64,000 nucleotides of DNA from Isoetes taiwanensis. Taxonomy: Eukaryota; Streptophyta; Lycopodiopsida; Isoetales; Isoetaceae. The notes under the pieces were generated by a model that was given only the letters and a program-made list of their open reading frames with translations, made no database searches and was not told the DNA's origin. How positions within the stretch are numbered: position 1 is the first letter of the stretch; every line of letters starts with the position of its first letter. Where the stretch lies: NCBI GenBank assembly GCA_021234155.1, contig JAJEKV010000224.1, positions 248,001-312,000 on the forward strand. The letters run 5' to 3'. The position numbers and the translations under genes were made by a program. Shown here one piece after another: positions 1 to 64,000 of the stretch.

Positions 1-430
1 CGTTTGGCCATAGTTTATTCCACCATAGACGTTTAGCATCACCAAAATTGTCAGATGTTGTCCCATCAGTCATGTCAAGCTTTATGTCAATTCATGTAAT
101 GACACTATGAGTGTTAATATTAACAATATGATTGAAGATGCAATATTTTGATAACTCTCATAATTCGAACACAATTCAAAAACAAAAGACAGGCATAAGA
201 GGATTAATGTTTGCACTGCCCAATAGTTGATGTGCTAGTAAGATTCCTTTTTTAAATGAGGGCTTAAAGCTATCTGAGATCCTTGAATCTTTTTCTCCTT
301 GGCCACTTCTCAACTCTTTGGGCCCATGGGAATTATATTGTTTCTTCCTAACACAACATATACCATATTCTTTTCTTCTTTATGTAATCGGTTAAATGAG
401 ATTCATAGGCGTCAACCAACCACACCCCCA
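1..430. other. Non-coding stretch, no feature seen
   Basis: AT-rich sequence with stops in all frames. I see no domain, RNA gene or clear repeat before the direct repeat that starts near 431. Confidence 0.5.
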
Positions 431-755
431 CTTTGAAGCAATTCTAGAGTGTCCACGTTGCTGCCAGGTGGGATTTTTGTGCAGGTGGCTGCTGTTTCCA
501 TAGTTTGATTTCATCGACGGCTTCAGAAATTCATGGAAATTCCAAGTCAGAGGCAGTTATGGGTGCGTCGGGATATCTGGGTGCGTCGGGATATCTTGCG
601 GAAGAGTGTTGTGCCTCGACAACAGCTTTGGGCCCAAATTTTATCATCTCATTCTTCGCATTTTAACTCAAACCTAATCTATATGCAGCAGAGTAACAAG
701 CTGCCGGATTTGCAAATCCTAGCATGGCTATAACTCATGGATTCTTGCTTTGGAT
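431..755 (+). repeat. Diverged direct repeat, copy 1 (about 0.3 kb)
   Basis: This stretch and 2368-2705 share long runs, including the ATTCTAGAGTGTCCACGTT block, the GGGATATCTTGCGGAAGAG block and the ATCCTAGCATGGCTATAAC block. They differ by many substitutions and small indels. The copies lie about 1.9 kb apart in the same orientation. The short frames inside differ between copies, so the repeat is probably non-coding, for example leader or UTR sequence of a duplicated unit. Confidence 0.8.
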
Positions 756-2367
756 TCTTGTTTTGTTCTGAGGTCTTCCAACAAACGACAGACCGACTTT
801 ACCTTTACAAGGATGCAGACCCGTAGTTCGATTCAAAGCCTCCTTCTCGGTTACAGATATTTCTTCTTTTGGTAATCGGCATGTGGCTTCTAGTTGTCTG
901 TGGCATAGAGTTGCCTGTGTAGGGGGCGTGGAGTGTTTTTTTGAGTGCCTTGGCCTGCAAAATTCGCAAAGAGCATCGACATCCGCGACTCAGTCCGGGT
1001 TTTGGTACAAATGAGTTTGTTTTGAATAGGTTCTTGGTCTTCACAGGGGATTTCTCTGAGATTTGTTTGAGCAACAGAGGCTTGCTTGGTCTTCACAGGA
1101 GATTTTTTCGGAGATTTTGCTTTCCGCGGCATTTTTTCTTTGGAGTTGTGATCATTCTACGAGCAAACTTGTTCTCATCGAGCACATGTATTTGAAGCAA
1201 TCCTTGCAAACCAACCCGTGAATTCTTTTCAAGCTTTACTATTTGGGCTGCTCTATGCTAAGGTTAGCAAAGATATCGTGATTTCTATTTTGGTCGCTCG
1301 GCGCAAGGTTAACAGAGATGTTAGTGACAGAGCCATTTCCAGATAAGCAATCTTCCTTTCCAATTATTCATTCTTGATATTTTTCTTTGTTGATCAGATA
1401 AAAATTGGTTCTAATTACGACTGGTAATTTCTCCTTCCCTTGTTTTATATGGTTGCGCTTATGATAGTATATGAAGGTGCACTAGTTGTCCGTTCCTTTA
1501 TTCTGTAGCACATGGGTGATATCTGTATAGTGGTTTTGAGTATGTTTTGTTGTGTGTGCTTTAGTTATCCCCCTGTGCATCAGCAGAAAGTAGTTTGGAT
1601 CAGAAAGATAGAAAGATTATATTATTGTCTACAAGAGACCACTTGGGACTATGAGACATTTGCAAGTAGATCCGAAACTAAATATAAGCATGTTAAATGT
1701 GTGGAAGAGACTCGGGCATGTTTTTAATCACCAGAAAAATGGCCTAGCTTTATATATGATTAAAGGGATGGTGTTATCTGGGTGCCCATTTGACCTGCTC
1801 ATGTATCTATCTTTTGTTCATCATATGAGGTATCAACAGTCTTGTGAATGAATGAGTGAAAAGGAAAAGGAAGTCTGCTTGGAGTGATCTTGTTGCCACT
1901 CCATTATGCTTCATCTCTTACCGCTATTGCAAAGATGAAATTGATGACCATTTGGTTCTCGCGGATGTGAGAGATCGCTTTTGATTAGTGACATACTCCG
2001 TGCCATTATTAGCACACATGGAACCTGATTGTTTACATACTTCTAGCCATTATGAGTCCATTTTAGACTTGTCGTCTCTCAATCATGACATGGGAGTCTC
2101 TGAACCAAAGCATTTGTGTGGTGTGATCAATAATTAAGGTTATGGTAATGTGACAACAAGAGATGGCTCATTCATATACTATAAATTTGGATGAACTAGC
2201 TGCAATGGTGTGTTCGGGGATTTGAGGAAAGATTAACTATATTGAGCAAGTTGAGGGAAGGTAACCGAGGTCGCTTTGTCAAGGAAGGATAAGCGGATCC
2301 AACGGGCGCTCGAAATGGTATTTTTGTCTAGAGTGGAAAAAGCACGAGATAACTATAACGCAAGTTG
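756..2367. other. Gene-free region between direct repeats
   Basis: Overlapping frames on both strands at 805-1195 show no recognisable family. A short phrase, CTTGGTCTTCACAGG, occurs twice near 1033 and 1088. No other structure was found. Confidence 0.45.
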
Positions 2368-2705
2368 ACACTTTGAAACAATTCTAGAGTGTCCACGTTC
2401 TTTGCCAGTGAGACTTTTATGCGGTGTGGTCTTTGTTTCCGTCGTTTGATTTCATCTACGGCTTCGTAAATTCATGGAAATTCCAAGTCGATGCGCTTAT
2501 GGGTGCGTGGGATATCCGGGTGCGCGTTGGGATATCTTGCGGAAGAGTGTTGTGCCTCGACAAAGCAGCCTTTGGGGCCCAAATTTTATCATCTCATTCT
2601 TCGTGATTTTTAACTCAAACCTAATCTCTATGCAAACAGAGTAACGAGGTGTCGATTTGTAAATCCTAGCATGGCTATAACTCATGGATGCTATTTGTTT
2701 TGGAT
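2368..2705 (+). repeat. Diverged direct repeat, copy 2
   Basis: Second copy of the 431-755 repeat. It starts with ACTTTGAAACAATTCTAGAG and ends near the ATGGCTATAACTCATGGAT block. Its extra bases compared with copy 1 break any shared reading frame. Confidence 0.8.
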
Positions 2706-3303
2706 AGATTCGCATGGCGGTACCCTTAAGCACAAATTTGGCAGATTTTGCGGGATCTTTGGCGAGACTTCTGCTTCGGATGATGTTTTTCTTTCTTACC
2801 CGCAGTTCTTTAGGTTCTTAAGTAATGGAGAAATTTGCGTGACAGGTACCTTCTCGTGGCTATGGCTATGGCTTCGGAGGATGTTGTTTCTTTACAAATT
2901 TGCAGACGAAGGCTAAGGATAACTCCAGCTTTTTGGTTCATCTGGTGCAGAAGAAAAAGGTATAGAAGCAGATAAGGAGAAGCTTGCTACTTACCGGATC
3001 TTGCCGATCCTAGCACGGCTATGGTTACGCCAAGGATAGATGCACAGTTTTGTACTTCAAAATGGCTTGGCATGATTTTGGCCCAAATCAGGAAAGTAGC
3101 CCAGCCAAATCTAACTTCGTGTGGCAGTTCTTCGTGCTGCTGCTTTCTAAGAAATGTTTCTTTCAAATTTGAGCTCAGGCTTCAAATATGAACATCAAAT
3201 GCTTGAAGGAGCCAAGAGCTAATATTTATTGTAGGAGACTACATGACTTTTTGTTCCTATTAACATTGAATATGTTGTTGATGTGGCTGTGAATGTGTTT
3301 GCA

Positions 3304-3435
3304 ATTTGCAGAGACATAAAGCCTGACAATTTACTTCTTGACAAATATGAGAACATGAAGTTATCGGAGTTTTGATTGTGTAAACCTCTTGATTGTAGCA
3401 ATCTGGGCAACATTGCAAGAGAATGAGCCACGCAT
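3304..3435 (+). pseudogene. NDR/LATS-type AGC kinase exon fragment
   Basis: A frame starting just after a TTTGCAG splice-acceptor-like site near 3311 reads RDIKPDNLLLDKYENMKLSE, then F, stop, LCKPLDCSNL. This is the catalytic loop (DIKPDN) and activation-segment start of NDR-type kinases, where plants normally have KLSDFGLCKPLDCS. The DFG aspartate is Glu and the glycine codon is TGA, so the piece cannot encode an active kinase. The next possible in-frame residues soon hit another stop. Only this exon is visible. The intron border is retained, which argues for a genomic-DNA copy rather than a processed retrocopy. Confidence 0.75.
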
Positions 3436-3867
3436 TTCGTTATTGGGGAAACGTTCGGGCCAAACATCTGTGACGGTAGCATCATCGATCCTATTTTGGA
3501 TTTTGTAGTGTTGGAGGGATTCTTTGTAGCACTTCAATTCTTATCCTCATCTAGTCTAGAATCTCTCGGCAAAAAGTACTCCTATTTCTAGAAGTAGAAG
3601 CTAGAATCCTTCCCTTCTAAATGTTCTCTCGGATATGCACTACCTTGTCTTGCTTTCGAAAAATAGGCGCCTTCTTCTTCTTCCAAGCTTTTATAGATGG
3701 TTCATACAAAGAAGGGACCTTTTAAGGCTTCCAAAGATTTGAAATGTTGCCCTTTCTTTCATGTTTTTCGCTTTTTGCACTGCTTCAAAAGCATCTTATG
3801 TATCAAGAATTTTATTGTGTTGTTGCCATTGTTTTTATACAAATGCATGGTATTGAAAAATGGCATT

Positions 3868-4690
3868 TGTCTATCGTAGAGAATGTCAAGGATGCTGGAA
3901 GACGTAAATTTCAAAGAATTTATTTACCCATCACAAGATTCAGGTCCAACGGGTAAGTTTTCTCGCGACTAAGTTGAGTGTGAGTTTATGTGCACACAAC
4001 ACTTGTACGCTCAAATAAATTTAGGGATAATTTTTGATAATCTAATTTGTCATGTATTGTTTGCAGTTATTTCCAAGTGTACGATTTTGATGGTAATGGA
4101 AAGGTGACAACATGATTTTGATGGTAATGGAAAGGTGACAACATCTGTCATAGTGGAAGTTTTGCATGACCTGTCAGGCTCTTTTCTTATAGAAGAACAA
4201 AGGGAGGTAATTTATATGTGAATGTGTTGCATGTTGAGGCCTCCATATGTGCACAAGCTATAAGTTCCAAGTATCCTTGCCAAGCTAACTATCTCGATAT
4301 AGTTCAGTCACATTTTTAAAAATGTTTGTTATGCCTATTTCGATGCTTCATATTTGTCTTAAGTATCAAATGATTAGGAGCCAGAGCATCACTATGAAGA
4401 TAGAAGTCAATTTATTTGTAAAATGCATATCTGCTGCCAGGAAGTTGTGAGACGGACATTGGAAGAAGCAGAGTTTTTCAAGGATTGGACATTAACATAT
4501 GATGATTTTTTGAAGGTAAAAATATCAAATCTTGTTTTTGAATATGAGGAATGCCTCTGTTTGTATCATCAATGCCTGTATTAGCTGACATCATCTTATT
4601 CTTTGTGTTTGCATCCTTGATGTATCCAAGTTCTTGGGAAAGCTGGTCTGCAAATGGAATTAGAGGTTCTAGTTGATTATTATAAGCGAT
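3868..4690 (+). pseudogene. Calcineurin-B-like EF-hand protein, multi-exon remnant
   Basis: Four exon-like pieces line up with the C-terminal half of plant EF-hand proteins of the calcineurin-B homologue type (Arabidopsis At3g18430-like). Exon at about 3868-3952 gives RMLEDVNFKEF, then a GT donor. Exon 4067-4206 gives YDFDGNGKVTT, an EF-hand loop, then EVLHDLSGSFLIEEQRE and a GT donor. Exon 4441-4515, after AG, gives EVVRRTLEEAEFFKDW and LTYDDFLK, then GT. Exon from about 4631 gives LGKAGLQMELEVLVD. A one-base deletion before the EF-hand and a 31 bp tandem duplication inside the exon (4083-4144) break the frame. The first EF-hands were not found. The order and intron positions look native, so this is a decayed gene or a captured genomic fragment. 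Confidence 0.75.
4083..4144 (+). repeat. Exact 31 bp tandem duplication in EF-hand exon
   Basis: Bases 4083-4113 and 4114-4144 are identical 31-mers. Each carries the GATTTTGATGGTAATGGAAA EF-hand loop coding sequence. Since 31 is not a multiple of three, the duplication disrupts the frame. Identity between copies suggests it is recent. Confidence 0.9.
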
Positions 4691-5531
4691 CTTAAAACTT
4701 ATAATCTCTTAGCTCGCTTCTACCTCCTCCGGCCGGGGCTTCATCTCTTAGGCCGGGCCGATAACGGCTTAATCAGAGTTGTGTGGCTATGATGGCGCCA
4801 CGTGGCGGTGAAATATCCTCCCCCCTTAACTTTATATTTAGAAAATGTTAGCCCTTGGAGCCCTTTGCAGCGGGGTGCGGACTGTGCTCGCCTCACGGGC
4901 TTGCCGTCCTTACCCCGCGTGAAGGGCCCTGTGCTTAACATTATCTCTAACAAAACACCACCTACACTATATCCTATAATTTGTTATACAAAGTAATCAA
5001 ACGTGCTTTTGACTAGTTTTAATGCATTTTTGTTTTTCTAAAAGTAGTATTCTCATTTGTTACATTTTTTGCTCACATATTTTTGGGTTGCCCCTAGGGG
5101 GGCAAACCCTTGTTTATGTGGGTTTGTGGGTATATCCAGGTATATGCCAGCATATGCCTAGGATATCTTGATCGCCAACTCAAAATCGGGTCAGCCGCCA
5201 AGAATCGATGGGCGACGGTGGCGGTCAGCCACGATCTTCATTCTGAAGGAAGAAGACGGCAGGGGTCTTCTTTGTTCTTGTAGAGCCGATTTTCTGATGA
5301 AAGAGCTCAGTCTTTGATAAATTTTGAAGATTTTGCAGCATAATGGCGCCTTCCAGCAGCATTCTAAGGTGTTTTGGAAGATTGTTGGCAGCTTTGAACT
5401 GAATGGGGAGCCTTCTATCCTAGAGGGCTGCCAAAGTGGTGCGGAGATGCTCATGGATGGAGTAAGCTGTGCACATGGCTATGGCTTGCACAGTGATCAT
5501 CGGATTTACACCCACTGCGGATGGAAATAAG
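4691..5531. other. Gene-free region with GC-rich patches
   Basis: The patch at 4725-4960 is richer in GC than its surroundings. An imperfect palindrome, TTGCCCCTAGGGGGGCAA, lies at about 5089-5106. No domain could be assigned to the short frames at 4741-5530. Confidence 0.45.
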
Positions 5532-5730
5532 TGTTTAGAATCTCCTTTCTATAGGAGATATTGCACCTTTACCTTTTGCCATATATGGCACGTATTCACA
5601 TATAGCACTCTTGCCTATTGTGGCACTAGCCTAATTGTGGCACATATTACTGTATAAATATGTATCTCATATGAATGAAACATGATCTTGTCTTGTGGGA
5701 AAAGTTTTGTGTGTCTCATATTTCTAACAT
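5532..5730 (+). repeat. Probable 5' LTR of a Ty1-copia element (short)
   Basis: The segment begins TGTTTAGA and ends TCTAACA, near-inverted ends of the TG...CA type. It carries a TATAAATA box at 5653-5660 and is followed directly by a primer-binding site. The left edge is inferred from the terminal motif only; no matching 3' LTR was found in the window. Confidence 0.55.
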
Positions 5731-6124
5731 GGTATCAGAGCCAGATTCGTTGTACAGTCTATAAGCATTAGTTCTATGTTTGACGCAAAAGCAAAAGTAG
5801 AAAGTCGCAGCTATGGAGTAAAAAGATAGCCTTGCTTTGGAAGGCCATAAATTTTCTAATATAGATCAGATTCATGCGATCTAAAGCTTGTTGGAAAGAA
5901 CATAAAGTCTAGTTTAAATGGAAACAAAAATCAGCCAAAAAGGATAATTATTTTTTGGGTTATCGCAATGTTAGTGACCAACCTTGTTTTAACACTGCAG
6001 GAGAAAAAGCAAGGATGGAGAGTGGTATTCATGTTGGATAGTTAATTCTTTGTTATTTGTTGAAGATAAAAAGTAGTATTACTTGTTGATGATTAACTAT
6101 ATCCTTTTAATCTATGAATCTTCT
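5731..6124 (+). repeat. tRNA-Met primer-binding site and copia leader, copy 1
   Basis: TGGTATCAGAGCC at 5731-5743 is the usual Ty1-copia minus-strand primer site, complementary to the 3' end of initiator tRNA-Met. The following about 390 bp is a near-identical direct repeat of 13754-14140. Downstream the expected gag is absent and unrelated sequence follows, so this copy is cut from its coding region. Confidence 0.8.
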
Positions 6125-6346
6125 AAATCATTATTGTATGGATCCTGAAGATATATGCCTAACTAGCTTTTTAACAGCTGCCTCGTGATTCCTAATAGCT
6201 ATTGGTAGCATGCTGTCATAGTCTAAAACCTCTGATTTGAAACTGAAGACTTTGTCATCTCTTGCTCTTTGAAGAGGGATTCATGGTGTTGAAATCCTGC
6301 CTACCATTAAATTCCTTGCCTAAGCATTTGCTCTTAACTAGTTAGA

Positions 6347-7549
6347 TATGCATTGCCTTTAGCCATATCCCAGGGATGTTAAATACCTCTTAAATTAAGC
6401 ATGAAAGTCTTGAATCATAAAAGTTAAGCATGGAAGTCTTGAATCATGAAAGTTTAAGCATGAAAGTCTTGAATCATGGAAGTTAAGCATGGAAGTCTTG
6501 AATCATGTAAGTTAAGCATGGAAGTTTTAAATGATGGAACTTACGTATGCAAGTTAAGTATGATAGCATGAAGGTGTGCAAATTTTGATTATTACAGTGA
6601 CCATATGCTTCGGAATTTTAGCAGTTGGATTTATCTGCTAGCTACACTGTTGAACGGCTAGCATGAACAAGTTATGGTAAAGAACGACAGGTATTATGTT
6701 TATTGGTTTTGTATTCAATAATCTGAGGTGTCGATTAATTTCTTTACAATGGATGTGTCTTTTGGCACTGCCGTATATATATACGTATGGGTTGAAATTG
6801 AATGATGTATTTGATGCTCTAACTGCATATGGTGATGACGAATATCATATTTTGGCATATGTCTTGTCATTCTACTATCTTGTTATAGACGAATTTACGA
6901 TTTGCTAGTGTGTAATGAAAATCTCATTGGAGATGCAAACTAGAAGATATGTTATTGAAAGTTGACAAATATATAATTGCAAACTAGAAATTTGGCAAAG
7001 CAATCTCCTTGGAGCTTGATTGAAAATTGGCCAGTATCTAATTGAACATCTCATTAAAGATTTGACTTACTGACATTGCAAAATCTCATTGGAGATTGGC
7101 TTTATCGAAATTGCAAAATCTCTTTGGAGATTGACTGATTGAATATCTCTAATTGGAAAATTTTCTTGAAGATTGACTTTGGAAGATGAATGTTATTACA
7201 GGAAGTTTGCTACACAGTATAAAAATTTTCTTGGAATTCATCATGAGGTCCACCTGGTAAGAGATATGTATAATGTGCTTGAAGATAACACTTTCATGAA
7301 TGTTGATTAAGGATGATTGTTGAGGAGGCATGACATTTTGCATGTATTGGATATTGGTTTTAGTGTTGAATTTCAATGCGCTTGCCCCATTCTATTTCTT
7401 GCCTCAATGCTATAGGTTTTCTTATTGAATTTAACAAGCCAACATACTTTTTGTGTCAAAGCTTGTCATGTTGTTGTTTGGCATCTAGATAAGTTTCCCT
7501 TTGTATGACCTCGTGCAAAATTTGGTCTAACACTATGTGGTGGTGATGT
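6347..7549 (+). repeat. Large inverted repeat, left arm (1.2 kb)
   Basis: This arm is the reverse complement of 11374-12589 with few mismatches. Both arms include the block TATGCATTGCC...CCCAGGGATG at the outer end and ACACTATGTGGTGGTGATG at the inner end. Inside the arm, about five copies of a 29 bp unit (TTAAGCATGGAAGTCTTGAA) lie at 6395-6540. Short self-complementary phrases of the type AATCTCATTGGAGATT recur at 7083-7131. The arm has no coding domain. The inner end abuts copia RNase H sequence. Confidence 0.85.
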
Positions 7550-8453
7550 CAGAACAACCACCCCAATAAGCATCTGTATAGCCTAGCAAAGTCAATACAT
7601 CAACATCATTCTGCTTTGTGTACAATAAACCACAAGTAGAAGTGCCTTTCAAGTATCTCAAAACCCTTTTAGCAACAATCCAATGAACCTGTCCAGGATT
7701 AGTCATGAATTGACCAAGAGTATTAGCAGCATAACTAATATCAGGGCGAGTGGCATTGGCCAAATACATCAACGCACCAACCAAACTAGCATGAGGACAT
7801 TTTTTCATTTGCAATCTTTCTTCATCAGTGCAAGGACTTTGTTTTTGAGAAAGTTTGGAGTATCTGGAACTAACAACAAGAGGAGTACTTTGTGATTTTG
7901 CTTCAAGGAGGCCAAACTTTTCAATGAGTGTAGAGATGTATGTGGATTGAGAAAGATGTAACAAACCCTTTGATCTGTCACGCACTTGAATACCCAAACA
8001 TGAGTGAATTTCACCCAAGTCAACCGTCTCAAAGGCTGCAGATAAGAGAGCTTTCACTTTATGTAAGTATGGTAAATCATTGCAAACAGAGATCGTATCA
8101 TCAACATATAGAGCAATGAAAACATAAGAGGACCCTTCTTGCTTGAAATAAATGTTCAAATCAGCCACACTAGGAAGGAATCCAGCAGAAAGCAAGAAGG
8201 TGTTAATCTTTATGAACCATGCTTGGGAAGCTTGCTTCAAACCATAAAGAACTTTTCTCAATCTACACACCAAGTGTTCTTGTCCAGACACAACAAATCC
8301 AGCAGGTTGTACCATGTAAATCTCTTCACTCAAATCACCATTCAAGAAGGCTATTGACGCAGCAACATACTCTGCTTCTGTAGTGGAAACAGAAACACAT
8401 CGTTGCTTTTTGCTCATCCAAGAAACTAAGGATTTCCCAACAAAAAAACAACT
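7536..8453 (-). pseudogene. Ty1-copia RNase H/RT, permuted domain order
   Basis: Reading right to left, an open frame begins with an RNase H piece (CFFVGKSLVSWMSKKQ, TEAEYVAAS). It then joins in frame to reverse transcriptase from [14 protein letters not shown] onward, with YGLKQA, the ALYVDDTI catalytic motif near 8095-8120, the ALMYLANATRPDI box and RYLKGT. It ends at the start of a second RNase H stretch (GYTDAYWGG), where the inverted repeat begins. Normal copia order is integrase, RT, RNase H; here an RNase H segment sits before the RT core and the N-terminal third of RT is missing. About 300 codons run without a stop, so the rearrangement is in frame. It belongs with the integrase at 8723-9488. 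Confidence 0.85.
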
Positions 8454-8722
8454 CCCACGTAGAACGAAAAGTAAGGATAGCAGGGGCAATGAGAGGAGTA
8501 GTAGGCAGCATAGGAACATCAGTAAAAAGATCATCATCTGAAAAAGGGAATTCAGCAAGTATTTCACTTTCATGTTGACTATGAGGTTTGAAGCGTAACA
8601 TAGAAAGCTCATCAAAAGTAGCATCACGACTAATGATAACTTTTCGAGAAACAGGATCCCAAAAACGATATGCTTTAGCATTAGAAGCATATCCAAGGAA
8701 AATAGCTTTCGTAGCAATAGGA

Positions 8723-9488
8723 TCAATCTTTTTTCTTTTTTCTTTTTTCAGTTGGAATATGAACATAAGCAGTACAACCAAAAACACGCAAATTAGCAGC
8801 ATTGGGTTTACGACCAAACCAGGCTTCAAACGGAGTTTTGCCTTTCAAAGCAAAAGTAATCAAGCGATTTTGCACATACACAGCAGTGGCAACAGCTTCT
8901 GCCCAAAAACACTTATCCAAACCAGAATGAATAAGCATACAACGCACAACATTCATGATTGTGCGATTCTTCCTTTCAGCAACACCATTCTGTTGGGGAG
9001 AATAAGGCGCGGTATATTCATGAAAAATACCTGATTCTGCACAAACTTTGTCAAAAGCCAAAGATTTAAACTCACCAGGTATTATCAGTGCGCAATCTTT
9101 GAATCATGGTTCCAGTTTGAATCTCAACCAATTTCTTAAAGGTACAAAAGATGGATAGGACATCAGATTTTTTGGAAAGAAAGTACACAAAGGTATAGCG
9201 AGTATAATCATCAATGAAATGAAGAAAGTATAGGGCTTTACCAATGGAAATACAAAATGGGCCACAAAGATCAGAATGTACAAGTTCTAAGAAATGCGAA
9301 GTAGGATGTCCATCTCCAGAGAATGGATGGCGATGCTGCTTACCAAGAGCACAAGCCTCACAAACACCCAATACACCATGGGTTGACAAATTGAGTCCAT
9401 CTACAAGTTCATCACAGCTCATGTCCAAAAGAGCTTGAAAGTTAGCATGACCAAAGCGTCGATGCCACAAAATCGATATCATCACCAC
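8723..9488 (-). pseudogene. Ty1-copia integrase region
   Basis: The 9488-9072 frame gives the GAG-pre-integrase block (ILWHRRFGHANFQALLDMS, CEACALGKQHRHPF) and the integrase core start (LVHSDLCGPF, FIDDYTRYTFVYF). A break near 9072 precedes the 9061-8723 frame, which supplies the core end (YSPQQNGVAERKNRT) and the C-terminal part (TPFEAWFGRKPNAANLRVFG). The LRTDN motif ends in a stop or frameshift, so the protein is not intact. It is the same family as the plus-strand copy at 14148-15910. Expected role: insertion of retroelement cDNA. Confidence 0.85.
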
Positions 9489-9602
9489 GAGATATCACAA
9501 CATTAGCAAACTCATCATTCGGTTGAAGAGCATAAAAATTGCCTTGCTTAAAAGAAAATGGCAAAAACAAGACCATCTTTCACAAAACGGCAAACACGGT
9601 TA

Positions 9603-10193
9603 TCAAACCGAACAAAGGAAGCCAATATCGAGAAGACGAGCAAGAGAAAGGAAATTGTGGGAAAGGTCCGCACATGTAGAACCCCATGCAAAAGCGCACA
9701 CCGAGAAGATGTGCCAATTTGAAGAGTACCAATGCCTTTTGAAAGCAAGGGGTCTATTGTCACCAAGATAGACAAATTTCTTAGCAAGAAGAGGGCGATA
9801 TTGAGTCAACCAATGCTTGTGATGAGTCATGTGTTGAGTTGCAGCAGAATCTACAAGCATAGAGTCATTAGCTTTAATCATTTCAAGCGCATCATGGACA
9901 CACTACTACAAAAATAGGTAGAAATGGCACAAAAGTGAGCCACGGCCACGGCCGCGTCCATGCCCACGACCAGAACGACCAGCAGGCTCATCAACATAAT
10001 TATCCTGATCATCATCACGAGATCGTTTAGAACGAACAACAAGAGCTGTTTCTGTCTGATCTTTGGAAGATTTTTGAAGTTTGGTAGCTTCATCTTTCAA
10101 TGAAATATGAACACGATCTAGAGTGAGATTGGCTTTATTGAGTGGATTGTTCTTGAACTCTAGGGCATGCGAGATGAGGGACATTGTGTCCAT
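9603..10193 (-). pseudogene. Ty1-copia gag C-terminus and protease
   Basis: The 10193-9906 frame has a gag tail with a basic, glycine-arginine-rich stretch (GRSGRGHGRGRGRG), which often replaces or precedes the zinc knuckle in copia gag. The 9881-9603 frame has the aspartic protease start (MLVDSAATQHMTHH), with DSA in place of the commoner DSG. The bases between the two frames are few and lack a zinc knuckle, so some sequence has been lost there. N-terminal gag is missing. A stretch at 9900-9913 (CACTACTACAAAAA) resembles the tip of CACTA transposons, but no partner end was seen. Confidence 0.75.
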
Positions 10194-10314
10194 GATGCGC
10201 TTCTCCTTTTAAAGTAAATATTCAAATCATTCACAATAGAAAGGAATCCAAAAACCAAGTCCTCTTGTCCAAGTGTTCTAATGTTAGAGCATCCTCCATA
10301 GAAATTGGATCATC

Positions 10315-11373
10315 AGTCAGATATTCTAACATCCATTGTGTCGGCTTTCATGCTCGACGTGCAATAACATCATAAGCAACCTCATGAATAATCTCATTAA
10401 GACCAAAATGATCTTCCCCATCAATATTAGCAAAATTATGAACAAAGTCAAGGACATCAAGAGCAAAGGCAGATTCAGTAATAGAAGCAGGGGCAGCGAC
10501 AGAAGCATGCTTTCATCAATAGAATGAAGCATAAGTAAATGGAAAGATGATCCCCAAATTGATATATTTTGGCATTATAGGCATATCTAATAAAATAGCT
10601 TCCTTAGCAAAATCATCATTTTTTACTCTCTTCAGGAGGAATATGAACATAAGCAGTACAACAAACCAAAATTGTATAAAATTGGCAACATTGGGTTTAA
10701 TAGCAGACCAAGCTTCTAATGAAGTTTTGCCTTTCAAAAAATAAGTAAGCAATTTTGCAAGTACACAGCAGCGCCAACAACTTCTGCATAGAAACACATC
10801 CAAATTAATATGAATAAGCATGCAATGCACCACATTCACGATGGTGCAATTCTTCCTCTCAGCAATACCATTCTGTTGAGGAGAATAAGACGCAATGTAT
10901 TCAAGAACAATGCTTGAATTTGCACAAACTTGGTCAAGTACCAAGGACTTAAACTTGCCACCATTATCAGTTCACAGTCTCTGAATCATTGTTCTAGTTT
11001 GAACTCCTATCATCTTTTTGGAAGTACAAAAGACTAATAATTCTTCAAGTTTTTTTTAGTAATAAAGTACATAAATGTATAGCCAAAGAGAATGAGTGGC
11101 AATGTGGCTTACCAATAACATATGCCTCACAAGCATTCAATACTCCACAAGGTGATCACAGCTCATGTCCAAAAGAGCTTGAAAGCTAGCATGACCAAAA
11201 CGTCGATGCCACAAAGTACTGATATCATCACCATGAGATATCACAACATTAGCAAACCCATCATTCATCTTGAGTTTATAAAGATTGCCTTTGATGAAAA
11301 ACTGTGAAAGGTCTTCATATTTGGCGACCATATCTTAAAAGAGGTTTCCATGTATTTTCAAAGAGCCATAAAG
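10315..11373 (-). pseudogene. Ty1-copia integrase fragment B
   Basis: Minus-strand pieces related to, but diverged from, the 8.7-9.5 kb copy. The 11331-11137 frame has ISTLWHRRFGHASFQALLDM. The 10944-10516 frame has YSPQQNGIAERKNCT and KTSLEAW. Frames are broken and part of the integrase core is deleted near 11090. The region is a direct repeat of 12591-13750, so the two pieces derive from one sequence that now flanks the right arm of the inverted repeat. Confidence 0.75.
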
Positions 11374-12589
11374 TAGCAGCATCACCACCACATAGTGTTA
11401 GACCAAATTTTGCACGAGGTCATACAAAGGGAAACTTATCTAGATGCCAAACAACAACATGACAAGCTTTGACACAAAAAGTATGTTGGCTTGTTAAATT
11501 CAATAAGAAAACCTATAGCATTGAGGCAAGAAATAGAATGGGGCAAGCGCATTGAAATTCAACACTAAAACCAATATCCAATACATGCAAAATGTCATGC
11601 CTCCTCAACAATCATCCTTAATCAACATTCATGAAAGTGTTAGCTTCAAGCACATTATACATATCTCTTACCAGGTGGACCTCATGATGAATTTCAAGAA
11701 AATTTTTATGCTGTGTAGCAAACTTCCTGTAATAACATTCATCTTCCAAAGTCAATCTTCAAGAAAATTTTCCAATTAGAGATATTCAATCAGTCAATCT
11801 CCAAAGAGATTTTGCAATTTCAGTAAGCCAATCTCCAATGAGATTTTGCAATGTCAGTAAGTCAAATCTTTAATGAGATGTTCAATTAGATACTGGCCAA
11901 TTTTCAATCAAGCTCCAAGGAGATTGCTTTGCCAAATTTCTAGTTTGCAATTATATATTTGTCAATTTTCAATAACATATCTTCTAGTTTGCATCTCTAA
12001 TGAGATTTTCATTACACACTAGCAAATCGTAGAATTAGATCTATAACAAGATAGTAGCATGACAAGACATATGCCAAAATATGATATTCGTCATCACCAT
12101 ATGCGATTAGAGCATCAAATACATCATTCAATTTCAACCCCCATACATTATGTATATATCCGGCAAGTGCCAAAAAGCCACATCCATTGTAAAGAAATTA
12201 ATCGACACCTCAGATTATTGAATACAAAACCAATAAACATAATACCTGTCGTTCTTTACCATAACTTGTTCATGCTAGCCGTTCAACAGTGTAGCTAGCA
12301 GATAAATCCAACTGCTAAAATTCCTAAGCATATGGTCACTGTAATAATCAAAATTTGCACACCTTCATGCTATCATACTTAACTTGCATACGTAAGTTCC
12401 ATCATTTAAAACTTCCATGCTTAACTTACATGATTCAAGACTTCCATGCTTAACTTCCATGATTCAAGACTTTCATGCTTAAACTTTCATGATTCAAGAC
12501 TTCCATGCTTAACTTTCATGATTCAAGACTTTCATGCTTAATTTAAGAGGTATTTAACATCCCTGGGATATGGCTAAAGGCAATGCATA
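11374..12589 (-). repeat. Large inverted repeat, right arm (1.2 kb)
   Basis: Reverse complement of 6347-7549. The short frame of 75 codons at 11552-11779 is nearly identical to the minus-strand frame at 7376-7149, which shows the high similarity of the arms. The 29 bp repeats reappear at about 12400-12545 in the opposite sense. It is flanked on both sides by direct copies of copia integrase fragment B. Confidence 0.85.
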
Positions 12590-12590
12590 G

Positions 12591-13750
12591 TCAGATATTC
12601 TAACATCCATCGTGTTGACTTTCATGCTCGACGTGCAATAACATCATCATAAGGAACCTCATGAATAATCTCATTAAGACCAAAATGATCTTCCCCATCA
12701 ATATTAGCAAAATTATGAACAAAGTCAAGGACATCAAGAGCAAAGGCAGATTCAGTAATAGAAGCAGGGGCAGCGACAGAAGCATGATTTTATGAATAGA
12801 ATGAAGCATAAGTAAATGGAAAGCTGATCCCCAAATTGATATATTTTGGCATTATAGGCATATCTAACAAAATAGATTCCTTAGCAAAATCATCATTTTT
12901 TACTCTCTTCAGGAGGAATATGAACATAAGCATACAGCAAACCAAAATCGTACAAAATTGGCAACATTGGGTTTAATAGCAGATCAAGCTTCTAATGAAG
13001 TTTTGCCTTTCAAAAAATAAGTAAGCAATTTTGCAAGTACACAGCAGCGCCAACAACTTCTGCATAGAAACACATCCAAATTAATATGATTAAGCATGCA
13101 ATGCACCACATTCACGATGGTGCAATTCTTCCTCTCAGCAATACCATCCTGTTGAGGAGAATAAGACGCAATGTATTCAAGAACAATGCTTGAATTTGCA
13201 CAAACTTTATCAAATACCAAGGACTTAAACTTGCCACCATTATCAGTTCACAGTCTCTGAATCATTGTTCTAGTTTGAACTCCTATCATCTTTTTGGAAG
13301 TACAAAAGACTGATAATACTTCAAGTTTTTTAGTAATAAAGTACATAAATGTATAGCCAAAGAGAATCACAGAATCATAGAACGGCCCACAAAGTTTAGA
13401 ACGGACCAGTTCTAAGACTCGCGTAGCACGATATCTTTCCCCAGAGAATGAGTGGCAATGTGGCTTACCAATAACATATGCCTCACAAGCATTCAATACT
13501 CCACAAGGTTATCACTACTCATGTCCAAAAGAGCTTGAAAGCTAGCATGACCAAAATGTCAATGCCACAAAGTACTGATATCATCACCATGAGATATCAC
13601 ACCATTAGCAAACCCATCATTCATCTTGAGTTTATAAAGATTGCCTTTGATGACAAACTGTGAAAGGTCTTCATATTTTATTTGGCGACCATATCTTAAA
13701 AGAGGTTTCCATGTATTTTCAAAGAGCCATAAAGAACTAGCATCACCACC
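12591..13750 (-). pseudogene. Ty1-copia integrase fragment B' (duplicate)
   Basis: Near-identical direct repeat of 10315-11373, beginning with the same TCAGATATTCTAACATCCAT phrase. It keeps about 90 bp of integrase near 13360-13450 that the first copy lacks (CEAYVIGKPHCHSFSGE and following residues). Frames are broken. It ends where the second primer-binding site and leader begin on the plus strand. Confidence 0.75.
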
Positions 13751-13753
13751 ACA

Positions 13754-14147
13754 TGGTATCAGAGCCAAATTCGTTGTACAGTCTATAAGCATTAGTTTTA
13801 TGTTTGATGCAAAAGCAAAAGTAGAAAGTCGCAGCTATGGAGTAAAAAGATAGCCTTGCTTTGGAAGGCCATAATTTTTCTAATATAGATCAGATTCATG
13901 CGATCTAAAGCTTGCTGGAAAGAACTTAAAGTCTAGTTTAAGTGAGAACAAAAATCAGCCAAAAAGGATAATTATTTTTTGGGTTATCGCAATGTTAGTG
14001 ACTAACCTTGTTTTAACACAACAGGAGAAAAAGCAAGGATGGAGAGTGGTATTCATATTGGATAGTCAATTCTTCGTTATTTGTTGAAGATAAAAAGTAG
14101 TATTACTTGTTGATGATTAACTATATCCTTTTAATGCATCTGTGAAT
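13754..14147 (+). repeat. tRNA-Met primer-binding site and copia leader, copy 2
   Basis: TGGTATCAGAGCC lies at 13754-13766 and is followed by about 385 bp nearly identical to 5743-6124. No LTR precedes it: the upstream sequence is copia integrase in the opposite sense. It is therefore a recombination junction and not a normal element start. Confidence 0.8.
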
Positions 14148-15910
14148 CTTTATGCTCTTCAACTGAATGATGAGTTTGCTAATGTTGTGATATCTCGTGG
14201 TGATGATATCAGTACTTTGTGGCATCGACGCTTTGGTCATGCTAACTTTCAAGCTCTTTTGGACATGAGCTGTGATGAACTTGTGGATGGACTCAATTTG
14301 TCAACCCATGGTGTATTGAGTGTTTGTGAGGCTTGTGCTCTTGATAAGCAGCATCGCCATCCATTCTCTGGAGATGGACATCCTATCTCGCATTTCTTAG
14401 AACTTGTACATTCTGATCTTTGTGGCCCATTTTGTGTTTCCATAGATAAAGCCCTATACTTTCTTCTTTTCATTGATGATTATACTCGCTATACCTTTGT
14501 GTACTTTCTTTCCAAAAAAATCTGATGTCCTATCCATCTTTTGTACCTTTAAGAAATTGGTTGAGGTTCAAACTGGAACCATGATTCAAAGATTAGCGAC
14601 CGATAATGGTGGTGAGTTTAAATCTTTGGCTTTTGACAAAGTTTGTGCAGAATCGGATATTTTTCATGAATATACCGTGCCTTATTCTCCCCCAACAGAA
14701 TAGTGTTCTTTGAAAGGAAGAATCGCACAATCATGAATGTTGTGCGCGTTGTATGCTTATTCATTTCGGTTTGATAAGTGTTTTGGGGGTGGAAGTTGCA
14801 TTGCTGGCTGTGTATGTGCAAAATCGCTTGATTACTTCTCGCTTTGAAAGGCAAAACTCCGCTTTTGAAGCTGGTTTGGTCGTAAACCCAATGTTGCTAA
14901 CGGCGTGTTTTTGGTTGTACCGCTTATGTTCATATTCCAACCGAAAAAAGAAAAAAGATTGATCCCATTTGTTACTTTCAAAAGCTATTTTCCTTGATAT
15001 GCTTCTAATGCTAAAGCATATCGTTTTTGGGATCCCATTTCTCGAAAAGTTATCATTAGTCGTGATGCTAGTTTTGATGAGCTTTCTATGTTACGCTTCA
15101 AACCTCATAATCAACATGAAAGTGAAATACTTGCTGAATTTCCTTTTTCAGATGATGATCTTTTTACTGATGTTCCTATGCTGCCTACTACTCCTCTCAT
15201 TGCCCCTGCTATCCTTGATGCACATAATCCGATTGCTGAAGCTCTTGATGTTCCTGAACTTGCTTATGATTTTGCTAATGATGGTGATTATGATGAGGAA
15301 GATCATGATGGTCTTGATGAAGTTATTCATGAGGGTGCTCATGATGATGAAGTTATTCATGAGGTTCCTCATGATGATGCTATTGTTGCACGTCGAGCTT
15401 GGAAGCCGACGCAACGGATCTTAGATTATTATTCTGCTTTGGCTATGACTGCTGATCCAATTTCTGTTGCTGATGCTCTCAGTTCAGATCAAGCAGAATC
15501 ATGGAAAATGGCTATGGAGGCTGAATATGAGTCCTTGATCAATAAAGGTACATGGGAACTTGTGGAATTACCTGCAGCACGAAAGCCCATTCAATGTAAG
15601 TGGATTTTTAAGACCAAGGTTAAAGCTGATGGTTCTTTTGATAAATTCAAAGCTCGCCTTGTTGTCAAAGGTTTCTCACAAGTTGAAGGTGTAGATTATG
15701 AGGAAACCTTTTCTCCGGTTACGCGCCTTACAAGTTTGCGAAAGTGTTGTTAGCCTTTGCAAAGGCAAAGATGATCTTCGTGATACATCAAATGGATGTA
15801 AAGACAACCTTCTTGAATGGTGATTTGAGTGAAGAGATTTACATGGTACAACCTGCTGGATTTGTTGTGTCTGGACAAGAACACTTGGTGTGTAGATTGA
15901 GATGCTTGGC
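14148..15910 (+). pseudogene. Ty1-copia integrase and RT N-terminus, copy C
   Basis: Plus-strand relative of the minus-strand copy at 7.5-9.5 kb. It has the GAG-pre-integrase block (LWHRRFGHANFQALLDMS), the integrase core (LVHSDLCGPF; NGGEFKSLAF after a frameshift at 14515), a damaged NGVAERK region at 14695, and a linker with Asp/Glu/His-rich repeats at 15230-15390. RT follows, with WKMAMEAEYESLINKGTWEL, CKWIFKTK and [20 protein letters not shown]. After a frameshift at 15745 come [20 protein letters not shown] and [19 protein letters not shown]. Sequence then leaves copia at about 15905. Gag, protease and the catalytic YVDD part are absent. The retained RT N-terminus is the part missing from the minus-strand copy. 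Confidence 0.85.
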
Positions 15911-17399
15911 ATTTGTTTTAGATTGGTGTGTAGATTGGAATGCTTGGCATTTGTTTTAGATAATGTTTGCTGATGTTGTTATTCCCAATGCAGATTTGAT
16001 CGACAAATATGCTTGTGTATATGAAGGTAAATATTTCAGTTGTATATAAAGAAAAGAGAAGTTTCTGCTTTATTATTGTCGTTCTTTTTAATTATCTATT
16101 AGTTTAATGTTGGTACAAAAAGCATGGATGCTTTCAAAGCCAGAAACAATTGAATCCACACAGGATCTTGTAGTGCTGCAATTCTTAAGTTTATGTCGTT
16201 CTCGATGGGCCAAATGGAAATACCTGGGTTCAAATCCTGGAGCTTTGAGGTATCTAATATACATTTATGTTGCTTTAATACAAGAAATCTTTGATGTTTT
16301 GGTATAAAAGCTAATATGCTTGATTACGTTGGCAAATGTTTTTTACCAAAATTTTGGGTTGAAAAAAAAAGTTTTAATTACAAATTGGAGAAAGGACAAA
16401 GCAGATCATTATGGGATCATGATTAAAGAAGGCACATCTATATCAAGTATGAAGCATGATATTTTAAAAGGGGTCATGACTTTATATAAAAGGATGGAGC
16501 AAATAAAGAAGATAGGCAACGATATTTATATTTGTTGGACCTTTATCCTTTATTAAAAGGTAGATAATGAATATATATATAGAAGGAGGCCAATGAACAT
16601 ATACAAGGGGCAACCAAACATGGATACAATGCCAAGATTGAGGACAAAAACAGCGGATATCTGAAGCAAAAGGAGCAACGACACATAAGATTGGGATAAA
16701 CCGACATAACAGGGATCAGCTTTTTAACAAGGAACAACTTTTCAACAATGATTCTAGCAGCCAATTCAGATCAACGAGGAGCAATCAGGACGTTGTTTCC
16801 AAATTAAGAAAAAAAAATTATTTTCATCTTATCATTCCCGGGTTGTTTAGAATCCTCTGATCCTCGTATATAGGTAATCAGCTGAAGCTGGAAGTAAAAG
16901 CATAGGAAGTGTCGGAGTTGGATACACGAAAAGGCCATACTTAGCCTCAATCCCCTGCTCCAGCAATGTACTCAGCCTCAATACCATGTTCCAGCAGCTA
17001 TGATGGATTCTAGGCTTGGCTATTAGTTGGAGTAGAAGCTGTAGTTGCAACAGAATCATATGCCAGGATTTTTTTCAGGAACTCTGTGGCAACTAGGGAG
17101 CTTTATTTGCTTTATCTAGTTGCATCGAAAAGTCGGATCTGTGAAGAGTGTCGAATCGGAAAGTCGGATCTGTGAAGAGTGTCAAACTCGAAATGAGGCT
17201 GGAATTAGAATCTTTCTATTGGATAGAAATGTGGTTTAGAATTCATTTCGCTGTATTTTGGTTGAAAAAAAAAAATAAAGAAGTGCGTGCCAGGAACTAA
17301 CTGCCCAGAAGCTGGACTCTTCATTTCTTACAAAACAAATTTGATTTTTTTTGTTTTGGCGTGTTATGGGATTTGTGCATGTTTAATAGTTTATATTCT
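15911..17399. other. AT-rich, gene-free region
   Basis: A 30 bp phrase near 15900-15955 is partly duplicated (TTGGCATTTGTTTTAGATTG). GTCGGATCTGTGAAGAGTGT occurs twice at about 17132 and 17162. The 60-80 codon frames at 16107-16556 match no family I recognise. Confidence 0.45.
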
Positions 17400-18030
17400 T
17401 TATATAGTTTACTAATCGCATATTTCTATTTAGCCATAATGACTTTAGCGAAACTTGCTCGAAGCTAATTTCAAAACTTTTTGTGATTTGTCTAGACTCT
17501 TCAAATTTTCTCTCTCATGATTCTAGCATTACTAAACTAACTTGAACTTCATCCCAAAAGTTTGTGTGGTGTGGGCACATAAAACATTAAGCTAAAACTA
17601 TTATATTTTTGCTTAATTGTTTCCATTTCTTTTAATCATTTTCTTTATGGAAACATACTAAAAAATGCCAGCTATCTAAGACTAGGCTCTAAATTATTTC
17701 AAGGATGCTAAGTAATAAATTCTAATCATATATTTTTTTATTACGTAAAATCACTTTAGCTAATAGCACAAAACTTATTCTCAAATTTTCTATGGTTTAG
17801 CTAAACGTCACAAATTTTCACTCCCTTACTTTCTAGTGTTTGGTTAAAGAGTTGAACATTGGTGCGGGGCGAGAAAGATTAAGTTAAAATATATTATTTT
17901 TCTCCTATTTTTCCATTTATTTTAGTCGACATTTTAAAAAATATGATAAAAAATCGCCAAATTGCTAAGTTTAGCCATTAAATTATTCCATGTTTTTCAT
18001 GAGCTTGCCAATGTTTTTTGAATTTTTATT
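17400..18030 (+). repeat. Diverged tandem duplication, unit about 310 bp
   Basis: The two halves, about 17400-17720 and 17725-18030, share the same series of landmarks: a CATATTT start, ACTTTAGC, TTTGTGATTTGTCTAG or its counterpart, GGGCACATAAAACATTAAG or its counterpart, a TTTCCATTT block and a TAAATTATTYCA block. Divergence is high, so the duplication is old. No coding potential. Confidence 0.55.
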
Positions 18031-18364
18031 TTTGTTTCAAACCAAAAAAATAACATCTCCCATAATGCACCAAAACAAAACAATAGACTTGCATGTAGAT
18101 CATGTCTTCCTGTTTTAAGAAACAATGGGATGTTTTAGCCTTTCGTACAGAAACCAATACCAATTCCATTAAACATTCATTGTTTGATGGAGAAACTCAT
18201 TATAGTTATGTATTTGTAGTGGCAATGATTTCCAACTGAAATATTTCTTATTATATCTAGTAAACCAATAGTAATTGCATTGTCAAAAGCACTATGATTT
18301 GATGGCAACACAATTACTATTTAGCATGTAATATTATTTTTATAAAAAGATTGGAACATTTTAA

Positions 18365-18575
18365 TGTATGGGATAACATTGCTTTAGACGTGGAATTCAT
18401 TTGCAAACCACTTTAGGTTGGAATATTTTAGTGTATGGGATGTGGACTTCATTTGCAAACCACCTTAGGTTGGAGTGTTTTTGTGTATGGGATAACATTG
18501 CTTCCTGTGAAAAGACGTGGGCTTCATTTGCAAATCACTTTAGGTTGCACACACAAGTTCATTTTAGGTTGCACA
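18365..18575 (+). repeat. Tandem repeat, three to four units of about 60-85 bp
   Basis: The unit contains CTTCATTTGCAAACCACTTT, AGGTTGGAATATTTT and GTGTATGGGATAACATTGCT. Copies begin near 18390, 18447 and 18520, with a final partial AGGTTGCACA pair at 18541-18575. Units differ by internal indels. Confidence 0.75.
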
Positions 18576-19470
18576 TACATTTAAAACAAAATCTGGTATT
18601 GATTTATGATCTACATAATTAATTGTACCACATAAAACGTAGTAATAAACCACTATTATCAACCGAATAAACAAACTGCCATAAAGAACCATGAAGGTGA
18701 ACTGTGATAATAAATTAGAATAATAAACTATACTATGCAAGTAATAGTAGTTACCAACACAATAACCCACATAGTAATATTAATTTATTATAGTGGTTTC
18801 GTGTAAACACTGTTTGAAAAAACTAGTATTGACTATGATTTGGAGGTCTTGTATTATGCATGTAGCAAGGCAACGAATTTATACTGCTTCTGGTCTCTTA
18901 GGAGGCCTTCCCTTCTCATCCACCCAAGCATGCCCTGTCCAGACCTAACACCTCTAGCAAATCGCTTGAGCATGGAAACAACCTAAAACATACTAGTACT
19001 AGCTTCAATAGAAGCTTCATTGCTCGCCATTGCGCTCCACAAAACACAGAGAAATAAAAAGACATGCCTCCACCAGATCTGGAAAGAACAGCGGGCTGCT
19101 TCCAAGAAAATTGGTCGAATTCTGCCAAGCAACCCATCATTCAAAATCAACTAAGGGAGGGTGCCCTACTTTGGCTCGCATATGAGCAAATCAGCAATTG
19201 TACATCCTTCTTTAGCTCCAAATTCTCTGAAATTACACCAACAAGAAGTTGAAGTATTATACTACAAATTCCATAAAAAAAATCAGAAAAAAACTTGGCA
19301 GAAGGCTGATTTTATACCTCAAAGTCGACAGCTCAGTGACCCCTCATGGCACAAGGTGTTCCATTATGGCTCAATGGATCTTGGCATTGCTTTATCTCCT
19401 TACTGGCATACCTAAAGGCTCTAATGGCACACCTGCAAGCATAATTTGGCATCAATTAATGTTCGAGGCA
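18576..19470. other. Gene-free AT-rich region
   Basis: No domain, RNA or clear repeat was recognised before the copia LTR remnant. The short frames at 18916-19470 have no family match. Confidence 0.4.
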
Positions 19471-19636
19471 TTCTAGGCCTCACACCAATTATCTAGATAT
19501 TATTAGTGTCTTTATCTTCTTATTATTAGATACTTTGCCTTTTAGGCATGATATATGTGTTACATGAAAAGCATTAATGTTATCACCTTGTGTATGCAAC
19601 TCCTCTTGTTATTTACTTGTTATTCATTTATTTAAT
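19471..19636 (+). repeat. 5' LTR remnant of copia D
   Basis: About 166 bp match the last two thirds of the 3' LTR at 33393-33563 (TCTAGGCCTCACACCAATTA, AGGCATGATATATGT, CAACTCCTCTTGTTATTTAC). Upstream similarity stops abruptly, so the beginning of this LTR is lost or replaced. The copies differ by substitutions and a short internal TTATTA indel. Confidence 0.85.
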
Positions 19637-20293
19637 ATGGTATCAGAGCAGGCAACGGTTTCCATACGTGGAGCGACTGGGACAAAGACACTCTATGTGT
19701 TTGATGGAACGGGTTATCCTGCATGGAAAACAAAGATGAAAATTGTACTTCGAAGTGACAAAGTTATTGATGTTGTGTTAGGAGCGTTGATGCATCCTCT
19801 GCAATCTGAAAGTACGCTTGGGGTTCTTTTGACACAAGGGCCTCAATATGATGCATGGCATAAACAAGTAGAAGATTGGGATGATAAAGATCAGGTTGCT
19901 CGAGGCATGATACTTTATGCCCTTAAAGATTCCATTCTTATTGATGCCGAAGTATATGAGCATGCTAATGAAGTATGGGAGTATTTGGACAAAATTTATT
20001 TGAAGCGGACAAAACAAGAAGTATTACATTTACGTAACAAATTGAGCAGTTTAAAGTACATGGTTACAGATTCTATTGATGATCATATTGTTAAATTCAA
20101 AGAGTTGGTAGAACAACTATCAGCAGCTGGGGCACCAGTGGAAAAAGAGCAATTATTTGTTATGTTGTTAGGCACGATGCCTCATGATTTTGACACTATA
20201 ATCACCGTTCTTCTCAATAAAGAAGATTTGGCTTTTGAAAGTGCATGTTTGTCATTGAAAGATCATATTCGAAAAGTGAGGTTGTTCCCCTAG
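19637..20293 (+). CDS. Ty1-copia gag (UBN2-type), element D
   Basis: Gag packages element RNA into virus-like particles. The frame starts with ATG at 19637, whose TGG overlaps the tRNA-Met primer-binding site (TGGTATCAGAGCA, 19638-19650), giving MVSEQATVS. The gag features are YVFDGTGYPAWKTKMKIVL (residues about 20-38), the DWDDKDQVARGMILYAL block and VWEYLDKIYLKRTKQEVLHL, typical of copia UBN2/gag_pre domains, then FVMLLGTMPHDFDTII. The frame ends after 218 codons at a TAG. The true frame continues after a shift: a zinc knuckle lies about 230 bp further on in another frame. A start codon inside the primer site is unusual but known from compact plant copia elements; a downstream ATG could also be used. 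Confidence 0.8.
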   Translation: MVSEQATVSIRGATGTKTLYVFDGTGYPAWKTKMKIVLRSDKVIDVVLGALMHPLQSESTLGVLLTQGPQYDAWHKQVEDWDDKDQVARGMILYALKDSILIDAEVYEHANEVWEYLDKIYLKRTKQEVLHLRNKLSSLKYMVTDSIDDHIVKFKELVEQLSAAGAPVEKEQLFVMLLGTMPHDFDTIITVLLNKEDLAFESACLSLKDHIRKVRLFP

Positions 20294-20499
20294 AGGAAAA
20301 AACTTTAATTGTTCATACCACTCCTGATGAGCAAATTTTTATAGGTTCTCGCCGTGCTAGGGAGCCTAGTGATGGTGAAACGGCTTTTATATTGCATATA
20401 AAAAGTTTGAAAAAGAAGCATACATCCCTAGACGGAATTTTTCTGCTCGACGCGATTCTACTAGTGGTTTTTCCGGTGGCACGAATCGAGCTTTTCCCC

Positions 20500-20855
20500 G
20501 AGTTACTGGCAATAAGGACCGTGCGTGTTCTTTTTGTGGCAAGCACAATCATGAAGACTTTAATTGTCACCTTCGCCAGTTTTTTGAAAAACACCATTCT
20601 CATAATAACATGGTTTATGAAGCTCGGGGTTTGCTAGTGGATTCATCCACTTATTTCATTGTTGATTCAGGAGCCAATTCTCTCATGACCTATGCTAAAG
20701 AGCATTTGGTGAATTATTTCGTATTAGCTACTGCTCACCGCATGGGACATCTCTATCAAATCAATCTTACCACTCATTTTGTGAATATATGGCGACAGAT
20801 AAAGGAAGTAGTTTGTCGTTGCTATGGCACCGCAAGTTTGGTCATGTCGGGCCCC
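20500..20855 (+). pseudogene. Copia D zinc knuckle, protease and GAG-pre-integrase start
   Basis: In one frame the zinc knuckle CSFCGKHNHEDFNC (CX2CX4HX4C, 20526-20567) is followed by the protease signature FIVDSGANSLMT (about 20655-20690). A frameshift then leads to LLWHRKFGHVG at 20822-20855, the GAG-pre-integrase motif. It is cut there by GC-rich LINE sequence. Protease length before the break is far below the normal about 100 residues, so an internal deletion is likely. Confidence 0.8.
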
Positions 20856-21499
20856 ACCACCACCCCCAAAGACCCAGGCCCTCGCCCACCTTTGGACCCG
20901 CAGGCCGCGGAACTCAAGAGCCAGCCGGAGAGGCCACAATGGGTAGTCCGGGGGCATGCGCCGAAAGGGGAGGGGAGAGTCTCGCCCACAACACCAACAC
21001 ACATTCTCGATCCCGGGATGACATTCCCGGCCAGTTCACATTTCCTCAGCAGCCCACATGGGGCTTCACGCCGGGGTCAAATCAAGATTGTCATATTCAA
21101 GGGTTGCGGATGCGCTGGTCGCGTGATGCCATATTGCAGACGGGGCAAGATGCCGGCGGGGCGTCCGACGTGGACCAGGACCTCACCCCCATTACCGGGG
21201 CACGGGGAATATTGTCGTGGTCGGAGAGACATCGCCACTAAGGGGGTGCCCTTGGCGCAGATTGGTTCGAGGCGGGGATGCACATTTTTTTCGCCAAACC
21301 ACGCTCGCGGGGAAGAGTCTCAACCGCGGTGATCGTGGCCCCGATTACGCTTCTCCTACCACGGCCCCCTTCTCACCCTACTCCCCGCTCCCTCACGACC
21401 CACGCCCCTTTAGCCACATGCCGCCTCCACTCCATCTACTTCTCCTCGGCCTCTGCTTCCCGGTCCTCCCCCGACTGTGCGCGATACCCGCGGCCACGA

Positions 21500-21754
21500 C
21501 AAATAGGAATTGTGCCTCCGGTGGTCTCATGGAATTGTCGAGGCTTCCTTTGGCAGAAGGGGGACAGTCTCAACTCCGTGGCAGCCGATATGGATCTCAT
21601 CTTTCTCATGGAGACATGGGAGCATCTTTCAGCCAATGGCTAGCTAATCTGCAGGGTTACCAACATTTCTCATTTCTTCAATACTGCATGACAGCCGAGG
21701 GGTCATGGTGGGGTCGCTTGCTACTACCGGACAACCTTGGCACATTCGGTTACC
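21500..21754 (+). pseudogene. LINE 1 endonuclease, N-terminal part
   Basis: The frame reads VSWNCRGF near 21524-21547, then SLNSVAADMDLIFLMETWEH, the first metal-binding region of LINE endonucleases (exonuclease-endonuclease-phosphatase fold). After a frameshift GVACYYRTTLAHSVT ends exactly at the left target duplication of the MITE. The continuation is at 22585. Confidence 0.8.
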
Positions 21755-22584
21755 AGGGAAAAAATTAAGCATACTATATATTTTTGCATAAAAAACGGTT
21801 TGGCTATTTTTCAAAATTTTACAGTATTTTATGATATACATTTGGCTAAAGTTATTATTATTATTATTACATTTATATGTATTTGGACTTGGCGAAACTT
21901 TTAAATTATCTATTATAAACTTTTACCTGGCTATTTTTTCGAACTGAAAAAAATAAAAATGTAAATTCAAATTTTGTAGCTTTAGATATATTGTACTGCA
22001 ATTATAAATAATAATCAGCAATCATTGAACACACAATAATATTAATAACCTTTTAATAGAAGCTCACAACTTAGCTTATAACATCCATAGTCTGAACTAC
22101 ATTTAATGTAACAACACCTGCCAGATATTGTGATTAAATTGCACTTATCTCTAACCCTTAAAAGAAGACGTTATGCAATCAACTCGGGCATCTAGAGAGA
22201 TATTGGCCATCTCTTACAATTATTTTTTGAGGATGCATATGTGGTATGTATACTAAAAATTCATAGTTTGAAAAACTACTATCACTGATGATGGTAGGTG
22301 GCGATGTGTAAAAGTCTATAATAAGGATTTATTTTTGTTTGGCTATTAATTATTTATTTAATATATAAATATTGTAATATAAAGAAAGGCTATTCCCTTT
22401 TTCTTTAAGGAAAATGGGGAAAATAGTTTGGCTAATCCTAAAAAAATAATAGAGTACTTGTTTTAATTATGGCTATTTTTTATTTTTTAAAAAGAAACCC
22501 CCTTCATAAAGTTCGCCGCAAAAATTGTCTAGACCCCCTAAAAAATCGCCATTTGGCTATTAATAGCCACTAATTTTTTCCATG
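21755..22584. mobile_element. AT-rich MITE, probably Mutator-like (9 bp TSD)
   Basis: An 830 bp, very AT-rich insert without long ORFs sits inside the LINE endonuclease. It is flanked by TCGGTTACC on both sides (21746-21754 and 22585-22593), a perfect 9 bp target-site duplication. Its ends are an inverted pair: GGAAAAAATTA at 21757-21767 and TAATTTTTTCC at 22571-22581. Removing the insert and one TSD restores the endonuclease reading frame exactly. A 9 bp TSD is typical of Mutator-like elements. Internal TTTGGCTATT phrases recur near both ends. It encodes no transposase, so it is non-autonomous. Confidence 0.85.
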
Positions 22585-23240
22585 TCGGTTACCCTCCAGA
22601 AGACAGACAGACACAACCGGTACTTGTGGGTTCGTGTGCATAATACCAGTGGCAACCCTCTTTTTCTGGCCGCCTGTTATTTCCCTCACGCAGAGAGCAC
22701 CTTCTATCGCAGACCACTTCGATGCGGATAGGATGGACCGACGTCGATCTATATGATGACATACTGGAAGACAAGTTGGTTGGGTAGGGTCGTCCTTCTT
22801 GGGGATTTCAATGCCGCGGAGACGGGGAGTAGAGCAGCCCATGAGACTTGACCCTTTGGTCGACGACGATGTCCTCGCAATCCACGCCCCCGCAGAGGCA
22901 ACCCGCCCCGAGGATGGGATGACAGCCGGTCACTCGCTTTGTGACCGGTTGCTCCCGCTATGTGGTATTTTTGACTTGATAATTTGCAATGGCTCTGTCA
23001 TAGTGGCCGCTTCTGCAAGTGCACTGGAGAGGACAATCGGGGGAGGGTCTAGTGTGGTGGACTATGTGCTCGTGGTTGCGCCAAGATATGCATTTCATCG
23101 GTCGTTTCGGTGGGCACCGGCGATCGGGGATGAGGAGGTCGATTCGGATCACCTCCCACTTTATTTGTACATGGTTTGGCAAGCCGCCGAACCCCCACTA
23201 TGCCAGCCCCTCGCCATCCCGGTTGCGATTAGATTATGAG
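22585..23240 (+). pseudogene. LINE 1 endonuclease, C-terminal part
   Basis: After the MITE the frame continues SVTLQKTDRHNRYLWVRVHN and PLFLAACYFPHAESTFY. Then come GDFNAAETGS at 22801-22830 (the GDFN motif) and, after frameshifts, SVVDYVLV and DSDHLPL at 23141-23161, the SDH motif with the catalytic His. The motif set is complete but spread over different frames, so the enzyme is dead. Confidence 0.8.
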
Positions 23241-23859
23241 CAGCGGAGGGCTACGCCGAGATGCTCATGGGACGCCTCGCTAGCAATTCTCAAGGACCCT
23301 ACACTAGAGCGGCGAGCATGCACCGCTTGACTTCGCTATTACGGGATACTGACGGGCTTTGGTAGATCCGTACCGCCACTCGAAAAGGGGATGGCAACAT
23401 TTTACCGTAACAGGTGGTTTGATGCGAGTGTAAAGAACCTGGCGCCCGCCACACATTCGATCCGTATCCGGTGTAAAACTAAAAGCCACCACCGTGATGC
23501 CAGCGCCCATCCGGGAGGAGACAAAGGCGCGGTATTTTGCCGTGCATCGAGGGGAGATGTTCTTTCTTTGGACACTCATCCTCGAACCTTTGGCCAGAGT
23601 GCTTGAAGGCCAGCCCGACCCCTCGGGGACATCACAGGCGCGTGGGGCGGTACTTGCAAAGACAGCTCTATGACCCCACTGGGGACGGCGTCGCCCCATA
23701 CCCCTACCGGGATGGCCCCTATTGGTTTTCGCCGAGGAGGATGTTGTGGAGGGCCCGCAACACGGGGCTAATGGGAAGGCGGTGACCTCGATGGTATCTG
23801 GAGACCGAGTTACTCAAATGGGCAGGCCATTGGTGGCGATCCTCACTACCGTTCACCGA

Positions 23860-24895
23860 GCATTGCGGGGAAGGTTTTCCTAGACAATGGACCCTGGCTG
23901 GGGTTGTCCCCATTCACAAGGTGGGCGACCCCCTGCTTGTCCGGGAAAAGATACCTTAACGATCATGGTCGATTGATATTTTGCCTTGTTGCTTGGTGGC
24001 ATTCTCGGCGGCGATTGACCGGCCAGGCGGAAGCCGAATGTCGCGAGCCCCTCACACAAAGCGGGCTTTAGACCCGCCCTCCAGCGATTGACCATATCTT
24101 TACAACGCGGGCAATCGGGATTGAAGATACGGAACCATCCGAGGACTTGTATTGCTGCTTTGTGGACTTCACAAAGGCTTTTGATCTGGTCGGGGGAAAG
24201 CTATGAGCTAAAACTTCCGTCATGGGGCTGCGCTGCACGCGAGAATGCCATATACGAGGTTGTATGAGAGTTGTTTTAGCGAGGATGACGGGAACCGGAC
24301 GGGCATTCACCGGTAGTATCGAGTCCCGCAGTGGCTGCCCTCTCTCACCTAACACTTTTGGCCTCTACATTGTCCGGTTAGAGCCACGGCTTATCGAGCA
24401 TGGGGGATGGCATACAACTTTTGCACCCAGGTCATCGCCCGGCTCATCTATCGCGGATGATGTTGACCTTCGCCCACACCCGAAGCCATGCGATCTCATC
24501 GGATGCCCTAGACACGATACGTGGGGCTACATACATGCGCGTGAATCGCCAAGACCGGGGATGATTGGGGCCATCGGTCACATCTGTTTGCAATCGGGTC
24601 GAGCCCTGTTCTTCAGATGCAGGTCGAGGTTTGGGGCCCGGTCGTCTCTTTGGCGACCTGGAATGACTTGGAGCAGGTGCGAGGCATTTTTAGCCGCGGG
24701 CACTTGGGGTGAAACCCGTCCCCCTATCGGTCTGCTGCAGAAAACTGGATTCTTGCCGGTTCAACGGGCAGCCCTTGATAGACACATCGTCTATTTTCAA
24801 AAAGTGGTTAATATGGGTGATGCTCGGCTCCCGCACCTGGCTTATGCTGTGGCAATGGGCGCGCAGCGACTCAGGGCCTGTTGGAGGGCCTCTTC
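23860..24895 (+). pseudogene. LINE 1 reverse transcriptase remnant
   Basis: RT motif A is CFVDFTKAFDLV (24156-24191), followed by a stop. Motif B is SGCPLSPNTFGLYIV in the 24222-24908 frame. Motif C has IADDVDL at about 24450-24470, where the usual Tyr of YADD is Ile. The C-terminal region reads TGFLPVQRAALDRHIVYFQK. The 23241-23860 stretch probably holds the linker and RT N-terminus but is too decayed to assign. Not functional. Confidence 0.75.
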
Positions 24896-25068
24896 AAATC
24901 ACTCTTGAAGAGCCTGATCACCTCCTCAAGACTCATATTCTTAAAGCAGATATTTATTCTGATTTTGGAGCACGTTTCAATTACAATACGCAAGAAAATC
25001 CTTATAAGTTTTCCCTTGGTGCTGATAACTATGGACAAAGGCAAAAGACGCTGAAGACCAATCTTTGA
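24896..25068 (+). other. Short frame joining LINE edge to unknown ORF
   Basis: The frame reads EEPDHLLKTHILKADIYSDF and then FNYNTQENPYKFSLGADNY before a stop at 25066. It resembles no family I know. Since it lies right after the LINE and overlaps the next ORF by a few bases in another frame, it may be the front of the same unknown protein broken by a frameshift. Confidence 0.3.
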
Positions 25069-25682
25069 ACTCTCAAGGATGTTCAATGTACTCATCTCCT
25101 CCGAAACGAAAGGTGAAGTATTCTCAGAATTTGTTTATGATAATGCCAGAACTCTTTAAGAATTCCAATATGGATTGTGAACTAAATTCACATCATCCAA
25201 ATATGGACTTAAACTCATACTGTTGCTCTAAGTATCAACAAGAGCTTCAGCAACCGGTGTACATCTTACACCATCCAGAGGGAGAGACCAAGCAACCCTG
25301 TTTCTTGAATGGTCCCCGGATTAATGAAAGTCCAATTGAGATCGCTTCTGATGACGACACTCCAATTCCCAACGGAATTAATGAGAGTGCTCCATCTCCA
25401 ATTTCTATCATAGAAATTTCCAGTGACTCATCCCTTCTGGCAATTGAGTCTTATGATGGTGATATATCAGACCTTGAAAGATCTTCATCTCCTTATGAGC
25501 ATTTTACAGATTGCTCTAGCATAAGTACTCATAATTCTGAAAATGAAGAGTTCTCTATGAAGTCGTATTTAATTAAAGTGGAACTCATTCCATTCCCACT
25601 TTTTTTGGGAACCCTGTTAATTTACACAAAAAGAAGCACCCCGACCCGAAAACTGGCCATAATTGGAATTTTTGTCTATTAG
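25065..25682 (+). CDS. Unknown acidic ORF with NLS-like and SIM-like motifs (205 aa)
   Basis: I do not recognise this protein. The start has SSPPKRKVKYSQ, a basic cluster similar to a monopartite nuclear-localisation signal. The middle is Ser/Asp/Glu-rich and has two hydrophobic-acidic motifs resembling SUMO-interacting motifs: PIEIASDDD (about residue 90) and SIIEISSDSS (about residue 113). The C-terminus becomes hydrophobic (LIPFPLFLGTLLIY) and may be read-through into non-coding DNA. No transmembrane or catalytic signature is evident. It lies in DNA nested inside copia D, next to the LINE edge, so it is likely part of another element or a captured gene fragment. Plant TE ORFs with ISSDSS-like tracts exist, which is the main alternative. 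Confidence 0.35.
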   Translation: MNSQGCSMYSSPPKRKVKYSQNLFMIMPELFKNSNMDCELNSHHPNMDLNSYCCSKYQQELQQPVYILHHPEGETKQPCFLNGPRINESPIEIASDDDTPIPNGINESAPSPISIIEISSDSSLLAIESYDGDISDLERSSSPYEHFTDCSSISTHNSENEEFSMKSYLIKVELIPFPLFLGTLLIYTKRSTPTRKLAIIGIFVY

Positions 25683-26340
25683 TGTGCATCCAAGCTTTTC
25701 TTCCAGTTTTCTTGGATAGCGTGTCGAGAACAAAAACAATGCAACGCAAACATAGGAATTGCATTACAGCTTGAAACCAAAGTTCTAATTGAAAAAGATT
25801 CTTAGTTGAACATTTTGGCTCTATTTTCTTAGGTGGGTAGACAATAGATCACAAATTGCAACAAAAATTAAACAAATTGTTTACTTAATAACCCAAAAAT
25901 ACTAGTTTTGAGATACCTTATATTTATAAATGGGCTCATTACAATATATATTACAGTGGGTGAAGAGACCATAGTGGTGGTATGGGCACAATGATTACAT
26001 CCTCTTCACACATGAACCACCTAGTGCAAAGGGCGCCATGGAGCTCTCCCTAGTCACCGAAAAGCAACTTCCTACGCATTTATAGAAATTTGTATGAGGA
26101 GTTCCTTTATGGGCCACGTGCTTGTATGTCCAACGATGTCACCACCCTCTTTCCCAAGACCTTTCTTCAATGAACCGATCTTTTCATTGCTCCCAAGCAT
26201 GTACTATATGGTCGAGATAAGGACTGCAAGAGACAAAATCAAATTAGTCAAGTGATGCTACATGCAAAAAAAAATAAAATAAAACACAGTTCTTAGGGCC
26301 ATTTTTGGAAAATACAGGCATGAGAAAGGTACTCAAAGGA
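25683..26340. other. Gene-free region
   Basis: AT-rich, with no domain or RNA found. A 27 bp A-rich stretch at about 26266-26284 is the only low-complexity element. Confidence 0.4.
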
Positions 26341-26870
26341 AAAAACACATTGGAAGGACTTTCGACTTCATGAGTCGAAAGGCAGCTCAAAGCCGAAAAA
26401 CGCAAAGTTTTTAGAAGTCAGTAGTCTTTTCTTCGACTCGGCTGAAATGAGAAAGGTACCAAAGCCGAAAAACGCAGTTTTAGGGATTGAAGGCCTTTCT
26501 CGACCGCGAAGTCGAGAAAGGCGCTTCAAGCGCCAGAAACACGTTTTAGTTCGGGAAAGATTTCACCCACGAAAGTCGAAAGGCGTACCAAAGTTTAAAA
26601 CGCAGTTTTAGGGGGTCGAGCATTCTCGATCAAGGAAAGCCAGCTTTCGACTCGCGAGTCGAGAAAGGCACTCTAAAGTGAAAAAACGCAGATGGTCAAG
26701 GTCTTTCTCGACCGCGAAATAAGAAAGGCGCTTAAAAGCCGAATGCGTGTTTTGGGTCGGTAGTCTTTTCGACTCATGAAGTCGAGAAAGGCACGCGTTT
26801 AAAAATGCAGTTTGATATCTTTCGACTCATGAGTCGAAAAAGGCAGCCCAGAGTAAAAAGAATTTCAAAG
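26341..26870. repeat. Array of palindromic hairpin units (about 50-75 bp period)
   Basis: Eight or nine imperfect units share a palindrome plus the tail AAAGCCGAAAAACGCAGTTT. Palindromes include CTTTCGACT...AGTCGAAAG at 26359-26381, a 12 bp stem with a 6-base loop at 26493-26522 (GCCTTTCTCGAC / GTCGAGAAAGGC), GACTCGCGAGTC within 26643-26668, and the perfect 20-mer TTTCGACTCATGAGTCGAAA at 26820-26839. Arms change between units from TTTCGACTC to TTTCTCGAC types while the partner arm changes with them. No coding frame spans the array. Confidence 0.85.
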
Positions 26871-27368
26871 CTCAGAGTCTGAGAAGGTCGAAAATGAATA
26901 ACCTTATTTTCTATGAAAAAATACCCTCCCCATAAATTTCTTACGTATTTTCCATGAAAAATAGACCCTCCCCATGTATTATCTAATGGACACATATCCA
27001 ATGGACCCTCCCCCTTTCTAATGGACCATACCATATAGCTATATGAAGAGGGGACCATTGGGCTCATATTTAGCTATGTAAAGAGTAATGCCTAATGCAC
27101 ATGTAAATAGCAACATATGCACCTATAATGCACATTATAACCTATGAGAGCCTATTAGACCTATGCATTAAATCTATTAATATGCATATGTACTTGTCTC
27201 CATTTTGTGTCTTGAACCTTCAAAATGGGTTAAACAAGGTGTAAATTATATCATGATCTTCGCAAAGTTAAATTTTTACCTTAGAATAAGAATATATGCC
27301 TAGAAAACGAGCACCATGGCAACATAATGTTTAACGTGTGAACATAGTAGCACACACATAAAAAGAGA
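26871..27368. other. AT-rich gene-free region
   Basis: A short phrase with ACCCTCCCC recurs near 26922, 26970 and 27005 (for example ATGGACCCTCCCC). No gene or RNA recognised. Confidence 0.4.
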
Positions 27369-27705
27369 AATTGGGGACACGCCAAAAATCTAATCGTATA
27401 TATTATTAGCATTTATTTTACACTTCCTTTTCAACAATATTATTTTACCCCTTTTTCTAATACCCCGCTTTTTCCCCACCCATGCTTGAATTTTAAAATT
27501 TGGTACATACCTTTTAGACTAAACTCCTTTGTAAATTGGGGACACGTCAAAATATAATCCTATATATTATTAGCATTTATTTTACACTTCCTTTTTCAAC
27601 GTATTATTTTACCCCTTTTTTCTAATACCCCCGCCTTTTTTTCCCCCATGCTTGAATTTTAAAATTTGGTACATACCTTTGAGACTAAAACTCCTTTGTA
27701 CCACT
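27369..27705 (+). repeat. Tandem duplication, unit about 165 bp
   Basis: Copy 1 is about 27369-27533 and copy 2 about 27534-27705. Both begin AATTGGGGACACG and include TATATTATTAGCATTTATTT, ACACTTCCTTTT, TTACCCCTTTTT and TTAAAATTTGGTACATACCT. They differ by a few substitutions and homopolymer lengths, so the duplication is fairly young. Confidence 0.85.
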
Positions 27706-28083
27706 TGGACTTCTTTGTTTCTTGAAGAAGCTCCCCGTGAGCATAGCTCCCAATCGGAATTGACCTCAAGAACCAAAAGCTTCACGCCTACGGAGAGTCG
27801 AGAAAAAAAATGATATAGGGCTCAAAATTTTTATTTTCCCTTTGTTATTTGAAGCGGAAGCCATGGTCTAGTTTTCAAACTCATCCGATCCCCGAGTAAA
27901 AGGATTTGGTAGAGCAGAGGGATGTAAAGAAGGAGGCGGATGAAAGAATGCGGATGAAAAAAAAGATTCGGCAGATGAAAAAGATCCGCAGATGAGAAGC
28001 TTCTTCTCCGAAAGATCCTCCTTTTCTCACTTTCTTCAACTCCCAGACCCTTTCGTCTCATTCTTTTCTCCTTTTGTGACACA

Positions 28084-28541
28084 ATGGCACCAAGAAGCGA
28101 TCAAGAAGCCCCAAAACCGTCTCCCAGAGGAGGCGGATCTCATTACCGGGCGAAGGAAGAGGCCATGCGGAAGATATGCAGCGTAAATTAGAGATCCATG
28201 GAAAAAAATCAGTGGTATGGTTAGGAATATTTGATACCCTTGAAGAAGCCGCAAAAGCACAAAGCATATGATACAATGGCTAGAGCCCCCAAGGTGGAGC
28301 CAAAGTTAAAACAAATTTTTCTATTCCAATTTTTGGGCCTGATGATCGAGCACTAGCTGGGATCTCGGATGGAAGACCTGTGGATCGCTCCCAAGAACGG
28401 TGGATTCTACGCCCTCTCATTCTTTTAGAAGCTCATGATAATCCCCAAAATGAAGACATGGATTTGAATTCTTCTAAGGAAATCAGGACTTGTAAATCTA
28501 TTTCGATGGCCGGAGCCCCTTCTCACGACCACAAGAACTAG
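28084..28541 (+). pseudogene. AP2/ERF transcription factor, broken
   Basis: ATG at 28084 gives MAPRSDQEAPKPSPRGGG. The remnants of an AP2/ERF domain follow across three frames: SHYRGR and RRKRPCGRYAA with a stop where Glu is expected, IRDPWKK, then SVVWLGIFDTLEEAAKAQ, AYDTMAR and GGAKVKTNFSIPIFG. This is the normal order of the domain (YRGVRKRPWGRYAAEIRDP, WLGTFDTAEEAA, AYD, GAKAKTNF), which binds GCC-box or DRE DNA. Downstream, EDMDLNSS at about 28455 resembles the DLN-type EAR repression motif of class VIII ERFs. At least three frameshifts or stops mean it is not functional. 5' leader-like purine-rich sequence runs from about 27830. It lies inside DNA nested in copia D, so it was probably carried in by an element or survives from a host gene into which elements jumped. 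Confidence 0.8.
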
Positions 28542-28924
28542 AAGCTTCGGGCGCTTCACCATACTCGTTCAACTGCTAAGAGATTTGAAAATCCCAAATT
28601 AAAACTTTCGATCTTCTACCGCGGTGTCTTGCCCGTCCTTGACCCTCGGATTCAAGACATGCACGGGGAGTTTACTTCAAACCCCTTCCGCGACTTTTGA
28701 CCCCTGTTCCGGATGGTGCGGGCGGGTGTTTTTCTAGACTTTGGCCATTTTCCTATTTTTCTAGATGGGCTATCTTACGCTCCCATTTATACTTCTCCCA
28801 TACAGTTTATCTTCTCCTCTGATATATCTTTGCCGCTCTCCTTACGTTCTCGGATCTGAGGCTTCTATTTCCTCACAGTGCGTCCTGCCCCATATTTTCC
28901 ATATATATGTGGATCTGCTCTTCC
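28542..28924. other. Downstream region of the AP2/ERF remnant
   Basis: No stop-free frame is convincing. The 28765-29001 frame is hydrophobic and without a family match. It may be decayed ERF C-terminus or 3' UTR. Confidence 0.35.
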
Positions 28925-29180
28925 TAGAAGATGCCTTCTCGACTATTGCCTTCAAAAAGCAGAAGGTGCCTTCTCAACTCGGTAGTCGAGAAGGATTATA
29001 ATGTTTAAAAGGAGTGAGTTTTATTTTTATTTTGTATAATGTTCCATTCAACAAAAAAAATATTTGGTGCCCATTTCTTAGCTGGCCATCCGCTTTTATG
29101 GGGCTTGTCAAGGCTTGGGGAGCGAAGGGAGGAATTAGGCCCATTCTCGCCTCGGGAGGCGAGAAAAAACTTCTCAGCAT
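28925..29180. repeat. Dispersed relatives of the palindrome family
   Basis: CCTTCTCGACTATTG and CTTCTCAACTCGGTAGTCGAGAAGG (the latter as two short arms, 28969-28995) and TTCTCGCC/GGCGAGAA at 29137-29165 are hairpins of the same design as the array at 26.3-26.9 kb. Confidence 0.6.
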
Positions 29181-29184
29181 TGTC

Positions 29185-29305
29185 TAAATTGTTTAATTAT
29201 TTATTATCTAATTAAATAGTTGGTTAATTAATTGTTTAATTTATTATCTATTTATTATCTAATTATCTAATCTAATTATCTACTTATTATCTAATTTATT
29301 ATCTA
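29185..29305. repeat. AT-rich simple sequence (TTATTATCTAA type)
   Basis: Repeated TTATTATCTAATTA and TAATTATCTA words over about 120 bp. Low complexity only. Confidence 0.85.
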
Positions 29306-29620
29306 ACCCCTTTGCCCTTCCCCCTCCTTTCCCCAAGAGACCCCGCCCCTCCCTCCCTTTGCCCCCCCCCCCCTTCCCCAAGAGACCCTCCCCCTAACCT
29401 TTTGCCCTTCCCCCTCCTCCCCTTCCCCAAGAGACCCTACCCTTCCCCCCCCTTTGCCCTTCCCCTTCTCCCTTCCCCTCCCCTCCCATTTGCGCGCCCC
29501 GCCTCTTTACCTTTTGCCCTCTCAGGTGCTCCTTTTTGCTTCCCCTCCCACCCCCTCCCTCCCCTCCTTGCCTCCTTCCTTCCTACTCTTCTTTTCTCCA
29601 CCACCCCCCTTCATTTTCTC
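29306..29620. repeat. C-rich low-complexity tract with 55-65 bp units
   Basis: At least three copies of CCTTCCCCAAGAGACCC occur at about 29325, 29372 and 29421, separated by C/T-rich runs. The long proline/serine frames here are by-products of composition. Confidence 0.85.
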
Positions 29621-30555
29621 GGATTGTCATGTGTAAATGTTATTCTTATTTTATCAAGGAAAAATCTAATAATGATTCAATGGCAACTTACTTTTTTTTT
29701 GCATGTCCCATTTTCAGTCCGAGTCCCAAAATTCGAGATTTGTCCCACTTTAATTAAATACGACTTTATCTCTGCAAAAGTAATAAAGTCATCCATAATA
29801 ATTTGGATGCATAAACCCACACATTAGTGGTCATCTACATGATGTTAAAGCCACCTCTAAGTGGTGCTCCATAGGGCACTAGCTCTTCTAGGTCCTTGAT
29901 GATGACAATGTTCACTTAAGGCCTAAAAACTCTCAACCTAGATCTTGTTGGAAGTTCCCAAGATCAAAAGGGGGAGAAGTTAGGGAAAGCCATAAGCACA
30001 TGGCACACCCATTTTATGTGTGAAGAGTAGTTGGAGTTATTCTGGAAGTTTGATCTTGTAAACTTCCAAAGACTTGAATAAGTTCAAGTATTGCAGCTTA
30101 CGAAGTTAAGGGTAAGTCCACAACCCTAGTGGCGTCTAACTTGTATTTTGGGAATAAGCCCACACTTGGTGGCACCCATATTAGTGAAGACCACGTTATG
30201 GTGGTAATGTTTAAATTGAAGCTGCAAGTATGGAAAGGAGCAATGAAGACTCCAAGATATGAAGCCGCTACAAAGTTCTCAAGAAGAAGATTATATAAAG
30301 GTTTGTTCATGAAGATTAAGGGGGAGTATTAACAGAAATGATGAAGGATTAATCTCCCTGAACAAACACAAATCAGTTTGTGCTTGTACACATCATCAAT
30401 CCATGCCAAAGGACATGATGATGTGGAATGTGTCCATTCATGAAGAGATGCAACTCATGCCTCTTCACTGACTATGTAAAGCCATAATCCATGCTCTTTG
30501 GATTATCTCTAATACATTACAATTTTCCGCACAATTCTATTTCATAACACTTGGA
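29621..30555 (+). mobile_element. Possible retroelement 3' end and LTR
   Basis: A purine-rich run, AGATTAAGGGGGAGTA at about 30313-30328, resembles a polypurine tract. It is followed by TTAACAGAAATGATG and ends about 30548 with TTCATAACA before copia D integrase resumes. This could be a 3' LTR of about 220 bp. A second purine run (AAAAGGGGGAG) lies at 29964. No partner LTR, gag or pol was found, so the call is weak. Confidence 0.3.
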
Positions 30556-31616
30556 AAATTGCAGAGGCGGCCGTTCTTCAAATCTGAGATTTCGACAACT
30601 CATATTCTTGATTTGGTTCATTCTGACATTTGTGGTCCATTGTCACATTCACACGGCCGTGCTCGCTACTTTTTACTCTTCATTCATGATTTTTCTCGAT
30701 ATACACATGTTTATATTCTCAAGAACAAGTCTGAGATATTAACTAAGTTCAAGGAGTTTAAGAGTGGTTGAAATACAAACGGGTAGGCGATTGAAGAGAT
30801 TGCGAAGTGACAATGGTGGTGAATATAAATCACATGCTTTTACTCGATTTTGTGTTGAAGAAGGTGTTCATCATGAGTTCACTATTCCTTATACACCTTA
30901 GCATAATGGAGTCTCTGAGCGCAAGAATCATATTATCTTGAATGCTGCTCGTTGCATGTTGATTCACGCGGGTCTTTAAAGTTCTTTTGGGCAGAATCTG
31001 TGGCAACTGCTGTCTATCTTCAGAATAGATTGCTTTCTGTTGCTTTAGGTGATATGACTCCATATCAGTTATGGACTGACGATAAGCCGGATGTTGCACA
31101 CTTGCGTATTTTTGGATGTTTGGCTTGGGTACATATCTCTACTCATAAAAAGCTTGACCAATGTCTAGACGGTGTATTTTCTTGGGATATTCTTTTAACA
31201 CTAGTGGCTATCGCTTTTGGGATATTGAGGCACGAAGAGTCATCTTGGGAAGAGACGTTATTTTTTATGAGACACGAATAGCTCGTGAAACCTACAATCC
31301 CACAGTTTTAACTGTCATATTGCGTGACTTTCATACTGAAGAGGATGATGCTCCTCTTGTCCTAAGTTCTCCAAATGTTACTAGTGCCCATAACCCTCTA
31401 TTACCATCTCATACACTTCCTTCTACTTCTACATCCACTCACAACCCTTCATTACTCTCTCATGAACTTCTTGATATGTCCATCTTGATGAGCCCCGATG
31501 ATGATAATGGTAGCATGGATGTGGTACCAGTTGCACCTACCATAGTTCGTTCCTCCCACTGTCATTGGCATCCTACTAAAAGGATCTTGCTATCATCTCG
31601 GATGTTATTACCTTGA
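30556..31616 (+). pseudogene. Copia D integrase (resumed) and linker
   Basis: The frame restarts with RPFFKSE and THILDLVHSDICGPLS, then FIHDFSRYTHVYILKNKSE. A frameshift at about 30765 leads to [13 protein letters not shown] (core Asp region), IPYTP and, after a stop in place of Gln, HNGVSERKN with the catalytic Glu. Then come FFWAESVATAVYLQNRL, VAHLRIFGCLAWVHIS and, in another frame, RCIFLGYSFNTSGYRFWD and RRVILGRDVIFYE. The last 100 residues are a Ser/Pro/His-rich linker to RT. At least four breaks. Confidence 0.85.
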
Positions 31617-31639
31617 TGACTCTCATTCTTATTTTACTA

Positions 31640-33184
31640 TTGCAGATGACCCTACCACTTATGATGAGGTGGTTGCTTCTCCACAAAGTGCAAATTGAAA
31701 AATTGCTATGGATGCCAAATATGATTCCTTAATCAATAAAGGAACTTGGAAGCTGATAGAATTGCCCACTGGAAGGTTAAATGCAAGTGGACGTTTAAGA
31801 CTAAATATCGAGCTGATGGTACTTTTGATAAGTTTAAAGCTCGCTTGGTTGCTAAGGATTATTCTCAAGTTGCAGGAGTTGATTATACTGAAACTTTCTC
31901 ACCTGTAGTTCGGTTAACTGCTATAAGGGCTCTTTTAGCATTTATAATTGCCCATGACTTAGAAGTACATCAGATGGATGTCAAGATGGCTTTTCATCAT
32001 GGTGATCTTCAAGAAGAAATTTACATGGATCAACCAGTTGGATATGTTGTTCAAGCGGTTGCGAAAATCACTATATGGGCTTAAGTAGGCTTCACGAGCA
32101 TGGTACTTGAAGATGAACAATTTCCTATTATCAACAGGATATCTCCCTAGTGCAGCATATGTCAAGAGATGCAGTGGATTATTTGTTATTATAGCTCTAT
32201 ATGTTGATGATACGATCTTAGCTGCTAATGATATCAATTTTCTCAATCAAGTTAAGCGAGATCTTTCAATGGCCTTTGAGATAGTTGATCTTGTGGTGAT
32301 CCGTTCATGATTGGGAATTGAAGTGACTGGAGATAGATGCAAAGGATGGTTGCAGTTATGTCAAACCAAGTATATTGATGATATGCTTAAAAAGTTTGGT
32401 TTGGAACATGCCAAGAGTCAAATTACACCTTTGCCTATAAGCTCTCGGAAGTGTTCTTTTTCTAATTCAGATTCTCCTCTTTCAGATACCGAGAGACTTC
32501 AGATGAAATCAGTTCCATACACTAGTCTTGTTGGAGCCTTGATGTATTTGGCTCATGCTACTCGCCCTGACATAAGTTTTGCAGCTAATACATTGGGTCA
32601 ATTCATGCAGGATCCAGGCATCAAACATTGGCAAGCTGCGGAGCGAGTTCTTTATTATTTAAAAGGCACTAACACTTATGCACTTTTCTAAAGCAAGATA
32701 CCATACCTCTCTTACTCTCTATGGTTACATTAATGCTGATTGGGCTGGAGATTATGACACTTTGCGATCTACTAGCGGGGCTTGTTTTTTCTTTGATAAG
32801 TCTCTTGTTTCCTGGTTCAGTAAAAAGCAACATTGTGTTGCTGTGTCTTCAACTAAAGCTGAGTATGTTGCTGCCTCTTTAGCGAGTCGAGAACTTGTTT
32901 GGTTGCGAAGAATGTTGAAATGTTTTCAGCAAGTGCAATTGGAGCCGACACGGCTATTATGTGATAACCAGGGTACTATCAATTTGTCTCACGATGAAGT
33001 CTTACACTCTAAATCTAAGCACATTGAAGTTCATTATGAGTATGTGAAGCTGGAGGTAAAGAAAAGGACGATTGCCTTGGAGTATTGCCCGACTGACTCT
33101 ATGGTTGCAAATATCTTTACGAAATCATTAGGGTCAAAGAAACATCTTCAATTTTCTATCTCTCTTGGAATTGTTGGAGAGTGA
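31640..33184 (+). pseudogene. Copia D reverse transcriptase and RNase H
   Basis: RT begins with KIAMDAKYDSLINKGTWKL, then CKWTFKTKYRADGTFDKFKA, VDYTETFSPVVRLTAIRAL and VHQMDVKMAFHHGDLQEEIY. After a frameshift near 32080 come WYLKMNNFLLSTGYLP, IIALYVDDTI (catalytic YVDD at about 32197-32215), ALMYLAHATRPDISFAANTL and VLYYLKGT. RNase H follows after another shift: GYINADWAGDYDTLRSTSGA, VSWFSKKQHCVAVSSTKAEY and LLCDNQGTINLSHDEVLHSK, ending with a stop at 33184. Motifs are well conserved; about four lesions inactivate it. Confidence 0.9.
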
Positions 33185-33297
33185 ACATTGTGCTTGGCTA
33201 GTTGATTTATTACTACTAAGGTTTTCCCTCGAAAATGCAAAAGGGCGGGGGTTTTTCATCCTGGTAGTGATACTTTTACTAGACCAAGGTCCCTGGG

Positions 33298-33563
33298 AAG
33301 GGGGGAGGTAGGTATGTTGGAGTTTGCGTGTTGGAGTCTGCACCCTTGGTCTATTTTGTTTTAGATGTGAGACCAAGATTGTAGGGAGGGTCTAGGCCTC
33401 ACATCAATTATCTAGATATTATTTATTATTAGTATCTTTATCTTCTTATTATTAGATACTTTGCCTGTTAGGCATGATATATGTATTACATGAAAAGCAT
33501 TAATGTTATCACCTTGTATATGCAACTCCTCTTGTTATTTACTTGTTATTCATTTGTTTAATA
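33298..33563 (+). repeat. Copia D polypurine tract and 3' LTR
   Basis: The run GGGAAGGGGGGAGGTAGGTA (33295-33314) is the plus-strand primer tract. The LTR starts with TGTTGGAGTTTGCG at about 33315 and ends TTTAATA at 33563, where similarity to the 5' copy ends at the primer site. Its last 170 bp match 19471-19636. The first 80 bp have no partner at the 5' end. Confidence 0.8.
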
Positions 33564-34219
33564 AATAAAACCTCAAGTGCTCAAGACACAAATGGCTCAC
33601 ATTGTACATATTAGTGGCACAGACCCTCAACCTATTGTGAACGAATGTAAACATTTATGATATGCACAAATGCATAATTTACAAGGAGGGGCAAAGGGAA
33701 TTGAACCCTCTATCCAAATTAGAATTGGCTGGACCACCAACCCCCATTGCAGCACCCCATTAACACAAAATTAGCAACAATTTGGGCTGAAATGATAGTG
33801 GTAGCTCTTGCTGCCACCATCACTCCAGCCCATGAAATTTTTTTACAGAAAACAGAAACTTACTTGTACACAACATATGCATCAAACTCAAGTCCATTAC
33901 AATTCAAATCCACTACAAAGGCAGCAATAGATGTTCAAATAGAGATTAATGGACAATTACATTCATAAATAGAGAAGAATCATACATTTTTCTTAACTTT
34001 TCCAAAAACATCTTGCAAAGAATCTGCATTGCCATATCAGAGGTGTTAATTACTTGCCTTAAATACAAAATAGGCATTAGAGCAAATGAAAAAGGATGTT
34101 AGCTTACGATCCTAGACTTTTCAAGTGTTTGTGTGCTTCTGCCCTATAGACATCATCAAGACACTTTGTCTTCTTCAATTGTGGCTCAAATTCTGAGCAA
34201 CTTGAATCTAGTTCCAAGC
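33564..34219. other. Gene-free flank between copia D and the transposase
   Basis: No gene recognised. A segment at 33690-33752 has a tRNA T-arm-like phrase but does not form a full tRNA. Confidence 0.4.
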
Positions 34220-36599
34220 CTACGCCATGACAGACTGCATGTCAATTGTCCTTCCATGAAATTCATCAGGCTCAGTCCAATAGTCTTCAGCCCTTTCTTT
34301 CCAAATGTCTTTTGATTCAATGCCCTTCTTGCCAACAGTCATCAACTTATGTGCACGCCTCTTATCCCAAGAGCACTCATGTATCTCTTCTATGCTACAA
34401 GAAAGGCATGTATCATCATCATCAGAATAAGGATTTTGGTTGTCTTCCAAGTGATATCCACCCAAAAATGCATGATTAGGTATCTGCAAAACATGTACAT
34501 CCTCAAGGATATCAACATGTACATCATGTACATTTTTTTTTAACATGTTCCACATGTTCTTCATGATCCACATGTTTGGCAACATGTGCATTGCATGCAC
34601 TAGATATTCCTGCCACATTGTTGGCAGATTTATCCAAACACTTGTACCTCCCCTTGATTTTGACAACCCTAGCATTAGCCTTAATTTTGGCCAGCAATTG
34701 TGCATTATTTAATTCCCTTGCTTCACCAAAAAACTCAATGACATTATATTTACATTTCCCTATCCCATCTCCTTGGAATAATGAAGCTTGAATCCTTGCA
34801 CTAGTTTTTTCATATTCAATGTCAGTTGTTTTTGAGCAGTCTTGGCAGCATTGGCAATTGCCCTTTGAAGTGCATCTAACTCCTTTGCCCTCTTCCTATA
34901 TACAATCATTTTCTTTCTCTCCTCTATTTTTTCTTGTCTTACTTTTAGCAGCCTCTTTGTTCAATCTGTCCTGCTCTATTCTAGCAACCAACATCTGATC
35001 TGAAGTGACAAACAACCAATCTTGAAGTGCATCCAGCAACTTAGATCTCTTAGCTTTTGGTAGCCCACTAGCAAAAACATTTTGCACACGATTTTGCACA
35101 CCTGCAACAACATTTTGCACTTGTGCAGGGGCAGCATTAGGAACAAGCATACTCCTGACTTGTTCTTTATTAGGGGCAGCATTTGGAATATCCACAACAT
35201 GTTCTTGAGGAGGCATATGTGCAATTTCTGCTGCAACAACCACGCCATCATGAACCATCATATTTTCAGCCAACGTTTGCAGAATTTGAGTAGCAGCATC
35301 ATCATTGTTACCAAGATCTTCTAATTCATCTTCAGAGTCAGCCATGACTACATTATCAACATAAGGGGAAGTATAGCCTTGTCATTGAAGGGCCATATTC
35401 CTGTTTTTGCAAAACCTGCAACAATGTTAGGCCTCGTCAATGTAGCCTTGTCATTGAAGGGCCATATTCTTGTTTTTGCAAAACCTGCAACAATGTTAGG
35501 CCTTGTTTTGATGGCTCACCAACCTTACCTTTATGCATGTATCTACCTCTCAACTTCTTGAATGCTGTTTTGAATGGGCTGAAGCATGCCACATCAAGTG
35601 GTTGAAGCCTATGGCTTGTAATATGTGGAGGAAGAAGCAACATATGCAAGCCTATTTGCCTCGCATGCTGAATTGCACTCAAAGTAACATGAGAACCATG
35701 GCCATCACAAACAAGCAGGTGTGGTCGATCAACACTTATACCACTAGGAACATTAATCTTGTAAGTGCTCTAACCAAGCATCAAACAAGGCATTTGTTAT
35801 TCAGACTTTCTTTTGGAATGACATTGCTGCACTTGGCTCACATCCAGCCATCAAATCTCTATATTTAAGTTTTATTCCGTTAAATACATAGAAACTAGGC
35901 ATCCTAAAGCCAGATGCACTCACACAACTTAAGATAGTTAGCCATTCTCTATTTTTGGAATGGTCAGATTGGCATTTCTAATTCCTTTCCTTATCAATAT
36001 CTTCATTCCAGAGCTATGGCCAGCCCGAATTCCAGTTTCATCACAGTTCGAAATGGTAGATGCATCCAAATGGAAGTCATTGTACGAGGCTTTGAGAGTG
36101 GAAAAAAATTCATCCAGGTTAGTAGAATTCATAGCTTTTACTCTTTGCACTTCCACACACTCAACAGACCTTAAAGCAAGTCAGGGTATCTACTTTTGAA
36201 TCCTCTCCACCACTTCTTATCGGGTAGGCCATCTTTAAAACTAGTCCCAAATTTCTCTTCAGTTTGGCCATTCAACCACCTTCTAAGAGTGGTCAGAGGT
36301 ACGCCATAATGTAAAGAAGCCTTCCTAATGCTAAGAATACCATCATCAATAGCATCTATGGCCTGATTTAGCTTTTCCATAGTCCATGAACCTCTCTCCA
36401 TAAATCTGACACGTTTGCCTCCCAAAGAAGTATTTTCTGGCTGGGTGTGGATAATGGGGCCTTTGGAAATACATCTGGCTCTTGGAAGAGGAGGAGGTGC
36501 TGATGGTGCAACAGAGCAGATGGTTCTCCCTCTTAACTGCATTGCATATAACAAATAAGAGTAGCAAGCAATGAAGTTGTAATCACAAAACAGATTCAA
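34220..36599 (-). pseudogene. pogo/Tigger-type DDE transposase
   Basis: Read from right to left. The 36599-36171 frame has a psq-type helix-turn-helix (WTMEKLNQAIDAIDD, SIRKASLHYGVPLTTLRRW) and the start of a CENP-B-like DNA-binding domain (KKWWRGFKSRYPDLL). The 36156-35938 frame has SNCDETGI with the first catalytic Asp (36040-36042). The 35710-35437 region has CDGHGSH (Asp at 35704-35706), LLLPPHITSHRLQPLDVACF (third Asp at 35593-35595) and KTAFKKLRGRYMHKG. This D-D-D arrangement defines the CENP-B/pogo DDE family, which cuts and pastes DNA. The 35345-34896 frame is acidic, then coiled-coil-like and basic, and 34705-34220 has CLSCSIEEIHECSWDKR. These fit the C-terminal tail of plant members. 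Stops between frames and a 69 bp duplication show decay. Terminal inverted repeats were not located. Confidence 0.8.
35374..35511 (-). repeat. In-frame 69 bp tandem duplication in the transposase
   Basis: Two copies of a 69 bp unit starting TAGCCTTGTCATTGAAGGGC lie at about 35374-35442 and 35443-35511. They differ by a few bases. The length equals 23 codons, and both copies encode GLTLLQVLQKQEYGPSMTRL on the minus strand. Confidence 0.85.
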
Positions 36600-37100
36600 C
36601 CAAGAGAAGAAATGATGAATCGATCCAATCTAGAGAAGAAATAACAATGATTGATCTCAGCTTAACACTACCTTTAAATATCTTGCACATTGAAAAGGTG
36701 GGAAGGAAAATTATTGAAATCTAGTAATTTGGATGGCCAGATTCATACCCAACTAGTGATCCCCTCCAAGGCGCTAAAAAGAATGGATAATATGCAGACA
36801 GGTATGCAATCTGCACGGAAATGCAATGGAGGGAACATTAGAATCATTACAAAATGGAGGGAATAAAGGTTGTGAGTTGTTACCTTGGCACCATGGGAAG
36901 CTCTAGTTGTTTAACTGAAAACCATTTGAGAAGTTTTTTCTTCTGATCTATGAGATATTGGCACCATAGAAATTGCCTAAATCTAAAGTCCAGAGGTAGA
37001 TGCGTGCATGCATCAACATGCAAAAGTGAAAAAGAAATTTTGGACACATGATTGCGAATCTGTGGATTAAGATTTGCGCCAGCTGGGTCCTTCCTTGAAC
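36600..37100. other. Gene-free region
   Basis: No coding domain or RNA found between the transposase and the P450 upstream region. Confidence 0.4.
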
Positions 37101-37163
37101 CATTGGAGTGGCTGTGCAAATCATTGAAGTGCTTTTGGAGATCATTGGAGTGCCCTTGCAGAT
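37101..37163 (+). repeat. Three 21 bp tandem repeats upstream of the P450
   Basis: CATTGGAGTGGCTGTGCAAAT and two variants occupy 37101-37121, 37122-37142 and 37143-37163. They lie about 270 bp before the P450 start codon, so they may be in its promoter or leader. Confidence 0.85.
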
Positions 37164-37430
37164 CGTCGAGGACATATGACGCACCCGCAGATATACAGAA
37201 TGGAGCTAAAACTAAACTAATCCTAAACCATAGACATGAACCAAAAAGTCCATCATGGTGAACAAAAAGAAAAGGCCATACACGCCAGGGAGAAACTTAT
37301 GGATAAAGCCAAAAGCCATGAAAATGGCATTTCCATTCAAAAGTGAACTTGTGGGGCCGAAATTCTTTGGCCATCTAAACTTCAATAAGAACACCTCATG
37401 CATCTAGGTTCTCATATTTCATAGCAAAGG

Positions 37431-38945
37431 ATGGAGTCTTGGTTGCCAGCAGTTGTTTCAGTAATTCTCGTCTTCTCTATCTTTTTGTACTGGGTTCCCA
37501 AACCAAGCAAGGCCGGTAAGCATCTTCCTTCTCCTCTTGCTCTTCCCATAATTGGCCATCTTCATTTGCTAGGGCATCTCCCTCACCAATCCCTCTTTCA
37601 TCTCTCAAAGCGCTATGGACCCCTCTTCTCTCTTCGCCTTGGGGCAATCGATTGTTTGGTGGCTTCTTCACCAGAGATGGCCATGGAATTCTTAAAGACA
37701 CATGATGTTGCCTTTGCTTCAAGGCCAAAAATTACATTTGCGCGACTAGTGATGCATGATGAGGATATGATATGGGCAGAATATGGACCTAGATGGAAGG
37801 AGTTCAAAAAAGTGTGCACTCTAGGGTTGTTCAGCCATACAAGGTTAGAAGAAACCAAGCATATAAGGCAAGAAGAAATCTCAGCCACTATTGAATCCAT
37901 GGTAGAGGAAAGCAAAGGAAACAGGGCAATTAAGGTGTATGAAAAGCTGTCTAATATGGAGATGAATATAGTGACGAGGATGGCGATGGGCAAGACATAT
38001 TTTGGGAAGGAGAACTCAGAGGGTGCAGATTGGATCAGGGCTGTGATTGAGGAAGTGGTCACCTTAGTAACAGTGTTCAACGTGGGAGATTTTGTGCCGA
38101 TTCTAGCAAAATTCGATCTGCAAGGATATGAGCGAAGGATGAAGGCAGTGAGGAAGGAATTGGACGCCTTTCTTGAGCGAATAATCCAAGAGCACAAGCA
38201 ACAGAGCAGAAAGAACACTGATCTTATGGACCTGCTCATATCAGGGGACTTTAGCCACGAAGCCATCAAGGCTTTTGTAATTGTAAGAATCTAATTCATC
38301 TGAATTAATTGTTTTTTCCTTATAGGGTCGATTTTGCAGGATATCGTAGCAGCAGGGACTGATACTGCAGCAGTAACAACGGAATGGGCTCTGGCAGAGA
38401 TTCTACGGTCTCCTACAGTAATGCAAAAAGCCCAAAATGAAATTGACCAAGTGGTCGGATTAAGCCGTAGAGTAGAAGAGGAAGATTTGCCGGAATTGAA
38501 ATATTTGCAGGCAATTGTGAAGGAGGCGTTTCGGCTGCATCCAGCAAGTCCTATGCTGCTGCCTCACGAATCAATGGAGGAGAGCAATGTGGGCGGCTAC
38601 CAAATTCCGAAAGGGACTCGAGTATTCGTGAATATATGGGCAATTGGGAGAGATCCAAGCATATGGGATGAGCCAGAGGCATTCAACCCAGATAGATTTA
38701 TGGGCAGCAGCGTCGATGTAAGGGGCCGGGATTTTGAACTGATTCCATTTGGATCTGGAAGACGGATGTGCCCTGGCTATACGTTGGCGCTGTGCATGGT
38801 GCAGCTCGCTTTGGCCCGCCTGCTGCAGAGCTTGGATTGGATTGTGCCGGAAGGGCAGATGCTTGACATGACAGAAACTTTCAAAGGCACTGTGAGATTG
38901 GCTCATCCCTTACAGCCCATCGCCACGTCTCGCCGAAATATCTGA
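37431..38945 (+). CDS. Cytochrome P450, CYP71 clan, two exons
   Basis: A haem monooxygenase of about 485 residues, probably bound to the ER. Exon 1 is 37431-38282 and exon 2 is 38340-38945. A 57 bp phase-0 intron, with GTAAG at 38283 and TTGCAG ending at 38339, joins KAFVI to DIVAAGTDT. The start has a membrane anchor (residues about 5-22, AVVSVILVFSIFLYWV) and the proline-rich hinge KHLPSPLALPIIGHLHLLG. Key motifs: I-helix AGTDT (289-293), ExxR in KEAFR (346-349), FNPDRF (399-404) and the haem loop FGSGRRMCPG (421-430, Cys 428). All are intact, with no stop, so the gene is probably functional. The short intron sits at the position usual for A-type P450s. Substrate and exact family cannot be told; phenylpropanoid, flavonoid or terpenoid oxidation are all possible. 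An AATAAA lies at 39177-39182. No TATA box was clear. Confidence 0.88.
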
Positions 38946-39182
38946 TCCTATTTGCTTGTCTTCCCTTCAAAGAAACAGTAGTGTGGCTAGATATTATTTA
39001 TAACTGGAGAGAAATATTTTCCATGGCTGGCTGAGGCAGATCATCCCTGACCAGAAGTACCTAGACCATATCGCCCATAGCTGTAAATTCAAGCATCAAG
39101 AGATGCTTTGGTTCTAGACAATCATCTTTATTTAAGTAACATATCCTTATCCATCAACAATGAGTAAGTTAAAATTAATAAA
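38946..39182 (+). repeat. P450 3' UTR, duplicated downstream
   Basis: The sequence after the P450 stop (TTTGCTTGTCTTC, AAGAAACAGTA, TTGGTTCTAGACAATCATC, TGAGTAAGTTAAAATTAATA) recurs in diverged form at about 40830-40980. This suggests that the P450 unit or its 3' end was tandemly duplicated and the second coding part lost. Confidence 0.7.
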
Positions 39183-40131
39183 CTGAATAGTAATGTCTCC
39201 ATGTGTTAATGTTTTTTCTTGTGCATTGGATGAAGGCACAATCGTGAGAATATGCCAAATCAAGGGCAAGGGATTTTACACCTCACACCCCCGTATAGCA
39301 CAACGCTCCCCATACGCCATATACAGGTATAAATATACGTTTGCAAATGGGAAATACAGTGCCATCAACCATTGGCAAGGCAAGAAAATGTTTTTGCAAT
39401 CAGTCCAGGAGCTGCACAATCTCTCAGAGCACAATCTACCTGAAGGTGCACAATCTACCAAACCTAAACCAAGATAGGATATCTGGTAACAAGCACCAAG
39501 GATGAAAAATGTTCTCGCAAATCCAAAGGCCAGTGAAAGCAAGCACCGAAGATGATATAAGAGGGCCAAACCATTGCTCATTCTTTGCTTGCTACAACCG
39601 AAATGAAACCAAAGCAAGCATAGACCAATGAAACCTCTCGGCTACCTAACACCATTCCTCATTCTCTACTTGTTAAAACAAAAATGTTCATGGCAATGCA
39701 TCCGAGAAATCGACTCCGGCAAAAGCAGCAAAAGGGGCTTCTACATGACGCAAATTCAGAGAAGAGTTTCTAGCAATAATTTGTGCATCCAATGATGCAT
39801 TTGCAATGGGGAAGAAAAGGCAAGAACTGAAATGGGTGAAGGTCAGAGTTGTCCTCCAAAATCAGAGGCAAGCCCAAGATGCCATCGCAGGCCGATTTGG
39901 GCGAAGGCACCATTTGTCTGTGGCTCCAGTTTTCCGTCCACGCGCTGCATCGGGATGTTCTTAGCAGCCCCCGTGAAGCCAAGAACTGCTATTTCTGACC
40001 ATGTAGAGCAGAGACAAAAAAAGGAACGCTCCTCAGACCATAGACAAAAAAAATTTGAAGTCCCCCTTTTTCCGGCCCACCTACGCCCAAATCTTAGGAA
40101 AGAGATATTTTGGGGGCGTAATGGGTAATAT
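39183..40131. other. Gene-free region downstream of the P450
   Basis: The 39193-39477 frame (94 codons) shows no family features. Nothing else recognised. Confidence 0.4.
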
Positions 40132-40437
40132 TGCTCAACATGACAATGACAATGATAAGCTCAAAAACATGATATTAAATCACATTCATCTTCCTTGATA
40201 TATTAGCATGATGAATTTATCTACACCCGATTAGGGTTATCCACTCAAGAATATGAAACCGTTTTTAGCTTCAATGTGAGCAAGCATTGTATGAGGCTCA
40301 ACACGCCTATCCCATCTGGTCTATGAAGACGCATCCGGTCTTTGGAGACGTTGCAACAATCTTTGCATTTCACGAACAAGTTTGGTTTCCACATTTAAGT
40401 TCAACAATGCCCACAAATGCAATCTCCTACTAAAACT
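40132..40437 (+). repeat. Direct repeat of about 305 bp, copy 1
   Basis: Nearly the same as 40984-41298: CTCAACATGACAATGAC, TCACATTCATCTTCCTTGAT, GTTTTTAGCTTCAATGTGAG, AAGACGCATCCGGTCT, GGTTTCCACATTTAAGTTCA. The copies are about 850 bp apart. The copy at 40984 follows the duplicated P450 3' UTR directly; this one does not. Confidence 0.85.
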
Positions 40438-40829
40438 AAATCTATATGGTTGAATAGCCTCTGTTAGATTCTAATATTGGGTTCTTAATTAACTTATAGG
40501 TTGCAAGCTTGCAAGCAAGATAGTGCCAGAGAACCGTTGTCGATGTGATCGAGGAGTATTTGGGCAGGCTTAAGGACTACAGTGGCCTCCAGGGCACTCT
40601 AGGAAAGGCATGTTTTTATTCTGTCAAACATTCTTTTATAATCCTCTATGCAAATAAACTAGGTTTTTTTCTGTTACAATGAAAAACCTATTATAGTGCC
40701 GGTAATGCTATAACTTTGTGGTTCTATTTTTTTGCTTGACTTTGCTTATGAAAAAACTTTGGATGACCAGGCTTCCAAGGGAGAACCATTTTGCCCATTG
40801 GAGATGTTCAACATGAGTTCTGATACTAG
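40438..40829. other. Gene-free spacer with one exon-like segment
   Basis: A segment at about 40535-40608 reads VDVIEEYLGRLKDYSGLQGT in one frame, ending near a G-rich junction. It looks exon-like but I could not assign it. Confidence 0.3.
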
Positions 40830-41298
40830 GCTATTTGCTTGTCTTCTCAATTCGATTCGATAAGAAACAGTACTTATCCAAGTTAAGACGTGTGGCGATG
40901 TGTGTGTTGGTTCTAGGCAATCATCCTTTTTTAACATATTCTTATGCTTCAATGAGTAAGTTAAAATTAATAAACTGTAATATCGCTCAACATGACAATG
41001 ACGATGACAATGACAAGTTCAAAAACATGATATTTGATCACATTCATCTTCCTTGATATATTAGCATTATGAATTTATCTACACTCGATTAGGGTTATGC
41101 ACTCAAGAATATAAAACTGTTTTTAGCTTCAATGTGAGCAAGCGTCATACGAGGCTCAGCACGCCTATTGCATCTGGTCTATGAAGACGCATCCGGTCTC
41201 TGGAGACGTTGCAACAATCTTTGCAATTCATGAGCAAGTTTGGTTTCCACATTTAAGTTCAACAATGCCCCTAAATGCAATCTCCTTCTACTAAAAAT
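40830..41298 (+). repeat. Second copy of P450 3' flank plus direct repeat copy 2
   Basis: 40830-40980 matches the P450 3' UTR and 40984-41298 matches 40132-40437. No P450 coding sequence precedes it. Confidence 0.75.
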
Positions 41299-42104
41299 CT
41301 TGACAAGAATACGGCTTCTTTGCTCGATATGAAGTGAGGCTAGGGGAGAGATCCAAAATAAAATGGCTAAGGCAATTCAAGGGGCAATAGTATTCCAATG
41401 GGTTATAAGATTTGGCAAAGGGTGCATACAATTACAAACAACCCATTAAAAGTATGGACAAAAGGGTTTTTATAAATGCAACAAAGGGTTGGTGTCGCGG
41501 ATGAAAAAGGAAAAATAGGAAATGCATCGGCCTTTTACCAGTTTGTTTTGCAAAAGGGGTCGGGTCGAGCTAATCTGGGAAAGACCTTTTTCTCAACGGA
41601 AAAGGGAGATCGGGAGGAGACTAGAATAGCCGGAGAAGGAGCCTTTCTCAGAAGAAAAAAGAATCGATTTGCCCATAAAAGAGGACGTCGGCGTAGATCA
41701 AAAATTGAGAAGACTTCTGCCTTGAACTTCGACTGCAGCAATCCGGCTCTTAGCTGCTGCTATCAGACTTGACCTCCGGATATTGAAACGAACCTCTAAT
41801 CTGTACCAGATTTCTGCCAGTGCATATCCAAGCCTTAATCTGTGTAATCGGATGGTCTTGAGCTTAAGCAGAATAAGCCTTGATCCATTCTTTTGCTGTT
41901 AAAATCCCCTTTGGAATTGGCCTTAATTTTTGGATCCGGTTGGGCGGATAAACTGCTGCTTCATTTCCTATTGTGGAAACTCTGTATTCTTGCCCAAGTG
42001 TTGAGCAAATCTATAAGTTTAATTCTAAGTCTTAATCCTTGTTCGTGTTCTTGTTTGATTCCCTCTTGACGGATTTAAGCTGTAACTATTTGAGTTGTAT
42101 CAAG
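41299..42104 (+). other. Probable LTR/leader of the gypsy-type element
   Basis: This stretch lies directly before a tRNA-Met primer site. It contains a purine-rich region (41470-41700) and AT-rich sequence, but no partner LTR was found, so the left boundary is open. Confidence 0.4.
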
Positions 42105-42117
42105 TGGTATCAGAGCC
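42105..42117 (+). promoter_or_regulatory. tRNA-Met primer-binding site, gypsy-type element
   Basis: TGGTATCAGAGCC lies 23 bp upstream of the gag start region (ATGGCCCAAAACCG at 42140). Confidence 0.75.
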
Positions 42118-42139
42118 TATCGATCCCCATACCTGAACA

Positions 42140-43363
42140 ATGGCCCAAAACCGTTTCAACATCTCTGATAGTCAGTATCAGCAAGCTTTAGCCAATGCGG
42201 CTATATTGCATCCCGGATAGCCTTGCCTCTACCGCTAATCAGCGGGGAATATGAAAAGCGATTGAGCGGTTGGCTATTCTGCAGATTTCTTACCGGATAT
42301 TCCCCAGCAGCCACCTCTGCCGAATGATCCTCCACCTGTAAATCCTCCACCCCCACCGCCAGTTAATCCCAGCAAGATTAGAAAATGGTTGGAGAAAGTA
42401 GATATGCCTACATTTAAAGGGAGGAGGATAAGACCAATCAAAGTAGTCATTTTTCTAAGCCGATTGGGAAAATTCTTTGATCGAGTGCAAAGCAAGCGAT
42501 GTGGAAAAATTGCAAGCTATGGATAGCTATTTGAAAGACCAAGCCCAAGCCTGGTGGCAAGGTCGACGAGAGTGTAATCCTAAGATAGACACATGGGAAA
42601 GATTCAAGAGAGCATTTGAATTGCAATATCTTCCTTCTAATTATCAAAGTGAGCTAAGAAGAGTATGGGATCAACTGAAACAACAAGACAAGGAAACGAT
42701 CCAGTCTTACACCTCAAAGTTTAGCCATTTGGTCAAAGACCGATAAGGAACCTAGATGGGGAAGAACTCCTACGAAAATATGTTAGCGGGTGTAAAGATG
42801 ACATATATGCAGAATTGGAGATCCTAAATCCTGCAGATTTAGATGGGGCTATAAAGATGGCATCTGCAGTAGAAAGAAAGTTGGATCCCACAACGCGAAA
42901 GTTAGATATTTGGGACGAGGGTACCTCTGACGAAGAGAGTAAGACAAAAGAGAAGAAAAATGGGAATAAAGATTCTGATAGACAGTTCAAAAGAAAAAGA
43001 TACAATGGAAGGTACAACGGAGAGAACAATGGGCCTGAAAGAAGGCAAGAGGAAGCTGACACCTCAAATAAGAAGAATGAACCAAAAAGAGGATGCTTTA
43101 GATGCGGAGGAAAGCATTTTATTAAGAATTGCCCTTCTGGAGAGGGGGGTATTACAAAAGTTGAACCTCCTAAATCCCAGCATACAATTCAGATGCATGC
43201 TTTAAAGGCGCCTAAGCCCGTGGAGCCAATAGTTGAGACTTCGAAGGGGGGAGAGACCTCAAAGGTGGGAGAGGAGCGAAGAAGAGTAAGCTTCCATGAC
43301 GATGAGCGAGAGAAAGCTGCCGCTAAGGAGAAGAGATGGCTCCAGATGGGAACTCTAGGATGA
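42140..43363 (+). pseudogene. Ty3-gypsy-type gag
   Basis: Gag forms the particle core. MAQNRFNISDSQYQQALANA at 42140 starts the protein, soon broken by a stop. Then come KIRKWLEKVDMPTFKG and, after frameshifts, DVEKLQAMDSYLKDQAQAWW, TWERFKRAFELQYLP and QSYTSKFSHLVKD, the retrotransposon gag core (Retrotrans_gag family). The 42815-43363 frame (182 codons) has a Lys/Arg/Glu-rich linker and the zinc knuckle CFRCGGKHFIKNC (CX2CX4HX4C, near 43095-43135). A stop follows at 43363 and no protease, RT or integrase is seen before unrelated sequence. The element is therefore truncated or a gag-only derivative. Confidence 0.8.
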
Positions 43364-43697
43364 ACAACTGGTAACCTCTCTTTTTGGAGAGATTACGGAA
43401 GCTTTTGTAAGTGAAATTCTTTATTAGGTATAAAGAGTAGGATTTTCAAGGTTGATTTTCTTTATTTGGTATAAGGAATAGATACTTTGAATGTGTATAC
43501 CATGGTAGATTAGTGACTACGATTGCAACGTAGCCGGCTTGAACATGGTATACTAGATTGTATACTAGCGGGACGAAATGATCTTGCCAACAATAATTAC
43601 ATGTGTTAGATATAGAGGATGCAAATATTCTTTTGGATTAAAAACATAGGATTTAGCACATACATATTATAATCATAATATAATACAAGAAATTTAT
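43364..43697. other. Gene-free region after gypsy gag
   Basis: AT-rich; short GGTATA phrases recur (43416, 43461, 43547). No domain. Confidence 0.4.
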
Positions 43698-43719
43698 CGC
43701 GGCGGCCTTGGCCGCCGCG
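43698..43719. repeat. GC-only hairpin in AT-rich DNA
   Basis: CGCGGCGGCC and GGCCGCCGCG flank a TT loop: a perfect 10 bp stem. The surrounding about 200 bp is strongly AT-rich. Confidence 0.9.
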
Positions 43720-43770
43720 AACATTGCTCTTCCCCGACTAACTCCTGCAAAGGGGGGGTTGTGTATCTAT

Positions 43771-43873
43771 GGAATGGTGTGAAAGATGTTCTTGGAACGC
43801 AAAAGGGATTTTATATCTTTGGAATGGCGCGAGAGATGTTCTTGAAATGCAAAGGTGGATTTTTATATCTTTT
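43771..43873 (+). repeat. Two tandem copies of a 50 bp unit
   Basis: The unit starts GGAATGGTGTGAAAGATGTT and ends TTTATATCTTT. Copies lie at 43771-43820 and 43821-43873. Confidence 0.8.
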
Positions 43874-43963
43874 GGCTGTGCCACAGGCTATGGAGCAGTG
43901 CTTCATTATCAAGTTGTTCTATAAAGGAACAATAAACATTTGGAGATGCAAGGTATATACCCC

Positions 43964-44152
43964 AACTTGACAATCATTAAAGACTAGAAGTAGGAGGGCA
44001 GCAGGGGATGTCAGATCTGAAATGATATGGTGCTCTAGGACTGATTTGGCTATTTTTTCAGCATCAAGGCAGCTAATGTCATAGTACCCATAAGATAACT
44101 GAGCAGTAGAGTGATCAATGAGCAGAAGCAATGTATGTAACAGGCAAACCAA
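43964..44152 (-). pseudogene. Class III peroxidase first exon
   Basis: ATG at 44152 begins a hydrophobic leader (MVCLLHTLLLLIDHSTAQ), then LSYGYYDISCLDAEKIAKSV and SDLTSPAALLLLVFNDCQV, ending at a GT donor-like site. This is the N-terminus of secreted class III peroxidases, normally LSPNFYDTTCPNAE...LLRLHFHDCFV. The distal catalytic His of FHDC is Asn and the neighbouring distal Arg is Leu, so this exon could not support peroxidase chemistry. No further exon was found on the left. A 5' extension frame at 44342-44115 has no family match. Confidence 0.8.
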
Positions 44153-45550
44153 GATTTGCCAGTTTTTTTAAAATGGAAATAAGACTTTCACATCCATTTC
44201 CAAAGCTCAGCTTAGCTCCCTTTAGGCAGATGCCAGAGTGCCAGAAGATCTGCTCATGCACCAAGCTAGTGCAGAGTTTCCTAACTAGCCATTTTAACCA
44301 GTTTTGCACAGAGTAGTACTCTGGAAGCTTTGACTTATACAAAGAATAGTAGATTCACAAAAATTGTTTGGAAGCACTAGAGTGGACTTCATGTAAGTTA
44401 TTGAATCAAAATTTTACTTGATAACTCAAACGAACTCATGGAGTGGAACTTTGAGATGTAGAAAATGGATTATATCAAACTATGGAGGTTTGGCGTCGCG
44501 CCATTTTTTTTCTCATTGTTGCTTTGTGATTTTCTAGTTGAAACCAGGAGGGCAAGTCTTTTTTGTGAGAACACCTTGTGTATATAAGGCAGCGACATCC
44601 GCAAGAATATGCATAATATACTCATAGTTCTACTACAAATGGTTCTTCTAATACATAGTTCTAGCAATGGCCAATATTCCGTGCACTTGGTCAATATTTA
44701 AGACATTCTCGCTGCACTTGTGTATGCAATTCTTATACAGATTGCATACTCATCTTGAACTCACCAATCAACAACGTAAATGAGATTATAGGCAAAATAG
44801 TTGTGTTCGTCGCAAATATCGGAGTTCATATATAATCTTTGCTAACTTGAAGTTGTGTTCAACGAAGACCCAAGCCTTGTTTTGGCTTTTTGTTCCCTTT
44901 GCCATGGTCACAAACCAAGCTATGATAGACAAAATAACAAAGCTGCACCTTTGTATCAAAGTTCAATTTTTCTTTACACTTAGAGGAGCCAGGTTTGTTA
45001 CACAATATCTTAATTTAGTTTAATGTTGATGGGGCTTCAAAGAACAATTGTTTCTTCTCATCTCAAGCACGGTGACTATGGCCATCTGCCGTTGTTATTG
45101 TGTCATTTTTTACGGTAATCTAGTGGGCTTATATTTACAAATGGGACTCGACTTCGTAGCTTTAAATGTAGTAGGTTTTAGCGGATATTTCTCCTATGAT
45201 TTCAATTTCAAAGAACTCTTGCTTCAATCTGCTCTTGACAATTCGATGCTGCTATACCACTGTCAATCTCTAAAAGAACAAATGGCATCTTGGTTTTGAG
45301 ATGATCAATAGCCTTTTTCGGGCATTTCATTGGATACAAACTCAATGGCATTTAATGCAGCTTGATTTTTAAGCAATTGGGCAATCTGCAAAACTTTCGA
45401 CCCGGTTAAGTGCAGTGCGGTCGGCTTCATCTCTGCTCGGTTTGGGGGCTCGTAGTGGGTTTTGTGGTGTGCTTTATGTTTGTGTTGTTCTAGGTCGTAT
45501 TATGGTGGTCCTTATAGGTTGTGCTTGGGGCTTGGTTTGGTTCTGCCCGG
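44153..45550. other. Gene-free region
   Basis: AT-rich, with no domain or RNA recognised. T-rich plus strand from about 45300. Confidence 0.4.
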
Positions 45551-45928
45551 GGTCTTATTTGTATAGTTAGAATAATTTACATGTTGAGTTTGGTCAGTCT
45601 AGTTCTTGCCTCATCTTTCCCTCTGTTATTTGACGCATGCATAGGTCGTTTGTGCAACCCTAATGTTATAAACATTAAACCTTGTGTTCTAAACATTATA
45701 ACAAAGATTTCTTGGGCATAATTTATTAAACATTAATCACAAAAGATGCTTATGCATAGATCAGTCCTTGTGCATGATTATATTTTGAGTTTGGTCAGTT
45801 TAGTTCTTGCCTCATCTTTCCCTTGTTGTTTGATGCTATGCATAGGTCGTTTGTGCCCCCCTTATGAACATTAAACCTCGTGTTATAAACATTATAAGAA
45901 ACGGTCCTTGGTGCATAATTTATTAAAC
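45551..45928 (+). repeat. Diverged direct repeat, about 150-175 bp
   Basis: Copies at 45575-45729 and 45784-45928 share GAGTTTGGTCAGT, TAGTTCTTGCCTCATCTTTC, CATAGGTCGTTTGTGC, AACATTAAACCT and CATAATTTATTAAAC. Confidence 0.8.
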
Positions 45929-46336
45929 AAGATTTCTTATTTGCTTGTAATCCTTTTTTCTTAGTTTTTCACGTTCTTGTATGTTGGTATTCCTTTTGGT
46001 AGTCCTTATGCTTGCACTATCCCCAGTTACAACATGGCTCATTGTGTTGGTTACCTCATTATTGCATTGTTTCCTATTTCTTTTTTCTTTTTATGGTGGC
46101 GCCTTGACCTTGTTACTCTAGAAACCCATTGAGACTTGCAGGCTTATTTTCCAGGGATTAGTCGAGTCGATAAGGATTGGAATCAGTTCGAACTTGGCAA
46201 CTACACAGTTCAAACGATGGACTGACTTCTTTTTGTGGTGGTTTCTTAGGGCAGATCATGTGGCTTCATGGTTTCAGATGGCTTTTTTTTTTTTTTGATT
46301 CATCACATCACTTTGGTGTTTCTACCACGGTTAGTC
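45929..46336. other. T-rich spacer before LINE 2
   Basis: Pyrimidine-rich sequence with a T run at 46288-46299. No gene. Confidence 0.4.
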
Positions 46337-48200
46337 ATGTTTACGAGATCTGATTGCAGTTTCATGGATGCACCAGCAGATCAATAGGGTGGTTCCCATA
46401 CATAAGTCGGGAAGTGAAATGGAAGCAAATAATTATCGCATGATTATGGTGAGCAATCTCTTCGCAAATTTTTTTGCAACTATTGTAGAGCATAAGATAA
46501 GTGTTTGGGCAGAGACACATGATGTACGTGCTAAAGGGCAGGCAGGCTTTAGGATGAAAAAATCCACAATAGACCATTTGATAACATTCAGGGTTATGAT
46601 AGACTCAGTGAAAGGAACTCGAAAACCGTTATTTGCAGGCTTTGTTGACTTTACTAAAGCATTTGATCTAATGAGTAGGGACAAGCTGTGGGAAAGTATG
46701 GACAGAATTGATGTGCCTAGTCATCTAAGGAGCGCGGTGAAATTACTATACGAGAAGGTGTTGGTACAGCTCTCCTTCCCATACATTGGAGAGTGTGATG
46801 AACAGGTGGAGAGTAACATAGGAGTGAAATAGGGCTGCCCCCTATCCCCTACTATGTTTGGCATTTTTATTGATGACCTAGAAAGATGGATAACCACTCT
46901 TGGGGGGGATGGTACCCAAATCGCAGGGTATGCTATACTTATTCTGCTATATGCCGATGATATAGTTCTGAGTAGGGAGGGGATGCAGAAACATTTAGAT
47001 GTTCTAGCATCTTTTTGTGAGGCAACAGGGATGCAGGTAAATTTGATGAAGACTAAGATTGTGATGTTTGGAACCACACTGGATCAGAATTTTACATTCA
47101 CATACAAGGGAGACAGGGTCGAAATAACACAGACATACAAATACTTGGGGCTGATTGTAGATAAACACTTTAGATGGAATCAAACATTGGAACAATGGGT
47201 AAATGGGGGGCTAAAAGCTCTATTTGCCATGCAAAAAAAGTGCTTGAAAGCAGAAATTTGGAGATTTGAATTAAAAAAGATGCTCTTCAAAACCCTTGTA
47301 CAGGCTGTATTATTATATGGATGTGAGGTGTGGGGGCCAGGACTATCTCTAGAACTATGGCAAAAGATTGAGAAGATACAAAAGAAATTTCTACGCACTG
47401 AGCTCGGAGTCAAAGTATAAACACCATATGAGATGATGATGGCGGAATGTGGCATGATGCCTTTAGAATGTGAGGCTCTGTGCCGATATTTGGTGTATTT
47501 AAGTAAGCTCGGAGGTCTAGAAGAAAACAGTTATCCAAGGTTAGCATTGAGGGAATCGTTCGAGAAAGGGTGGTACGCGGAGGGGTTGACCTGGATGCAT
47601 AAATGGGGGCTTAAGATAGAAGACCTCGGTGTTAACAAACACAGAATATATGAATGGATTAGGGAGACAGCAATGGCAAGGATCTGGCATAGCCTGGAGT
47701 GAAAATGCTTCACTATAGGGAGAAGATTAACCCATCCTTTCAAGAAATGAGCTACCTCAATGAGAGCATCTCCATGAGCGAAAGACATGCAATATGTAGA
47801 ATGCGGTTAAGTGCACACCACCTGGGAGTGGAAGTAGGACGATGGTACAATATACCACGAGAATACCGAACATGTCGGATGTGTGGAGCGGATCAGGTAG
47901 AAGATGAAGAACATGCAATCATTCATTGCCCAGCATACCAAACTCTGAGGGGTGCCCTTGGCATATACATAAGCAGCATGCAACAGTTTTTTGATTTGCC
48001 AGCTGCAATAGCTGGTAGTTTCCTGATTGATATGATGCAGTTGAGAGAGGCAGGAATCAAGGTTATAGAAATGTACTTGACAGACGAGGAAAGAGGGGAA
48101 AGTGAGGACAACCCCCATGAGGGTTTGTCAGATGATAACTAAGAATATATATTATGTAATTGGTCTTATAGACCTGATGGTCTCAAAAGACGCAATACTT
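46337..48200 (+). mobile_element. Non-LTR retrotransposon (LINE), copy 2, 5'-truncated
   Basis: Only the reverse transcriptase and C-terminal domain remain; the endonuclease is missing, as usual for 5'-truncated LINEs. Far fewer lesions than LINE 1 show that it is younger. The sequence ends near a CT microsatellite at 48201-48296, which may be its 3' tail or the insertion site. Confidence 0.8.
46362..48142 (+). pseudogene. LINE 2 reverse transcriptase and zinc-binding C-terminus
   Basis: The enzyme would copy LINE RNA into DNA at the nicked target. The frame carries NRVVPIHKSGSEMEANNYR, GQAGFRMKKSTIDHL, motif A FVDFTKAFDLMSRD (46638 onward) and, after an in-frame TAG at 46829-46831, GCPLSPTMFGIFIDDL. 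Motif C YADDIVL is at 46950-46970 with both Asp residues present. Then come YKYLGLIVDKHFRWN and VLLYGCEVWGPG. After a stop at 47418 a C-terminal region contains CRMCGADQVEDEEHAIIHCP (47873 onward), a zinc-ribbon-like zf-RVT motif. A third break at 47700 shifts the frame. The protein ends in an acidic tail (48142). With only three lesions, catalytic residues are intact. Confidence 0.88.
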
Positions 48201-48201
48201 C

Positions 48202-48296
<95 letters not shown>
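48201..48296 (+). repeat. (CT)n microsatellite
   Basis: Almost pure CT dinucleotide over about 95 bp with one TTCT interruption near 48235. It follows LINE 2 within 60 bp of its stop. Confidence 0.98.
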
Positions 48297-48298
<2 letters not shown>

Positions 48299-48300
48299 TG

Positions 48301-49374
48301 GTTTCAAGTATTCTCATTTATTTGTCATTATGAGGAATCCTTTTTAACCCTTTCGTGTGTCTTAAACTTCTATGTGGACTTTTTGTTTAAACTTCTGGTG
48401 TTTGTTTGTTTTATAGATGGATCGTCTTTTCAATTTTTGATATTGTGCTATTGTGCTTGGTTGCTTGTCTTGACTATTAACTATTTGTTTACTATCGAGT
48501 TGATTCTCAGTTGGCCATTGGTCGTGCTGGTATTCTCTCTCTCCCAGCGTAGCACTTGTCGCTTCTAGGTAGCCTATTTTCTCTTCCTCGCATAGCTTTG
48601 TGGCTTCCAGAGCGCACTGAGGGGAAGACCCCTGTAGTCGGGCCTAGTGTATCTATATATTTTCTCTCTCGGCGTAGCAATGTCGCTTTTGAGGATTCTT
48701 TATAATTTCTCTCTTATGCTATTTTATCTCGTCAGTTTCTTGTGCTCTGCTTGCTTTTTGAGCATGATGCATGCTTGGCCATAGGGCTCCTAACCTTTTC
48801 ACGTTAACCATTTGTGTGATTGTGTTTTGCAGTTCAGTGCGATCCTCTTTCTTGACACTGAGGTGTTAGCCGATTTTCAGCAGTTTCAAGGTGGTTGCGG
48901 TTGCAGTTTTCACTTCTACCCTCTTGTTGGGGTGGGGGTTCGGAGTCGATATTTGAGGGTTGCGGGTCGAGGTGCAGCTTTGGTCTGGTCAATTCTGACT
49001 TGGACGGGCTTTGGATGCGGTTTTTGGGTTCGAGAACTTTGTGGATCGTGGGCCTAGTTATATGTTTTGAGCTAGTTATATGGCTGAGGTTATTGTTGGT
49101 TTCTTTACTCATATTCACTCACGTTGGGGCCTCATTGTGGCTACCCTATGGATCATTGTATTTTCATTCATTCAGCTCAATGGAACTCCACTTTGGATGT
49201 TATTGCTTTGCAAAGGATCTTTAAATAGTACATGGAAGTTTTAAAACATTTTTTTATACATCTAATAGTACATGGGGATACGGAGTGTTCATCGACGAGA
49301 GCCCTTCATGGTCTTGAAGAAATTCTTCATGTCTTTGAGTCGGAGGCTCTTGCCGATGTTGCACAGGATGTTTC
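48301..49374 (+). repeat. Pyrimidine-rich DNA with TCTCGGCGTGGC-type motif copies
   Basis: No gene. Three phrases of the family CTCTCGGCGTAGCAATGTCG lie at 48537-48567, 48580-48611 and 48662-48694. The same family is found at 62.7-63.2 kb. The rest is T-rich with unassignable frames. Confidence 0.55.
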
Positions 49375-49724
49375 TGTTGGAATATAAATATGCTGACTAA
49401 GCATAATGTGCTGAAACAATAGTGGTTCAGCATTTAGCACACAGTGCTAAGAAAGTGCTGAAATGTACAGAAGGCAGCACTTTGTCAGCACTGAGCACCG
49501 ACCCTAAATCAGTGCCGAAATTAGTGGACGGTGGTTAAATGGTAGACTATTATTCTTAGTCTCACCGGTTGTATATATATTGATTGTACGTTATGTACTA
49601 TGCGATGCTCATAAGTAGAGACTGTATTTCCTATTGCTTTTCTCAATAGAATTATTATTGTTCTTCTATTCTATCTCTTGAGTCGATCTTGTGGGTTTAT
49701 GCTGGTTTTGCACTAGTTCTATCA
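49375..49724 (+). repeat. 5' LTR of copia E (350 bp)
   Basis: Begins TGTTGGAATATAAATATGCT and ends TTCTATCA, with a TATATATA box at 49572-49580. The first 165 bp match 54079-54243, with substitutions and small indels. Confidence 0.9.
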
Positions 49725-49738
49725 TGGTATCAGACGCT
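49725..49738 (+). promoter_or_regulatory. Primer-binding site, copia E
   Basis: TGGTATCAGACGC directly follows the LTR. It differs from the usual TGGTATCAGAGC by one swapped pair of bases at the end. Confidence 0.8.
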
Positions 49739-50051
49739 TTCTTGAGGGAAGAATAGAAGCTATTGGAGAAGCATCCAAATTGGATTGGCCATCGTTTCTA
49801 GAAGTTCTTTGGCTGAGATTTGGTGGTGGAAAATCTCATTGCAGCATTGAAGAAGTTTCTTGCTTTTTTGGCCTGAAGGAAGTGTTTTGGAAGAGAGATT
49901 CGGATTTTCCAGCAAGTTCTGGTGTGAGATTCGAGTTTTCCAAGAACTTTTTGGCGCAAAATTCAAGATTCAACTTTTCTAGTGGGTGCTTTGTTGGTGA
50001 CGAATTTATTTTCTCAACCATCTTCTTGGCTGCTGAAAATAGGAGAAATTC

Positions 50052-51437
50052 ATGGATCCATTCAAGTTCTCACAGAATGCAAAGCTCATTAATAATAATT
50101 ACCATGCTTGGAAGAAGTTCATGGTGAATTACTTGATATTTAGTGATATGGGAGCGGTGTTTGATGAAGACTTTATTAGCACAAAGTCAGCAGATGCTAG
50201 CAGGATAAACCAGAAAGTTTGTGCTCTTGTCAAAATGTTGGCTGAAGAGACAATTGGTCATGAAATCAACCATTTTACTGAGTTTAAGGAGATGTGGTCT
50301 CATTTGGAGAAGTCTCTTGATAGCAAGGGTATGGCTACCCAAATGCTGATCCAGAACAAAATGAGACATGCCCAATTAGGTGATTTCAAATCTGTCACGG
50401 CATACCTTACTCAGATGGAGCAATGGCGTTTGGATTACATGGCTGCTGGTGGAGTGTTGTCTGAAAAACAGCTGATTCAAGGTACCTTGGTTGATCTTCC
50501 TCCTTCGTACGATATTATCTCTTCGAAGATCAGGTACAAAGAGAAGATTGATATAGCCAAAATAAGCAGTCTACTGCAACAAGAGGAGTTGGTGTTGAAG
50601 CAAAGGGATGGGAGAGTAGACCATGCTAATTTTATGTCTACTTCTCGGGCTGACACCAAGAAGAAGTTTGCTGATAGCAAAGACACTAGAAAGTCAGAAA
50701 ATGTGAAGTCTGATGTTAAGAAATCTAAGGAGTTCAAGTGCTGGAATTGTGGTGAAAAGGGTCACTACAGTTCGAATTGTAAGAAGGAGAAGAAAAGCTC
50801 AAAGGGTAGTGACATGAGAAGCACGGCAGTCAACTCTAAGGGAGAGACAAGTGCTGTTGCGTGTGCCACTTTTGATGCTGAATACCTGAATCTTGCAGCA
50901 ACAGCCAGCACCCTACATAAAGACTGGATTTTGGACTCAGGAGCCTCGATTCATCTTACCGGAGATTCAGATGTGTTTTCTGAACTTGAACCTCGATTTG
51001 GAGGTGATGTGAAGATGGGTGATGGATATTCTCTTCCTATCACAGGAAAGGGAATTGTAGCTTTTCAACTGCGTGGACTTGATGTAGTTAGTAAGGTGAG
51101 GAATGTCATGTTTTCTCCTGGATTACAGTCTAATATCATGTCTGCTGCTGAATTTGATAAAGCAGGCCATCACATTGTTCCCAGAAATGGTAAAGCCTAT
51201 CTGCTGGACATGGATCCACTTGAAGGAATTGACTTGAAAAGTCTGCAGTTCATGGCACAGTGGACGCTACAAAATGGCTTGTATATCTTTGATGGTTCAG
51301 TTCATAAGACTGAACATGGTCTTGTATGTGCTGATTTGACTACTGAGCATCTGTGGCATGCTCGTTTTGGTCATGTTGGAGGCACTGATGTACATGCTTT
51401 GTACAAGCACAAGATGTTACAGGTATTCCCTCTCTGA
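50052..51437 (+). CDS. Ty1-copia gag-protease and GAG-pre-integrase, element E
   Basis: A 461-codon open frame from ATG at 50052. Residues about 1-200 are copia gag (NNNYHAWKKFMVNYL, FKEMWSHLEKSLDSKGMATQ, TLVDLPPSYDIISSKI). Residues 230-243 are the zinc knuckle CWNCGEKGHYSSNC (CX2CX4HX4C). The protease active site DSGAS is at residues 295-299 in DWILDSGASIHLTG. Near the end LWHARFGHVGGTDVH is the GAG-pre-integrase motif. Gag coats RNA, the protease cleaves the polyprotein. The frame stops at 51437 by a frameshift, so the integrase is cut off from the rest. Confidence 0.9.
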   Translation: MDPFKFSQNAKLINNNYHAWKKFMVNYLIFSDMGAVFDEDFISTKSADASRINQKVCALVKMLAEETIGHEINHFTEFKEMWSHLEKSLDSKGMATQMLIQNKMRHAQLGDFKSVTAYLTQMEQWRLDYMAAGGVLSEKQLIQGTLVDLPPSYDIISSKIRYKEKIDIAKISSLLQQEELVLKQRDGRVDHANFMSTSRADTKKKFADSKDTRKSENVKSDVKKSKEFKCWNCGEKGHYSSNCKKEKKSSKGSDMRSTAVNSKGETSAVACATFDAEYLNLAATASTLHKDWILDSGASIHLTGDSDVFSELEPRFGGDVKMGDGYSLPITGKGIVAFQLRGLDVVSKVRNVMFSPGLQSNIMSAAEFDKAGHHIVPRNGKAYLLDMDPLEGIDLKSLQFMAQWTLQNGLYIFDGSVHKTEHGLVCADLTTEHLWHARFGHVGGTDVHALYKHKMLQVFPL

Positions 51438-52163
51438 AATGTGTCAAACTTGAGTGTGCTGCATGCCATCTCGGAAAGCAACCTCAACAGCCTTTTCCAC
51501 AACAGGCTATTCATCGCACAACTCAACCCCTTGAGCTGCTTCTGATTTGTGTTATATGCCTGATGTTTCACTGGGTAGAAAGAGGTATTTCTTGACCCTG
51601 ATTGATGATTTCAGTAGGTAAACTTGGGTGTATACTTTGCACTGCAAATCTGAGGTGTTTGGCAAGTTTAGGGCCTTCAAAGCAGCAGTCGAAAAGCAGA
51701 CAAGGTTAGTAATAAGAAAGTTGAGAAGTGACAATGGAGGTGAATATGTTTCTAATGCCTTTGATGAGTTTCTCATAGAAGAATGTTCAGAATGTGACTC
51801 CTTATAAAGCATTTTGGAGAATGAAACCAGATATGTATCTCATTTGAGGATGCTTGGATGCTTGGCTTATGCTTCCATACCTGCTGAGAAGCTGAAAAGT
51901 ATGGGAAGTTGCATGACAGGGATGTTAAAGCCATCTTCATTGGGTATCCAAAAAATCAGAAAGGTTACAAGCTGTATGATCCTTCCAACAAGCAGGTTAT
52001 TGTAAGCAGGTCAGTTCAATTCGTTGAAGATGCTGTGTATGATGGTATATCTTCCAGTGATTCTCCTGCAGTTTACAATGACAGCAACTTAGATATTGGA
52101 GATCTGATAGCAGCTTCTGGTAGACCTTTCTCTTCCTCTCTAGTGGTTTCTCCAGTGAACTGA
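51438..52163 (+). pseudogene. Copia E integrase, internally deleted
   Basis: In different frames: CAACHLGKQPQQPFP (zinc-binding region end), TLIDDFSR with a stop, [32 protein letters not shown] with the second core Asp, then a jump (51787-51800) over the expected NGVSERKN-Glu region to YVSHLRMLGCLAYASIPAEK. Then come KAIFIGYPKNQKGYKLYDPS and VIVSRSVQFVED. The catalytic Glu is missing, so the integrase cannot work. Confidence 0.85.
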
Positions 52164-52198
52164 AGTCATGGCACGTTGATCCCAATCCCACTCACCCT

Positions 52199-54042
52199 AT
52201 GGTCCATGAGCAAGTTGGTTCCTTTCAGGGGGAGTCCAGCACACATGAAGGTACTGTAGCACCTGATCTAGCACCTATTATAGCACCTATTGTAGCACCT
52301 GTTATACCTCCTGTTGTTGAACATAGGAGATCGACACGTCTCAAGGAAAAACAAATTGTTGTAGAACCGGTTGCAGCATCTGTTGTACCTGTTGTTGAAC
52401 CCAGGAGATCAGCACGTCTGATGGAGAAACAAGAGAAGTCTAATGGATTATATAACCTTACCTTAATGGCAAAGGTCTGGGATCATATTGTCCACACACC
52501 TTTCATAAAGCAGCTAGTGATCTGCAGTGGCAGCATGCAATGGAAGAAGAATACTCTCAATTGCCGAAGCAAGGCACATGGGAATTGGTTGAACTTCCAG
52601 CTGATAAGCAAGTTATTGGCTGTAAATGGGTGTTTAAAACCAAATTTCATGTTGATGGGACAGTGTTAAAGCACAAAGCTAGACTTGTAGCCAAGGGTTT
52701 TGCACAGAAAAAAGGCTTAGATTATGATGAAGTCTTTGCTCCCATAGCCAGAATATCCACTATTAGATCAGTTATAGCTCTTGTTGCGATGAAAGGTTGG
52801 TTAATGTTTCAAATGGACATTAACTCTGCCTTTTTGAATGGTGATTTGGATTAAGAGGTCTATATGACTCAACCACTAGGATTTGTTGTTCAAGGGAAGG
52901 AGTTGTCAGTTTGTCATTTGATGAAAAGCATTTATGGCTTGAAGCAGGCTCCAAGATGTTGGCATGCGAAAGCTAATGCTTCTTGAGCAGGGGTTCAGCA
53001 GAAGTGCAGCAGACCCCAATCTTTATTACAAATCACATGAAGGCCAAATGTGCATTGTGGTTTTGTATGTTGATGATTTGATCACCATAGGAGATGCTGA
53101 TGTGCTGATTTCTACATTGAAGTTGAAGTTATCTTCGTCCTTCGAGATGACTGACCTTGGTCTTGTGCATTACTGTTTAGGTGTAGAAGTGTGGCAGCAC
53201 TCAGATGGCATCTATCTTTCTCAGCAGAAATATATCAAAGAAATGTTACAACAGTATCGTATGCAAGATTGCAAGGCTGTGGCAAGTCCTCTTGATCTAG
53301 GCACAAGGCTTGAGCTTGATTTCGATGGTGAAGAGTGTGATCCCACACTCTATCGAAGCTTGGTAGGGGCGTTGATATATCTCACAGCCACTAGACCTGA
53401 TATCTTTTTTGCTGTAGGAGTGCTGAGCAGATTCATAAGCAATCCCAAGCAGTCGCACCGGAAGATTGCTAAAAGACTGCTGGCATATTTGAAGGGGACT
53501 TCACAAGAATGTCTCTTTTATCAGAGGTCCTCTGATTTCTAGTTGAAAGTCTTTGTTGATGCAGATCATGCTAATTTCATGATAGCAGGAGGTCCACAAC
53601 AGGGATGGTCACGTTCATAGGGCCTAACGTCCTGACATGGTTGTCCAAAAGACAGTCTACAGTGTCAATCAACACCACGGATGCAGAATTCAAAGCACTC
53701 AGTATTGGGATGTAGGAATTGTTGTGGCTTAAACATTTGTGGACAAATCTGCAGGTACCTCCATCCTCGGCTGTTATATTGTGCAACAACACAAGTACCA
53801 TCCATCTTGCCAATGATGCTACGTAGCACCCAAAGACAAAACACCTTGACACTTACTTGTGTTTTGTCCGTAAGCAGATCCAAATGGGATCTCCTCAACT
53901 TCTTCATTGCTCCTCACAGGATCAGTTTGCTGACGGCTTTACCAAACCATTAGTTGGATCTAAGTTCGTCAATGTGAAGGAGAGCTTGGGCATGAAGAAA
54001 TTGCCGCTGAAGGGAGAGAAGGATTACCTTAGTTTCAACTGA
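52199..54042 (+). pseudogene. Copia E reverse transcriptase and RNase H
   Basis: A linker with repeated IAPIVAPV and RRSTRLKEKQ leads into RT: QLPKQGTWELVELPADKQV, CKWVFKTKFHVDG, FQMDINSAFLNGDLD followed by a stop, YGLKQAPRCWH, VVLYVDDLITIGDADVL (catalytic YVDD near 53066-53080) and GALIYLTATRPDI. RNase H is heavily shifted, but GPNVLTWLSK, the NTTDAEFKAL-like block and CNNTSTIHLANDA can be read across frames to KLPLKGEKDYLSFN at 54042. Multiple lesions. Confidence 0.88.
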
Positions 54043-54062
54043 TTTTCTTCTGCTTAGTCAGC

Positions 54063-54243
54063 AGCATTTAAGGGAGAGTGTTGGAATATAAATATATGCT
54101 GACTAAGCATAATGTGTTGAAACAATAGTGGTTCAGCACTTAGCACAATGAATCTTTGAAGGTGCTGAAATATACGTAAAGGCTGACACTTTGTCGAAGA
54201 TCGAGCAACCACCTAAAACCGCGTCAAATTAGTGAACGATGGG
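54063..54243 (+). repeat. Polypurine tract and truncated 3' LTR of copia E
   Basis: AAGGGAGAG just before 54079 is the plus-strand primer tract. The LTR starts TGTTGGAATATAAATATATG and breaks off at about 54243, half-way through the 350 bp LTR. Confidence 0.85.
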
Positions 54244-54650
54244 AAATCAACAGGTAGGTTGAGAGCAATGGTAACATAGCCGTCAAGTTTGGTCTGAGCC
54301 TCATCAGCAGACTGAATAGCTTGCTGTAGCTGTTGTTCGAGGTCACGGATCCGGTGCTCCTTTTTCTTGAAGGCGTGGCCAGTCCGGTCGGACCCGTTCG
54401 AAGTCGTGGCATGTGAGGAGGATTGCCCAGGAACATTGAGTCGAAGCAAGGCAATCTCGGCGTCAAGAATTTTCTATTTCTGAACCTCCGTAAGCTGATC
54501 TTGGAGAGATGTGAGCTGAGAGGTCTGCGTGGAAAGCTGAGCTGTCAAAGAGGCAATTTGAGTGTCACGCGCTGTAAGGTCTTGGGCTTGAGTGTTGTAA
54601 TTCCGAGAGTTCTCAGATCTGGCGTCCAAATTTTGGCAATGTCTTTATCC
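54213..54650 (-). pseudogene. Coiled-coil protein remnant
   Basis: On the minus strand, a frame from about 54610 reads NYNTQAQDLTARDTQIASLT, AQLSTQTSQLTSLQDQLTEV, QK and then a TAG. It resumes with ILDAEIALLRLNVPGQSSSH. The 54449-54213 frame then has KKKEHRIRDLEQQLQQAIQS and ADEAQTKLDGY. Leu, Ile and Val recur every 3-4 residues, a coiled-coil pattern, with about 7-residue repeats of QLxS type. I do not recognise the protein; gag-like or structural TE proteins often carry such regions. It starts right where the copia E 3' LTR is cut. Confidence 0.55.
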
Positions 54651-54679
54651 TTTGTGGCGTTCCAAAGATAATATCGCTA

Positions 54680-56243
54680 TCACGTATATATATCGTTATC
54701 GTCATTAACGCATACGTCACAAGTGACATGTACTTGAGAGTAGGACAACGTTGCACCTAGGAGCTAAAGGTTGCACCTAGGGGGCAACCTTGGATGTTGG
54801 GTATGTAATTAAACATACACAACAAAAGGTTCCTTGTTCATCCATTTCCAAATGGCTTAAAGCCATTTGCCCATGTGGATGCCCTAACCTAGATAGGGTC
54901 TATATAAGGGCTAAAACCCTAGACCCTAGCTCTCCTTTCACTTTGCCAATTAGGGTTTTCTAGAGCCTCCTTTCCTCTTTCGCAATTAGGGCTTTCCCGG
55001 GCCAATTCGCCAAGGTAAGGCTCGAAATCGCATTGCGAGCTCGAAAAGTCGGATTTGCACAACAAAGTTCTTGAGTAGCAATTTGTCTTCGCAAGATCGA
55101 GCATGGACGCCTTCCGGAGGATCAGGAGCAAGCCAAGGAGCAGGTATCTAGTTGTTCTGTTGTGCAAAACCGTCTTTAGGCATGGCAATATGCCGGTTTA
55201 GTATGTTGGATCATCTCTGGAAGCCTTGTAGATCCCTAGATCTGAGACTCTAACGAATGAACCTAACATTGGATGTTAAGTAGATAGATTGATATGATTC
55301 TCTATCTCTGTTCTGTGATATTGCATGTATTCCACTCTGTGATCTCCTTGTTGTGGGAAGGGGGGTAGAGACCTAAAGGCTGTGTAGAAGATGCTCCTAG
55401 CATAGCACCTTAGTTCCCACATAAATGCGGCCCGTGCACAGGAGCCCACCTGGCTGTGGGTGAAGGGGCAAGGCCGGTTGATAAGGAGAAACTTGTCTCA
55501 TCGCGGACTTACCCCTCTGGTAGTAAAGCCTATCGGGGTCTTTGGCCGGGCTAGGCTTAATGGCTTGTCCGCTGCGTGTGGGCAAGGCATGAGCTCGACA
55601 CTCGTGGGGTGGTGGACATGACCTTCCAGTGAGTTCAAGTCGAATAAGGGCAGTGGCCCTCTAGCCGCCTGCGATGAGCATGGATACCTCTAGAGGAGAG
55701 GCAGCTCTCTTCCTGCCTCATCGGGGTTGGGGAGATGCAACCCAGCAGTAGTAGCCCCTCTGGCTATTCATCCGTGAGCTACGGCCAAGTCCCAACACTT
55801 TTCAGCCTACTTTGCAAAGTGTGCTTGGGGGGGGCGGATGGAGTGGACTACCCTAAGCCATGTTCTATGCCAGCCAAATCCATTGCCATGAATTGCATGC
55901 GCAATGAACTCGGAGGCCTAGCCGGTCATCCCCTTGAGTCCAGAGCCCCGGTAGGATCTTTCATTTGTATTATTGTTATGAAGGTATTGTCGACTCTGTG
56001 ATGTTGCTATGGTTATGGTGATTGTGTTGTATATTATTAGTTGTGCTCATGTTTGTTTGTTACGCTTCAAGCAGATAGGTCGATCCGATGGAAAGGCGGA
56101 TGAATGACACATCCACTCTTCCCTTGCGGCTCTCCCCCCATGGGAGTAGAGGGTGGATGGCCCCTGTCGAGGCATTTGCCGGGGGAATGCTCCTCCTGGA
56201 GAATACGATCGGGCATCATTATAAGGAGTAGGGGATGTCACAG
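54680..56243 (+). promoter_or_regulatory. Long LTR-like promoter region of element F
   Basis: The region ends 1 bp before a tRNA-Met primer site with GGGGATGTCACAG, a common Ty3-gypsy LTR end. A TATA box TATATAAGG is at 54901-54909. It is followed by telobox-like AAACCCTAG (54914-54922), TTAGGGTTTT (54950-54959) and a TTAGGGCTTT at about 54988. The rest, to 56240, has mixed composition without coding domains. The left end could not be fixed, so the LTR length (about 1.5 kb) is approximate and no 3' partner was found. Confidence 0.5.
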
Positions 56244-56256
56244 TGGTATCAGAGCA
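56244..56256 (+). promoter_or_regulatory. tRNA-Met primer-binding site, element F
   Basis: TGGTATCAGAGCA, directly after GATGTCACAG. It marks the start of the leader that holds the two hairpin modules. Confidence 0.75.
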
Positions 56257-56455
56257 TGATCTTGGCATCCAAGATCGAGCACTGGCCATTTTTTTCCTTA
56301 GGACTAACAGTAGATTCGAGTCTTGGGGTATAGCCACCCAAGCAAGAGCTCGAACAATTGGGAAAATTTCCAATTTTTGGGTAGATTTTAACTCCATGAT
56401 AGGTTGCTAGTGAAGTGTAGCATCTTTCCCAACCTAAATTGCCAAAAAAAATAGG

Positions 56456-56528
56456 CCACCCCTCACAGAGTGCGCCCAGCACCATTCGGTTCGCAAACCG
56501 ATTCCGCCCAGGCGCACTGTGTGAGTGG
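56456..56528 (+). repeat. Nested hairpin module 1 in element F leader
   Basis: Outer stem CTCACAGAGTGCGCC (56462-56476) pairs with GGCGCACTGTGTGAG (56511-56525) in 14 of 15 positions, extended by CCAC/GTGG at the outside. An inner stem TCGGTT/AACCGA (56486-56491 and 56496-56501) closes a CGCA loop. Same layout as module 2. Confidence 0.85.
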
Positions 56529-56669
56529 TTGACCTCCGTTGACATAGTTAGGTGTCCCAATTAATTAAGATAATGGTGTAGTTTGGCTTATTCCCTTAGT
56601 TCTAGATAGGTTTGTATGTTATAACACTAAGAAACTCCCTGTAAATTGTAAAATAGCCTCGAAAACAGT

Positions 56670-56742
56670 CGACCCCTCACAGAGTGCACCCAGACCCTTT
56701 CGGTTGGAATCCAATCTGGCCCAGGCGCACTGTGTGAGTGGT
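56670..56742 (+). repeat. Nested hairpin module 2 in element F leader
   Basis: Outer arms CTCACAGAGTGCACC (56676-56690) and GGCGCACTGTGTGAG (56724-56738). The inner stem is GGTTGG/CCAATC (56702-56707 and 56711-56716) around AAT, with one G-U pair. It lies 214 bp after module 1. The inner sequence differs from module 1 but still pairs. Confidence 0.85.
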
Positions 56743-56795
56743 GGGTGTTTTGAAGTATGGTGAACCCAAATGAATGCCTCGTACCTTCGCTAATG

Positions 56796-56952
56796 CCACG
56801 ATTCTATTGCAATAGCAATAGAATCGACATTCCTTGGATGGGGACGCCCTATCTTGCTCTCCTATTTATACCGCCTTCTTCCTCATTTCCAGCCATCGGC
56901 GTTCTCTTGAGCTCCTTTCTATTCTGCTCATTTTTGGCTCCACAAGTTTCCA
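56796..56952 (+). repeat. Direct repeat with promoter-like content, copy 1
   Basis: About 155 bp nearly identical to 62350-62506. It includes the inverted pair GATTCTATTGC / GCAATAGAATC (56800-56810, 56815-56825, AATA loop), a TATTTATA TATA-like box and CATTTTTGGCTCCACAAGTT at the end. Confidence 0.9.
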
Positions 56953-59900
56953 TCCTTGCACTCACAACTAGAAATCAATCTTTCTGAAAGGTATGCATTT
57001 GATTGTTAGCGGTTTGGTTTATTTTTGTTTTTGGTCCGTTTGCATCCTCTCCTTGTCTTGTTCTGTTTCGGTGGCGTTGTGCTCTAGCTTACAGGATGGA
57101 ACCGTGGTTGTGGATGAGGTTAGTTTTTTCCTTATTTGATTTTCGTTTGCACGTGTTTGTGATGGAGTCGTGATTGTGGATCGAGGTTAGTTTTTTCTAT
57201 CTCCAATTTCTTTTGCAAGTAGCTATCTCTTGGTTTATGATGAGTCATGGTTTATGAATCGATACCTTGTCAGCCTTGGCTAGGTTTGGCTTCTGTTGTG
57301 GAGCTCCACTTCGGCCAGATTTCATAAATCGGTTCCAGTTTTCGGATGGGCCGGATCACAGTTCCATGCTCTCTTTGTTCAGTTTTTTTCAGATCTGCTC
57401 CTCTGCAGGTTTTGCATATGGGCTAGCCACCCAATTCCTAATTAGAACCCACTTCTGAGCCTGCCCATCTTTGCATCCAAGCCCAAAAAATCTGTTTATC
57501 TTATGGTTATGGCAGGAGCTCCTGTTGGGTCACTCCAGCAAAGGCGTCTCTTGAGTTGTGATAAAGATAGCAGATCCCGATCTGGGCGATGGTTGGCTAG
57601 ACCGGAAACTGGTTCTGCTCATCCGAGGACCAGATCGACTTTTCTTATGCTAGATGGATCCCCTTTTGGCCGATCTCTTGGCTTCTAGCTCGGTCTCAGA
57701 GGTTTCTTTTCTATCTCAGATTTTCTGATCAAATCTGTTTGGGTTCTTGACTGCCTTCTATTCCGTAGCCAGATCCTTATGTGTGCCATAGATTGGGTGG
57801 ATCGAGTCGATTATCGTGGTCGGCATCCCCCGAAGACAATTCGCCGATTCTCAAGAACCGCCCTCCGCCTCTGCCGCAGGTGGATTTTCAAGGGGATACC
57901 GGGTCATGGTTTCCCATGGCCCCTTGGCTGGGGGGATACCGGGTCCTCGCTTTCCTTTGATAATTTATTGTATTGGTTCTATAGCTTTGCTTTGCATTTT
58001 TTGTTTTTTCGCTGACATCCGCATTCCCCGGGCTGTGTGCTCCTTTGATTTTTGTCATCCTTGTTCCTACTTAATGTTGGCGGTTCTGTGGAAACTATGT
58101 TTATAATTTTGATTTCCAAATTGAGTTGCCTTAATCTTGGATAAACTACCTTGTCTATCTATTGGAAGGTTGGTGGCCAGTAAGTAGGAGTCATATAAGA
58201 CATATGCCTCGAGCGTTTAATGCTCCAAGATCAGTTCCCTGTGGACCTTCGTATGCACATGTTTCTACATAACACCAACACATCTCGTTGTTTTTTGCAA
58301 TGGTCTTACTTTGGCTTACTCTTTCTACATTTGCCTAGATTTCTTTTTGCGAGGTTCACAATTGTTTGCAGCTAGTAACGAGGTTTTTGTGTTGGGCACA
58401 CGAATCCAATTCGCCTTTTATTCGACATGTATCGCTGTTGTATCCAGGCCGAGCGAGAACCTAGCTTTGATCCCGATCCTCTGGGCAAGGCCTAGATTGG
58501 TGCACAGGGTCTGGCGGAATCCTACTTTAATATCATTGGAGTTTTTGCGTCAACATGTGAGATTGTGGCCTATTGGTAAGGTCTCTCTTTTCTAGTTTCC
58601 AGAGATGGGATCCTGGATCCCACTAGCAAGGTACGTTTTTTGCATCTTTTGTGTTTAAACATTTCCATCTATTTATTTTGCCCAGGGATATATTTGTATT
58701 TTCACGTCAAAACATGTCCAATTTTAGCATTTTTGCGTCTAAACTTTTTCATCTATTAATTTTTGCTAAAAGATGTGTTGTTTTTTGTGCCTCCTCATAT
58801 TGTTGATTTTCACATTTCACTTTCAATTTTTTAAGCTTTTGACACATGTAGAGTTCCATTTTTTCGTGATATTCTTTTGATGCATGTAAGTTCCAGTTTC
58901 TATTGTTCGGTTTAAAAAGACATGCGAAGTTCCGTTGTTTAATTTCGCTTCCTCTGCTTGTATTAGCATGTTGTTCTTGCAGGCTTGCATCCATTGGGCA
59001 TATAGTGGTTTCTATCGACTATCTAGTTTATTACTTGACTATTCCTTAGTTTTCCATCTTTTCAGTCTATGATAGTGGTATTTTGTTAACCTCTTTCTGC
59101 AGGCTATGGGTCCCCTATGATTGCTGATTTTTACGATTACGTGGTTCGTCGGTTCGTTAGGGGTGATTCTTTTCTCTCTATTCTCGTCGTCTTGTAAGTT
59201 TTTTTTTTTTTGGTATTCTCTATGCTTGCACTATTTCTTTTACCACATGTTTTCAATTACAAAATATTTTATATTTTGTATGGTCCTTGCTTCGTTATTC
59301 CAATTTTTCTCCACAGCTTCGAGACATTCTGTGCTTCTGGTACCATTGCTCGTTTTTTCCCATTTTTTCTTTCTGGTCATGGTTTTCAATTTTAATTACT
59401 TTTTTCCTTTTGTGTTGTGTGGATTCTTTGTTTTTCCGTCAAAATTCGTTATATTTTGCAGGTATGGTCCATTTTAATGGCTTTTTGCTCCTCGAATTTG
59501 TTGGCTTATTAGCCTTTTCGACTTTGCTATTTGTCCCCTTAGATTTATTTGTCCCAGTTCTCTTGTTTCTGGCCTTTGTTTCATTCCAACCTCTTTTCAA
59601 TGCTGCCACATTCTTTTTGTCCTGAATTATTCCATTTACTTCCACGACATGGCTTTGACCAAGGTTGTCAGCTGCTCTTTTTTATTCTTGACTGCCCTTT
59701 GTACCGCTTACTCCCTCATTTAGGTCTTGCTTATTCTTGGTCACCCGGTATTCAACTTCCTTCCTTTCTTCTGGTTTGTTAATTTCTTTTACACCATTTT
59801 TCTATTATTTATATGCTCAGTAACTTTATTCACGATCTCGTTTCCCATACTCCGTCGATTTTTTCTCCTTAGATTCTTCGTGTTCGGTTTATATGGTTCG

Positions 59901-62310
59901 ATGTTACATTGTCTGAGCATTAGTATTGCATCTAATTTTGTTCCTTTTTTGTCCAACTACCTTATTTCATGTTGGTTCATCTTTCGTCGCTTGTCTAGTC
60001 TCATTGATCACCTTGAACACTGCTCTGTCGTTTCATTTGGTGACTTTGTTGTTTTCATATCCTCTTGTCGTTGTGATATTCGTTGAATTTGTCTGCGATG
60101 TCCTGACTCATTGTCCCACTACTACGATGGCTTTCCTGCTCAGTTTGATATATTTCCTAGTTTTGATCCGATTCTTTTTTCTTCTTCGTCTCGAGTTGGC
60201 TCCTTTTATTTGTTTTTATATATTAACTTCCCATTGCCTCTTTTATCCACTTATTTCTTGTTTTTAGGGTTTTTACTCTGCATGTCTCATTTGTTCACTC
60301 TTGTTAATTTATTTTTTCTCTGTTTTCCACATATTTTTAGTTCCTTTCTTGTTCTTTTATAGGTTCTTGTTTGTGTTTCCTTTGTCAGTTAATCTTAGAT
60401 TCTCATTTAGTGCTTTTTAGTTCAATTTTTTGTTTGTTTTTTGTTTTACTTCAATTTTTTGTTTACTTCGCTCTTTGGATTTTAGTGTTAGTGTCTCTTT
60501 TAGTTTTTTAAGTTCATTTTTTAGGCATTTTTTCTATGTACCCCCTTTGCTCCATATATTCATCAAGATCCTTTCTAGTTCACTCTCCTTCATTTATTCT
60601 TTAACCTCTTAAATCGCCTTGGGTCCTTTCTTGATTTACCTAGTGAGAGGTCGTGATTTGTCCTTTCAATTTAGTTTAACGTCTTGAAACGACTTGGCTC
60701 ATTTGCTCCTATTTGTTTTGTCTGGCCCTATTTGTATTTGGCCTTGTGTTGGACTAACACTTTGCATTGCATATATTGTACATGTCGACTCGGATTCCAT
60801 GCCCTTATATTTTCACATGTGGTTCTACTAGTTTATCTTGTCTATTGGTTTGTTGGTTAGTTCTATTTACACATTACCTTAGGTTGTTCCGCTTTTAATG
60901 TTTTGGTTGCGATTGTTTTCATTGCTCCGCTGTGTCATTGTACCTCTTTTTGGTTATATGTTTTCCATAAGTATCAATTTTTCCTTTGTTTCCTACATGC
61001 TCCATTTGCTTAGCTATTTGGTTAGGTCACATTTGCTCTATTGACAGTCCTATTATGCCTGGTGCACGTTGTTTCATTAGTCTCCCTTTGTTGCCCCATT
61101 GGCTTTGTCGATTCTTGGTGTTGCAGAAACCTTAGATCATATTATCCCATTTGTCGCTTGTTCCTTTTCCAGTTTGCTCTGCTTGGCCATGTTGCGCCAT
61201 AGGTCTTTGTTCTCCGTTTATTGCATTGATCCCGTTCCACATGCATATCTCTTATCCTATTAGTTTGGTGTTAATAGTCTCGCATTCAATTATTCCAGTT
61301 TTAGTCCATGTTCTCACGTTGGTTCAATTTTATTCCATGGGGCCCTTTCTTGACTCATTTTCTCCTTCAGTTTCCAGTCACAGTTTTTATTTCTCTCTCT
61401 TGCTCTTTTTCTCTGAAGTTTTTGAGTCTATGTATTTCCTTCTTATTTTTTCTCTTCTATTGCCCGTAGTTATATTTGTTCTTTAGTTCGCTTTCGTCTA
61501 TTTGGACTCCATTAATCAGGGTTTACTCACTCCTTCTGTCTCATTTGCGTCTTTGGACCGTTACCTTCGCCTCATTTCTTTTCCTCTCATTATTTCCCTT
61601 GTTTTGCCTTTAGCATCGTTTTTATGATGTCGTCGCTTTCTATTTTGGAATCTCTCTTCGCATCATGTTGTTGTCTCAGGTGTGCCTTGTTATTGTCAAG
61701 TTTTTTGATCTCCATTTCTTTGATCTAGTTTGTCTTTTTAATCGTTATCGTCTCCTTGTTCTTTTCTCAGTTGTCCATTTTCTCCCTTGGGTCTGGCTTT
61801 GCGAATATGTCATTGTTCGATCTCTTCCCTTGTCTGATATTCTCTTTGACCCCGTTATCTCCTTTGTGTAGTGCCTTTTTTGCTTTTACTTTAATTGGCC
61901 TCTTCTTTCCACTTGTCGGCCTTACTTCATTCATCCCATCGACTCCTTTTGTTCCCAGTCCATTATGTTTGTGCGTATTTACCTCCTTTGCTTCTTTTAT
62001 CTTTGGGCTTACTTGCACCTTTGTATTACGCTAGTCCTCTGGGTTACATATTTCTACCTTTACTATGTCTCCTCTTGCTTCGTCTTACTTCTCTTTCTCT
62101 GTTGGCATCCATATATCATGCTTTGTGCCTCTGCGTTGATTATCGATTACTCTATCCCCCTTTGCTTCATGATTTCTTTGTTTGCCTCCTTTGCTTTGAT
62201 CTTTTCCAATCGTCTCTTACGCCAATTTTCTTCATGCGTTTCGCTTTTGGACGGTTTTCCCTTGTCATCTTGGTTTGATCTATTCTTTTTGAGGTTGATT
62301 CCTCTTCTAT
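56953..62310 (+). other. Pyrimidine-biased non-coding tract
   Basis: Over more than 5 kb the plus strand is rich in T and C with few A or G runs. All its plus-strand frames are Phe/Leu/Ser/Cys-rich by composition and match no protein family. No gag or pol motif was seen. It starts after the promoter-like repeat at 56796 and ends where that repeat recurs at 62350, so it may be the body of a large non-autonomous LTR-type element. Confidence 0.6.
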
Positions 62311-62352
62311 CGGCCAACTACTTGTTTCATAGGACCCATCCTAGGAATGCCA
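62311..62352 (+). repeat. 42 bp direct repeat, copy 1
   Basis: GGCCAACTACTTGTTTCATA and then GGACCCATCCTAGGAATGCC. The same 42 bp recur at 63392-63433. Confidence 0.9.
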
Positions 62353-62396
62353 TGATTCTATTGCAATAGCAATAGAATCGACATTCCTTGGATGGG
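62335..62396. repeat. Long near-perfect hairpin
   Basis: CCCATCCTAGGAATG (62335-62349) pairs with CATTCCTTGGATGGG (62382-62396) with one mismatch. The inner GATTCTATTGC (62354-62364) pairs perfectly with GCAATAGAATC (62369-62379) around an AATA loop. Copy 1 of the repeat at 56796 keeps only the inner stem and part of the outer one. Confidence 0.85.
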
Positions 62397-62506
62397 GACG
62401 CCCTATCTTGCTCTCCTATTTATACCGCCTTCTTCCTCATTTCCAGCCATCGGCGTTCTCTTGAGCTCCTTTCTATTCTGCTCATTTTTGGCTCCACAAG
62501 TTTCCC
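62350..62506 (+). repeat. Direct repeat with promoter-like content, copy 2
   Basis: Second copy of 56796-56952, including the CCTATTTATACCGCC box. It is joined on the left to the 42 bp repeat at 62311-62352. Confidence 0.9.
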
Positions 62507-62721
62507 GCCCCCCCTCTCCCTCTGATATATTTGAGCTTGTTTCATTTCTTCACCCTACTTCTCGTTTTCATATTTCGTTCCTTTGTTAAAGTTGCTCCCT
62601 TTCTTTTTAGTCTATGTCTGTCTAATCTTCTTTACTTCTCGAGTCACCTTGTAGCCCCTGATATCCTCCATGCCTCCTTTCTATCTTTTTTGGAAGTGCA
62701 TATGTTCTTATTTTTTCATGT

Positions 62722-63217
62722 TTCTCGATGTGGCTCTGTCGCCTCTGAGACTTTCTTATCATTTGTTCTTTCTCAACGTGGTTATGGCCTTCGAGATATG
62801 ATTTCTTGTTATTTTTTCTTGACATGGCGAGTATTTTATTTATTCATTCATGTTTTCTCTCGGTGTGGCGTTGTAGCCTCTCAGTCAATATTTTATTCAT
62901 ATTTTCTCTCGGCGTGGCGTTGTTGCCTCCGAGAATCATATTTATTGGTTTTTCTCGGCGTGGCGCTGTAGCCTCCGAGGCAGCACTAATCGGTTGTTTT
63001 TTCCCGCGATGGTCATTCCGCGGACGGTTCCCGATTAGTCGGCTGTTGTTTCTTTCTCGGCGTGGCCCTGGAGCTTCCGAGTCGTCTTGCCTATGGCATT
63101 TAACTCATTGACGGGTTATTTTTCTTTCAGCCTTGATTCTGCAGGATTGTTTCAGGTCTTATGCTTGCCATAATGCGTGGGGTCGTTCTTTCTCGGCGTG
63201 GCCCTGGAGCCTCCGAG
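62722..63217 (+). repeat. Cluster of TCTCGGCGTGGC...CTCCGAG motifs
   Basis: Seven copies of a 26-30 bp motif lie at 62722-62749, 62770-62795, 62857-62884, 62905-62933, 62952-62979, 63053-63081 and 63190-63217. The consensus is CTCGGCGTGGC, a variable centre, then GCCTCCGAG, with CTCGG/CCGAG and GGC/GCC able to pair. Related copies occur at 48.54-48.69 kb. Confidence 0.8.
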
Positions 63218-63320
63218 TCTTCTTGCCTATGGCATCTAACTCATTGACGGGTTATTTTTCTTTCAGCCTTGATTCTGTAGGATTGTTTAAGGCTTTGTGA
63301 TTGCCATAGTGCGTGGGGTC
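63053..63320 (+). repeat. Tandem duplication, unit about 135 bp
   Basis: 63053-63187 and 63188-63320 share the motif plus TCTTGCCTATGGCAT, TAACTCATTGACGGGTTATT, TTTCTTTCAGCCTTGATTCT and GTGCGTGGGGTCG-type ends. Confidence 0.85.
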
Positions 63321-63391
63321 GTGGGGTCGTGCTTCAACTATTTGCTTGGGTTTCATCAAAAACCTAAGAAGGCGTGGTTCTTCTTCCCGTT

Positions 63392-63433
63392 GGGCCAACT
63401 ACTTGTTTCATAGGACCCATCCTAGGAATGCCC
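63392..63433 (+). repeat. 42 bp direct repeat, copy 2
   Basis: Same sequence as 62311-62352. It is followed by a T run and then the promoter of the H3-tail ORF. Confidence 0.9.
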
Positions 63434-63473
63434 TAGTTTGTTTTTTTTTTTCCCCATATGAATTGCAGGTCCC

Positions 63474-63515
63474 AACCCTAAATTCCACCTCCCTATAAAT
63501 AGAAAATTAGGGTTT
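63474..63515 (+). promoter_or_regulatory. TATA box flanked by two teloboxes
   Basis: AACCCTAAA is at 63474-63482, CTATAAATAG at 63493-63502 and TTAGGGTTT at 63507-63515. The set is typical of plant promoters of highly expressed growth genes. The start codon of the next ORF is 101 bp after the TATA box, leaving room for a short leader. Confidence 0.7.
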
Positions 63516-63602
63516 CCATTTTACCCCCACCTTTCCCGGAGAACAGCTCGCCCAAGAAGACGATCTTCAGGCGCCAAAGCTCGAAACCCGACAAACAAAA
63601 GC

Positions 63603-63968
63603 ATGGCACGGACGAAACAGACTGCCCGCAAGGTTATGCCACCCGGTTATGTGAGCGCCCAGGAGCGAGCCATCCGACAGAAGGCCAGACGGAGGCAAGT
63701 GCACATCGGGGAAGAGGCGGCACCGGTTGAACCACCTAACCCTAACCCCAAGAGCGTGAACAGTGCACGGAGCACCTTGATTGGGGAGGCGACGGGGGCG
63801 AGCCGAGGAGGGAGCCGGCCGAGGGAGATCTTCGGGATAATGAGGAACCGTGAGCCGAACCAAAGAAGAAGAAGAGGGAAAGAGAAGAAGGCGAAGCCGA
63901 GGAAATCCAAGGCGAGGCCGGAAGGAAAAGGAAGAACTAAGAAAGAGGAGGGAGGAGAAGGAATGTAA
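63603..63968 (+). CDS. Histone H3-tail-mimic basic protein (121 aa)
   Basis: The protein begins MARTKQTARK, identical to the N-terminus of histone H3 through Lys9 and including the Lys4 and Lys9 modification sites and their context. From residue 11 it diverges: VMPPGYVSAQERAIRQKARR, a Pro/Asn-rich segment, and a Lys/Arg/Glu-rich C-terminal third (RRRRGKEKKAKPRKSKARPE). There is no histone fold, so it cannot be a nucleosomal H3. A correctly spaced TATA/telobox region lies upstream and the frame is open to a TAA, which suggests real expression. It could be an H3 gene start captured by a retroelement, a chimeric retrogene, or the gag-like first ORF of an element that starts here; the window ends 32 bp after the stop. 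I know no family with this architecture. Confidence 0.55.
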   Translation: MARTKQTARKVMPPGYVSAQERAIRQKARRRQVHIGEEAAPVEPPNPNPKSVNSARSTLIGEATGASRGGSRPREIFGIMRNREPNQRRRRGKEKKAKPRKSKARPEGKGRTKKEEGGEGM

Positions 63969-64000
63969 GAGGGAAGAAAGGAGGAAGCGCAAAGAGGAGC

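Follow-up and report, generated by a model that had tools for sequence, protein, structure and literature searches.

A histone H3 N-terminus at the edge of an Isoetes taiwanensis sequence marks the decayed start of a chromovirus ORF with an H3-type fold

Near the right end of the stretch of Isoetes taiwanensis DNA analysed here (64,000 nucleotides, C113:248001-312000, referred to below as the window) lies a 121-aa open reading frame (63603-63968, + strand) that starts with MARTKQTARKVMPPGY. The nine codons after Met (63606-63632, + strand) read ARTKQTARK, which is exactly the N-terminus of histone H3, as had been claimed before and as translation and a six-frame scan confirm. After MARTKQTARK the frame turns into unrelated basic sequence. 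What kind of gene would begin as a histone and then go on as something else? The original prediction saw in it an H3 tail mimic devoid of a histone fold, and regarded the match as too long for chance. The latter point holds, as MARTKQTARK is found exactly once across the six frames of the window, and its chance expectation per 64 kb is 2.3e-9 for the composition of the window and 3.5e-7 for that of the local sequence; a chance match was rejected on these values.

The window ORF alone gave no match in Pfam, and by phmmer it gave a single weak one, to Staufen homolog 2 (E=0.1). As the window ends 32 bp past the stop codon of the ORF, it gives no basis for saying that a histone fold is absent. 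An ordinary H3 gene broken by a frameshift was rejected, since inspection by eye of the three forward frames of 63603-64000 found no H3 beyond residue 9. The first coding exon of an intron-containing H3 gene (with AAG/GTTATG as the donor-like site) was dropped as well, since the copies described below read open into a histone fold.

We searched the Isoetes taiwanensis assembly (1,658,258,908 bases, 1110 contigs) with the DNA of positions 63403-64000. Of 401 first-look candidates, 40 places were scored; one is the window's own, and the other 39 all start at window position 63427. Twenty copies were fetched, including the window's own continued rightward (L009), and the stretch from leader to ORF1 is present in every one of them. 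The N-terminus recurs in these copies: MARTKQTARK is exact in 18 of the 20 close copies and broken internally in L019 and L027. When compared with L009, 12 of the 19 other copies align as one piece of 8.7-9.5 kb, and the remaining seven are split or end earlier (L021 before gag). A full-length ORF1 is kept in only three of the 20 (394, 397 and 390 aa), and in one of these, L028, the second helix is locally altered. In the window's copy, the match to intact ORF1 is spread by frameshifts over three frames, and this copy is therefore decayed and frame-broken: positions 63603-63968 hold the broken 5' part of ORF1 as aligned to the intact one, and the remainder, split over frames, lies past the window end.

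The window ORF is the decayed start of ORF1 in a Ty3/gypsy chromovirus family of about 13 kb, and the earlier suggestion that it might be encoded by a transposable element proved right, as the ORF sits in an LTR element with gag-pol. The 5' LTR (54653-56242, + strand, TG...CA) pairs with a 3' LTR past the window end (C113:321041-322632, 92.8% identity) and also matches the LTR of copy L024. Outside both LTRs stands the 5-bp target-site duplication TCCTT (left copy at 54648-54652, right copy outside the window at C113:322633-322637). Directly after the 5' LTR comes the primer binding site TGGTATCAGAGC (56244-56255, + strand), which we take to be of the tRNA-iMet type. The leader that follows (56256-56797, + strand) matches the leader of L024 up to 56797, where a nested insertion of two tandem units interrupts it (56798-63426). 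Its right edge at 63426 agrees with the start of the 39 other scored places at 63427. Its units (56798-62345 and 62352-63426) have their first 154 and last 34 bases in common, and AATGCC is found on both sides of the insertion and between the units. The nested insertion is T-rich, and each of its two units starts with a near-palindrome and a TATA-like box. The insertion as a whole measures 19,980 bp; subtraction of the nested 6,629 bp and the 6-bp AATGCC duplication leaves an element of about 13.3 kb, in which a PPT-like stretch was found besides the LTRs, primer binding site and target-site duplication. Neither an Rfam scan of 56-64 kb nor a tRNA scan over the whole window gave a match.

A TATA/telobox promoter had also been proposed ahead of the ORF. 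Of this proposal, the TATA-like sequence CTATAAATAG is present on the + strand in the remaining leader (63427-63602, + strand, as seen by comparison of copies), at 63493-63502 and 110 bp before the ATG, and may be regarded as a candidate promoter. It is exact near the same place in 15 of the 20 copies and absent as an exact string in the other five, one of which (L012) is cut at its left end. Its distance to the ORF1 ATG, measured in 13 copies, is 110 bp in 12 and 113 bp in one.

Copy L024, whose LTRs are 97.4% identical, carries in this order ORF1 (738-1928), ORF2 (about 2866-4344), gag, pol and a chromodomain. Matches over the Pfam cut-off were obtained for gag, Ty3_capsid, RT, RNase H, integrase and Chromo, and the protease and zinc knuckle fell below it; by these matches gag and pol follow the order PR-RT-RH-INT. 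ORF2 gave no Pfam match, either in L024 or in L033 (4476-5927), which belongs to a second family described below. In L059, a divergent copy with Met at residue 9 (its downstream part is L067), ORF2 and gag are present and a match to RT or integrase is absent within the 7.9 kb fetched; the full layout is therefore not found in every copy. The chromodomain lies at the C-terminal end of integrase (PF00385, E=1.2e-10; PDB chromodomains, E=3e-5). Judged by eye against the residues of HP1, it is without two aromatic cage residues and keeps the middle one, W, and it looks like type II. A passage of PMC6317226 gives the binding partner of type II chromodomains as unknown. Because the two aromatic cage residues are missing, it is doubtful that the element's integrase reads methyl-H3 directly.

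What does an unbroken ORF1 encode? A search of the genome with ORF1 scored 104 places; by hand count, 19 of them are free of stops from residue 1 to residue 395, at identities of 57-100%. The 17 ORF1s taken as intact are 385-415 aa long, with identity to L024 going down to 58%, and they are built of a free H3 N-terminus (ARTKQT), a charged spacer of about 290 residues, rich in Glu, Lys and Arg and with predicted helices, and a C-terminal H3 fold. Pfam Histone (PF00125) was found in all 17 (best E 1.9e-23), and the C-terminal part of L024 matched H3 chains among solved structures with E about 3e-20, the PDB matches listed being H3. The apparent lack of a histone fold thus arose because the copy at the edge of the window is broken. 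The intact gene is not a foldless tail mimic: its product is a complete histone of the H3 type that has a long inserted tail.

In three rows of this family (family 1), identity of the fold is 45-47% with host H3, compared with 40-44% for plant CENH3 and human CENP-A and 38-43% for yeast Cse4 and yeast H3. Fourteen family-1 folds could be aligned, and F67, R69, L90, C110, H113, K115, R116, V117, D123 and L126 are kept in all of them, R83 in 13, and T118 and R72 in 12. Other H3 positions are changed: Y41 to R, L65 to A, K79 to D and R129 to F or Y in 14/14 and R63 to P in 13/14, with R49 variable. Because several H3 positions are changed, incorporation into nucleosomes may be weak or special. 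Loop 1 has the length of that in host H3, not that of the longer CENH3 form. AlphaFold models made from 17-row and 21-row alignments had a mean pLDDT of 55.6 and 56.4, respectively, and show only an H3-like order of helices. In a midpoint-rooted tree of the fold, in which the CENH3 rows are also long, family 1 forms a long branch of its own (100/100).

Searching the genome with the Histone domain gave 8705 first-look candidates, and the 150 that were scored were all over the cut-off. The best 15 of these 150 resemble ordinary H3 genes, of which L030 and L034 were read; in the remaining 135 the open frames measure 108-494 aa. Elements of the kind described here may account for histone-like ORFs in plant genome annotations. 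A second family is represented by L029 (C101:624300-626000), in which a first ORF of 456 aa joins an unrelated N-terminal part of 300 aa to an H3 fold that is near-canonical (Pfam E 3.7e-44, 83-84% identity to two host H3s). Searching with this ORF scored 96 places. Downstream of a second-family histone ORF, on the same strand, L033 carries an ORF without a Pfam match and then protease-RT, and the second-family pol is 64% identical to that of family 1 over 303 residues. BLASTP shows no likeness between the families in the ORF1 extension or in ORF2, and the two ORF2s align weakly by hhalign of single sequences (E=0.004, Prob 8.6). The histones of the two families may go back to one capture or to two. 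Two scans of viral contigs did not confirm a relative there.

The free N-terminus is retained even as synonymous changes occur in its codons. A1, T3, K4, Q5 and T6 are invariant in the 17 intact ORF1s and R2 is present in 16 of them; 19 further loci have TKQT in 18 cases and R2 in 16. Synonymous changes occur at each of the nine N-terminal codons among the loci compared. Residue 9 behaves differently. It is K in 11, I in three and M in three of the intact ORF1s, and K in six, I in nine, M in three and T in one of the further loci, which for all 36 intact or divergent loci gives Lys in 17, Ile in 12, Met in six and Thr in one. Hence, of the two lysines said to be kept in native context, Lys4 is present in 17/17 intact ORF1s, whereas Lys9 is preserved in the window's subfamily and not family-wide. 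Ile or Met at this position was seen in the divergent copies L053, L055-L059, L068, L070-L079 and L081. The ORF1 tree places M9 within an I9/M9 clade (100/99) and has L053 (I9) branching beside the K9 group. Independent changes of residue 9 are few, so the choice of I and M is no more than suggestive.

The fold itself is under purifying selection. Among the close copies, variants shared between copies are 15 synonymous to 3 nonsynonymous in the fold (20 copies), and singletons are 21:24. In the spacer between ORF1 and ORF2, read in an arbitrary frame, the shared variants are 15:32 (19 copies) and the singletons 30:53. The fold's shared variants differ from those of this spacer (Fisher, p=0.00025) and from the fold's own singletons (p=0.011). 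The tail part of ORF1 has 35:32 shared variants (p=0.036 vs the spacer). Corresponding counts are 54:52 for ORF2, 47:52 for gag and 42:26 for RT-INT, so that ORF2 and gag bear less or no sign of constraint in shared variants, and none was seen at the integrase end with the chromodomain (9 synonymous, 13 nonsynonymous). Pairwise comparison of the 17 intact ORF1s (NG86, calculated as summed dN over summed dS for pairs whose dS was defined and > 0.05, the pairs being non-independent) gave a dN/dS of 0.07 in both the fold and the linker (65 and 102 of 136 pairs, respectively) and of 0.18 in the tail (93 pairs). At dS < 0.5 the fold, linker and tail have values of 0.10 (38 pairs), 0.11 (45) and 0.18 (43), respectively. 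The dN/dS across copies that the original prediction pointed to as a check thus speaks for purifying selection, at 0.07-0.10 for the fold.

A plausible explanation, which we hold to be probable to a fair degree, is that ORF1 encodes a retrotransposon-borne H3 variant of about 390 residues which would pair with H4 and enter chromatin. Because the residues of the H3-H3 and H3/H4 interfaces and R83 are kept, we infer that the protein would dimerise with host H4 and be placed in nucleosomes or onto the element's own nuclear DNA. The resulting chromatin would present a K4-type tail end, with the equivalents of K14 to K36 missing because the tail is replaced, and often with no K9 either. A role for the free ARTKQT end is suggested by its being kept while its codons change. 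The outcome might be that gag-pol products are tethered to chromatin, or that the element's DNA becomes hard to silence. A more specific version would have the variant enter nucleosomes on the element's DNA with an active K4-type tail free of the silencing lysines, the I9 and M9 subfamilies being natural K9I/K9M decoys that block host H3K9 methyltransferases; this version, in which the decoy part draws on work with K-to-M and K-to-I histones, we consider unlikely.

Several other readings have to be weighed against an H3 variant acting in chromatin. ORF1 might serve packaging, coating RNA or cDNA or acting as a nucleocapsid or nuclear import factor, with the fold and basic spacer binding nucleic acid outside nucleosomes. 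The spacer is indeed very basic and helix-rich, ORF1 is the first ORF past the leader, and several H3 positions are changed; but an exact free ARTKQT end is more than a basic coat would require, the interface residues and R83 are retained, and the element already has a gag, so that we give this role a rather small probability. Gene capture is common among transposable elements, and ORF1 might be a mere passenger, captured as a fragment of an H3 or CENH3 gene of the host and serving no function for the element. That 17 of the 20 close copies have no full-length ORF1 would fit such a view. Against it, ORFs are still open at 57-72% identity, the dN/dS of the fold is low, no fewer than two well-supported subfamily clades retain the histone, and an H3 fold is also kept by a second family whose pol is related, which makes a passenger very improbable.

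A tail-only mimic, i.e. a short basic bait for methyl-lysine readers or writers that lacks a fold, is what the window copy alone would suggest, and the strongly kept ARTKQT would agree with it. The window copy is frame-broken, though, and the histone fold in 17/17 intact relatives refutes the idea for the family, leaving it an extremely low probability. Finally, the edge of the window might hold a centromeric H3 gene of the host, or a pseudogene of it: as stated in passages of PMC3517398 and PMC8483392, plant CENH3s may start with ARTKQ and have unrelated tails. The LIP-x-APF stretch in the fold is CENH3-like. Nonetheless, loop 1 is of H3 length, and the sequence is an LTR element with gag-pol, dispersed over at least 40 places, which refutes a single host gene; virtually no weight is left for this reading. 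Where the captured fold came from is a separate matter, and either H3 or CENH3 may have been its source.

Retrotransposons are silenced via histone H3 marks, and chromoviruses are thought to pick their sites by those marks. An element that carries an H3 under selection beside a chromodomain would allow asking directly whether mobile elements fight or steer silencing through the nucleosome. With plant chromoviruses (the Galadriel, Tcn1, CRM, Tekay, Reina and Chlamyvir clades) the Isoetes element has in common LTRs, a primer binding site, gag, PR-RT-RH-INT and a C-terminal chromodomain; it differs in its length of about 13 kb and in having two ORFs ahead of gag, the first an H3 variant. Passages of the chromovirus surveys PMC3350952, PMC2864245 and PMC6317226 mention no histone ORF, and a figure legend in PMC2864245 states that some chromoviruses carry an additional ORF of unknown function. 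According to a passage of PMC8566536, Gypsy elements make up 10.7% of the Isoetes taiwanensis assembly, and the word "histone" is absent from the main text of that genome paper. Within the open-licence literature in PMC, searched at the level of titles and abstract openings, no published precedent for a retrotransposon-encoded histone was found.

The ORF1 protein resembles CENH3/CENP-A in its ARTK start, unrelated tail, C-terminal H3 fold and LIP-x-APF-like stretch, and differs from them in being encoded by a retrotransposon, in its spacer of about 290 residues and in its H3-length loop 1; its fold identity to host H3 is higher than that to these proteins by a small difference. Histones encoded by viruses are known, namely bracovirus H4 and the histones of giant viruses. 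There, too, a core histone is carried by a selfish genome, whereas here the carrier is an LTR retrotransposon and the histone an H3 with its native N-terminal end. H3K9M and H3K9I are dominant-negative histones that act as methyltransferase traps, and part of the ORF1 family has the same Met or Ile at residue 9. These I9/M9 forms could be natural counterparts of the known dominant-negative histones; unlike them, they are natural and encoded by a transposable element, their residues 10-11 are not Ser-Thr, and any inhibition by them is putative.

Elsewhere in the window, pieces of a pogo-like transposase lie at 35437-36629 (- strand; DDE_1 and HTH_psq by Pfam). A cytochrome P450 gene follows at 37425-38945 (+ strand), apparently in two exons, the first recognised by Pfam p450 and the second by eye. 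Pieces of a Copia-like pol, recognised by eye, are found at 6347-15216 within large inverted repeats, which reach 447 nt at 99% complementarity.
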